Positions 1-64,000 of a stretch of DNA of 64,000 bases are shown piece after piece. Origin of the DNA: Haematobia irritans (Eukaryota; Arthropoda; Insecta; Diptera; Muscidae). A model generated the notes under the pieces. The model did not search any database, had not been told where the DNA came from, and saw nothing but the letters and a program-made list of their open reading frames with translations. Numbering within the stretch: position 1 is the stretch's first letter; the number at the start of each line of letters is the position of its first letter. The stretch lies in the NCBI RefSeq assembly GCF_050003625.1, contig NC_134398.1, positions 20,906,997 to 20,970,996 on the forward strand. The letters run 5' to 3'. A program made the translations under genes and the position numbers.

Positions 1-240
1 GCCCAATATGCACTTATATGGCCCCAGAAGCCATAGTTTTATCCCGTTTTTTTGCGAAATTTAGAACACCGAGTACAACTAGCATTCTAACTGTACATAC
101 CAAATTTAGTTGAAATTCATTCAGATAAGATATAGCTCCCATATATATCTTTCACCCGATTTACACTCAAATGAACACAGAGACCAAAGTTTTACTCTTA
201 TTTACTCGAAATTTTGCACGGGGAGTATAATTAACATTTG
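1..240 (-). mobile_element. Family B element fragment, cut by the window edge
   Basis: The segment carries the family B monomer signature read on the minus strand: TAGCTCCCATATATATCTTT followed by a CCGATTT box, with 'aaattttgcac' and 'gccaaagttt'-type neighbours. It begins at the window edge and fades into unrelated AT-rich sequence near 240. Only about one and a half monomers are present, and they are more diverged than those of the large copy at 23.8-26.3 kb. No coding potential is seen. Confidence 0.7.
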
Positions 241-1144
241 AATATTTTTTGTCTTCAATCACAGAAATGATAGTATCAATAATCAAAGTCAATTAAAAAA
301 ACAATTGTTCCAGAAATTAATAGTTGATTTGTTGAACAATTAAATTTTTAATTGAAATTAGTTGAATATTTTTTTTAATCTATTAAAATTTTAATTGGAA
401 AAATTTTGGTGATATGTTATTTTTTCTGTATAGGAATGTGGAATATTTTCACCATTCTCTGTTGGTAAATATGATAAAATGTCATTCGAATTTTCAATAA
501 TAAATCATTTTAGTTGATTTAGATATAGAAGAATATTCAATTTATCCCAAATAGTGTCCCCAAATATATAATTATGCAATTGTTTGTGTGTATGTTTGTG
601 TCACAAATACATATGTGTTGTACGTTTGCCTAATTGTATTGCCCTGTTAAAGCAATTAAAAATGCAAATCAAATACCCATGTCGGTCCTTCTGCTCACGC
701 ATATATTCCCAACATACTTTACTCACACACACACAGACACAGGAGCTTATACTCCTATTCAGTAGTGAGTTCCAAAATATTCTGGTCTTCAAATTACGAA
801 AAACTTCATTCGCAACAATGATAATAGTTTATGCTTCATAGACTTTTTGCATAAATTTTGTAGTGATTTTGGAGCTGGAGCACAACAATCCCAACCATAG
901 AGAATAGTTCATTAATAAATGAATATGGTCATGAATGTTCAATTCCGCTCTCGGCATGAGAGGAAGCGGCATCAAATAATGGTTAAATAAATTATTGTGG
1001 TTTTTCATTTGTCCATCGAAAATATAGTGAGTGGTTTTTAGCGGTGCAAAATAAGACCACATTTAAATTAGGATGATATTTTAAACAATGACAAACATAA
1101 TTATACCACATTATGGTATGGTATGGTGATGCTGATGGGCACAG
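241..1144. other. Low-repeat AT-rich island, no gene recognised
   Basis: About 0.9 kb without the repeat families found elsewhere here. It holds a short CA-rich stretch near 725-740 and a few short ORFs on both strands that show no recognisable domain. I see nothing that supports a gene. Confidence 0.5.
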
Positions 1145-4100
1145 TGAGTATAATAGAAAATTTTGTCAATATTTTATATCAATAGAAAATTTTGTTAAAG
1201 TTTTATTTCTATAGAAAATTTTGTCAAAATTTTAGTTCTATAGAAAATTTTGTCAAAATTTTTTTCTATAGGAAATTTTGTCAATAATTTATTTCTAAAG
1301 AAATTTTTGTCAATATTTTATTTCTATAGCAAATTGTGTCAAAATTTTAATTCGACAGAAAATTTTGTAAAACTTTTATTTCTATAGAAAATTTTGTTAA
1401 AATTTTATTACAATAAAAATTTTGTCAAAATTTTATTTCCATAGAAAATTGTATCAAAATTTTATTTCCATAGAAAATTGTTTCAAAATTTTATTTCCAT
1501 AGAAAATTTGGTCAAAATTTTATTTCTATAGAGAATTTTTGTCAAAATTTTATTTTTATAGAAAATTTGGTCAAACTTCTATTTTGATAGGAAAATTTGT
1601 CAAACTTTTATTTCTATAGATTTTTTTTTTTAATTGTATTTCTATAGAAAATTTTGTCAAAATTTTATTTCTATAGAAAATTTTGTCAAAATTTCATTCG
1701 TATAGAAAATTTTGTCAAAATTTTATTTCTATCGAAAATTTTGTCAAAATTTTATTTCTATTTATTTCTAAAATTTTGTCATAATTTTGTTTTATAGGAA
1801 ATTTTGTCAAAATTTTATTTCAATAGAAAATTTTATCAATATTTTTTTCTATGGAAAATTTTGTCATAATTTTATTTTTATAGGAAATTTTGACAAACTT
1901 TTCTTTAAAAATTGTGTTAAAATTTTAATACTATAAAATTTTGGTCAACATTTTATATCCATAGAAAATCCAAACTTTATTTCTATAGAAAATTTGGTCA
2001 AAATTTTATTTCTATGGAAATAATTCTTAAAATTTTAATTCTATAGAAAATTTTGTCAACATTTTATTACTATAGAACATTTTGTCAACATTTTATTACT
2101 ATAGAAAATATTGTCAAAGTTTTATTTCTATAGAAAATTTTTTAAAAATTTTATTTCTATAGAAATAATTCTTAAAATTTTATTTCTATATTTCTATAGA
2201 AAATTTTGTCAAAACGTTATTTCTATAGAAAATTGTTTCAAAATTTTATTTCTAGAGGAAATTGTGTCAAAGTTTTACTTCTATAAACAATTCTGTAAAA
2301 ATTTTATTTCTATAGAAAATTTTGTCAAAATCTTATTTCTATAGAAAATGTTGTCAACATTTTATTTCTATAAAATTTTTTTTCAAAATTCTATTTCTAT
2401 AGAAAAACTTGTCAAAAAAATTATAATCAAAATTTTATTTCTTTAAAAAAATTGAAAATTTCGTGAAAATATTATTTCTATAGCAAATTTTAATTCTATA
2501 GAAAATTTTGGTAAAATTCTATATCTATAAAACATTTCTCAAAATTTTATTTCTATAGGAAATTTGGTCAAAATTTTATACCTATAGAAAGTTTTGTCAC
2601 AATTTTATTTCTATAGCACATTTTGCCAACACTTTATTTCTATAGAAAAAAATTGTCAAAAAAACTTTTTTGTCAAATTTTATTTCTATAGAGAATTTTT
2701 GTCAAAATTTTATTTTTATAGAAAATTTGGTCAAACTTTTATTTTGATAGGAAAATTTGTCAGACTTTTATTTCTATAGAATCTTTTTTTAAAAATTGTA
2801 TTTCTATAGAAAATTTTGTCAAAATTTTATTTCTATAGAAAATTGTTCAAAATATTATTTATATAAAAAATTTTGTCAAAATTTTATTTTTTTAGAAAAT
2901 TTTCTCAAAATTCTATTTCTATAGAAAATTATGTCAAAATTTTATTTCTATAGAAAATTTTGTCAAAATTTTACTTTTATAGGAAATTTTGTCACATTTT
3001 TCTTTCAAAATTTTGTTAAAAATTACTATTACTATAAAAATGTTGTCAAAACTTTATTTCTATAGAGAATTGTGTCAAAATTTTATTTCAATAAAAAACT
3101 GTGTCCAAACTTTATTTCTATAGAAAATTTGGTCAAAATTTTATTTCTATAGAAATATTTCTTGAAATTTTAATTCTATATTTCTATAGAAAATTTTGTC
3201 AAAACTTTATTTCTATAGAAAAATTTGTCAATATTTTATTTCTATAGAAAATTGTGTCAAAATTTTATTCCTATAAAAAATTGTGTCAAAGTTTTACTTC
3301 TATAAAAAATTCTGTAAAAATTTTATTTCTGTAGAAAATTTTGTCAAAATCTTATTTCTATAGAAAATTTTGTCAAAATTTTATTTCTATAAAAAATTTT
3401 ATCAGAATTCTATTTCTATAGAAAAACTTATAAAAAAAAAATTATAGTCAAAATTTTATTTCTTTAAAAAAATTTAAAATTTTGTGAAAATATTAATTCT
3501 ATAGAAAAATTTTGTTAAAATTTTATGTCTATAAAAAATTTCTCAAAATTTTATTTCTATAGAAAATTTTGTCAAACTTTTATTTCTATAGAAAATTTTG
3601 TCAAAATTTTATGCCTATAGAAAATTTGGTCAAAATTTAATTTCTATAGCAAATTTTGTCAACATTTTTTTTTTCTATAAAAAAAAATTTACATAAATTT
3701 TTTTGTCAAAATTTTATTTCTATGGAGAATTTTTGTCAAAATTTTATTTTGATAGAAAATTTGGTCAAACTTTTATTTTGATAGGAAAATTTGTCAAACT
3801 TTTAATTCTATAGATTTTTTTTAATTGTATTTCTATAGAAAATTTTGTCAAAATTTTATTTCTATAGAAAATGTTGTCAAAATTTCATTCCTATAGAAAA
3901 TTTTGACACAACTCTTTTTCTATAGAATACTTTGGCAAAATTTTATTTCAAAATTTTATTACTATAAAAATCTTGTGAAAATTTTATTTCTTTAAAAAAT
4001 TTTGTCCATATTTTATTTCTATAGAAAATTTTGTCAACATTTTATTTCCATAGAAAATTATGTTAAAATTTTATTTCTATAGAAAATTGTTTCAAAATTT

Positions 4101-4190
4101 TATTTCTATAGAAAATTTTACAAAAATTTTCTTTCTAAAGAACATTTTGTCAAGATGTTTTCAAAATTTTTTCCAAATTGTATTTATATA
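1145..4190 (+). repeat. 29-bp tandem array with higher-order repeats
   Basis: Head-to-tail degenerate copies of a 29-bp unit whose landmarks are TTTCTATAGAAA (a perfect palindrome) and AAAATTTTGTCAAAATTTT (a near palindrome with one central mismatch). The GTC against GAC of that centre, and the ATTTC that precedes CTATAG, give the array a direction, here plus. A marked variant (attttgataggaaaatttgt) recurs at 1581, 2741 and 3775, so blocks of about 1.03 to 1.16 kb have been copied as larger units. ORFs rich in F, Y and K that run through it (for example 2111-2344) only reflect the repeat and are not genes. Confidence 0.95.
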
Positions 4191-4861
4191 CACTGAAAAA
4201 AAATTTTCAAGATACTAAAGATTACGTAACCTCAATTTTAGGTTGCGCAATTTATACACTGTTAAGGACAAATTTCTTTAAAATAACGACATTTTAATTA
4301 AGATAAATTTTATAATCTTTGCTTCAAAAATTGTTTTCATTAATTTTAGGACACAAATTTTTTAAATTTGAGTCCCTCTGTCAAAGTCGTATTTGTTTGA
4401 AGTAAGGCAAATTTTCCTTAAAGTAAAGAAACACATTTTTGATTTCAAGAAATTGTCCTTTAATTAACTGAAATATTGAAACTTAAGATTTAATATAAAA
4501 ACGCTTCAAATATAGGCTAAGACTTATTTTGAGGATTTAGCATCTTTGGTTTAAAGTTTTTTTTTTTTTTGAATTAAGAAAATATTTTTTACTTCGAAGT
4601 ATCCGTCATTATTTGAAATTTTAAACTGACATTTGTTTGTACGTGAATATCTTTATTAATATACTGGAAAAATAGAATGAAAATTCGATAAATGAGATCT
4701 GTATCCTAATTTAAATTTTATAGATCTTAGATTTAAAGTCATATGGGTCGAAAAAAAATTTCCTTATTTTAAAGAAACCGCAACTTTGGCTCTGAATCAA
4801 TACCAAAAGCCCTAAAGGAAGGTCAAAATCTTTGGATGCACGTCAACTTTTTTTTTGAGTG
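4191..4861. mobile_element. Element E, AT-rich TA-flanked element inserted in the array
   Basis: A 671-bp block splits the 29-bp array cleanly. It starts CACTGAAAAAAAATTTT and its other end, read on the minus strand, starts CACTCAAAAAAAAAG, giving short inverted termini. TA lies directly outside both ends (4189-4190 and 4862-4863), and removing the block plus one TA restores an array monomer. TA duplication fits a Tc1/mariner-superfamily MITE, but no transposase remains. A diverged relative lies at 17472. Confidence 0.75.
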
Positions 4862-5440
4862 TAGAAAATTTTGTCAAAATTTTACTTCTGTTGAAAATGT
4901 TGTCAAAATTTTATTTATTTGCAAATTTAATCAAAATTTTATTTCTATAGACAATTTTGTCAATTTTTTTTTATAGAAAATTTTGTCAAAATTTTATTTC
5001 TAAAGAAAATTGTGTTAAAAAAATTGTTTCAAAATTTTATTTCTATATAATATTTTGTCAAACTTTTATTTCTATTAATATTTTTAAAAAATGTATTTTT
5101 ATAGAAAATTTTGCAAAAAAAAATTATTTATATAGAAAAAATTTTCAAAATTTTATTTTGATAAAAATTTTGTAAAAATGTAATTTCTATAAAAAAATTT
5201 TTTGACAAAATGTTATTTCTATAGAAAATCTTGTCAAGATTTTATTTCATATTTTATTTATTCATTATTTCATTTATTTCAGACAATTTTCCTAAAATTT
5301 GATTTAATTAGAAAATTTTGACAAAATTCAATTTCTATACAAAATTTTATTTCTGTAGAAATTTTGTTTTCAATATTTGATTTTTATTGATTTTTTTTTT
5401 CAAAATTTGGGTTGCATTATTTGCCATGTTAGGTCAATTT
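4862..5440 (+). repeat. 29-bp tandem array, continuation after element E
   Basis: Same unit and same plus orientation as the array before element E, becoming more degenerate and T-rich toward the right edge. It is the right part of one array cut in two by the insertion. Confidence 0.85.
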
Positions 5441-5995
5441 TTTCTTTAGTGTAAAAATGTTCAATTTATGTGACTACGGTGTCTGTAACTCTAGACGCCT
5501 ACATTACCTATCCTACTCGTTTACCCTATAAATAGGCAACATTTTTTTGTCATAACAAATACTAACATCCCCTTTGCCGGAACCATGTGTCACTTTTATT
5601 CTTTCCCCTCTAATTAATTTTAATACCCATTAACATATGCTACAGTTTAATTCTCTAATATCATGCAGTTGGTATACTTCCACTTATGCCCATTAAGGAT
5701 TGGCCTCTTCTGTCTATTAATAGTTTTTATGAGCTCTCCACACTGACTATTTCCGTAGTAAGTTGTCATAATTATGTCATAAAAAATAAAAACAAAAAAG
5801 TTTTCTATTATGCCGTTGACACATTATGTCACAACAGGTTTAATTACATTTGCGATATATGTACGTATGCAAGGCAAAGTAGGGGGTAAAATGGATTACC
5901 AAATGGAATTATGAACTTGGTATGAGCATAATTTAATTAGGAAATCTATATTTTGAAACAATATCAATTGCCACTAGAATAACTGAGAGGAGATA
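5441..5995. other. Low-repeat island, no gene recognised
   Basis: About 0.55 kb of non-array sequence. A 67-codon ORF at 5686-5889 (plus) has no recognisable domain, no neighbouring splice or initiation context that I can defend, and is short enough to be chance. Nothing else is supported. Confidence 0.45.
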
Positions 5996-6334
5996 TGTCA
6001 CCATAGGAGTGGGGATATACTAACATTGTCATTCCGTTTGCCACTCATCAAAATGTAGGTCTCAGACTCCATAGGAAATATATGTTTTGGGCCTTGGTGA
6101 AATTATGAGTCGATTAGCGATGTCCGTCCGCCTGTCTGTGGAAATCACGCATACTTCCGAACGCAACAAGCTATCGACTTGAAGTTTTGTACAAGTAGTT
6201 TTTATTGATGAAGATCAGATGGTATTGAAAATGGGCCATATCGGACCACCGATAGATATAGTTGTTATATCAACCGATCCCCATAAATTTCATCCGATCC
6301 TGTTGAAATTTGATACGTGATGTTAGCATATGGA

Positions 6335-7060
6335 AAATTTTTAACAAAAATAAAATTTTGCCAAAGTTTTTGTATACTAAATTTTCTATAGAAATAAAAT
6401 TTTGACAAAATTTTCTATAGAAATAAAATTTTGACAAAATTTTCTATAGGAATAAAATGTTGACAAAATTTTCTATAGACATAAGATTTTCTATAGAAAT
6501 AAAATTTTGACCAAATTTTCTATGAAATAAAATTGTGACCAAATGTTCTGTAGAAATAAAATTGTGACACAATTTTCTATAGAAATAAAATTTTCTATAG
6601 AAATAAAATTTTGAGCAAATTTTCTATGAAATAAAATTTTGACCAAATTTTCTATGAAATAAAATTTTGACAAAATTTTCTATAGAAATAAAATTGTGAC
6701 AAAATGTTCCATAGAAATAAAATTTTGACAAAATTTTCCATGAAATAAAATTTTGACAAAACTTTCCATAAAAATAAAAATTTCCAAAATTTTCTATAGA
6801 AATAAAATTTTGACAAAATTTTCTAATTAAATAAAATTTTGGCAACATATTCTATAGAAAGTAAATTTTGGCAACTTATTCTACAGAAATAAAATTTTGA
6901 GAAAATTTTCTATAGAAAAAAAATTATGACAAAATATTCAAATAAATAACATTTTTACAAAATTTACTATAGAAATAAAATTTTTTCAAAATTTTCTATA
7001 GAAATAAATTTAAACACAATTATTTGTAGAAAAAAAGTTTCTATAAATTTGTTTAAAAAT
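6335..7060 (-). repeat. 29-bp tandem array inside a family A element
   Basis: About 25 units of the 29-bp repeat in minus orientation (CTATAGAAATAAAATTTTG, GACAAAATTTT). It is bounded by family A sequence on the left and module H on the right, so this array is internal to the A copy. Confidence 0.9.
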
Positions 7061-7064
7061 TTTA

Positions 7065-7312
7065 TTTTTTTGGAGTTAATACTTCGATACATTTACAATT
7101 CAAGGGATATAAATAGACACTCAACTAAATTGTTGCTGTTAAAAGAGATCAAAATATAATAAAAAAACATTACTTTTGATTTTTTTTTTCATGATACAAA
7201 AATTTTATCAAACATTGCTAATAAAGTTTTTACTTGGTAGTTTTTTGGTCAAATTTTTTTAAAATTTTTGTAGATTATTTTTATCCCAAATGGCAATCGT
7301 GCTTAAAATACC
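7065..7312 (+). repeat. Module H, array-edge repeat
   Basis: A non-array block that recurs at the edge of several 29-bp arrays: 'caagggatat', then 'aaaaattt' with 'aaaactt', then GGTAGATT and GTGGTAAAATTTT-like segments, ending in TAGATTATTTTT and a 'ggcaatcgtg' box. Relatives are at 21590-21740, 26812-26850 (short), 50500-50650, and on the opposite strand at 7468-7500. Function unknown; it may mark one terminus of the array-bearing element. Confidence 0.55.
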
Positions 7313-7467
7313 TTGCAACCGGAAAATGTGACCACCACGTAATTCGATTGTACCTGATGGTCATAAGTAGGTCTTTCTATGCAATCCATGTTGTAGGGTA
7401 CATCCGATTTGGACTGGCTTAAGTAAAGGACATATATATTTATTTTGTATTGACTTCACGGTTGCCA

Positions 7468-9775
7468 CTCGTGCAAAAATAAGCTACCAAAATTTTAAAA
7501 AAATTTTGAATGCCAAGATTTTATTCCTAAATTTTGTCAAAATTCGTTTTCTATCGGAAATTTTGTCAAAATTTTATTTCTTTAGAAAACTTTGTCAAAA
7601 TTTTATTTCTATCGAAAATTTTGTCAAAATTTTATTTCTATAGAACATTTTGTCAAACTTTTATTTATATAAAATAAATTTTCAACATTTTGTCAAAATT
7701 GTATTTTTGTCGAAGATTTTGTCAAAATTTTATTTCTATTGAAAATTTTGTCAAAATTTTATTTCTATCGAAAATTTTGTCAAAATTTTATATCTGGCGA
7801 AAATTTTGTAAAAACATTATTACTATAGAAAATTGTATAAAGATTTTTTTCCTTTAGAAAATTTTGCCAAAATTTTATTTCTATAGAATATTTTTTAAAA
7901 ATTTTATGCATTTCGAAATTTTTGTCAAAATTTTCTTTCTATTTTTTCTATTTTATTTAGTTTGTCAAAATTTTACTTCTATAGAAAATTTTGTCAACAT
8001 TTTATTTCTATCGAAAATTTTCTCAAAATTTTATATCTGGCGAAAATTTTCTCAAAATATTATTACTATAGAAAATGTTATAAAGATTTTATTCCTATAG
8101 AAAATTTTGCCAAAATTTTCTATAGGAATAAGGTTTTGACAAAATTTTCTATAGAAGTAAAATATTGACAAACTAAATAAAATAGAAAAAATAGAAAGAA
8201 AATTTTGACAAAAATTTCGAAATGCATAAAATTTTTAAAAAATATTCTATAGAAATAAAATTTTGGCAAAATTTTCTAAAGGAATAAAATCTTTATACAA
8301 TTTTCTATAGTAATAATATTTTGAGAAAATTTTCGCCAGATATAAAATTTTGAGAAAATTTTCGATAGAAATAAAATTTTGACAAAATTTTCAATAGAAA
8401 TAAAATTTTTACAAAACCTTTTGTAAAATTTTGTAAAAATATTATTACTATAGAAAATTGTATAAAGATTTTATTCCTTTGTCAAAATTGGATTTCTATT
8501 TTTTTTTTTTCTATTTTATTTATTTTGTCAACATTTTATTTCCTAAGACAGTTTGTCAAAATTTTATTTCTATAGAAAATTTTGTCAAAATTTTATTTCT
8601 ATAGAAAATTTTGTCAAATTTTTATTTCTATAAAAATTTTGTCAAAATTTTATTTCTATTTGTTTTGTTTTGTTATTGTTGGTTTTGTTCTTTAAGCATT
8701 GTTGTTGTTTTTTATTTTTTTTTTTTTCAGCTTAAAACCATACATTGACTAAACTACAAGAGTAGCTTAACCTACAAGAGTAGCTTAACCTCTGTTGGTT
8801 AAGCTACTCTTGTAGTTTAGTCAATGTATGGTTTTAAGCTGAAATAAAAAACAACAACAAAATTTTATTTCTATAAAAAATTTTGTCAAAACCTTATTCC
8901 TATAGAAAATTTTGTCAAAACTTTTTTCTATAGAAAAAACTGTCAAAATTTTCTTAGGAAATAAAATTTTGAAAAAAATTTCTACAGAAATAATATTTTG
9001 ACAAAATTTTCTATAGAAATAAAATTTTGACAAAATTTTTTATAGAAATAAAATTTTGACAAAATTTGTAAAACAGTCCACTGTATTTTTCTCTATGTAC
9101 ACGAAAATTAAAGTTTTGACAAAATTTTATTAGGAAATAACATTTTGTCAAAATTTTAGTTCTATATAAAATAAATAAATAAAATAAAATTTTGACAAAA
9201 TTTTCTATAAAAATAACATTTTGGCATAATTTTCTATAGAAAAAAAAAATTTACAAAATTTCCTTAGTTTTCTATAGAAATAAGATTTTGGCAAAATTTT
9301 CTATAGAAATAACATTTTGGCAAAATTTTCTATAGAAATAAAATTTTGGCAAAATTTTCTTTAGAAATAAAATTTTGACAAATTTTCTATAGAAATAAAA
9401 TTTTGACAAACTGTCTTAGGAAATAAAATGTTGACAAAATAAATAAAATAAAAAAAAATAGAAATCCAATTTTGACAAAAATTTCGATATACATAAAATT
9501 TTTACAAAATATTCTATAGAAATAAAATTTTGACAAAATTTCCTAAAGGAGTAAAATGTTTATGCAAAATTTTATTTCTATTAAAAATGTTGTCAAAATT
9601 TTATACCTAAAAAAAATTTATGAAAATTTTATTTCTATCGTTAGTTTTATGCAAATTTTATTTCTATCGAAAATTTAGTAAAAAATGTATTTCTGTCGTT
9701 ATTTTATGAACATTTTGTCAAAATTTTAGCTTTATCAAAAATTTTGGCAAAGTTTTATTTCTATGGAAAATTGTA
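7468..9775. repeat. 29-bp array with long inverted duplications
   Basis: It opens with CACGGTTGCCACTCGTGC (module H end, inverted) and continues as a plus array to about 8105, minus to 8415, plus to 8940, minus to 9560, then degenerate plus copies. The turns are long inverted duplications: 7862-8002 matches the reverse complement of 8134-8275, sharing a rare variant with 'ttttatgcatttcgaaattt'; 8477-8590 matches the reverse complement of 9380-9480, sharing 'ttatttcctaagacagtttg'. Such pairs would fold into long hairpins. Confidence 0.85.
8655..8870. repeat. Module F terminal hairpin, no ribozyme
   Basis: An inverted pair made only of the F end region: TTATTGTTGGTTTTG, a T-run, CAGCTTAAAACCATACATTG, then ACTAAACTACAAGAGTAGC, followed almost at once by its reverse complement. 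The hammerhead part of F is absent. The right edge (AACAACAACAAAATTTTATT) runs straight into array sequence, the junction seen at other F copies. Confidence 0.85.
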
Positions 9776-10730
9776 GTGGGCAGGAATATTTTGCAAAGTC
9801 TGTCAAAGCATTAAGAATTCTTCCAATCTATATATGTCACTAAAATTAAACAAACGATACAGATTCGTAAATAAAACGAAATTTTTTGTTATTGTAATGA
9901 ATTTTCTTAAAGATAATGAAACGAAAAGTAAATGTCCGATTTGATCGAAATACACTCCACAGTTGTAGAAACCTTGGTCATGAACTGAACAGATGCAACA
10001 GATATTGGAAAAGAGCTTAGACTAAATCCATTGAGTAGCTTCATATTTAAACATCTGACATATTTTTCTTTACAAACAATATACTTAGTCCTCGGTTATT
10101 AGCCAATTTAACGGCTATATAATAGTCATAAGCAGTTACAAAATTTCTCAAAAAGATATCTAATCAATTCAATAAACACCTAATTTGAGTGTCTGCCGTC
10201 AGGCTATACAGAAGAAACTAAACAGAGGGGACAAAATCATTAAATTCTTATTGTATGAGCCCCATAAATTCTTATGAATTACAACAATTTCATGTAAAGT
10301 TTCCATACTTTCTTTGTGAAATGATAATAATTTTCCTTCAACAATTCTGCATATTCCGTTTTGATTGAATCATTAATATGTACATTAGTGGGATTTCTTT
10401 GTTGAAAACATTTAACCAGTTTTTTGTCATCATTACAAAATTGCTAGCAATGATGGAAAAAAAGATGGCCAACCCAAATCATGTTTTTTGTTTGTCTTCT
10501 TTTTGAAGCATACGGAAGTGTTGCATACAAATAGGCGACAAACACTTTTTTCCTCATATTTTTTTGTTCCGGCTCAATTGATGTTATATGCTCGCGAGAC
10601 AGGAGTGTATAAACACAGCACACTGGGAAAAATAAGTCTGTCCATTAAACCAATGTGAAATTTTATTTACTCTAATTCGCAAAAAAATTACTTGGTTTTA
10701 ATATTTATTCGTTTATTTGTTATTCGTTTA
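9776..10730. other. Low-repeat island, no gene recognised
   Basis: About 0.95 kb of ordinary-complexity AT-rich DNA. A CACACTGGGAAAAATAAG string near 10619 resembles the end of AT-rich TA-flanked elements like E and K, but no partner end is visible. No ORF of note. Confidence 0.45.
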
Positions 10731-12614
10731 TTATACCCTCCACCATAGGATGGGGGTATATTAACTTTGTCATTCCGTTTGTAACACATCGAAATATTGC
10801 TCTAAGACCCCATAAAGTATATATATTCTGGGTCGTGGTGAAATTCTGAGTCGATCTAAGCATGTCCGTCCGTCCGTCCGTCTGTCCGTCTGTCCGTCTG
10901 TCCGGCTGTCCGTCCGTCTGTGGAAATCACGCTAACTTCCGAACGAAACTAGCTATCGACTTGAAACTTGGCACAAGTAGTTGTTATTGATGTAGGTCGG
11001 ATGGTATTGAAAATGGGCCATATCGGCCCACGTTTACGTATAGCCCCCATATAAACCGATCCCCAAATTTGGCTTGCGGAGCCTTCCGGTGCAGCAAAAT
11101 TCATCCGATCCGGTTGAAATTTGGTACGTGGTCTAAGTATACGGTCTCTAACAACCATGCAAAAATTGGTCCATATCGGTCCATAATTATATATAGCCCC
11201 CATATAAACCGATCCCCCGATTTGACCTCCGGAGCCTCTTGGAGGGGCAAAATTCATCCGATCCGGTTGAAATTTGGTACCTGATGTTAGTATACGGTCT
11301 CTAACAACCATGCAAAAATTGGTCCATATCGGTCCATAAATATATATAGCTCCCATATAAACCGATCCCCAGATTTGACCTCCGGAGCCTCTTGGAGGAG
11401 CAAACTTCATCCTACCCGACTGAAATTTGGTACGTGGTGTTAGTATATGGTCTCCAACAAGCATGCAAAAACTGGTCCATATCGGTCCATAATTATATAT
11501 AGCTCCCATATAAACCGATCCCCAGATTTGACCTCCGGAGCCTCTTGGAGGGGCAAAATTCATCCGATCCGTTTGAAATTGGGTACCTGATGTTACTATA
11601 CGGTCTCTAACAAGCATGCAAAAATTGGTCCACATCGGTCCATAATTATATATAGCTCCCATATAAACCGATCCCCAGATTTGAACTCTGGAGCCTCTTG
11701 GATGAGCAAAATTCATCCGATCCAATTGAAATTTAGTACGTGGTATTAGTATATGGTCTCTAACAACCATGCAAAAATTGGTCCATATCGGTCCATAATT
11801 ATATATAGCTCCCATATAAACCGATCCCCAGATTTGACCTCCGGAGCCTCTTGGAGGAGCAAAAGTCATCCGATACGGTTGAAATTTGGTACATTTCGTT
11901 AGTATATGGCCTCTAACAGCCATGTAAAAATTGTCAAATTTTATTACTATAGAAAGTTTTGTCAAAATTTCATTTCTATAGAAAGTTTTGTAAAAAGTTT
12001 ATTTCTATATCAATGTTTGTCAACATTTTATTTCCATAGAAAATTTTGTCAAAATTTTATTTCTATAGAAAATTTTGTAAAAAATTTATTTCTGTAGAAA
12101 ATTTTGTCAACATTTTATTTCTATAGACAATTTTGTCAACATTTTATTTCTATAGAACATTTTGTCAACATTTTATTTCTATAGAAAATTTTGTCAACAT
12201 TTTATTTCTATAGAAAATTTTGTCAAAATTTTATTGCTATAGAAAACTTTGTCAACATTTTACTTCCATAGAAAATTTTGTCAACATTTTATTTCTATAG
12301 AAAATTTTGTCAAGTTTTTATTTCTATAGAAAATTTTGTCAAAATTTTATTTCTATAGAAAATTTTGTCAAACTGAATTATATACGTATTTAATCGGCCT
12401 TTTATTTTGTTTAATATATACCCCTTATGGACTTACTTACAATTTAGAAGACAGTGTTAAAAAGTTTTACGATACCTTGCCATCGGCAAGTGTTATCGCA
12501 ACCCAAGTAATTCGATTGTGGATGACAGCCTTTAGTAGAAGTTCCTATGCAATCCATGGTGGAGGGTACATAAGATTCGGCCTGGCCGAACTTACGGCCG
12601 TATATACTTGTTTT
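10731..12614 (-). mobile_element. Family A element, near full length, with internal 29-bp array
   Basis: Reading on minus, the 5' end lies at the right (AAGTATATACGGCCGTAAG, AGGCCGAATCTTATGTACCC, then TACCCTCCACCATGG). The 3' end lies at the left, with its mate TACCCTCCACCATAGG in inverse orientation inside a hairpin ending GGGTATAA. Next to the 3' end is a run of GTCC and GTCT repeats (10863-10920). The core holds about six tandem 153-bp monomers, and a 440-bp array of the 29-bp repeat sits between the monomers and the 5' region. The design resembles DINE-1/Helentron-type elements; this assignment is inference. A 338-codon ORF (10949-11965, minus) merely follows the 153-bp period. Confidence 0.8.
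11934..12376 (+). repeat. 29-bp array internal to family A element
   Basis: About 15 rather homogeneous units, many with GTCAACATTTT in place of GTCAAAATTTT. The right junction, 'aactgaattatatacgtatttaat', is the same family A site at which the array starts in the copy at 26.5 kb (reverse complement, 'aaatacgtatataatt'). The array was therefore part of an A subfamily before it dispersed, or entered the same site twice. Confidence 0.9.
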
Positions 12615-12709
12615 TTTTTTTTTTTTGGTTAATTTTTTTTTATCCAAGTATGTTATGTATCAAAAAATGTAGAAAGTACAATTTGATATAAAATTAAATG
12701 ATCGTACAA

Positions 12710-12757
12710 ATAGTCTAAGTGAGCCTGATGCATCGGGCTGCTACCTAACCTAACCAA
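12710..12757 (+). repeat. SINE 3' tail fragment
   Basis: The segment 'agtctaagtgagcctgatgc' followed by CATCGGGCTGCTACCTAACC matches the last part of the tRNA-derived SINE at 29.8-30.1 kb, including its CCTAA-type tail. The tRNA-like head is missing. Confidence 0.75.
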
Positions 12758-13694
12758 TCTAGTATATACGACCGTAAGTTCGGCCAGACCGAATCTTATG
12801 TACCCTCCACCATGGATTGTGTAGAAATTCTACGAAAGACTGTCATCCACAATCGAATTACTTGGTATCTTAAAACTTCTTAACATCGTTTTCTAAATTC
12901 TGAGTTAGTCCATACGTGGTAGAGAGCCAGAATTGAAATATGGGTGTGGCTTATATGGGGGCTATATACAAATATCAATTTGTTATGGACCAATTTTTGT
13001 GTGATTGGGGATCGATTTATCTGAGGGCTATATATAACTATAGACCGATATGGACCTAGTTAGGCATGGTTGTTAACGGCCATATAATAGCACAATGTAA
13101 CAAATTTCAACTGACTAGGATGAAATTTGTTCCTCCAAGAGGCTCCAAAACCAAATCCCAGGATCGGTTTATATGGGGGCTATATATGATTATGAACTGA
13201 TATGGACCACTTTTGGCATGGCTGTTAAATATCATATACTACTACCACGTACCAAATTTCAACCAGATCGGATGAATTTTGCTTCTCCAAAAGGCACCGG
13301 AGGTCAAATCTGGGGATCGGTTTATATGGGGGCCAGGGCTGTGGAGCCGGAGTCGGAGTCTTGGAGTCGGAGTCTGAAGATTTTGTGGGAGTCGGAGTCG
13401 TAAAAATTTTGCTCGACTCCGACTCCGGCTAAACCAAATTTTTTAAAACACTTCACATTTTTGTAACTAAGCAAGTTTTTACGAAAATTAGTTTCCATTG
13501 CGTTATTCATTTGATCAATGTATAGCATGATAGTAAATGAAAATCAACTTCCAATTACGGCTATCTTTTTATGTTTCCTAGAATGTTAGACTAGCAGATG
13601 GCCCATATCAATTTATTTGAAATATTTCGAACAATCGATATTATTTTTATTTTAATTTTATTTTAAGGCCATATACATATGTGGAATAGTGACA

Positions 13695-14920
13695 GAAAAT
13701 TTTTTCAAAGTTGTTTTTTATAGAAAAATTTGCCAAAATGTTATTTCTATAAAAAGTTTTGTCAAAATTGTATTTCTATAGCAAATTTTGTCAAAATTTT
13801 ATTTCTATAAAAAATTAATTCAAAATTTTATTACTATAGAAATATTTTTTTCTATAGAAAATTTTGTCAAAATTTTATTTCTATAGAAAATTGAGTCAAA
13901 ATTTTGTTTCTATAGAATATTTTCAAAATTGGTTTTTATAGAAAAATTTGCCAAAATGTTATTTCTATAAAAAGTTTTGTCAAAATTGTATTTCTATAGC
14001 AAATTTTGTCAAAATTTTATTTCTATAAAAAATTAATTCAAAATTTTATTACTATAGAAATATTTTTTTCTATAGAAAATTTTGTCAAAATTTTATTTCT
14101 ATAGAAAATTGAGTCAAAATTTTGTTTCTATAGAATATTTTGCAAAATTTTATTTCTATGGAAAATTTTGCAAAATTTTGTTTGTTACACAAACATTTTT
14201 TCAAAATTTTATTTCTATTGATAATTTTATTTATATAAAAATTTAAGTCAAAATTTTATTTGTATAGAAAATTTTGCCAAAATTTTATAGTAATAGATTT
14301 TTTTATTAAAAAATTTGGTCAAAATTATATTTCTATAGAAAACTTTGCCAAAATTTTATTTCTATCGAAAATTTAATCAAAATTTTGTTTCTGCAGAATA
14401 TTTTGCAGAATTTTATTTACTACACAAAAATTGTTCTAAAATTGTATTTTTATTGATAATTTTTTCAAAATTTTATTTTTATAAGAAAAAATTGTCAAAT
14501 TTTATTTCTGTAGCAAATTTTTTTTCTCACTGATACTCAAAATTTTATTACTATAGAAATATTTTTTTCTATATAAAATTTAGTCAAAATTTTTTTTCTA
14601 TAGAAAATTTAGTCAAAATTTTGTTTGTGAATATTTTGCAAAATTTTATTTCTATAGAAAATTTTGCAAAATTTTGTTTGCAGCACAATTTTTTTTTTTT
14701 TGTAAATTGTATTTCTATTGATAATTTGTTCAAACTTTTATTTCAATAAAAAATTTTGCCAAATTTTATTTCTATAAAAATGTTATTCAAAATTTGATTT
14801 CTATATATTTGGTCAAAATTTGATTTCTATAGAAAATTTTGCCAAAATTTTATTTTTATAGAAAATTTAGTCAAAATTTTATTTACTAGACAAAAATTTT
14901 TCCAAAACTGTATTCAGTGA
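13695..14920 (+). repeat. 29-bp array inside the hAT-like element
   Basis: Plus-oriented degenerate 29-bp units. Two consecutive blocks with a 218-bp period (13710-13927 and 13928-14145) are almost identical, including the rare variants 'aaaaattaattcaaaatttt' and TTGAGTCAAAATTTTG, which shows a recent multi-unit tandem duplication. Confidence 0.9.
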
Positions 14921-15054
14921 GCATTCAATTTTGGAAAAGTTGCTGCTAAGTCGAAAACTTGTAGAAATGACTAAAATTTTCAAATTTTTCAATGAATGAA
15001 TCGTAAATGCATTTTTGCGAAATTGTCCAAACAATTATAAATATTTCCTAAATA

Positions 15055-15172
15055 TTGCCCGAGTTTTGTAGAAGTCTGATTTGAGATTTTATCAAAATGT
15101 AGATCTAAATACAAAGTTGTGCAGAGTATATTATAATCGGCCCGCCCGACTTTAGACTTTCCTTGCATTTTT
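15055..15172 (-). mobile_element. Family B 5' fragment inside the hAT-like element
   Basis: Read on minus this is the family B start: GTCTAAAGTCGGGCGGGCCG, then a TATAATATACTCTGCAC box and 'tagatctacattttgat'. It is truncated and diverged. Confidence 0.7.
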
Positions 15173-16298
15173 ATTTTTCGTTAAAATTGTGTTACGTTAG
15201 ATTTAAATTTTATATACATAGATTTTGTAGAAGTATATTCAATCTTTTCTAAATCGATTCAGATTCAAATTCATGCATATGGAAATATAAACCTTTATAT
15301 AGCTCGCAACAAATTTAAAGGATTTAAGATAGTATCAATAATTTTGGTCCACAAATACATATACTGTTCGTATCTTCTCATATTATGATGGGTATTTTAT
15401 ATCATTATTTTATTTATTAAACATTGCCCTAAATTGGAAATATAGAGTTCAATTGGCATCTAATGTGAAATTAAGACCTTTCTTTGCACACATAAATAAA
15501 AACGATACTTTATATCGACCCCCACAATAGAACTACAAATTAGTGGTATTAAAATGAGATTTAGTTATATTACCCGGAGTCGGAGTCGAGCTGATGAAAA
15601 ATGCTGGAGTCGTAGTCGCCCTGATGGGGGCTATATATAATTATGGACCGATATGAACCAATTACTGCATGGTTGTTGGATACCATATACTAGCATCACG
15701 TACCAAATTTCAAACGAATCGGATGAATTTTATGGACTGATATGAACCAATTCCTGCATGGTTTTTGGATACCATATACTAACATCACGTACCAAATTTT
15801 AACCGAATCGGACGAATTTTGCTCTTCCAAGGGGCTCCGGAGGTCAAATCTGGTGATCGGTTTATATGGGGGCTATATATAATTATGGACCGATTTCGAC
15901 CAATTTTTGCATGGTTTTTAGAGACCCTATACCAACACCATGTACCAAATTTCAGCCGGGTGAAATATGATTCTGTTAGAGGCTCCGCAAGCCAAATCTG
16001 AGGGTCCGTTTATATGGGGGCTATACGTAAAAGTGGGCCGTTATAGCCCCTTTGCAATACCATCCGACCTCCATCAATAACAACTACTTGTGCCAAGTTT
16101 CAAGTCGATAGTTTGTTTCGTTCGGAAGTTAGCGTGATTTCAACAGACAGACGGACGGACGTACATGCTTAGATCGACTCAGATTTCACCACGACCCAGA
16201 ATATATACTTTATGGGGTCTTAGAGCAATATTTCGATGTGTTACCAACGGAATGACAAAGTTAATATACCCCCCATCCTATGGTGGAGGGTATAAAAA

Positions 16299-16430
16299 GA
16301 TTTAAAAATTTCCCATATATTTTACTAACATTGTGTTCCATCCCAGGACATTAGCCAACTTAAATTTTAACAAAGTGGCGCAGGGTATATTATAGTCGGT
16401 TCTGTCTGACTTTAGACTTTTCTTATTTGA
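16299..16430 (-). mobile_element. Family B 5' fragment
   Basis: The minus strand reads AAGTCTAAAGTC with diverged GTCAGACAGAACCGACTATA, then a CCCTGCGCCAC box and 'aacacaatgttagtaaaata', which is the first ~130 bp of family B. It abuts the 3' end of the family A copy directly. Confidence 0.7.
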
Positions 16431-17471
16431 TTTCCAGTTTACATTTTTTTTCTCTCTGCACGTGAAAATTAAAGGATCCTACAAACAAGAAAAATTGTAG
16501 CCTTCAGCATCATGGGACCCATAAAAAACCACTAAAATGTTACTACCAGAGACTGGACAAACAATGACAACTAACTTACCATTACCAACATGAATATCCT
16601 CTCCCTCCGTGTCGCCTCATCGAACAATGTTGTTGTTAGCGCCGCTGTTGGCTATGTTGCTACATTCTCTATGGCCACTGGACACTCTTGTTGTGCGGTA
16701 TGGTGTTGCCATCAACTACAAACAATTGGCCGCCATCGGCAACTAACTATTATGTAAACGACAATAATTATGCCAACAACATGCATACTTTATGCATGAG
16801 AATGTTGTTCAGTTGTTTGGCCAAAGCAAAAACGCTCATATCCACAGAGAGATCTAGAGAGGCTATAGAAAAAGAGCTGTCCGTGACCAACCATAACCAC
16901 CGGCGCAACTCCAGTGAACTGTAAAACCCCAACCATATTTGTGGTTAAGGCATAATAAAGTCCATAGCGCGATTTCCTGATGTTTTTTTTTTTGTTTTGT
17001 TTGCTCCATGTCCTTGGGTTTGGTTGTTCCCAACCATTACTAGTTACTATGTTCACCGAATAGTCAGACTAAAATATGTAGACAAGTGTTGAAAAAATGT
17101 TGCTGAGTGTATGATAAAATTCCAGGACATCGGAAAGAGATGTCTTTGAATTGGTCTAAGAAATTTAAAAACAAAAATTATCATGGGCATTTTCTCCAAA
17201 TAAAGAAGACAATTTAAAGAGCTAGCATATTTCGTTTATGGTGCCTTAGGCATGGAGGCAACGATTGTAAACAGACTCAGAACATTTTCGAGTTCAACTT
17301 TAAATGGTGATCAAGAGCTACGAGGTCGAATAGTCGGAATCCTAACGAAGAGAAATAAACTTCAGAGCGGTTAATATACGGCAGCAAGTATTCAATGATA
17401 TAGTTGTAGAGAAGGATTTCTATCAACTTTACTTTGATATGTTGCTATAATAGAATAGTATGTACTACATA
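16431..17471. other. Low-repeat island of higher complexity
   Basis: About 1 kb of non-repetitive sequence, less AT-rich than its surroundings between 16550 and 16930. ORFs overlap on both strands there (plus 16688-16924, minus 16790-17056), with N- and T-rich composition on plus and no recognisable domain. It could be conserved non-coding or intronic sequence, but I cannot support an exon. Confidence 0.4.
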
Positions 17472-17805
17472 CACTGAAAATCCTTAATTTTAGGACAGGA
17501 AATTTCCAAAAGATTAAGGAAACTTACATTTAAACTAAAGAAATTTCAAAAGAAGAATATTCATAATTTATTTCATTGCAATTTTTTTCACTACCTTTCG
17601 CACACAAGTCTCTTAAGTGTGCGTCCCTTCATTGAAGTCGTAGGTCTTGGAAGTAGAACGAATTTTTCTTAAAATACAAAAAAATATTTTTGAAATATTG
17701 TTTCTTTGGATTACAAACGAAATAGCTTCCGATAAAAAACTATGACTTATTTGGTATCCTAACGTTACTTTTATACAAATTAAAACTAATTAGGTTCCCA
17801 AAAAA
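17472..17805. mobile_element. Element E, diverged and 3'-truncated copy
   Basis: It starts CACTGAAAATCC right after a TA. It shares ordered segments with the copy at 4191, such as 'tccttaattttaggac', a 'gtccct..tgaagtcgta' block and 'aatttttcttaaaatac'. No matching right terminus is visible before the 29-bp array begins. Confidence 0.55.
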
Positions 17806-18076
17806 GGGAAATATTGACAAAATTGTCTATAGAACTAAAATTTTTACAAAATTTTCCATAGAAATAAAATTGTGACAAAATCTTCTGTAGAAATAAAATT
17901 TTGACAAAATTTTTTATAGAAATAAAATTTTGCTAAAATTTTCTATAGAAATAAAATTTTGACAAAATTTTCTATAGAAATAAAAATTTGCGAAAATTTT
18001 CTATTGAAATAAAATTTTGACAAAATTTCCTATTGAAGGAAATTTTTGACAAAATTTTCTATAGAAATAAAATTTT

Positions 18077-18420
18077 GTTGTTTTTTTGATTTCAGCTTAA
18101 AACCATACATTGACTAAACTACAAGTGTAGCTTAACAACCAGAGGAAAAGTATGCTTGTCAAATGTATTTGGGCAAAACCCTATAGACTGCAAGACGGTT
18201 GGATGGACGCACGTGTCGAAATTACCACATTCCTCATCAGCATCCTCTACTTGCAGCAAAACTATCAACCAATTATCAGAATAAATTCAGGCAGTTCATT
18301 AAACCCAACAATGAACCACACTTGAACCTTCCGAAAAAGGTTTTGTATGATAGCCGGCTTATGCCGACATAAATTCGAAATAAACATGTCTCTTTTCCTA
18401 TGCCACTGTCAAATCATCAT
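18077..18420 (-). mobile_element. Module F copy with decayed hammerhead
   Basis: The minus strand carries F from 'gatgatttgacagtgg' through the ribozyme to the GCTGAAATC end. It is joined to the array by GAAATAAAATTTTGTTG (plus reading). The left junction phase matches that at 48.0 kb. The outer part of F beyond AAATCATC is missing and replaced by array sequence. Confidence 0.85.
18188..18256 (-). ncRNA. Hammerhead ribozyme, degraded core
   Basis: Outer stem I CTGCAAG/CTTGCAG, inner stem I GGATG/CATCC and core CTGATGA are present, and stem III ACG/CGT with a GTC cleavage triplet is kept. The conserved GAAA after stem II reads GACA, and stem II has one G-T wobble (GGAAT/ATTTC). The core change should abolish or strongly reduce cleavage. 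Confidence 0.8.
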
Positions 18421-19527
18421 AAAATTTTGACAAAATTTTTTACCAAAATAAAATTTTTACAAAACTTTATATAGAAATAAAATTTTGACAAAATTCCCTA
18501 TTGAAATAAAATTTTGACAAAATTTCCTATAGAAGTACAATTTTGACAAAATTTATTATAGTAATAAAATTTTAACAAAATCTTCTATAGAAATAAAATT
18601 TTGATGCAATATTCTATAGAAATAAAAATTTTACAGAATTTTTTATAGAAATATAATTTTGTTACAGTTTTCTACACAAATAAAATTTTGACAAAATTCC
18701 CTATTGAAATAAAATTTTGACAAAATTTCCTATAGAAGCAAAACTATCAACCAATTATCAGAATAAATTCAGGCAGTTCATTACACCCAAAAATGAACCA
18801 CACTTGAACCTTCCGAAAAAAGGTTTTGTATGATAGCCGACTTATGCCGACATAAATTCGAAATAAACATGTCTCTTTTCCTATGCCACTGTCAAATCAT
18901 CATAAAATTTTGACAAAATTTTTTACCAAAATAAAATTTTTACAAAACTTTATATAGAAATAAAATTTTGACAAAATTCCCTATTGAAATAAAATTTTGA
19001 CAAAATTTCCTATAGAAGTACAATTTTGACAAAATTTATTATAGTAATAAAATTTTAACAAAATCTTCTATAGAAATAAAATTTTGATGCAATATTCTAT
19101 AGAAATAAAAATTTTACAGAATTTTTTATAGAAATATAATTTTGTTACAGTTTTCTACACAAATAAAATTTTGACAAAATTCCCTATTGAAATAAAATTT
19201 TGACAAAATTTCCTATAGAAGCAAAACTATCAACCAATTATCAGAATAAATTCAGGCAGTTCATTACACCCAAAAATGAACCACACTTGAACCTTCCGAA
19301 AAAAGGTTTTGTATGATAGCCGACTTATGCCGACATAAATTCGAAATAAACATGTCTCTTTTCCTATGCCACTGTCAAATCATCATAAAATTTTGACAAA
19401 ATTTTTTACCAAAATAAAATTTTTACAAAACTTTATATAGAAATAAAATTTTGACAAAATTCCCTATTGAAATAAAATTTTGACAAAATTTCCTATAGAA
19501 GTACAATTTTGACAAAATTTTCTATAG
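18256..19527 (-). repeat. 483-bp higher-order repeat combining F and the 29-bp array
   Basis: Units start at 18256, 18738 and 19221 (steps of 482 and 483 bp). Each joins a ~165-bp F piece, starting 'gcaaaactatcaacc' on plus, to ~318 bp of 29-bp repeats. Units two and three are essentially identical until the third breaks off near 19520, and the first differs at a few sites. This is a recent tandem amplification of the junction. Confidence 0.9.
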
Positions 19528-21540
19528 ACACAAAATTTTGGCAAAATTCCCTATAGAAATAAATTTTCGAGAGAGATAAAATTTTTATAGAATTTTCGAT
19601 AGAAATAAGATTTTGACAAAAAATCTCATAAAAATACAATTTTGACAAAAATTTCTATAGAAGTACAATTTTGACAAAAGTTTCTATAGTAAAAAAAAAT
19701 TGACAAAATCTTCTATAGAAATAAAATTTTGACAATATTTTCCATAACAATAAATTGACAAAATTGTCTATAGAAATAAAATTTTGACAAAATTTTCTAT
19801 AGAAATAAAATTTTGACAAAATTTTCTATAGAAATAAAATTTTGACAAAATTTTTTATAGAAATAAAAATTTTACAGAATTTTTTATGGAAATAAAATTT
19901 TGTTAAATTTTTCTACAGAAATAAAATTTTGACAAAATTTCCTATTGAAATAAAATTTTGGCAAAATTTCCTATAGAAGTACAATTTTGACAAAATTTTC
20001 TATTGTAATAAAATTTTGAAAAAATCTTCTATAGAAATAAAATTTTGACAAAATTTTCAATAGAAATAAAATTTTGACAAAATTTTCTATAGAAATAAAA
20101 TTTTGACAAAATTTTCTATAGAAAGAAAAATTTTACAGAATAACAATAAATTGATAAAATTTTCTATAGAAATAAAATGTTGATAAAATTTTCTATAGAA
20201 ATAAAATTTTGAAAAAATTTTCTATAGAAATAAGAATTTGACAGAATTTTTTATAGAAATAAAATTTTGTTAAATTTTTCTACAGAAATAAAATTTTGAC
20301 AAAATTCCCTATTGAAAAAAAATTTTAACAAAATTTTCTATAGAAATAAAATTTTGACAAAATTTTCTATAAAAATAAAATTTTGACAATATTTTCCATA
20401 ACAATAAATTGATAAAATTTTCTATAGAAATAAAATTTTGACAAAATTTTCTATATTTGACAGAATTTTTTATAGAAATAAAATTTTGTTAAAGTTTTCT
20501 ACAGAAATAAAATTTTGACAAAATTTCCTATAGAAGTAAAATTTTGACAAAAATTTCTATAGAATTAAAATTTTGACAAAATCTTCTATAAAAATAAAAT
20601 TTTGACAATATTTTCCATAACAATAAATTGATAAAATTTTCTATAGAAATAAAATTTTGACAAAATTTTCTATAGAAATAAAATTTTGTTAAAGTTTTCT
20701 ACAGAAATAAAATGTTGGTTAGTGTTTCAATAGAAATAAAATTTTGAAAAAAAAATCTATAAAGATAAAATTTTTGATAAAATTTTCTATAGAAATAAAA
20801 TTTTGCGAAAATTTTCTATAGAAATAAATTTTTGTCAAAATTTTATATAGATTTAAATTTTTAACAAAATTTTCTATTGAAATAAAATTTTGACACAACT
20901 TTCTATAGAAATAAAATTTTACGAAAATTTTCTATAGAAATAAAATGTTCTATAGAAATAAATTTTTGATAACATTTCTATAGAAATATAGAAATAAATT
21001 TTTGCGAACTTTTTCGATAGAAATAAAATTTTTACAGAATTTTCTATAGAAATAATATTTTGACAAAAATTTCTTTAGAAAATTATTGACAAAATTTTCT
21101 ATAGAAATAAAATATTTCGAACATAAATAGAAATAGAAATAAAATTTTTGACAAAATATTCTCTAGAAATAAAATTTTGACAAAATTTGCTATAGAAAAA
21201 AATTGAGAAAATTTTCTACAGAAATAAAATATTGCGAACATTTTCTATAGAAATAAATTTGCGACAAAATTTTCTATAGAAATAAAATTTTGACAAAATT
21301 TACTACAGAAATAAAATTTTGACAAAATTTTCTATAGAAATAAAATTTTGACAAAATTTATTACAGAAATAAAATTTTGACAAAATTTTCTGTAGAAATA
21401 AAATTTTACGAAAATTTTCTATAGAAATAAACTATTGATAAAATTTTCTATAGAAATAAAATTTTGCGAAAAATTTCTATAGAAATAAAATTTTGCAAAA
21501 AAGTTTCAATACAAATAAAATTGTGCTATTTTTTTAATTC

Positions 21541-21745
21541 AATATATTTCCCATCTTTCCGTATTAGCTTGCAAGCTAAACTCGTTAATTCTTTTAAAAT
21601 TTGACACATTCATAATTCAAGGGATATTTATACTAACCACAAAAATTCGAATAAAAACTTCAAAATAAGATTTTTTAATTTGGTAGATTCGTGGTAAAAT
21701 ATTATACAAATATTGGTAGACTATTTTTGACAATCGTGTATGCAC
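21541..21745 (+). repeat. Module H at the right edge of the array
   Basis: It carries the ordered motifs 'attcaagggatattta', 'ctaaccacaaaaattc', AAGATTTTTTAATTTGGTAG, 'gtggtaaaat' and 'gactatttttgacaatcgtg'. The same order is found at 50.5 kb, also beside array territory. Confidence 0.65.
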
Positions 21746-21752
21746 ACGTATT

Positions 21753-22045
21753 GAAAAATTAGCTTCGATTAAAGTCATTGAAATTCCAAAAAGCAGAAGA
21801 GCTCACGAAAGTATTTACAAACAAGTTAGACTGAAAAGAGCCAAGAAGTTGCTTCTCTTGCACAAAAGGAGCCAATTACCGAATTTCGTTTTCTCCGATG
21901 AGAAGCAATTCCAAATTGAACAGTTTTTGAACAAACAAACTGATAGGATTTACTTGCCAAAGAGGTCAGATGAAAATTGGGGGGCCCAAATGATTGCAGT
22001 CCAGGGTATACAAACATTTCCGATTGAAATTTGGAATTTTAGAAC
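21753..22045 (+). pseudogene. Tc1/mariner-type transposase fragment
   Basis: A reading frame of roughly 97 codons, open from upstream of 21753 to a stop near 22043, resembles the central DDE region of Tc1/mariner transposases: RAKKLL, then NFVFSDEKQFQIEQ with the first catalytic Asp (about 21898), then NKQTDRIYLPKR. The N-terminal DNA-binding domain, the second Asp and the last catalytic residue are absent, and no inverted termini are seen. It begins right after module H, so the left break is at or near 21745. The enzyme would have cut and pasted a TA-flanked transposon; this piece cannot. Family assignment rests on motif resemblance only. Confidence 0.75.
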
Positions 22046-23675
22046 AATAACAATAAAAATGAAGATTTTTTTCAGTTTAATAGAATTCCCTTTTTATATA
22101 AAGATCGCCGTTTTACAGCCGTGCTAACTCTAAGCCACTACTGGTTTTGTAGCCAGAGAAATGGAAATTTTATGTTAGAAAAAAAACAGCACACAAAAAC
22201 GACGATTTTTGTGCAAAATTCAATTTAAGCCACAGATCCCATTTATTTCGTGTCACGCGCAAACCTCTAATTAAAACTAAAGCTATACACAATTTTAATT
22301 TAATCTCTAATCTCATTTAAAGAACAAACCTGAATTTCATATAACAATCCCAATATACTGATTAAATTTGTATATTTCATTTAAATGAAACGCTATTAAC
22401 ATCCTTATCGAATTTTCGCATAAAATTATTACATAGAAAATTGATTTCTAATCCCTGTTCATATCGTCAACATTTCATATCTTTGGCACTGAAGCTACGA
22501 CAACTCAAAAACATCATACTCGTGGACGTGCACAAAAACGGAAATACTCCTTAACGGAAATCATAAATTTTTATCATCCATAACATTCGTGTGTTAGTCA
22601 CATTCAAGCAATTTCATTGATTTCACATACATTCACGTATCATTCACTATACACTACATCTCGCTCTCTCTCCCTCTCTCTCTCACAGGTTTTTCTCCTT
22701 AGCTCAATAAGCTCTCAAATAAATTCAAACATTTCATTCACCTTCTACAGCTATTCACCTGTGCGTGTGTGTGTGTGTGTGGGAGCGTGCGTATGGGTGT
22801 GATTGTGTATTTTAGGGTAAATGTGACGACACGCACTAACTGTCAAAAGTCACATTATCATGAACTCATTGCTGCTGTTATCGTCGTTTTCACCATTGTC
22901 GTCGTATGTAGTCATCACCATCAGCATCATCATCATCATCGCCATAATCATTTAGGATGTGCACGATTGTCGCCTTTGTTGGTATTTGTGTTATACCTGT
23001 GTGTGAACATAACCCCATGATTTCTATAGCAATAACGGATGTTTGTATGCGTTTACGTTTGAATGCGATTGAGTTGAGTTATTATTATTACAATATTAAA
23101 TACGCGTTGTTTTGTTTTAATACCACTACACACCATACCTACCCATTTGTTGTTTTTTATGTCTTTTGAGGTTTTGCTGTTAGGTTTAACGATATTGACT
23201 TCCTCTTGAATACGCACACAGATATATTAACAGGGAAATTTGTGGTGAAAATATCAATGTTACCGATTGTTTTAAAAATATGTAAAACAAATTAATTGGC
23301 ATCTATATTTATTCCTCTCTTATACAATAAATAATTTAACGATTTGCATACGATTTCCTTGAAGGTTAAAACTACACTCAAACAACCACCTCTACTGACT
23401 TAGTAAAAATAAGATTTTTTGGGTTTTCATTGAAATAAGTTTGGAAAATAAACTGTGTTTCCATATAAAGAAAATTATGTGGTCCATATTTACGAGAGCT
23501 TTATCTAAATCTGAACAGAAATGTCTGATATTAGGAGATATTCCTGATTTTACAGAGTTAGTAGGCCACTAATTTTGAGTCCATTATTTTAAATATTTTT
23601 ACTATTTGTTAACATGATAGAATTGTTGATGCTTTGGTAGATTTTGTAAAATATTCCTCTCCAACTAAGGCGTAT
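22046..23675. other. Low-repeat island with short microsatellites
   Basis: About 1.6 kb free of the families seen elsewhere. It contains a CT-rich run (22665-22685), a GT run (22761-22780) and CAT/CAC-rich triplets (22915-22945). ORFs at 22617-23169 are short, low complexity and not assignable. It could be part of an intron or flank of a real gene; no exon is supported. Confidence 0.5.
22665..22945 (+). repeat. Cluster of simple repeats (CT, GT, CAT)
   Basis: A (CT)n tract, a (GT)n tract and CATCATCAT triplets lie within 280 bp. They are simple sequence and account for the S-, V- and H-rich ORFs read through them. Confidence 0.8.
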
Positions 23676-23826
23676 TCACAAATTTTCTAAAGAAATAAAA
23701 TTTTGACAAAAATTTCTATAGGCATAAAATTTTGAAAAAATTTTCTTTAGAAATAAAATTGTGACAAAATTTTCTATAGGAATAACATTTATACAAAACT
23801 TTCAATAAGAATAACATTTTTATATT
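23676..23826 (-). repeat. Short 29-bp array
   Basis: About five minus-oriented units, immediately before the family B element that starts at 23827. Confidence 0.85.
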
Positions 23827-26318
23827 AAAACAAGTAAGGAAAGTCTAAAGTCGGGCGGGGCCGACTATATTATACTCTGCACCACTTTGTAGATCTAAAT
23901 TTTCGATACCATATCACATCCGTCAAATGTGTTGGGGGCTATATATAAAGGTTTGTCCCAAATACATACATTTAAATATCACTCGATCTGGACAGAATTT
24001 GATAGACTTCTACAAAATCTATAGACTCAAAATTTAGACACTAGGGTGGAACACAATGTTAGTAAAAAAATATGGGAAAGATTTAAATCGGAAGCAATGT
24101 TAAGGAAACTACGCAAAAGTTTATTTATGATTTATCGCCCGATATATATATGTATTTGAAGTTAAGGATAATTACAGCCAGTTTTACAATTTTTCGACTA
24201 AGCACAGGCGATTTTACAAGGAAAATGTTGGTATTTTGACCATTTTTGTCGAAATCAGAATCAAATATATATGAGAGCTATATCTAAATATGAACCGATT
24301 TCAATCAAATTTGACACGCATAGCAACAAAGCTAATTTAACACCCTGTGCAAAATTTCAACTAAATCGGAGTAAAAAATTGGCCTCTGTGGTCATTTGAG
24401 AGTAAATCGGTCGAAAGCTATATATGCGAGCTATATCTAAATCTGAACCGATTTCAATCAAATTTGGCACATTTGACTACACTATTAATTGTACTCCTAG
24501 TGCAAAATTTCAACCAAATTTGGCCAAAACTATGGCATCTAGGACCATATTAGTCCATATCGGGCGAAAGATATATATGGGAGCTATATCTAAATCTGAA
24601 CCGATTTCAATAAAATTTGGCACACTTGACGACACTACTAATTGTACTACTAGTGCTAAATTTCAACCAAATTGGGCCAAAACTCTGGCTTCTAGGACCA
24701 TATTAGTCCATATCGGGCGAAATATACAGTATGTCAAGAAAGTGTTTTGACAATAGGATAAAAATTATGTTTTATTCCAAAATTAAATATAATTTAATTT
24801 TAAAAAATATTTTATTATGTATTTTGCAAAGTATACATATTTTATTTTTCTCAAAACGAATTAACAACTCGATTTTTACTTCAATTATTTCTGGAATTTT
24901 AAATATTTGGCAATGTCAAAAGACTTTCTTGACATACTGTATATACAGGAGCTATATCTAAATCTGAACCGATTTCAATAATATTTGGCACACTTAACTA
25001 TACTTCTAATTGTACTCCTAGTGCAAAATTTCAACCAAATTGGACCAAAACTCTGGCTTCTAGGACCATATTAGTCCATATCGGGCGAAAGATATATATG
25101 GGAGCTATATCTAAATCTGAACCGATTTCAATCAAATTTTGCACACTTGATTATACTACTAATTGTACTCGTAGTGCAAATTTTCAACCAAATTCGGCCA
25201 AAAATCTGGCTTCTAGGACCATATTAGTCCATATCGGGCGAAAGATATATGGGAGCTATATCTACATCTGAACCGATTTCAATAGAATTTGACACACTTG
25301 ACTACACTACTAATTGTACTCCTAGTGCAAAATTTCAACCAAATTGGGACGAAACTCTGGCTTCTAGGACAATAGTAGTCCATATCGGGCAAAAAATATA
25401 TATGGAAGCTATATCTAAATCTGAACCGATTTCTATCAAATTTGGCACACATGACTATACTACCAATTGTACTCCTTGTGCAAAATTTCAAGCTAATCGG
25501 GATAAAACTCTGGCTTCTGGGTCCATATAAGCGCATATCGGGCGAAAGATATATATGGGAGTTATATCTAAATTTGAATCGATTTCAACCAAATTTGGCA
25601 CGCATAGCTACAATGCTAAATCCCTGTGCAAAATTTCAACCTAATTGGGCCAAAACTCTGGCTGTTAGGACCATATTAGTCCATATCGGGCGAAAGATAT
25701 ATATGGGAGCTATATCTAAATCTGAACCGATTTCAATCAAATTTTGCACACTTGACTATACTACTAATTGCACTCCTAGTGCAAAATTTCAACCAAATTC
25801 GGCCAAAAATCTGGCTTCTGGGGCCATATAAGTCCATATCGTGCGAAAGATATATATGGAAGCTATATCTGAATCTGAACCGATTTCAACCAAATTTTGC
25901 ACACTTGACTATACGACTAAGTGCTATATTTGTACAAAACTTCAAGCAAATCGGTGTAAAACTCTGGCTAATGGGTCCATATTAGTGCATATCGGGCGAA
26001 AGATATATATGGGAGCTATATCTAAATCTGAACCGATTTCTTCCAAAATCAATAGGGTTCTATTCTGACCCAAATTAGGAACATGTGCCAAATTTGAAGG
26101 CGATTGGACTTAAACTGCGACCTAGACTTTGATCACAAAAATGTGTTCGCAGACAGACGGACGGACGGACAGACGGACATGGTTATATCGACTCAGGGAC
26201 CCACCCTAAGCATTATTGCCAAACACACCATGTGTCTATCTCGTCTCCTTCTGGGTGTTACAAACATATGCACTAACTTATAATACCCTGTTCCACAGTG
26301 TGGCGCAGGGTATAAAAA
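23827..26318 (+). mobile_element. Family B element, near full length
   Basis: The 5' end is AAAACAAGTAAGGAAAGTC, then a GTCGGGCGGGGCCGAC palindrome, then TATACTCTGCACCAC. The 3' end has a CGGACGGACGGACAGACG run, a CCACAGTGTGG hairpin, GGCGCAGGGTATAAAAA. The 5' and 3' CCCTGC(A/G)CCAC-type boxes (5' copy CTCTGCACCAC) are inverted to one another. The core holds roughly a dozen 153-bp monomers (phase at 24581, 24949 after correcting for an insertion, 25102, 25253, 25405). A 213-bp MITE sits inside. No coding capacity; DINE/Helentron-like by structure (inference). Confidence 0.85.
24727..24939. mobile_element. 213-bp Tc1/mariner-type MITE
   Basis: Both ends read CAGTATGTCAAGAAAGT inward, 17 identical bases, and the next eight differ at one position. 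TA flanks both sides (24725-24726 and 24940-24941). Removing it restores the 153-bp monomer spacing of the host. The interior is AT-rich with no coding capacity. The high identity of the ends suggests a young insertion. Confidence 0.92.
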
Positions 26319-26327
26319 TGGAAAGAA

Positions 26328-27922
26328 AAACAAGTATATACGGCCGTAAGTTCGGCCAGGCCGAAGCTTATGTACCCTCCACATGGATTGCGTAGAAACT
26401 TCTACTGAAGAATGTCATCCACAGTCTTACAACTTCCTAACACTGTCTTCTAAATTACAAGGTAGTCCATACGTAGTATATATTAAACTATTAAATACGT
26501 ATATAATTAAGTTTAAAGTTTCTATAGAAATAAAATTTTCACACAATAAAATTTTGACTACATTTTCTATAGAAGTAAAATTTGGAAAAAAATTTCTATA
26601 GAAATAAAATTTGGAAAAAAAATTCTATGGAAATAAAATTTTGACAAAATTTTCTATAGAATTAAAATTTTGACAAAATTTTCTATAGAAATAAAATTTT
26701 TACAAAATTATCTATAGAAATAAAATGTTGACAAAATTTTCTATAGAAATAAAATTTTGACAAAATTTTCTATAGAAATAACATTTTGACAATGTTTTCC
26801 ATAAAAATAAAATTTTGGTAGATTATTTATGGCTCGAGTGGCAACCATGAATATGAACCGATATGGACCAATTTTTGTGTGATTGGGGATCGGCTATATA
26901 TAACTATAGACCAATATGGACCAATTTTGGCATGGATATTAGCGGCCTTATACTAACACCACCTTGCAAAATTTAAACCGGATCGGATGAATTTTGCTCC
27001 TCCAAGAGGCTCGGGAGATCAAATCTGGGGAACGGTTTATATGGGGGCTATATATAATTATGGACCGATATGGACCAATTTTTGCATGGTTATTAGAGAA
27101 CTTATACCAACACCATGTACCAAATTTCAGCCGGATCGAATGACATTTTCGTTTCTTAGAGGCTCCGCAAGCAAAATCGGGGGATCGGTTTATATGGAGG
27201 CTATATATAATTATGGACCGATGTGGACCAATTTTTGCATGGCCATTAGAGATCATATACCAACACCATGTACCAAATTTCAGCCGGATCGGATGACATT
27301 TTCGTTTCTTAGAGGCTCCGCTAGCCAAATCGGGGGATAGGTTTATATGGGGGCTATATATAATTATGGACCGATGTGGACCAATTTTTGCATGGTTGTT
27401 AGAGACCACATGCTAACACCATGTACCAAATTTCAGCCGGATCGGATGAAATTTGCTTCTCTTAGAGACTCCGCAAGCCAAATTGGGGGTTCGGTTTATA
27501 TGGGGGATATATATTATTATGGACCGATGTGGACCAATTTTTGTATGGTTGTTAGAGACCATATACTAACACCATGTACCAAATTTCAGCCGGATCGGAT
27601 GAAATTTGCTTCTCTTAGAGCAATCGCAAGCCAAATTTTATATGGTGGCTATACGTAAAAGTGGACCGATATGGTCCATTTGCAATACCATCCGACCTAC
27701 ATCAATAACAACTACTTGTGCCAAGTTTCGAGTCGATAGCTTGTTTTTCGGAAGTTAGCGTGATTTCAACAGACGGACGGACATGCTTAGGTCGATTCAT
27801 AATTTCACCACGACCCAGAATATACATATATACTTTATGGGGTCTTAGAGCAATATTTCGATGTGTTACAAACGGAATGACAAAGTTAATATACTCCCAT
27901 CCTATGGTGGAGGGTATAAAAA
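26328..27922 (+). mobile_element. Family A element with internal 29-bp array
   Basis: Starts AAACAAGTATATACGGCCG with the palindromic GGCCGTAAGTTCGGCC, then TACCCTCCACATGG; ends with the CCTATGGTGGAGGG hairpin and GTATAAAAA. It abuts the family B copy with only about 10 bp between. A 300-bp 29-bp array plus a short module H separates the 5' region from the 153-bp monomers. ORFs in it on both strands follow the 153-bp period. Confidence 0.85.
26515..26815 (-). repeat. 29-bp array internal to family A element
   Basis: About ten minus-oriented units. The left junction lies just after 'aaatacgtatataatt', the family A site also used in the copy at 12376. The right junction is GGTAGATTATTTATGGC followed by 'gtggcaaccatg', a short module H. 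Confidence 0.9.
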
Positions 27923-28912
27923 TGGAGTTCAAAATTTCAAAAATGTCCTTAGTACCATACGAAGTTCATGATAGGCGCATTATTGGTAAAATTTACAAAA
28001 TTTTAAGAATTTCTGAACCAATTTGGGGGAGACACGAATTTAGTAAATCTTTATGCTTCATAGGTGTATAATATTTCCCCCTTTTTAGTTCGTTTAACTA
28101 CACAAAAAATTATTAAAATCGTGTAAATTTAAAAAAAAATATTAACTATTAACATAACCAATAACTAAAATACAATTCAATTGGCTTTAGTGTCATATAG
28201 CGTTCAGGTTTTTTCGAGTGTATATGTTTTAAAATTTCCACGATTTTAGTAAGAAAAATAAAATCAAAAATTTAAGCTATACAAATTTCACACTCTATTC
28301 ACCATAACTAGAACCTAATTAGTGGTAAATATGTAAAGAACACTTGAACATCTTCAATTGGAAAATCCTTTTAAAACAAATTGAATTAATTACAGCTATT
28401 TTATGCTGGCTTATGTATTTCATCGCACTTGGGCAAAAAAAAGGCACAACCACTTCATTTGTAATCAATCAATTGAAGAAAATCCACTTAAAACTAAAGT
28501 TTTTTTGTTGCACACACACACACACACTCACATAGCCTTCAGCATCTACCGTCAATAGCAAAAGGATGTTTTATCTGGTTTGTTGCTTTAGTTCTTTTAA
28601 TTTACCGCCATACTCTGTGAAATGTAAGGCGGTTCCGGATTCATACAAAAGAACACTTTTGAAATGCACTCGTACTTCATCTTGAACACTTGAAACTATG
28701 CCAATGATTTGCTATACTCACACCTACAATGCTGTGCAATTTTGAGTAGGTAAGGCCATGGTAATATCGGTTGGGCCAAAGGGACTAAATGGCCTTTTAA
28801 AGTATAAAAATTTTTGGGCGTAACAAAATGGTAACCACACATTTCTTGTGAAATTCAAATTGATTCAAAATGATCCCATAATTTTGTATCAATTTGCTAA
28901 ATAGGTCAGCAA
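27923..28912. other. Low-repeat island, no gene recognised
   Basis: About 1 kb of AT-rich sequence with a short CA run (28511-28530). No domain is recognisable in any ORF that lies fully inside it. Confidence 0.45.
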
Positions 28913-29645
28913 AAAATTTCTATAGACACGTATGTCAACATTTTATTTCTGTGGAAAATTTTGAAATTTTATTTCTATAGAAAATTTTGTCAAAATTTTA
29001 TTTCTATAGGAAATTGCGGCAAAATTTTATTTCTATAGAAAATATGGCAACATTTCATTTCTATAGAAAATTTTGTTAAAATTGTATTTCTATAGAAATT
29101 TTTGTCAAAATTTTATTTCTATAGAGAATTTTGTCAACATTTTATTTCTATAGAAAATTTAATCATAATTTTATTTTTATAGGAAATTTTTTCACCATTT
29201 TATTTCAATGGAAAATTTTTCAATTTCTATAGAAAATTTTGTCAAAATTATATTTCTATAGCAAATTTTGTCAAAATTTTATTCCTATAGAAATTTTTGT
29301 CAAAAATTTATTTCTATAGAAAATTTTGTCAAAATTTTATTTCTACAGAAAATTTTTTCAAAAAATTTACTTCTATAGGAAATTGTGTCAAAATTGTATT
29401 TCTATAGAAAATTTTGTCAAAATTTCATTCCTATAGAAATTTTTGTCAAAAATTTATTTCTATAGAAAATTTTGTCAAAGTTTTATTCCTATAGAAAATT
29501 TTTTCTCATTTTCTTGTCTATAGAAAATTTTTTCACAATTTTATTTCAATAGAAAATTGTGTCAAAATTTTATTTCTATAGAAAATTTTGTCAAAATTTT
29601 GTTTCTATAGAATAATGTTGTTAACATTTTATTTCTATAGAAGTT
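28913..29645 (+). repeat. 29-bp tandem array
   Basis: About 25 plus-oriented units with CTATAG and TTTTGTCAAAATTTT landmarks. It ends at 'atagaagttttcagaacc'. Confidence 0.95.
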
Positions 29646-29767
29646 TTCAGAACCATTTTCAGGCAGCGTTAGATGTCCAGGAAAAAAAGAGCTTCCAAAA
29701 AAGTAGTTTGGATCCCAAATTTGTGAACCAGAAGTAGTGCACGGGACCGGAACCGGAAGTAGTCCAC

Positions 29768-30095
29768 GGGAGCCACCGTGGTGCAATGGTTAGCATGCCC
29801 GCCTTGCATACACAAGGTCGTGGGTTCGATTCCTGCTTCGACCGAACACCAAAAAATTTTTCAGCGGTAGATTATCCCACCTCAGTAATGCTGGTGACAT
29901 TTCTGAGGGTTTTCACTGCAATGTGGAACGCCGTTCGGACTCGGCTATAAAAAGGAGGTCCCTTGTCATTGAGCTTAACATGGAATCGGGCAGCACTCAG
30001 TGATAAGAGAGAAGTTCACCAATGTGGTATCACAATGGACTGAATAGTCTAAGTGAGCCTGATACATCGGGCTGCCACCTAACCTAACCTAACCT
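29768..30095 (+). mobile_element. tRNA-derived SINE, full-length copy
   Basis: The head is tRNA-like, with a pol III A box (TGGTGCAATGG, 29779-29789) and B box (GGTTCGATTCC, 29823-29833) and an anticodon-arm-like CCTTG/CAAGG hairpin. A body of about 200 bp follows, with 'ttcagcggtagattatccc' and GTTCGGACTCGGCTATAAAA, and a CCTAA-repeat tail. The split promoter fits pol III transcription; spread would need a LINE enzyme in trans. A convincing target duplication was not found for this copy. Confidence 0.88.
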
Positions 30096-30139
30096 AGTGC
30101 AAACTTGGATCATCTCCAATGAATTTTACATGGGTTTGT

Positions 30140-31743
30140 TATACCCTCCACCATAGGATGGGGGTATATTAACTTTTTCATTCCGTTTGTAACACATAGA
30201 AATATTGCTCTAAGACCCCATAAAGTATATATATTCTGGGTCGTGGTGAAATTCTGAGTCGATCTGAGCATGTCCGTCCATCTGTTGAAATCACGCTAAC
30301 TTCCGAACGAAACAAGCTATCGACTTGAAACTTGGCACAAGTAGTTGGTATTGATGTAGGTCGGATGGTATTGTAAATGGGCCATATCGGTCCACTTTTA
30401 CGTATTGCCCCCATATAAACGGACGCCCAAATTTGGCTTGCGGGGACTCCAAGAGAAGCAAATTTCATCCGATCCGGCTGAAATTTGGTACATGGTGTTA
30501 GTATATGGTCTTTAACAACCGTGCAAAAATTGGTTTACAATGGTCCATAATTATATATAGCCCCCATATAAACCGATCCTCCTATTTGGCTTGCGAGGCC
30601 TCTAAGAGAAGCAAATTTCATCCGATTCGGCTGAAATTTGGTACATGGTGTTAGTATATGGTTTCTAACAACCATGCAAAAATTGGTCCACATCGGTCCA
30701 TAATTATATATAGCCCCCATATAAACCGATCCCCCGATTTGGCTTGCGAGGCCCCTAAGAGAAGCAAATTTCGTCCGATCCGGCTGAAATTTGGTACATG
30801 GTGTCAGTATGTGGTCTCTAACAACCATACAAAAATTGGTCCACATCGGTCCATAATTATATATAGCCCCCATATAAACCGATCCCCCGATTTGGCTTGC
30901 GAGGCCTCTAAGAGAAACAAATTTCATCCGATCCGGCTGAAATTTGGTACGTGGTGTTATTATATGGTCTCTAACAACCATACAAAAATTGGTCGACATC
31001 GGTCCATAATTATATATAGCCCCCATATAAACCGATCCCCCGATTTGGCTTGCGAGGCCTCTAAGGGAAGCAAATTTCATCCGATCCGGCTGAAATTTGG
31101 TACGTGATGTTAGTATATGGTCTCTAACAACCATGCAAAAATTGGTCCACATCGGTTCATAATTATATATTGCCCCCATATAAACCGATCACCTCCGGAA
31201 CCTCTTGGAAGACCAAAATTCATCTGATTCAGTTGAAATTTGGTACGTGATGTTAGTATATGATATTTAACAACCATGCCAAAAGTGGTCCATATCAGTC
31301 CATAATCATATATAGCCCCCATATAAACCGATCCCGAGATTTGGTTTTGGAGCCACTAGTAGGAGCAAATTTCATCCGATTGAGTTGAAATTTGGTACAT
31401 TGTGCTAGTATATGGTCGTTAACAATCATGCCTAACTAGGTCCATATCGGTCTATAGTTATATATGGCCCTCAGATAAATCGATCCCCAATCACACAAAA
31501 ATTGGACCATATCAAGTTCATAATTGTATATAGCTTCCATATAAGCGACCCCCATATTTCAATTCTGGCTCTCTACGTATGGACTAAATCACAATTTAGA
31601 AAACGATGTTAAGAAGTTTTAAGATACCACAAACCAAGTAATTCGATTGTGGATGATAGTCTTTCGTAGAAGTTTCTACGCAATCCATGGTGGTGGGTAC
31701 ATAAGATTCGGCCTGGCCGAACTTGCGGCCGTATATACTTGTT
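30140..31743 (-). mobile_element. Family A element, full length, no array
   Basis: The 3' hairpin (TACCCTCCACCATAGG and ATGGGGGTAT) is at the left and the 5' GGCCGTATATACTTG end at the right. Tandem monomers have an exact 153-bp phase (30568, 30721, 30874, 31027). Since 153 is 3 x 51, ORFs stay open across monomers on both strands (minus 30535-31179; plus 30658-31107), which argues against real coding. It is the cleanest A copy in the window. Confidence 0.88.
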
Positions 31744-33317
31744 TTTTATTATTTTTTTATTGATTATCTATTCATGTTTGCGAAATTTAATTGTCCAAAA
31801 CTTAAATTTTCACCTAAAACGGCATAATTTCATACTTTCTAAAACTTGTCCAAAAGAACTGCATCGGAAGTGGAAAAAAAAACTTTGATGGGGGTTTCCA
31901 GGATGGGCTTTAAAAAAAACTTCCAATATTTTTTTGTTGTTGCTGGGTGGTTTTGTCGGTCGTTTGAAAGCCACTATTCGTACCAAAGATTGCTAATTCG
32001 AGCAAATCTAAACTGGTTCTAAAATTTGATGTTATTTCCGACATTGTTTGCTTGTAGACAAAATATTGTAGCACTATATTTTGCAGTAGTCAAATCGGGA
32101 ACTCGTCTTATATGGAAACTATATAATGTTTGTTCAAGAGTGAAAAATATTGGAAATAATGTTAAATTTTAGAATCATGTTATTGCGATTTGTTCAACTC
32201 ACGAAGATGTTTTCTACAACTGCAATGTGGATTATAAGCAAATCGACCCTCTACATTTATTGTTAACGGAGTTTGCCGTGATGCTTATGCCTATGAGTGA
32301 ATTCAATCTAATAATCCGCCTTTGAAGTCAATACAAATATTTGCATTTAGTAACATAAAATATTTGTATTTGCAGGGCCTCAAATTCTAAATCTCAACAA
32401 CCAAATAACTACAGCCTTCCTCAAATACATTCAAGGAAAACTATTGAAAAGGTTCGGCACACCTAGCCACAAAACATCTGAAATGCCGTAAAGTTATGAC
32501 ACTTCACAAAGATTGCCAAAGAAGAATACTTTCTCCTACAGGAATTCATATGACAACAAGGAGGATACCTTGGCAAAATCACATGGCATTGAATTGACGA
32601 CTTTAATTCCTTTGCAATCTAGCAAATGATTGAAGCATTGCAATGCCTATTAAGTTTGTCGCATCACGTTACGAAGATGTGGCTGACAAAGATGAAAGAC
32701 AAGGTACTTAATTATGGCATTATAATTTCCTACATTTTCCCTTCCACCTAACCCAAAAGCGTATTTAATAACAGAGACGATTTAGCAAATGTCCTTCCAT
32801 TGATAGAGCTTCATCTATTGCCAATCATTTCACTATAATGCCTAAGGCTATCTTTGAGGAATTCACTTTACTATGTGGTTGGTTGTATGCATGACATGTG
32901 CTGAAGTATAAATAGCTTTACCAGTCCATGGCTATGTGCATTGCCAAATAAGCTCCTTCAACACGTTCATCATCTCCCACAGACATAGACCAGTTTGTGA
33001 CTATTCACAAGTCCTTGGAAGAGGATCGAAGATTTGAGTCGTTAGAGGTGCGAATGCATGTTTATGCATTTATCAAATTTTAATTAATATTGAATTACTA
33101 CTTCAAGTGTCCTATATAATTTAAGGTGATTGTTCTGTACTTAAATTGGCTGAGTTTGAGCTAATCAGAATTATTTTTTGGGGTAAAAATTTAAATTATT
33201 TTATAGATTTTTATATTATCTTTAAGAGCTTTAATTTAATTAGCGTTTTCTATTTTATATCCAGTCACATTGTGTGCTACAAGGTTTTATAAGCCAGCAA
33301 TTAAATATGGAAGTTCT
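31744..33317. other. Low-repeat island, no gene recognised
   Basis: About 1.6 kb of ordinary-complexity sequence between a family A element and SINE/LINE debris. Only short ORFs without recognisable domains are present. Confidence 0.45.
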
Positions 33318-33480
33318 TCCTAGGTTAGGTTGGCCACAATGGGAACCCAATAAATTCAGGAACACTTAGACTATTTTCCTTATCACTAAGTGCTGCTCGA
33401 TTTTATGTTTATTTCAATGATAAGGAGAGCGAGTCCGTACGGAGTTCCACATTGCGGTGAAACCTCTCTTTCCTCCGTTG
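33318..33480 (-). mobile_element. SINE-related fragment
   Basis: It shares the 3' half of the SINE at 29.8 kb in minus orientation: AGGTTAGGTTGG tail, 'cttatcactaagtgctgctc', GAGTCCGTACGGAGTTCCAC and GCGGTGAAACC. The tRNA-like head is missing and the tail-proximal part is diverged, so it may be a sister family. Confidence 0.65.
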
Positions 33481-33489
33481 CAGGAAGCC

Positions 33490-34090
33490 TTGTAGCTTTT
33501 CACCGCGTCAACTACAGTATCCTCATGAATCATGTTTTCAGGTCAGTCTAGTATGCTACTTGATCTAGAGGGTATCTGGATTTCGACATGAGGCATCCTA
33601 TCGCAGTTTTAAGCGCAGCGTTCTGATACATGTGTATGTTCTTCCCGAACGTGTTTACCACTGACCTCCAATTGCCTTATATGTAGCCAACAAGGTTTCT
33701 TTGTCCGCACCCCAAGGACTGCCGGCAAGCAACTTAACTGACTGAAAATTTTCAGGTATATTTTAGTCGGAATTATATCTGCCAGAAGCTTTGTAGCTTT
33801 TCACCGCTTCAACTACAGTATCCTCATGAATCATATTTTCAGGCCAGTCTAGTATGCTAACTGATCTAGAGGGTATCTGGATTTCGACATGAGGCATCCT
33901 ATCGCAGTTCTAAGCACAGCGTTCTGATACATGTGTATGTTCTTCCCGAACGTGTTTACCACTGACCTCCAATTGCCTTATATGTAGCCAACAAGGTTTC
34001 TTTGTCCGCACCCCAAGGACTGCCGGCAAGCAACTTAACTGACTGAAAATTTTCAGGTATATTGTAGTCTGAATTATCTCTGCCACCCAA
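33490..34090 (-). repeat. 301-bp tandem duplication within the LINE remnant
   Basis: TTGTAGCTTTTCACCGC begins at 33490 and again at 33791. Both copies carry the RT C-terminal region (WGADKETLL motif) with only scattered differences, so a 301-bp block was duplicated after or during decay. Confidence 0.9.
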
Positions 34091-35227
34091 GCAGCAGATA
34101 GTATGGCTGAGGATTTTGTGACGAATAACCTCAAATTTGTAGGAGTGAAATAACTGGAAAGATAAGCGGTTTAATCGACCACAGATGGCATCAACATTGG
34201 GCCCAGATATCATGATTGTACAGTCGTCCGTAAATTATACAATCTCAACGACGTCAGGAGGGGGTGGTACAGAGGATACGTAAGTAGAGGTTGAACAGGA
34301 CCGAAGATATCACCCCACTTAGCGAAATTCTCTATTTCACTGGGATCTTAACTTCCTATCCGTAATTTTCACATATGAATGGCGCCCGCGCAGATAATGG
34401 AGAACCCAACATTTCTTTCCAGCCGGTAAGGAAGTGTTTTCGATGCCCTTGAACAGTCTGGCATGGTTGACTGTATCGAATACCTTCGATAGGTCCAGCG
34501 CCACAATTATCTTCCAGTGACTCTCTTGGGCTGGTTGAGTACAAAACCGTAGTACTTTATGGAATCCATTTTGTTGGTTGGCAGCTGGAAGATTATCCAC
34601 AAGGCTGGGGGGAGAAGTGCCTCAATTATCTTGGCTACTGGGGAGAAAAAGGATATAAATCTCTGAGAATCACTCTTGCTCGAAATTTTGCGTGGCTTCC
34701 GTAATAGAATCACTTTATCCAGTTTCTACGCATCGGTTATAATGAGTGATTCCCAGGACAAATTGGAGACTCTGGTCAATTGAGGACTCAACTGTCAATA
34801 TTCCCAGATTTTTCAGCATTAGCATTGAAATTCCGTCGGGTCCCAGCACCTTAGATCGTTTTGTGCTGTAGATGACATCGCTGGCTTGGAGACCACGGAT
34901 GCGACGAATGGCTCTCCCTTTCGATCTATCATTCTCGGAACGCTCAACAAACTGTCGGTTGAAAAACCTAGCGCTTTTTTGTGGGTGACTAAGATCCCCT
35001 CATCTCTTGTAGCGAGGTTCGAAAGGGATCTTACTTGCGCCCGTGGTTACCATTAATTCAGGTGCTCTAGCGGCCATGTGTTCTGCTTGTGCTCGTCGAC
35101 TATCTTAGCAATCTCTAGATTCTGTTCCCTGATTCTTGGATGATGGCATTGGTAACTTCGGCTGGGGTAAATTGTGGCTACGATTGCGACGAAAGGCTTT
35201 CCCTTTCGCTCTATTCCTCCAGGGTTA

Positions 35228-35548
35228 GGTTAGGTGGCAGCCCGATGTATCAGGCTCACTTTGACTATTCAGTCCATTGTGCACATTGGTGAACTTCTCT
35301 CTTATCACTGAGTGCTGCCCGATTCCATGTTAAGCTGAATGACAAGGGACCTCCTTTTTATAGCCGAGTCCGAACGGCGTTCCACATTGCAGTGAAACCA
35401 CTTAGAGAAGCTTTGAAACCCTCGGAAATGTCACCAGCAGGTGGGATAATCCACCGCTGAAAAACTTTTTGGTGTTTGGTCGAAGCTGGAATCGAACCCA
35501 CGACCTTGTATACGCAAGGCGGGCATGCTAACCATTGCACCACAGTGG
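35228..35548 (-). mobile_element. tRNA-derived SINE inserted in the LINE, with target duplication
   Basis: A full-length minus-strand copy of the SINE at 29.8 kb. The B box complement is near 35490 (GGAATCGAACCC), the A box complement near 35530 (CCATTGCACCA) and the tail GGTTAGGTTAGG is at the left. CTCCAGGGTTA flanks it on both sides (35217-35227 and 35549-35559), an 11-bp target duplication typical of LINE-mediated insertion. LINE sequence resumes in register on the other side, so the SINE is younger than the LINE. Confidence 0.9.
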
Positions 35549-35659
35549 CTCCAGGGTTATTCGATAACCTTTCGGTTGAAAACCCCAGCGCATTTTTTTC
35601 GGCTCAGAACCGTCACGTCGTCAATGGTGACTAAGATCATCTCTACTGTTAACCACAAC

Positions 35660-36210
35660 TAACCTGTGGTACATTGCTTGAGGTGCTCTAACCATAGACT
35701 CTGCTTGTGGTCGTCGACAATCTTACCAATCTCTGGATTCAGTTCCCTGATTCTTGGATCGCTGTTGATGGTATTGGTAACCTCGGTTGGCGTGTGTCGC
35801 TGGCTTGGATTGTTTGATGTGCTCTAACCATAGGCTCTGCTTGTGGTCGTCGACTATCTTACCAATCTCTGGATTCAGTTCCCTGATTCTTGGATTGCTG
35901 TTGATGGTATTGGTAACTTCGGTTGGCGTGTGTCCCTGGCTTGGATACCATGGAGGCGATGAATGGCTCTCCCTTTCGCTCTATCAACCGGGATACTAAA
36001 CAAACTGTTTGTTGAAAAACCTAGGGCATTTTTTCCGTCACATCGCCAAAGGTGACTAAGATCTTATCACCTATTATAGCGGGGTTAGAGAAGGCTCTAC
36101 TGTTGACCACAAGTTGCATGTGTCACATTGCTTCAGGTGCTCTAACCATGTGTTCTGCTTGTTCTCGTCGACTATCTTACCAATCTCTAGATTCAATCCC
36201 CTGATTCTTG
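35660..36210 (-). repeat. Internal duplications of the LINE linker region
   Basis: The segment 'tctgcttgtggtcgtcgac' with 'ctctggattcagttccctga' recurs near 35700, 35840 and, more diverged, 36150. The same linker part of the LINE has been copied in tandem. Confidence 0.8.
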
Positions 36211-36215
36211 GATCA

Positions 36216-36929
36216 GCAGGTTTAAATATACAGCGTTCATAACACGTTTAGAGTCTAATTAAACGATGTAAGTTTAAAAATTAAATTCAAACTACACTAA
36301 TTTGTCAAGAATCGTTGTTAAAGATTTCATTTACGTTCTCATGAATTCATGTTTAATTTATTGTTTCTACACTATTCCCCAAAAGCAATGTAGATATAAA
36401 AACTTAATATTATTTTAAATTACATTTGAGACATGCATTACGAATTAAGGAAGGAAGGAAGGAAGAGACCAGATAAAATTCCCTAAACTCCCTGTATTCA
36501 TGAAAATGAGCAATCGTCATTTACTAAACTCTCATCTCATTCGAACGAAGAACATGATGGACATGTTGGACACAATGTTGCTACCACTACATTAAGTTCG
36601 TTTTTTTTTTTGTGTTGAAGATAATGCCTCATGCTGTAACATGCTCCTCATTGTGGTGACAATGATGGTGTTGATAGTGCAAGGACCATAAATGACAACA
36701 TGAAAATGTTGTAAAAATGATTTTTTATGATTTCACAGGATTTCGTTCACTTCTGGAAATGTCATTGCGAAGTTGCTTCACTGCAATGGGTACATGACCA
36801 TACAAATCATCACGATTTTCTTAAATTAAAATAGAAATTCGTGCAAGGACTTCTTGTGGTCTTTGTGTTCTAGGAAATAAAATCATTTTGGAGACAAGGA
36901 TGGAAACACAAAACAAAATGAAATTAATT
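36216..36929. other. Low-repeat island, no gene recognised
   Basis: About 0.7 kb. It contains a short GGAA repeat (36448-36465) and nothing else I can assign. Confidence 0.45.
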
Positions 36930-39000
<2,071 letters not shown>

Positions 39001-39185
39001 TATTTCCATAGAAATTTATGATAATATGGTATTATGGGGAAGTAAAGAAGTGGATATTAAGTTTCCAAAAATATGGACAATTATAAAATGCAATGTCAAA
39101 GACAACTTAGAATAAGATGGATAATTACACTCCCTCTCAAAAAATTATTTATTGAAAAATTAAATAACGATTTTTCTATCTTCCA

Positions 39186-39264
39186 TAAAAATAAAACAAC
39201 TAAAGACAGTCTAAATTGGAGCGAGGCTGACTAAATTACACCCACTTTGTTAATGAAAATTTTC
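39186..39264 (+). mobile_element. Degenerate family B 5' fragment
   Basis: 'aaacaactaaagacagtcta' with 'gaggctgactaaattacac' and 'cactttg' resembles the first 80 bp of family B with many substitutions. Confidence 0.55.
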
Positions 39265-39880
39265 TATCAAAATAAAATTTTGAAAAATTTTTTTATAGAA
39301 ATAAAATTTTGATAAATTTTTCTATAGAAATAAAATTTTGCCACAAAAATCTATACAAAAAAAATTTTGACAAACTTTTTCTATAGAAATAAAACTTTGA
39401 CAAAATTTTCTATAGAAATGAAATTTAGACAAAATTTTCTATAGAAGTGAAATCTTGACAAAATTTTCTATAGAAATAAAACTTGGACAAAATTTTGAAA
39501 AAATTTTCTATAGAAAAACAATTTTCTATAGAAAATCAATAGAAATAAAATGTTGAAAAAAATTTTGTAGAAATAAAATTTTGATAAAATTTTCTATAGA
39601 CATAAAATTTTGACAATGTTTTCGATAGAAATACAAATTTGCCAAATTTTCTAAAGAAAAAAATTTAAACAAAATTTTCTTTATTTAGATATAAAATTTT
39701 GCAAACATTTTCTATAGATATAAAATTTGGAGAAAACTTTCTATAGAAAAAAAAATTTACAAAATTTTATATAGAAATAAAATTTTGCAAAAATTTTCTA
39801 TAGATATAAAATTTTGACAACATTTCTTATGAAATAAAATTTTGACAAAATTTTCTATAGAAATAAAACTTTATTAATGT
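39265..39880 (-). repeat. 29-bp tandem array
   Basis: About 21 minus-oriented units running into the first F unit of the cluster at 39.9 kb. Confidence 0.92.
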
Positions 39881-40026
39881 TTGTTTGTTATTGTTGGTTT
39901 CCCTTCAATCGTTATTGTTATTTTTGATCTCAGCTTAAAACCATGCATTGACTAAACTACAAGTGTAGCTTAACCAACAGAGGGAAAAGTATGCTTGTCA
40001 AATTTATTTGCGCAAAGCCCTATAGA

Positions 40027-40095
40027 CTGCAAGATGGTTGGATGTACAGCTGTTTCGGAATTACCACATTCCTCATCAGCATCCTCTACTTGCAG
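40027..40095 (-). ncRNA. Hammerhead ribozyme, intact (tandem unit 1)
   Basis: Type I fold on minus. Outer stem I is CTGCAAG/CTTGCAG, separated by an internal loop from inner stem I GGATG/CATCC; the core CTGATGA follows. Stem II is GGAAT/ATTCC with loop GTGGTA, then GAAA, then the short stem III ACA/TGT. The cleavage triplet is GTA, allowed by the NUH rule. Predicted self-cleavage lies between 40045 and 40044. All core residues of the family are present, and the stem I internal loop could make the usual contact with loop II. The RNA would cut itself during or after transcription of F. Confidence 0.93.
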
Positions 40096-40452
40096 CAAAA
40101 CTATCAACCAATTATCAGAATAAATTCGGGTAATTCACTCAACCCAACGTGAAATACACTTGAACCTTCCGAAAAAGGGTTTAATAGTCGGCTACTGCCT
40201 AAACAAATTTGCCAGCATATCTCTTTTCCTTTGCCAAACTCAAATCATCGATTTGTATTTAGTTGGCTGGGTTTGTTTTGAGCGTGCTTCCTCTATCTTC
40301 ATTCGTTTTGTTTGTTATTGTTGGCTTCTCTTCAATCGTTATTGTTATTTTTGATCTCAGCTTAAAATCATGCATTGACTAAACTACAAGTGTAGCTTAA
40401 CCAATAGAGGAAAAGTAGGCTTGTCAAATTTATTTGCGCAAAGCCCTATAGA

Positions 40453-40521
40453 CTGCAACATGGTTGGATGTACAGCTGTTTCGGAATTACCACATTCCTC
40501 ATCAGCATCCTCTACTTGCAG
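40453..40521 (-). ncRNA. Hammerhead ribozyme, intact (tandem unit 2)
   Basis: Same sequence as the neighbouring ribozyme except that the last pair of outer stem I is lost (CTGCAAG against GTTGCAG). Core, stems II and III and the GTA triplet are intact. Predicted cleavage is between 40471 and 40470, exactly 426 nt from that of unit 1, so one transcript through both would release a 426-nt RNA. Confidence 0.93.
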
Positions 40522-40625
40522 CAAAACTATCAACCAATTATCAGAATAAATTCGGAATTCAATGTAGTTCACTTTGGGTTGAGTGAATTACCCGAATTTA
40601 TTCTGATAATTGGTTGATAGTTTTG

Positions 40626-40694
40626 CTGCAAGTAGTGGATGCTGATGAGGAATGTGGTAATTCCGAAACATCTGTACATCCAACCATCTTGCAG
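40626..40694 (+). ncRNA. Hammerhead ribozyme, intact, inverted copy
   Basis: Plus-strand copy with CTGCAAG/CTTGCAG, GGATG/CATCC, CTGATGA, GGAAT/ATTCC and GAAA all present. Stem III is ACA/TGT with loop TC instead of GC. Triplet GTA. Confidence 0.92.
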
Positions 40695-40790
40695 TCTATA
40701 TGCTTTGCCCAAATAAATTTGACGAGCTTGTAGTTAGTCAATGCATGGTTTTAAGCAGAGATCAAAAACAACAATAACGAAATAAAACTT

Positions 40791-41595
40791 TGACAAAATT
40801 TCCTACAGAAGTAAAATTTTGACAAAATTTTCCATAGAAATAAAATTTTGCACAAATCTTTTGTAAATACAAAATTTTGCAAATTTTTTTCTACACAAAT
40901 AAAATTTTAACAAGATTTTCTATAGATAAGAAATTTTGCAAAAATTTTCTATAAATATAAAATTTTGCAAAAATTTTCTACAGAAATAAAATTTTGACAA
41001 AATTTTCTATAGAAATAAAATTTTGCAACAATTTTCCATTGATGTAAAATTTTGTAAAAATTTTCTATAGAAATAAGATGTTCACAAAGTTTTCTGTTGA
41101 AATAAAATTTTGCAAGAATTTACGATAGAAATGCAATTTTGACAAAATTTACGATAGATATTAAATTTTGCAAAAATTTTCTATAGAAATAAAATTTTGC
41201 AAAAATTTTCTATAGAAATAAAATTTTGACAAGATTTTCTATAGAAATAAAAATTTGACTAAATTTTCTGTAGAAAGAAAATTTTGGCAATGTTTTCGAT
41301 AGAAATAAAAATTTTACAACATTTTCTAAAGAAAAAAAATTTAAACAAAATTTGCTTTATTTATTATATTTATAAATTTTTGCAATATATATTTTCTTTA
41401 GATATAAAATTCTGAGTAAAAAAAATTGACGAAATTTTCTATAGAAATAAAATTTTGATAAAATTTTCTATAGAAATACAAATTTGAGAAAATTCTCTAC
41501 AGAAATAAATTTTGAAAAATTTTTTTTTTTGGAAATAAAATACAATTTTGAGAAAATTTTCAATAGAAATAAATTTTGTAGAAATAAAATATTGT
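40791..41595 (-). repeat. 29-bp tandem array
   Basis: About 27 minus-oriented units, many with the variant TTTTGCAAAAATTTT in which the GAC centre is lost. Confidence 0.92.
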
Positions 41596-41599
41596 TTTT

Positions 41600-42686
41600 A
41601 TTTATACACTTCACCACTACTGTGGTACATGATATAATACGTGTGTGTGCATTTGTATGTAACGCCAAGAAATAGTAGTCATATACCGATCTTTTAGTAT
41701 ACCGATCGTCTTAGAATTAAATTCTGAGTCGATTTAGCGATGTCTGTCAGTCTGTATATGTAATTTTGTGTGCAAAGTACAGATCGCAGTTTAAGTCCGA
41801 TCATCCTCAAATTTAGCACAGAGTTTTACTCAAAAACAATCGCTACTGATTTTGAAAAATCGGTTCAGATTTAGATATAGGTGCCATATATATTCATCAC
41901 CGATCTGGTCATAATTGACGTATTTATCGACGCATTTTCTCAAAATTTCGTGCAGGCAAATGTTTTGGGGCTTTCGTGAGATATTGAAAACATCAGCCAA
42001 ATCGGTTCTGATTTAGATATAGCTCCCATATATATCTTTTGTCCGATTTGCACTTATATGGGCTCAAAAGCCAGGGTTTTGCCCTGAGTTGCTTCAAATT
42101 TTGCATAACAAATACGCCCAATAGTATCGGTAAGTGTGCCAAATTTGGTTAAAATCGGTTCAGATTTTGATATAGCTCCATTATATATCTTTCGTCCGAT
42201 TTGCACTTACATGGCTTCAAAAGCCAGAGTTTTGCCCTAATTTCCTTAAAATTGTGCACAAGGAATACGTTTAATAGTATCATTAAGTGTGCCAAATTTG
42301 GCTTAAATCGGTTCAGATTTAGATATAGCTTCCATATATATCTTTCGCCCGATTGACACCGGAGGCCAAAACTATTCTCCCATTTACGTTTTTTGCTGAA
42401 ATAGGCGGATTATTATTGTAACTATGCATGCCAAATTTGGTCAAAATTAGTTCGTGTTTAGATATAGCTCCCATATATATGTACGTCAGAGTATTTTAGA
42501 CCCATTTTCAATGGGAGTTTCTTCCAATTGACAGTTTCCACAAAGAATACATTTAATATGCTATTTAAGTGTGTCATCTTGATCTAACATGGCCAAATTA
42601 CCCACATTTTACACAAAATTCTGTGATGAATTTCCCACATCGTAGTCATATCCTACACGCTGTAATGCCAAACAAACCACAGAACA
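41600..42686 (-). mobile_element. Family B element, 5'-truncated
   Basis: The 3' hairpin region is at the left ('cttcaccactactgtggtac', then 'gtcgatttagcgatgtctgt'). Monomers with the ~153-bp period follow (TAGCTCCCATATATATCTTT boxes near 42020, 42180 and 42330). It stops abruptly at 42686, where module F sequence starts, so its 5' region is lost. Confidence 0.82.
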
Positions 42687-42880
42687 GTTTTGCTGCAAAT
42701 AGGGGATGCTGATGAGGAATGTGGTAATTCCGAAACGTGCGTCCATCCAACCATATTGCAGTCTATAGGGCTTTGCCCAAATAAATTTGAAAAACAATAT
42801 TTTCCTCTGTTGGTTAAGCTACTTATGTAGTTTAGTCAACGCAATGTTTTTTTAAGCTGAGATCAAAACAACAAATATAA
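42687..42880 (+). mobile_element. Module F partial copy with hammerhead
   Basis: Begins within F just upstream of the ribozyme (GTTTTGCTGC) and runs to the A/C-rich end near 42878, followed by a short minus array. Confidence 0.85.
42693..42761 (+). ncRNA. Hammerhead ribozyme, intact core, GTC type
   Basis: Core CTGATGA, stem II GGAAT/ATTCC, GAAA and stem III ACG/CGT with a GTC cleavage triplet, then inner stem I CATCC pairing GGATG. The pair next to the internal loop in outer stem I is lost (A opposite A). Predicted cleavage is just before 42744. Confidence 0.92.
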
Positions 42881-43000
42881 AATAAAATGTTGACAAAATT
42901 TTCTATAGAAATAAAATTTTGACAAAAATTCCTATAGAAAAAAAGATTTTCTATGGAAATGAAATTTTTACAAATTTTTCTATAGAAATAAAATTATGAT
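42881..43000 (-). repeat. Short 29-bp array
   Basis: About four minus-oriented units between the F copy and a low-repeat island. Confidence 0.85.
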
Positions 43001-44570
43001 GAAATGATAACCACCTGTGGGTTTCCAGCCAAATTAAAAGCAGTCACACTATCACGCTTGAATTCCATTATAATAAACTTCATTTCTGAATGCATCATGC
43101 TCTATCACAGTTGTCGAGAGTTTTATAAGAATAGCAACATGAAAAGGTGGCAATACATCTCAATCACATTGTAGTGATTTTTTTCTTATGGCCACATATC
43201 TAGTCCATACCATCCTCAGGTTCTTTCCCACAATTCTTAAGAGTTGTACCAAAAAATAATTGTAGCCCCCTAAAGTATACTTCATTTTTAATATTATTTA
43301 TATTTTTTCCCTCTACATAGATATTGTATCATATGCTCCAACTTTTCTTTTAGGAAAAAGTAATTTTCAATAATATTACCAGCTTATTTTGCACCTCATT
43401 GCCATGGAAAAGTAACTGAGTATAATGTATAAATAATTTATATCTTGAATAAAATTAACTTTTTCCATGGCAATCATAATTCATTGAACACAATTTTTTG
43501 TTTGCTCTCGGTCTCTGCTTTGCCAACCAATATTTTTCGCTTCATGTCATCTTAAGCGAGAAGAAAATGAAAAACGACAACTTACCATTAGAGGACTTAT
43601 AGGAAAAACTATTTATTTATGCAAAGCACATTGACATTATGGTCTGAGCTCTGTATATGGAAGTCTTACAGTAAGAGTTTTCTTTTTTCTCAGCCATATC
43701 TAGATTTTGATACGTTTTTTTTTCAGATTCTCTTTTGCCAATTTTCATTTGGTTATGGTCCAAGGAAAAACCAACATTTTATTAACACTTAGCTATAGAG
43801 CGAGATAGAGAAAGCAAGAACAATTTCCAACTTAAAGAGCAGGAAAAAAATGTGTAGCATATTTTCAGGGGCCCACAGAATGACGAAAGTAATGTAACCT
43901 CATAGAGTTTTTTTTAAATGCTGGAGTTTTTAGAATTATGGGTAGAAGGGATAATAAGGCGCACCTGAATGTTGGTACACAAGGTGACATTTTCTCCTGC
44001 GCCACCTGTCTATGTCAGAAAATTTCTTCATTTCTTTTTTCCCTCTCTTAATATTTACATATTTATTCATAAGCAAATAACCACCTACCTATATAGAAAA
44101 ACTCATAAATTTTATTATAAATGTCTGAGTAGCAGCAGTCAAAGCAAAAAAAAATATGTTTATGGAAACTCAAAAATTTCCTAGAGAGTGAGATATTTTC
44201 TTGGTATTTGGTTGGGTTTTATATTATTCGGAACTGTAATGGTTTTGGCCTTGTTCTGTTTTGTAAATTTTTTTTCCTGTTGAGGCTAATACCCCAAAAA
44301 TCTTGTGGTAAGTCCAAAAAAACTTTAATGTTTACTACGGTGATTAAATATAAGTTTTCTATTATTCAAAAAAATTAAAAATTAGTTTTCGGTATTTGTC
44401 CAAAATCGGTAACCCAGTAACAAAAGAGATCAATAACGATAACGAAAAATAAGTAACGATCGTCTCAGCATTTGTATATCAACATTTTGGATACCATCTG
44501 AAACAGGTTAGATTTTTTTACTGTTTGGTGATTGGTATAATTTTTGATGTTTGGCACAATTTCAATTTTG
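43001..44570. other. Low-repeat island, no gene recognised
   Basis: About 1.57 kb. At 43017-43075 a short block (GTGGGTTTCCAGCCAAATT to GCTTGAATTCCAT) recurs diverged at 54390-54440, so it is a minor dispersed repeat. The rest is ordinary AT-rich sequence; the 71-codon ORF at 43969 has no recognisable domain. Confidence 0.5.
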
Positions 44571-45234
44571 TTATAGAAAAAAAATATTACAAAATTTTAT
44601 ATTGAAATAAAATTTTGTCAAAATTTTGTAAAGAACTAACATTTTGACAAAATTTTGTATAGGAATAAAATTTTGACAAAATTTTTTAGAGAAATAAAAA
44701 TTTGTATAGAAAAAAAAAATTTGACAAAATTTTCTCTAGAAAAAAAATATGACAAAATTCTCTAGAAAAAAAATTGGGACAAAATTTTCTATAGAAGTAT
44801 ACATTTGACAAAATTTTCTCTAAAAATAAAATTTTCTCTAGAAATAAAATTACGACAAAATTTTCTATAGAAATAAAAATTTGACAAAATGTTTTGACAA
44901 ATTTTTCTATAGAAACAAAATTTTCTATAGAAGCAAAATTTTGACAAAATTATATATAGAAATAAAATTTTTTGTAGAAATAAAATTTTGACAAAACTTC
45001 CTTTAGAAATAAAATTTTGATAAAACTTTCTTTAGAAATAAAATTTTGACAAAATTTTCTATTGAAATAAAATTTTGACAAATTTTTGTAAAGAAATAAA
45101 ATTTTTCAAAAATTTACTAAAGAAATAAATATTTGAGAAAATTTTTAAGAACATTTTCTGTAGAAATAAAATTTTGACAAAATTTTCTATAGAAATAAAT
45201 TTTTGACAAGCTTTTGACAAAGTTTTCTACAGAA
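44571..45234 (-). repeat. 29-bp tandem array
   Basis: Minus-oriented units, several with TCTCTAG or TCTTTAG in place of TCTATAG. The array is interrupted by the family B element that begins at 45235 and resumes after it. Confidence 0.92.
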
Positions 45235-45517
45235 AAACAAGTAAGTAAAGTCTAAAGTCGGGCGGAGCCGACTATATTATACCCTTCACCACTATGTAGA
45301 CAAACATTTGTGTTACCATCCCAACTACTTAAAATTTGCTGGGAGCTATATAAAGGTTTGCATTTCCAGATACAAATACTTTTAATGGAAACAATTTTTT
45401 GTACTTCTAAAAAAACTCTAGAATTAAAATTTAAATCGGCTAACGCCCTGGGATGAAACACAATGTTAGTAAAAAATATGGGAAATATGAAGCGAGAGAA
45501 ATTTTAATGCAATTGTA

Positions 45518-45973
45518 CACCCTCAAAAAAAAATCGCTTCTCTAACATATGTTCCAAACATATTTTGCAAACAACATACAAGCGGTTTCACAGAAATTGC
45601 TCTCATTTCATTCTCTCGCTGTGTTATGTTGATATCTTTTTATTCAACCCTCCCGGTTTCCATCTCTATTTCTCTCTCTATACTAACTCTCTCTCTCTCT
45701 CTCTGTCGCTCTCTGAATAAAGTATACCAACATATATATGTTTACTCGAAATTTGTAAATTTATATATGTTTACATTCACACATATTATTTTTATGAAAT
45801 ATTCATGCCCCAAACATAATATATTCTAACATATTAACATATGTGTCCCAAACATTTTGTGTTAGTTTAGGAACATTACATGTTTGCACTTAAATGTATT
45901 GTGTTTAAAAATTGTGCCCGAAACACATTTTGTTTATATCGGAACATATGAAAAACATATTTTTCTAACAGTG
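45518..45973. mobile_element. Element K, TA-flanked non-autonomous element
   Basis: A 456-bp block bounded by TA on both sides (45516-45517 and 45974-45975). It begins CACCCTCAAAAAAAAATCGC, and its other end read on minus begins CACTGTTAGAAAAATATG. The interior repeats 'catatgtt' and 'aaacatat' motifs and has a CT run (45682-45705). Excision with one TA restores the family B sequence as seen in the related copy at 55.3 kb. A Tc1/mariner-type MITE is likely. Confidence 0.78.
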
Positions 45974-47433
45974 TACAAAAGAGATTTATGATTTTTCAGG
46001 CGATACATATGTATTCGAGATATAGGACAATTAGAGTAATATTTACAATTTTTGCTACTCAGCAGTGGCGATTTTACAAGGATATTGGTTAGATCTCGCC
46101 AAGATATGTGGTCAAGTGTGGGTTGTGATATATTATTTGGTCTAGTCGTGCGACTTGGAGCCTTATGTAAAACTCATCCGTTCTGTGGAAATTTTGGCAT
46201 TGCAGTGTGTAGGATATGGCTAAGATATGGGGAAATCATCACAGAATTTTGTGTACAGTGTGAGAACTTTTGCCATATTTGTATTCTCTGAGGAAACTAT
46301 CCAGTCAATTGGAGGAAAATCCCATTGAAAATGGGTCTAAAATATGAAACAGTCGACCATATTTCACCAACTCTGATGTACGTATATATGGGAGCTATAT
46401 ACAATCTGAACAATTTTGACTAAATTTGACATGCATAGTTAGAATAACAATTCTGCTATCTATGCGAAATTTCACGCAAATGGGAGTATAACTTTGGCCC
46501 CCCTGGTCATATGAGTGCAACTCGGACGGGAGATATATATGGGTGCCTTATCTAAATCTGAACCGATTTCAACCAAATTTGCCACAATTACCTATACTAC
46601 TAAACGTACTCTTTGTGCGAAATTTGAAGCAAATCACGGCAAAACCCTGGATTTTGAGGCCATATAATTTCAAATCGGACGAAATATATATATGGGAGCT
46701 ATATCTAAATCTGAATCGATTTTGACCATATTTGGCACATACAATAGTATCGTTAAATGTACCGCTTGTGCAAAATTTGAAGTAAGTCAGGGCAAAACTC
46801 TGCCTTTTGAGACCATATAAGTCCAAATCGGGCGAGAGATATATATGTGAGCTATATCTAAATCTGAACCGATTTTAACAAAATTTGACACACTTAAAGA
46901 TACTATTAAACGTACCCCTTGTGCAAAATTTGAAGCAAATCACGGCAAAACTCTGGCTTTTGTGGCCATATAAGTTCAAATCGGACGAAAGATATATATG
47001 GGAGCTATATCTAAATTTGAACCGATTTCAATCAAATTTACCAAGCATTAGTAGAATGTCAATTCTACCCTCTGTGCAAAATTTCACGAAGATCGGTTGT
47101 AAACTTTGGCCTCTGTGGTCATATGAGTCTAAATCGGACGAAAGATATATATGGTAGCTATATCTAAATCTGAACCGATTTGGCTGATATTTTGCAAGAT
47201 TTTCGAGATTCATAAAATATTTGGATGTACGGTATTTCAAGAAAATCGGTTGATAAACACGCTAACTATGACCACATCGGGGATAAATATATATGGCAGC
47301 TATATCTAAATCTGAACCGATTTTTTCCAAAACCAATAGCGATTGTCTTTGTCCCAAGAAACGGCCCTATGCCAAATTTGAGGACGATCGGACTTAAATT
47401 GCGAGCTGTACTTTGTGCACAAAATTACATATA

Positions 47434-47440
47434 CAGACAG

Positions 47441-47486
<46 letters not shown>

Positions 47487-47492
47487 GGACAT
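47434..47492 (+). repeat. (ACAG)n tract at the family B 3' region
   Basis: About 13 tetranucleotide steps of ACAG with a few ACGG. Every A and B copy has a shorter version at the same place, so it is an expansion of an element-internal motif. Confidence 0.92.
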
Positions 47493-47630
47493 CGCTAAAT
47501 CGACTCAGAATTTAATTCTAAGCCGATCGGTATACTAAAAGATGGGTCTATGACAATTATTTCTTAGCGTTACATACAAATGCACAAACCTATTATACCC
47601 TGTACCACAGTAGTGGTGAAGGGTATAAAA

Positions 47631-48002
47631 AATTAACAAAATTTCCTACAGAAATAAAATTTTTTATAGAAGTAAAATGTTGACAAAATTTTGTGTAGAA
47701 ATAAAATTTTGAGAAAACCTTCTATAGGAATAAAATGTTGACAAAATTTTCTATAGATACAACGTTTTGACAAAAGTTTCTATAGAAATAAAATTTTGGC
47801 AAAACTTTCTATAGAAATAAAATTTTGGCAAAAGTTTCTATAGAAATAAAATTTTGACCAAATTTTCTATAGAAATAAAATTTTGACAAAATTTCTTACA
47901 GAAATAAAATTTTGAAAAAAAAATTTCAATAGAAATAAAATTTTATGAAAATTTTCTATAGAAATAAAATTTTGACAAAATTTTCTATAGAAATAAAATT
48001 TT
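47631..48002 (-). repeat. 29-bp array leading into module F
   Basis: About 12 minus-oriented units. The last reads GAAATAAAATTTTGTTGTTG and passes straight into the F end, the recurring junction. Confidence 0.92.
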
Positions 48003-48114
48003 GTTGTTGTTTTTTATTGCAGCTTAAAACCATACATTGACTGAACTACAAGTGTAGCTTAACCAACAGAGGAAAAGAATGTTTGTCAAATTTATTTGGG
48101 CAAAGCCCTATAGA

Positions 48115-48183
48115 CTGCAAGATGGTTGGATGGACGCACGTTTCGGAATTGCCACATTCCTCATCAACATCCTCAACTTGTAG
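48115..48183 (-). ncRNA. Hammerhead ribozyme, core change (left arm)
   Basis: All stems are recognisable and the cleavage triplet is GTC, but the core reads TTGATGA, not CTGATGA. The first core C normally pairs with the core G, so a T there should weaken activity. One mismatch in outer stem I (CTACAAG/CTTGCAG). Confidence 0.82.
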
Positions 48184-48567
48184 CAAAACTATCAACCAAT
48201 TATCAGAATAAATTCAGACAGTTCATTAAACCCAACAATAAGCCACACTTAAACCCTCCGAAAAAAGGTTTTACATTGATAGCCGGCTTATGCCGAAATA
48301 AATTCGAAACAAACATATCTCCTTTCCTATGCCACTGTCAAATCATCGATTTGAATTCAGTTGGCTGGGTTTATTCTGAGTGTGCTTCCTTTTCTTTTTT
48401 CATTCTTTTTGTTTTGTTTTCGATGATTTGACAGTGGCATAGGAAAAGAATTTATTCGGCTTAAGCGCCTATCAATGTAAAACCTTTTTTCGGAGGGTTC
48501 AAGTGTGGTTTATTGTTGGGTTTAATGAACTGTCTGAATTTATTCTGATAATTGGTTGATAGTTTTG

Positions 48568-48636
48568 CTACAAGTTGAGGATGTTGATGAGGAATGTGGC
48601 AATTCCGAAACGTGCGTCCATCCAACCATCTTGCAG
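48568..48636 (+). ncRNA. Hammerhead ribozyme, core change (right arm)
   Basis: Carries the same TTGATGA core change, the same loop II change (GTGGCA) and the same outer stem I mismatch as the left-arm copy. It is therefore the inverted twin, not an independent insertion. Confidence 0.82.
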
Positions 48637-48790
48637 TCTATAGGGCTTTGCCCAAATAAATTTGACAAACATTCTTTTCTTCTGTTGGTTAAGCTACACT
48701 TGTAGCTTAGGCAATGCATGGTTTTAAGCTGAAATCAAAAATAACAACAATGATTATAGAAAGAAACCGACAATAACAAAACAAAACGAA

Positions 48791-49800
48791 TTTGACAAAA
48801 TGTTTTGACAATTTTTTCTATAGAAATAAAATTTTCTATGGAAGTAAAATTTTGACAAAATTATATATAGAAATAAAATTTTCTGTAGAAATAAACTTTT
48901 GACAAAACTTTCTTTAGAAATAAAATGTTGACAAAATATTCTATGGAAATAAAAATTTGACTAAATTTTCTATAGAAATAAAATTTTGACAATTTGTTCC
49001 ATAGAAATAAAATTTTTCAAAAATTTACTAAAGAAATAAATATTTGAGAAAATTTTCTATAGAAATCAATAGAAATAAAATAAAACCTATAAAAATAAAA
49101 TTTTGACAAATTGTTCTATAGAAATAAAATTTTGACAAAATTGTATATAGAAATAAAATTTTGACAAAACTTTCCATAGAAATAAAATTTTGACAAAAAT
49201 TTGTGTAGAAATATAATTTTTACAAATTTTTCTATAGAAATAAATATATGAGAAAATTTTCTATAGAAGGAAATATCTGAGAAAATTTTCTGTAAAACCC
49301 AATTTTAAGAATATTTTCTATAGAAATAAAATGTTGACAAAATGTTTTATAGAAATAAAATTTGACAAAATTTTCTATAGAAATAAAATTTTGCAAAAAT
49401 TTTCTTTAGAAATAATATTATGACCAAGTGTTCTACAGAAAGTAAAATCTTTAGAAGTAAAATTTTAATAAAATTTTCTACAGAAAAAAAAATTGACAAA
49501 ATTTTTTATAGAAATAAATTTTTGACAACATTTTGTATAGAAGTAAAATTTTTAGAAAACTTTCTATAGGAATAAAATGTTGACAAAATTTTCTATAGAA
49601 ATAGAATTTTGCAAAAATTTTATATATAAATCAATTTTAAGATAATTTTATCTAAAAATTAAATTTTTATAAAATTTTCTCTAGAAAGAAAAGTTTTGAC
49701 AAAATTTTCTATAGAAATAAAATTTTGACAAAATTTTCTCTAAAAATAAAATTTTGATACAATTTTCTATAGAAATGAAACTTTTGAAAAAAAAAAAAAA
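48791..49800 (-). repeat. 29-bp tandem array
   Basis: About 34 minus-oriented units, degenerate toward the right edge where an A-run ends the array near 49800. Confidence 0.92.
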
Positions 49801-51472
<1,672 letters not shown>

Positions 51473-51639
51473 TCGAAGCTCTGTTTAACGAATACCCCAT
51501 TTAGCGAAAATCCAATTTAACGAACGACCAAATTTTTAACATTGTGTATTCTAAATAACGAACGGTTGAACAAAATTTACGTTCGATTTAACAAAAATGC
51601 TTCTAATCTTAAGAAAATAAACAACAAAAAATCAGCAAT

Positions 51640-51780
51640 TTTGACGACTGTGAGAATGGTTTAAGTCCTTCGGAAACGTCCACAAAATACGGCATTCCCA
51701 AGATGTTTAGATCGAATCAGCTCCGCTACCGGAAAATGATCTACCCCAGATCCGGCACAGGACTACTGTGTGAATGGACC
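51640..51780 (+). pseudogene. pogo-type transposase DNA-binding remnant
   Basis: Allowing one frame slip near 51645, the plus strand reads 'SAIL' then DDCENGLSPSETSTKYGIP, the shape of the psq/CENP-B-type helix-turn-helix at the N-terminus of pogo transposases (the KYGIP turn is characteristic). The reading frame then breaks down, and no DDE domain is visible in the remaining element. It is a relic only. Confidence 0.6.
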
Positions 51781-52149
51781 AGAACCAGAAGGGAACGACC
51801 ACTGTAACACAGTTTGCCATTGACGAGGTAAATGTACACTGCAAGATACGGCTTGAACTCATTTCGAAGAAGATGACCTGAATTTAGTAGGACTATACAT
51901 TTTCTGGGACAAACTGTTAGGATCCATTTTTTAGCCCAATTCCAATCGCATCAGAAAGGAAAAACTTTTTGAAGGTGTTGATCTAACATAACAAAATTTT
52001 AAAATCAGGAGAGTATAGAAATCAATAAATAATATGAAATTTTAAAAATTTGCCACAAACTGGAGTACTGTTACTAGTCCTGTGATAGGTCCGTCAGTGA
52101 CAGTATGCACCAAGTTTCCGTTGGATCGCTATTTGGATCCTAAGTAAGA

Positions 52150-52380
52150 AGCTACTAAGTCTATTGTGATACCACAGGTGGTGAACTTCTCTCTTATTAA
52201 TGAGAGCTACGCGATTCTATATTTAGCTCAATGACAAGGAACCTCGTTCTCTTAGCAGAAGAGAAACTATTAAATACACAGGAATGTCAGTATCATTACT
52301 GAGAGGGATAAACTACCGTTGAAAACCTTTTATAGTGTTCGATCGAAACGGGAATCTAGCGTTGAGAGTACATATATGCC
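52150..52380 (-). mobile_element. Degraded SINE copy inside the pogo-like element
   Basis: 'ttgtgataccacaggtggtg', AACTTCTCTCTTATTAATGA, 'agctcaatgacaaggaacct' and a decayed tRNA-like head ('gttcgatcgaaacgggaatc') follow the order of the SINE at 35.2 kb on minus. Diverged, no clear target duplication. Confidence 0.65.
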
Positions 52381-52759
52381 GAACAGCAATCAGTGAACAA
52401 TGTTCATGTATGTAGGACGTGTTAGAATGTTACTATGAACTCTAGATATGCTTGGCCTAGCTTGAAACCGGGCACACATCAAGGCGAATATTGACATGGG
52501 TGTATATAGCCCCTTATGAGACAGCGAAACTTGCATCGTATTTTCAACCTATCCTAGACATATCAAATTCAACAGTTTATTTTTTAAGTGCCTCTGTAGT
52601 ACTTTAATTTTGCTAAATACTTATGCATTTTTTCTCATGTGGTAAAAAAATCGATTTTCAATAAAAGTTAAAATTTTAAATTCCCGTTCGATTTAACGAA
52701 TTTTTCTAAATGACGAAAGGGCCTGACAATATATCGTTCGTAAAATCGAGCTTCGACTG

Positions 52760-54354
52760 TATATTAACTTTGTCATTCCGTTTGTAACACATCGAAATAT
52801 TGCTCTAAGACCCCATAAAGTATATATATTCTGGGTCGTGGTGAAATTCTGAGTCGATCTGAGCATGTCCGTCCGTCCGTCTGTTGAAATCACGCTAACT
52901 TCCGAACGAAATAAGCTATCGACTTGAAACTTGGCACAAGTAGTTGTTGTTGATGTAGGTCAGATGGTATGGCAAATGGGCCATATCGGTCCACTTTTAC
53001 GTATAGCCCCCATATCAACGGACCCCCAAATTTGACTTGCGATTGCTCTACGAGAAGCAAATTTCATCCGATCCGGCTATATGGTATATGGTCTCTAACA
53101 ACCATGCAAAAATTGGTCCACATCGGTCAATAATTGTATATAGCCCCCATATAAACCGATCCCCCGATTTGGCTTGCGGATCCTCTAAAAGAAGCAAATT
53201 TCATCCGATCCGGCAGAAATTTGGTACATGGTGTTGGTATTTGTTCTCTAATGACCATGCAAAAATTGGTCCACATCGGTCCATAATTATATATAACCCC
53301 CATATAAATCGATCCCCAGATTTATCCTCCGGAGCTTCTTGGAGGAGCAAAATTCATCCGATCCGGTTGAAATTTGGAACATGGTGTTAGAATGTGGTCT
53401 CTAACAAACACGCAAGAATTGGTCCATATCGGTCCATAATTATATATAGCCCCCATATAAACCGTTCCCCAGATTTGATCTCCGGAGCCTCTTGGAGGGG
53501 CAAAATTCATCCGATCCGGTTGAAATTTGCAATGTGGTGTTAATATATGGCCTCAAAAACACCCATGCAAAAATTGGTCGAAATCGCTCCATAATTATAT
53601 ATAGCGCCTATATAAACCGATCCCCAGATTTGACCTCCGCAGCCCCTTGGAAGAGCAAAATTCACCCGATTCGGTTGAAATTTGGTGCGTGATGTTAGTA
53701 TATGGTATCCAACAACCATGCAAGAATTGGTACATATTATATATAGCCCTCATATAAACCGATCCCCAGATTTTACCTCCGATGCCTTTTGGAGAAGCAA
53801 AATTCATCCGATCTGGTTGAAATTTGGTACGTGGTGCTAGTATATGATATTTAACAACCACACCAAAAGTGGTCCATATCAGTCCATAATCATATATAGC
53901 TCCCATATAAACCGATCCCGAGATTTGGTTTTGGAGTCTCTTGGAAGAGCAAATTTCATCCGAGTCAGTTGAAATTTGGTACATTGTGCTAGTATAGGGC
54001 CATTAACATCGATGCCTAACTAGGTCCATATCGGCCTATAGTTATATACAGCCCTCAGATAAATCGATCCCCAATCACACACAAATTGGTCCATATAAAC
54101 GTCCCCCATATTTCAATTCTGTCTCTCTACGTACCGTGCAAGGGTCCAAATCGATTCGTAATTATTTGTAAACATACCTATACATAACTTTTTTGTCTAA
54201 TATATACCACGTATGGACTAAATCACAATTTAGAAAACGATGTTAAGAAGTTTTTAGTAAAAAAATCGATTGTGGATGACAACCTTTCTACGCAATCCAT
54301 GGTGGAGAGTACATAAGATTCGGCCTGGCCGAACTTACGGCCGTATACACTTGT
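52760..54354 (-). mobile_element. Family A element, 3' end missing
   Basis: Sequence starts at TATATTAACTTTGTCATTCC, so the terminal hairpin is lost where the pogo-like element and TA tract now lie. Tandem 153-bp monomers and the 5' GGCCGTATACACTTG end follow. Short ORFs on both strands follow the monomer period. Confidence 0.85.
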
Positions 54355-55039
54355 TGAAACTGAAATGGCTTTAGCTCTAGCTCATTTTTGTGGATTTCCA
54401 GTCAAATGTAAAGCAATCACGCTTGAATTCCATGTCGTATAATTTTAGTTCTAAAAACAATAGATCAAAATGCTTTCGTAAGTTTGTAAACAATATAATG
54501 AACTATCACTGAAATACATTTGACAACTGTCAGACAGCTTATAGTCACACTGTAATTATACATTATTCCTGTTTTGGTACTACCAAACTTTTGACCCTTT
54601 ATTGTCCTTATTAGATCCTTCCTAGCCACGCTTCTGATTCTATTACATAACATAAATAACCCTCATAATGGGTTCAAGTACATACTCTGTTCGTTTATTC
54701 GCAAAGTTACTGAAATCGATACTCAACGTTCAACTCTGTTAACTGTTGGAGTTGGTTAGACAAAATGCATCGCCCTGATTGCAGTTGAAACTGTGTTAAG
54801 TTCTCCATTCAAGTGTTTGTAAATTTACAATGGGCTAAAAGTCAAAGCACTTAAAAACTTGATATTTATGGTGACATATGTCCCCTTCAGCACCACATTT
54901 AAACTGCAATTTTTAGGGAATGTAGGATATAAACAGCAATAATTTGTAGCGAATAATTTCAAACAGATTGTAATGCTTCTCAAGCAGGGGTAAACAAAAC
55001 TAAAATCATTTTGGTTCTGAATCAATTCTGTATAAAAAA
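54355..55039. other. Low-repeat island, no gene recognised
   Basis: About 0.7 kb. It contains the minor dispersed block at 54390-54440 shared with 43017-43075. No recognisable domain in the short minus-strand ORFs. Confidence 0.45.
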
Positions 55040-55725
55040 AAAGTAAGTAAGTAAAGTCTAAAGTCGGGCGGGCCGACTATATTGTACCCTTCACCACTAT
55101 GTAGACCAAAATTTGTGTTACCATCTCAACTTCTTCAAATTATTATGAAGGTTTATATACTCATATACAAATATTTATATCTTAGGCGACTTGGAGACAA
55201 TTTTTTATACTTCTACAAAATCCCTAGAATTAAAATTTAAACGGGCTAACACTCAGGGATGAAACACAATGTTAGTATAGCAATATGAGAGATATAAAGC
55301 TAGAGCAATTTTAATGCAATTGCATTTATAATTTATGTGACGATTCATATGTATTCGAGACAGAGGACATTTTGGCGATTTTACAAAGATTTGGCCAAGT
55401 CGAGCAATATTTCCATAAGTCGGAGCCTTATTCCAAACTCGACCGTTCTGTGGAAAGACTGGCATTACAGTGTGTAGGATATGACAACGATATGGGAAAT
55501 CATCACAGAATTTTGTGTAAATTGTGGGTATTTTGACCATATCTGTATAAACCGGAAGAACAAATACATGGAAGCTTTATCTCAAGCAGAACCAAATAAA
55601 ATCAAACCTGACACACTTAAGTAGCATATTAAATATTTTCTCTGTGGAAACTATCGAGTCAATTGAAGGAAAATCGAAAATGGGTCTAAAATATGAAACA
55701 TTCTACAATATTCCCCAACTTTGGC

Positions 55726-56058
<333 letters not shown>

Positions 56059-56351
56059 CAGCGTTTCCACAATTAATTTTTATTTTTGACCAACATTTGG
56101 ACCAAAATTGGACCAAAATTGGACCGAAATTCGTACCAAGCGGACCATTTTTCCAAATTAAATTACTATCAATAAAAAGTTAAAATTTTTTCAAAAATTT
56201 TACTTCGTTAAAAAGTTTTGTCAAGTTTTTATTTCTATATAAAATAATGTCAATATTTTATTTTTATATAAAATTATGTCAAAATTTTATTTCTATAGAA
56301 AATTTTGTCAAAATTTTATTTCTATAGAAAATTTTGTCAAAATTTTATTCT

Positions 56352-56413
56352 TTAAGCTGAGATAAAAAACAACAATAACGATTGAAGAGAAGCCAACAAT
56401 AACAAACAAAACG
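56352..56413 (+). repeat. Module F end fragment
   Basis: 'tttaagctgagataaaaaac' followed by AACAATAACGATTGAAGAG and 'caataacaaacaaaacg', the last ~60 bp of F, with array on both sides. Confidence 0.8.
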
Positions 56414-57282
56414 AAAATTTTATTCCTATAGCAAATTTTGTCAAAATTTTATTTCTACATAAAATTATGTCAAAATTTTATTTCTTTAGAAAATTTTCGC
56501 AAAATTTTATTCCTATAGAAAATTTTGCAAAATTTTATTCCTATAGAAAATTTTGTCAAAATTTTATTCCTATAGAAAATTTTGTAAAAATTTTATTTCT
56601 CTACAAAATTTTTTAAAAATTTTATTTCTATAGAAAATTTTCTCAAAATTTTATTTCTATAGATAGTCATCGCAAGATTTTATTTCTATATAAAGTTTTT
56701 ACAAAATTTTCTTCCTATACAAAATTTTTGCATAATTTTGTATGTATATACAATTTTTTTAAATTTTATTTCTGTACAAAATTTTTTTAAATTTTATTTC
56801 TGTACAAAATTTTTGCAAAATTTTATTTCTATAGAAAATGTTGTTAAAGTTTTATTCAGAACATTTTGTCAAAATTTTATTTCTACAGAAAATGTTGTTA
56901 AAATTTTATTCAGAAAATTTTGTCAATATTTTATTTCTATAGAAAATTTTGTCAAAATTTTATTTCTATACAAAATTTTGTCAAAATTTCCTTTCTTTAG
57001 TAATTTTTGTCAAAATTTCCTTTCTTTAGCAATTTTTGTCAAAATTGTATGTCTATAGAAAATTTTGTAAAAATTTTATTTTTTAAAAAATTTTGTAAAA
57101 ATTTTATTTCTATAGAAAAATTTTTAAAAATTTTATTTCTATCGAAAATGTTCTCAAAATTTTATTTCTATATAAAATTTTTACAAAATTTTCTTCCTAT
57201 ACAAAATTTTTGCATAATTTTGTATGTATATACACTTTTTTAAAGTTTATTTCTGAACAAAATTTTAGCAAAATTTTATTTC

Positions 57283-57695
57283 GTTGTTGTTGTTTTTTAT
57301 TTCAGCTTAAAACCATACATTGACTAAACTACAAGAGTAGCTTAACCAACAGAGGAAAAGAATGTTTGTCAAATTTATTTGGGCAAAGCCCTATAGACTG
57401 CAAGATGGTTGGATGGAGTTGGAGTTTATTAATAAACTGCCTGAATTTATTCTGATAATTGGTTGATAGTTTTGCTGCAAGTAGAGGATGCTGATGAGGA
57501 ATGTGGTAATTCCGAAACGTGCGTCCATCCAACCATCTTGCAGTCTATAGGGCTTTGCCCAAATAAATTTGACAAACATTCTTTTCCTCTGTTGGTTAAG
57601 CTACTCTTGTAGTTTAGTCAATGTATGGTTTTAAGCTGAAATAAAAAACAACAACAATGCTTAAAGAACAAAACCAACAATAACAAAACAAAACA
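57283..57695. mobile_element. F inverted pair with one hammerhead
   Basis: A truncated F on minus (57283-57418) is joined to a longer F on plus (57419-57695). The outer ~130 bp of the two are complementary. Only the plus copy retains the ribozyme. Confidence 0.88.
57475..57543 (+). ncRNA. Hammerhead ribozyme, intact, GTC type
   Basis: All helices pair fully: CTGCAAG/CTTGCAG, GGATG/CATCC, GGAAT/ATTCC and ACG/CGT. The core is CTGATGA and GAAA, cleavage triplet GTC, predicted cut just before 57526. This is the best-preserved GTC-type copy in the window. Confidence 0.94.
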
Positions 57696-59051
57696 AATGG
57701 AAAATTTTATTTCTATAGAAAATGTTGTCAAAATTTTATTTCTACATAAAATTATGTCAAAATTTTATTTCTTTAGAAAATTTTGCAAAATTTTATTCCT
57801 ATAGAAAATTTTGTCAAAATTTTATTCCTATAGAAAATTTTGTAAAAATTTTATTTCTCTACAAAATTTTGTAAAAATTTTATTTCTCTACAAAATTTTT
57901 TAAAAATTTTATTTCTATAGAAAATTTTCTCAAAATTTTATTTCTATAGATAGTCATCGCAAGATTTTATTTCTATATAAAGTTTTTACAAAATTTTCTT
58001 CCTATACAAAATTTTTGCATAAATTTGTATGTATATAAAATTTTTTTAAATTTTATTTCTGTAGAAAATTTTTGCAAAATTTTATTTCTATAGAAAATGT
58101 TGTTAAAGTTTTATTCAGAACATTTTGTCAAAATTTTATTTCTACAGAAATTGTTGTTAAAATTTTATTCAGAAAATTTTGTCAATATTTTATTTCTATA
58201 AAAAATTTTGTCAAAATTTTATTTCTATACAAAATTTTGGCAAAATTTCCTTTCTTTAGCAATTTTTGTCAAAATTTCCTTTCTTTAGCAATTTTTGTCA
58301 AAATTTTATTTCTATAGAAAATTTTGTAAAAATTTTATTTCTATAGAAATTTTTCGCAAAATTTTATTTCTATAGAAAATGTTTTTAAAATTTTATTCAG
58401 AAAATTTTGTCAAAATTTATTTCTATATGAAATTATATTATTATATATAAAATTATGTCAAAATTTTATTTCTATATAAAATATGTCAAAATTTTATTTC
58501 TATAGAAAATTTTGTCATAATTTTATTCCTATAGAAAATTTTCTCAAAATTTTATTTCTATACAAAATTTTGTCAAAATTTCCTTTTTTTAGCAATTTTT
58601 GTCAACATTTCCTTTCTTTAGCAATTTTTGTCAAAATTTTATTCCTATAGAAAATTTTGTCAAAATTGTATGTCTATAGAAAATTTTGTAAAAATTTTAT
58701 TTCTATAGAAATTGTTTGCAAAATTTTATTTTTATAGAAAATTTTGTAAAAATTTTATTTCTATAGAAAAATTTTTAAAAATTTTATTTCTATCGAAAAT
58801 GTTCTCAAAATTTTATTTCTATCGAAAATGTTCTCAAAATTTTATTTCTATAGATAGTCATCGCAACATTTTATTTCTATATAAAATTTTTACAAAATTT
58901 TCTTCCTATACAAAATTTTTGCATAATTTTGTATGTATATACACTTTTTTTAAGTTTATTTCTGAACAAAATTTTAGCAAAATTTTATTTCTATAGAAAA
59001 TGTTGTTGAAATTTTATTTATATAGAAATTTTTGTCAAAATTTTATTTATA

Positions 59052-59670
59052 TTGTTGTCTTTGATCTCAGCTTAAAGCCATGCATTGACTAAACTACAAG
59101 TGTAGCTTAACCAACAGAGTCTATAGGGCTTTGCCCAAATAAATTTGACAAGCATACTTTTCCTCTGTTGGTTAAGCTACACTTGTAGTTTAGTCAATGC
59201 ATGGATTTAAGCTGAGATAAAAAAAAACAACAATAACGATTGAAGAGAAGCCAACAATAACAAACAAAACGAATGAAGATAGAGGAAGCACGCTCAAAAA
59301 CAAACCCAGCCAAATACATTCAAATCGATGATTTGAGTTTGGCAAAGGAAAAGAGATATGCTGGCAAATTTGTTTAGGCAGTAGCCGACTATCAAACCCT
59401 TTTTCGGGATGTTCAAGTGTAGTTCACGTTGGGTTGAGTGAATTACCCGAATTTATTCTGATAATTGGTTGATAGTTTTGCTGCAAGTAGAGGATGCTGA
59501 TGAGGAATGTGGTAATTCCGAAACAGCTGTACATCCAACCATCTTGCAGTCTATAGGGCTTTGCCCAAATAAATTTGACAAGCATACTTTTCCTCTGTTG
59601 GTTAAGCTACACTTGTAGCTTAGTCAATGCATGGCTTTAAGCTGAGATCAAAAAAATCAAAAACAACAAA
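59052..59670. mobile_element. F hairpin followed by a longer F unit
   Basis: A short inverted pair of F ends (59060-59270) runs directly, through 'caaacaaaacgaatgaagat', into a longer plus-strand F (about 59270-59668). This shows the head-to-tail unit junction. Right edge AACAACAAATTTTATTTC is the recurring F-to-array junction. Confidence 0.88.
59481..59549 (+). ncRNA. Hammerhead ribozyme, intact, GTA type
   Basis: CTGCAAG/CTTGCAG, GGATG/CATCC, GGAAT/ATTCC with loop GTGGTA, GAAA, stem III ACA/TGT, triplet GTA. Identical in the core to the tandem pair at 40 kb, on the opposite strand. Predicted cut just before 59532. Confidence 0.94.
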
Positions 59671-61984
59671 TTTTATTTCTATAGAAAATGTTGTTAAAAT
59701 TTTATTCCTATAGAAAATTTTGTCAAAATTTTATTTCTATAGAAAATTTTGTCAAGATTTTATTACTATAGAAAATTTTGTCAAAATTTTATTTCTATAG
59801 AAAATTTTGTCAAAATTTCCTTTCTTCAGAAAATTTTGTCAAAATTTTATTTCTATAGAAAATTTTGTCAAAATTTTATTCCTATAGAAAATTTTGTCAA
59901 AATTTTATTTCTATAGAAAATTTTGTCAAGATTTTATTCCTATAGAAAATTTTGTCAAAATTTTATTTCTATAGAAAATTTTGTCAAAATTTCCTTTCTT
60001 TAGCAATTTTTGTCAAAATTTCCTTTCTTTAGCAATTTTTGTCAAAATGTTATTCCTATAGAAAATTTTGTGAACATTTTATTTCTATCGAAAATGTTCT
60101 CAAAATTTTATTTCTATAGAAATTTTTCGCAAAATTTTATTTTGTATGGAAAATTTTGTAAAAATTTAATTTTTATAGAAAATTTTTTAAACATTTTATT
60201 TCTATCGAAAATGTTCTCAAAATTTTATTTCTATAGATAGTCATCGGAAAATTTTATTTCTATATAAAATTTTTACAAAATTTTCTTCCTATACAAAATT
60301 TTTGCATAATTTTGTATGTATATAAATTTCTTTTTAAAGTTTGTTACTGTACAAAATTTTATTTCTATAAAAAATGTTGTTAAAATTTTTTTCATATAGA
60401 AAATTTTGTCAAAATTTTATTCGTATAGAAAATTTTGTCAAAATTTTATTTCTGTAGAAAATTTTGTCAAAATTTTATTTCTATAGAAATTTGTCGCAAA
60501 ATTTTACTTTTATAGAAAATATTGTAAAAATTTTATTTCTATAAAAAATGTTGTTAAAATTTTTTTCATATAGAAAATTTTGTCAAAATTTTATTCCTAT
60601 TGAAAATTTTGTCAAAATTTTATTTCTTTAGAAAATTTTGTAAAAATGTTATTTCTATAGAAAATTTTGTAAAAATTTTATTTCTATAGAAATTTTTCGC
60701 AAAATTTTATTTTTATAGAAAATTTTGTAAAAATTTTATTTCTATAGAAATTTTTTTAAAAATTTTATTTCTGTCGAAAATTTTATTTCTATAGATAGTC
60801 ATCGCAAGATTTTATTTCTATATAAAATGTTTACAAAATTCTCTTCCTATACAAATTTTTGGCATAATTTTGTATGTATATAAAATTTTTTAAAAGTTTA
60901 TTTCTATACAAAATGTTGGCAATTTTTTTTATTTCTATGCAAAATGTTGTTAAAATTTTATTCATATAGAAATTTTTGTTAAAATTTTATTTCTACACAA
61001 ATTTTGTCAAATTTTAATTTCAATAAGAAATTTTGAAAAAAAATACCGATTTGACGAAAATGGACCAAAATCAACCAAATTCCATTTGGTCCGACCATCG
61101 GACCAAATTTAGAAATTAGTAATTCTTTGTACCAATTGTGGTCCGATCGGACCAAAATGGAAACCCTGTTGGGGGCTATATCTAAATCTGAACGGATTTT
61201 TACCAAATTTTACATGCATAGTTAGAATAATAATTCTGCTATCTCTGCAAAATTGCACGTAAATGGAAGTGTAACTTTGCCCTCCATGGTCATATGAGTG
61301 TAAATAGCGCGAAACATATATATGTGAGCTATATCTAAATCTGAAACGATTTTTACCAAATTTGGCACACTTAAAGATACCGTACCCCTTGTGAAAAATT
61401 TGAAGAAAATCAGGGCAAAACTCTGCCTTTTGAGGCCATATTAGTTCAAATCGGACGAAAGATATATATGGGAGCTATATTTAAATCTGAACTGATTTGA
61501 CTGATATTTTGCATATTTTACGAGAGCGACAAAATACTTGGCTGTGCGAAATTTTAAGAAAATATGTTAGTAAATACGTCAATTATGACCAGATCTATGA
61601 TAAATATATATGGCAGCTATATCTAAATCTGAACCTATTTGTTTCAAAATAAATTGCGATTGTCTTTGAGCCGAAGTAAAACTCTGCCCCAAATTTGTGG
61701 ACGATCGGACTTAAAATGCGAGCTGTACTTTGCACACAAAATTACATACACAGACAGATGGACAGACGGACATCACTAAATCGACTCAAAATTTAATTCT
61801 AAGACGATCAGTATACTAAACGATGGGTCTCTGACTTTTCCTTCTTAACGTTACATACAAATGCACAAACTTTTTATACCCTGTACCACAGTAGTGGTGA
61901 AGTGTATAAAAACAAGTAAAGAAAAGCAAGGAAAATCAAAATAAACCTACATGCCCGAACTTAGTTTGACGTTTTGATTAAAAA

Positions 61985-63890
61985 AATTGTCTACAGCAAT
62001 AAAAATTTTTCAAAATTTTCTATAGAAATAAAATTTTGTCAAAAATTTCTATACAAATAAAATGTTGACAAAAATTTCAATAGAAATAAAATTTTGACCA
62101 AATTTTCTACAAAAATAAAATTCTAATAAAATTTTCTACAAAAATAAAATTTTGACAAAATTTTCTACAGAAATGAAATTTTGCCAAAATTTTCGATAGA
62201 CATAAAATTTTGACAAAAATTTCTATAGAAATAAAAGTTTGTCAAAATTTTCTACAAAAACAAATTTTTATAAAATTTTCTACAGAAATAAAAGTTTGTC
62301 AAAATTTTCTATAGACTTAAAAATTTTTCAAAATTTTCTATATACATAAAATCTTAACAAAATTTTCTATAAAAATAAAATTTTGTCAAAATTTTCTATA
62401 GAAATAAAAGTTAGATAAAACCTTCTACAAAAATAAAATTTTGACAAAATTCCCTATAGAAGCAAAATTTTTAGAAATTTTTCTATAGAAAAAAATTGAC
62501 AAATTTGTCTATAGAAATAAATTTTGAAACAGTTTTCTATAAGAATAAAAATTTGACAAAATTTTTTATAGAAATGAAATTTGAAAAAAATTCTATAGAA
62601 ATAAAATATTGACAAAATTTTCTATACAAAAAAAGTTTAACATAATTTTCAGTAGACATAAAATTTTGACAAAATTTTCTATGGAAATAAAATTTTGACA
62701 AAAAAAATCTATAGAAATAACAAAATTTTCTATAGAAATAAAAATTTGACAAAATTTTCTATAGAAATAAAATTTTGAGAAAAATTGCTATAGAAATAAA
62801 ATTTTGAGAAAAATTGCTATAGAAATAAAATTTTGATTAAATTTTTTATAGAAATATTTTTTTTGTTTTGTTATTGTGGGTTTTTTTCTTTTAATTATTG
62901 TTGTTGTTTTTTTGATTTCAGCTTAAAACCATGCATTGACTGAACTACAAGTGTAGCTTAACCAACAGAGGAAGAGAATGTTTGTCAAATTTATTTGGGC
63001 AAAGCCCTATAGACCGCAAAATTAGATTAGATAAAACTTTCTACAAAAATAAAATTTTGAAAAAATTCCCTATAGAAACAAATATTTTACAATTTTTTCT
63101 ATAGCAAAAAATTGACAAATTTGTCTATAGATATAAATTTTGAAACAGTTTTCTATAAGAATAAAATTTTGACAAAATTTTGTATAGAAATTAAATTTAA
63201 AAAAAAAATTCTATAGAAATAAAATGTTGACAAAATTTTCTATAGAAATAAAGTCTGAGATAATTTTCAGAAGACATAAAATTTTGACAAAATTTTCTAT
63301 ATAAATAAAATTTTAACAAAATTAAATAATTAATTAATAATTAAATTAAAAATTAATTAATAAAATTTTGAGAAAAATTTCTATAGAAATAAATTTAAAA
63401 AAAAAAATTCTTTAGAAATAAAATTTAAAAAAAAAATTATTTAGAAATAAAATTTTGACAAAATTTTCTATAGAAATAAAATTTTGAGAAAAATTTTTAT
63501 AGAAATAAAATAAAAACAATAAATTCTTTAGAAATAAAATTTAAAAAAAAATTCTTTAGAAATAAAATTTTGTCAAAATTTTCTATAGAAATAAAGTGTA
63601 GACAAAATGTTCTATAGAAATAAAATCTGAAAAAATTTTCAGTAGAAAAAAAAATTTAACAAAATTTTCTATAGAAATAAAAATTTGACAAAATTTTCTA
63701 AGAAATAAAATTTTGAGAAAAATTTCTATAGAAATAAAATTTTGATTAAATTTTTTATAGAAATAAAACTTTGTCAAAATGTTCTATAGAAATAAAATTA
63801 AAAAAAATATATATTCTATAAATATAACATTTAAAAAAAATATTCTATAGAAATAAAACTTTGTCAAAATTTTCTATAGAAATAAGAGAG
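61985..63890 (-). repeat. 29-bp tandem array
   Basis: Minus-oriented degenerate units, with an F fragment at 62850-63020. Blocks before and after F share variant runs (for example 'aaattgacaaatttgtctat' near 62490 and 63110), so part of the array was duplicated around F. It fades out before 63890. Confidence 0.92.
62850..63020 (-). repeat. Module F partial copy, no ribozyme
   Basis: TTTTGTTTTGTTATTGTGGG, CAGCTTAAAACCATGCATTG, 'ggcaaagccctatagaccgc', then breaks into array sequence just before the ribozyme would begin. Confidence 0.85.
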
Positions 63891-64000
63891 TTTTACTGAA
63901 TCACGAAAATCGTCGTGTCACATTTCATTGTAGTAACAATGAAAATTATTGCAAATCATGACAATTGTCTTGAGTCACGAAAAGTTTAAACCTTTTGAAT
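63891..64000. other. Non-array sequence at window end
   Basis: About 110 bp of unassigned sequence after the last array. Confidence 0.4.

Follow-up and report, generated by a model that had tools for sequence, protein, structure and literature searches.

Retrozymes with type I hammerhead ribozymes are already known in animals, with insects mentioned in the available part of PMC7229834, and what we say of that paper, as of PMC3846280, PMC7936874 and PMC3088659, refers to the available part of each. As the mover of animal retrozymes, Penelope-like elements (PLEs) are treated in PMC7229834 as only a strong candidate, and LINEs as well as PLEs are among the possible movers. PLEs are themselves known to carry hammerheads (PMC11167929). 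In these elements reverse transcription begins at an internal position of the RNA, within an AC-rich stem loop downstream of the hammerhead, and the interval between its two start sites equals the 30–40-bp tail; both target strands are cut and extended, the targets are AT-rich, and such an end pattern is termed unique to PLEs (PMC11167929). The commonest inverted form of Penelope is head-to-head; just one member of the inverted pair of pseudo-LTRs (pLTRs) bears the tail, and duplications measure 8–10 bp (PMC3846280).

We analyzed a window of 64,000 nucleotides from Haematobia irritans (C2:20906997–20970996 in an assembly of 1,173,491,510 bp, or 1.17 Gb), in which a repeat family carries a hammerhead motif. 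Like the metazoan non-LTR retrozymes of PMC7229834, this family has short, non-coding tandem units of low G+C with one type I hammerhead each, and it may share with the invertebrate retrozymes of that source a helix III of two pairs plus a tetraloop. It differs from the metazoan retrozymes described there in the length of its unit (426–442 nt, compared with about 170–400) and in that the copies examined are mostly singles or head-to-head doubles with Penelope-like ends.

The resemblance to PLEs includes a hammerhead upstream of an AC-rich start, two starts and AT-rich targets, as well as a tail on one side, 38 bp here and 30–40 bp there (PMC11167929), and head-to-head inverted copies (PMC3846280). 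In contrast to PLEs, no reverse transcriptase or GIY-YIG frame was found in the unit or its copies, stem I of the hammerhead has an inner part of 5 bp and a long outer part, and the candidate target repeats are about 12 bp rather than the 8–10 bp given for Penelope in the available part of PMC3846280. Compared by description, dipteran type III hammerheads, including those of the house fly, likewise have an inner helix I of 5 bp that leads into an internal loop, but PMC7936874, so far as available, describes type III strand order and isolated termite motifs. What is new is that units resembling retrozymes and ends resembling those of Penelope occur together, and in very many copies.

The hammerhead literature for Diptera, Musca domestica, Stomoxys and house fly, searched by titles and abstract openings and including few subscription papers, yielded no description of this type I element. 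The original prediction that the element is undescribed in muscid flies holds to that extent, although house fly hammerheads of type III appear in PMC7936874. We propose that the family is probably a hammerhead retrozyme, non-coding and non-autonomous, mobilized by a Penelope-like enzyme. The motif, its copy number, the tandem and head-to-head structure and two clusters of 3′ ends are direct observations.

Hammerhead copies in the window

Nine full 69-nt copies with a type I layout are present in the window, three of them in the interval 39882–40790; both this number and the six intact cores agree with the original prediction.

40027–40095, minus strand: hammerhead, intact core; stem III ACAGCUGU, H17 = A; match to a family-independent descriptor
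40453–40521, minus strand: hammerhead, intact core; one outer-stem mismatch; in direct tandem with the 40027 copy, 426 nt apart
40626–40694, plus strand: hammerhead, intact core; stem III ACAUCUGU; descriptor match
42693–42761, plus strand: hammerhead, intact core; stem III ACGUGCGU, H17 = C; one outer-stem mismatch
57475–57543, plus strand: hammerhead, intact core; stem III ACGUGCGU, H17 = C; descriptor match
59481–59549, plus strand: hammerhead, intact core; stem III ACAGCUGU; descriptor match
18188–18256, minus strand: damaged hammerhead; GACA replaces GAAA
48115–48183, minus strand: damaged hammerhead; TTGATGA (C3 to U)
48568–48636, plus strand: damaged hammerhead; TTGATGA (C3 to U), identical inverted twin of the 48115 copy

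Each of the six intact copies has CTGATGA, GAAA, U16.1 and A or C as H17, and is built from an inner stem I (GGAUG/CAUCC), an internal loop, an outer stem (CUGCAAG/CUUGCAG), stem II (GGAAU/AUUCC) and a short stem III. The full set of type I features (CUGANGA, GAAA, NUH and three stems in type I order) is present in these six of the nine. Base pairing, earlier described as full, is interrupted by the outer-stem mismatches of the 40453 and 42693 copies. Stem III is short, as had been claimed, but three pairs would leave a 2-nt loop, so that two pairs with a tetraloop are as likely.

Chance expectation, Rfam and folding

We searched both strands of the window with a descriptor that fixes core residues and minimal pairing only and uses no family sequence. 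It matches exactly the six intact copies and nowhere else, with 0.002 matches expected by chance per window over both strands (one match in 60 Mb of first-order random sequence). The nine copies belong to a single related family and, in weighing chance, amount to one event; the earlier argument from copy number and pairing is thus upheld by the low expectation and not by the ninefold recurrence.

The Rfam covariance check, which had been proposed as a test, returned no significant hammerhead score in the window: the whole window gave no match at gathering score and no hammerhead at E up to 10, nor was there any match at E up to 10 in 40590–40730, around the 40626 copy. With 141 bases searched, Hammerhead_1 (RF00163) aligned to 57488–57528 at 16.1 bits (gathering 34, E 0.2), and in this alignment the core is in exact register with the consensus, including CGAAACG and CGUC. 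Given the sub-threshold scores, Rfam was set aside as a deciding test and kept for the register alone. The type I reading is accordingly supported by topology and six intact cores and not by a significant Rfam score, while the claimed likeness to the animal hammerhead type is borne out by core and stem layout, Rfam register and pairing across copies.

In monomer folding of 26 copies, the core is free in no minimum-energy fold, and the hammerhead fold of the six intact copies lies 5–8 kcal/mol above the minimum. Energy models do not score the hammerhead core, so these adverse folds are a caution. The anole Penelope hammerhead cleaved only when its protein was present (PMC11167929).

A dimeric hammerhead formed through a palindromic stem III was also considered. 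Hammerheads in interspersed repeats of another dipteran, Aedes aegypti, have a palindromic loop III able to pair in a dimer (PMC3088659, available part, compared by description). One copy co-folds into a full double hammerhead, yet only 4 of the 26 dimers have a free core, and a criterion applied alike to both sets was passed by 3 of 26 real copies compared with 71 of 200 random loops. Dimers of the present family are thus predicted no more readily than those of random loops, a difference from the Aedes case, and the idea was dropped.

Stem III covariation and genome-wide abundance

Among 59 copies in fetched DNA, mostly picked by core, the third pair of stem III is G-C in 38, A-U in 19 and unpaired in two. 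Twenty-nine of these copies are distinct, and 26 were used in the pairing analysis (L010, L027 and the divergent plus-strand copy of L049 being absent). In the 26, 93.8% of cells are paired, compared with 19–45% when the partners are slid. Two-sided changes occur in nine cells, compared with 3.8 in shuffles, and all fall at one stem III pair; the other 19 stem pairs show no compensatory change in these copies, and neither the number of pairs with two-sided change (1) nor the number of pair types (7) exceeds shuffles.

Genome-wide, with its neighbors fixed, this pair is G-C at 8,915 places, A-U at 4,084, G-U at 204 and A-C at 178, where independence would give 6,197, 1,366, 2,922 and 2,896, respectively. 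One stem III pair thus covaries, that is, compensatory change is present, and the counts stem from few subfamily events, not thousands. Among the matches listed in the pair counts, G at position 17 was seen by eye in 4 of 400 places; a hammerhead with G at this position would not cut.

An accidental or dead likeness to a hammerhead, without catalytic role, is compatible with the little support lent by Rfam and fold prediction, and copy number alone proves nothing against it, since all copies go back to few ancestors. A complete core with three stems at an expectation of 0.002, the exact consensus register in Rfam and a stem III pair changed on both sides with few intermediates nevertheless make this explanation extremely unlikely.

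Across the 1.17-Gb genome, exact matches to the stem II/core pattern number 12,942 (reversed control, 0). For a flank on the 3′ side of the ribozyme, 18,238 places match when two mismatches at most are allowed (control, 0); both counts refer to the exact patterns given. When copies were instead chosen by exact flank, within the range common to the flank and core lists (n = 75), an exact core lay at the right distance in 54 and was absent in 21, five of which retain the downstream half. Scanned viral and prokaryote contigs contained no match to the exact core.

The carrier unit and its arrangement

The unit, U, taken from the predicted cut in the 40453 copy to that in the 40027 copy, is 426 nt long, with U1 the first base 3′ of the cut. 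Unit length is about 426–442 nt, with one hammerhead per unit, a G+C of 0.376 and no long frame (the longest stop-to-stop stretch is 76 aa). An ATG-less open frame of 55 codons (57445–57612, plus strand) spans the hammerhead and continues past it; a protein search with this 55-aa read-through of the unit gave no relative.

The carrier occurs as tandems, 5′-truncated singles and head-to-head doubles, many copies thus not being tandem. In the window it takes the following forms, where "long" and "short" refer to the two classes of 3′ end (U160–179 and U129–138, respectively).

39880–40780: two direct tandem units (minus strand) plus an inverted copy, head-to-head; left 3′ end long, right short
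48001–48791: head-to-head double; left end short, right long
57281–57699: head-to-head double; left short, right long; left copy ends no more than 2 nt from the predicted cut
59050–59664: head-to-head double; both outer ends short, an exception to the one-long-one-short rule
8658–8860: head-to-head double of the 3′ segment only, without hammerhead
56351–56415, plus strand: 5′-truncated copy of 65 bp (U105–U169), between AAAATTTTATTC repeats
42686–42874, plus strand: 5′-truncated single with hammerhead
18075–18418, minus strand: single with the damaged hammerhead 18188
62861–63022, minus strand: 5′-truncated 3′ segment without hammerhead

In the window and the fetched loci L001–L050, 83 segments from 34 sources map to U, and 13 of them run unbroken for longer than one unit. 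Tandem periods in the window and the place lists are 426–452 nt, and at C3:79071330–79074408 eight direct units are followed by one inverted unit. Neighbors no more than 40 bp apart in the fetched DNA are head-to-head in 21 cases, direct in four and tail-to-tail in none, the duplicated copy of L049 being counted twice; since L001–L028 and L049–L050 were picked by exact core, and many of L009–L021 by core clustering, tandem and double counts are raised in this set. Among 100 listed flank places, which like the window were not picked by orientation or core clustering, neighbors within 1 kb are head-to-head in ten cases, direct in seven and tail-to-tail in one.

Head-to-head junctions would give long hairpins if transcribed, and the inverted repeat of one such junction (40522–40629) is matched by Rfam mir-283 at 36.3 bits (gathering 50). 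At 18255–19567, a 483-bp block consisting of array and a unit piece (U222–U377) is repeated 2.7 times at 98%.

Ends and insertion sites

The 3′ ends of the 83 segments fall into two clusters, with 33 at U129–138 (median 132), 26 at U160–179 (median 170) and 24 elsewhere. Both clusters lie in AC-rich sequence (U120–180), 38 nt apart. Doubles with both outer ends classed combine a long and a short end in 12 of 14 cases, with one long-long and one short-short; seven of the 21 doubles have an unclassified outer end and are excluded from the 14. The permutation p for this mixing is 0.019, with classes defined after viewing the histogram.

The 5′ ends are scattered and show no clear enrichment at the cut site: four of the 83 are no more than 5 nt away from it, where 1.9 would be expected. 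Copy starts were considered as a trace of cleavage, one (57415) lying within 2 nt, but in view of the overall figure no such trace is claimed. Copy starts near U17–27 may be connected with CTATAG, which is common to unit and array.

A spread at the DNA level, as a foldback DNA transposon or a satellite with the hammerhead as passenger, would suit the inverted repeats formed by the outer ends of doubles, the tandem arrays of copies and the amplified 483-bp block. It is very improbable, however, as many singles combine varied 5′ truncation with one of two 3′ ends, and the centers vary between doubles.

Outer 3′ ends adjoin AT-rich array in 45 of 59 classed cases. This array, a 29-bp AT-rich tandem repeat, accounts for 34% of the window's sequence and for 26% in a sample of 200 kb of unselected genomic DNA; its unit, AAAATTTTCTATAGAAATAAAATTTTGAC, occurs in both orientations (e.g., 1153–4153, 18419–21522 and 39256–39872). 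Two pairs of repeats flank elements in the window.

39860–39872, plus strand: candidate target-site duplication GAAATAAAACTTT, again at 40779–40791; seven bases separate the left copy from the element
56339–56350 and 56414–56425: AAAATTTTATTC repeats flanking the 65-bp truncated copy

For elements flanked by array, a direct repeat score of at least 12 was found in 12 of 25, compared with 22% when flanks were re-paired, scores of 21–25 reflecting array phase. Outside arrays, a score of at least 10 was found in 1 of 20, compared with 2% in controls; the clearest duplication there is at L011:1140–1889.

These target repeats of about 12 bp, together with 5′ truncation, would also suit target-primed insertion by a LINE, and LINEs are among the possible movers in PMC7229834. 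Reports on Penelope, by contrast, are matched by the excess of head-to-head copies and by the choice between two 3′ starts, with each side of a double using a different one, and we consider it improbable that the retrozyme is moved by an enzyme of LINE or other type that is not Penelope-like.

Proposed mobilization by a Penelope-like enzyme

We infer mobilization by a Penelope-like enzyme, which we favor, because the end, orientation and target marks match those published for PLEs. In this scheme a Penelope-like reverse transcriptase/endonuclease would use unit RNA, often multimeric, as template for insertion into AT-rich DNA, with reverse transcription starting at either AC-rich site, about 132 or about 170 nt downstream of the predicted cut. 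Both cut target strands would act as primers, and the resulting pair of cDNAs would frequently join head-to-head, the 38-nt tail being present on just one of them. By analogy with other animal retrozymes (PMC7229834), the most likely role of the hammerhead is to cleave multimeric transcripts into units, with circularization of these units a possible next step; seamless tandems fit uncut multimers and ligated circles alike.

Two-sided priming is contrary to the explanation of head-to-head copies preferred in the available part of PMC3846280, namely self-priming on an antisense template, and a separate start of reverse transcription for each side is contrary to the in vitro finding that start sites are alike on both strands (PMC11167929). 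In vitro insertion needed no hammerhead cleavage (PMC11167929). We regard as evenly balanced the wider proposition that thousands of hammerhead retrozymes in one animal genome, with a Penelope tail and two-sided head-to-head insertion, provide genomic evidence for Penelope-like mobilization and for the priming of a single insertion from both cut strands, with a different reverse transcription start on each side.

A search of the genome with the GIY-YIG model PF01541, which may miss Penelope endonucleases, found one locus, which looks like a host gene, and no Penelope-like protein. This locus is probably SLX1, beside MED31. In a Pfam scan of 10 of the 24 long frames in the window, no transposon domain was found. 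L049 was considered as an autonomous element and rejected, its spaced direct pair being a block duplication.

These results bear on whether the genome has an autonomous PLE to which the hammerhead belongs and whose pseudo-LTRs, solo or clustered, make up the copies. The integration marks would be the same, Penelope pLTRs bear hammerheads (PMC11167929), and they occur solo, in tandem and inverted (PMC3846280, available part). We consider this unlikely, as the tandem units of 426–452 nt have no long frame, the sole GIY-YIG match looks like a host gene and the only spaced direct pair examined, that of L049, is a block duplication.

Mobilization of a non-autonomous retrozyme by a Penelope-like enzyme, if true, would provide genomic evidence bearing on what moves animal hammerhead retrozymes, and the 12,942 core matches, the tandems and the end pattern make the question of the mobilizer testable by sequence and in vitro. 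With its many natural copies, the family would also allow study of how long a hammerhead stays intact once inserted, and of whether a protein is required for cleavage.

Other repeats in the window

A second tandem repeat, of about 153 bp, occupies 11010–11933, 24265–24726, 24940–26047, 26892–27636, 30378–31488 and 41999–42354. Tandem duplications of 301 bp (96%) at 33484–34085 and 136 bp (94%) at 35673–35946 are not AT-rich and are possibly coding. Long (TA)n runs occur at 38884–39003, 51402–51475 and 55723–56068.
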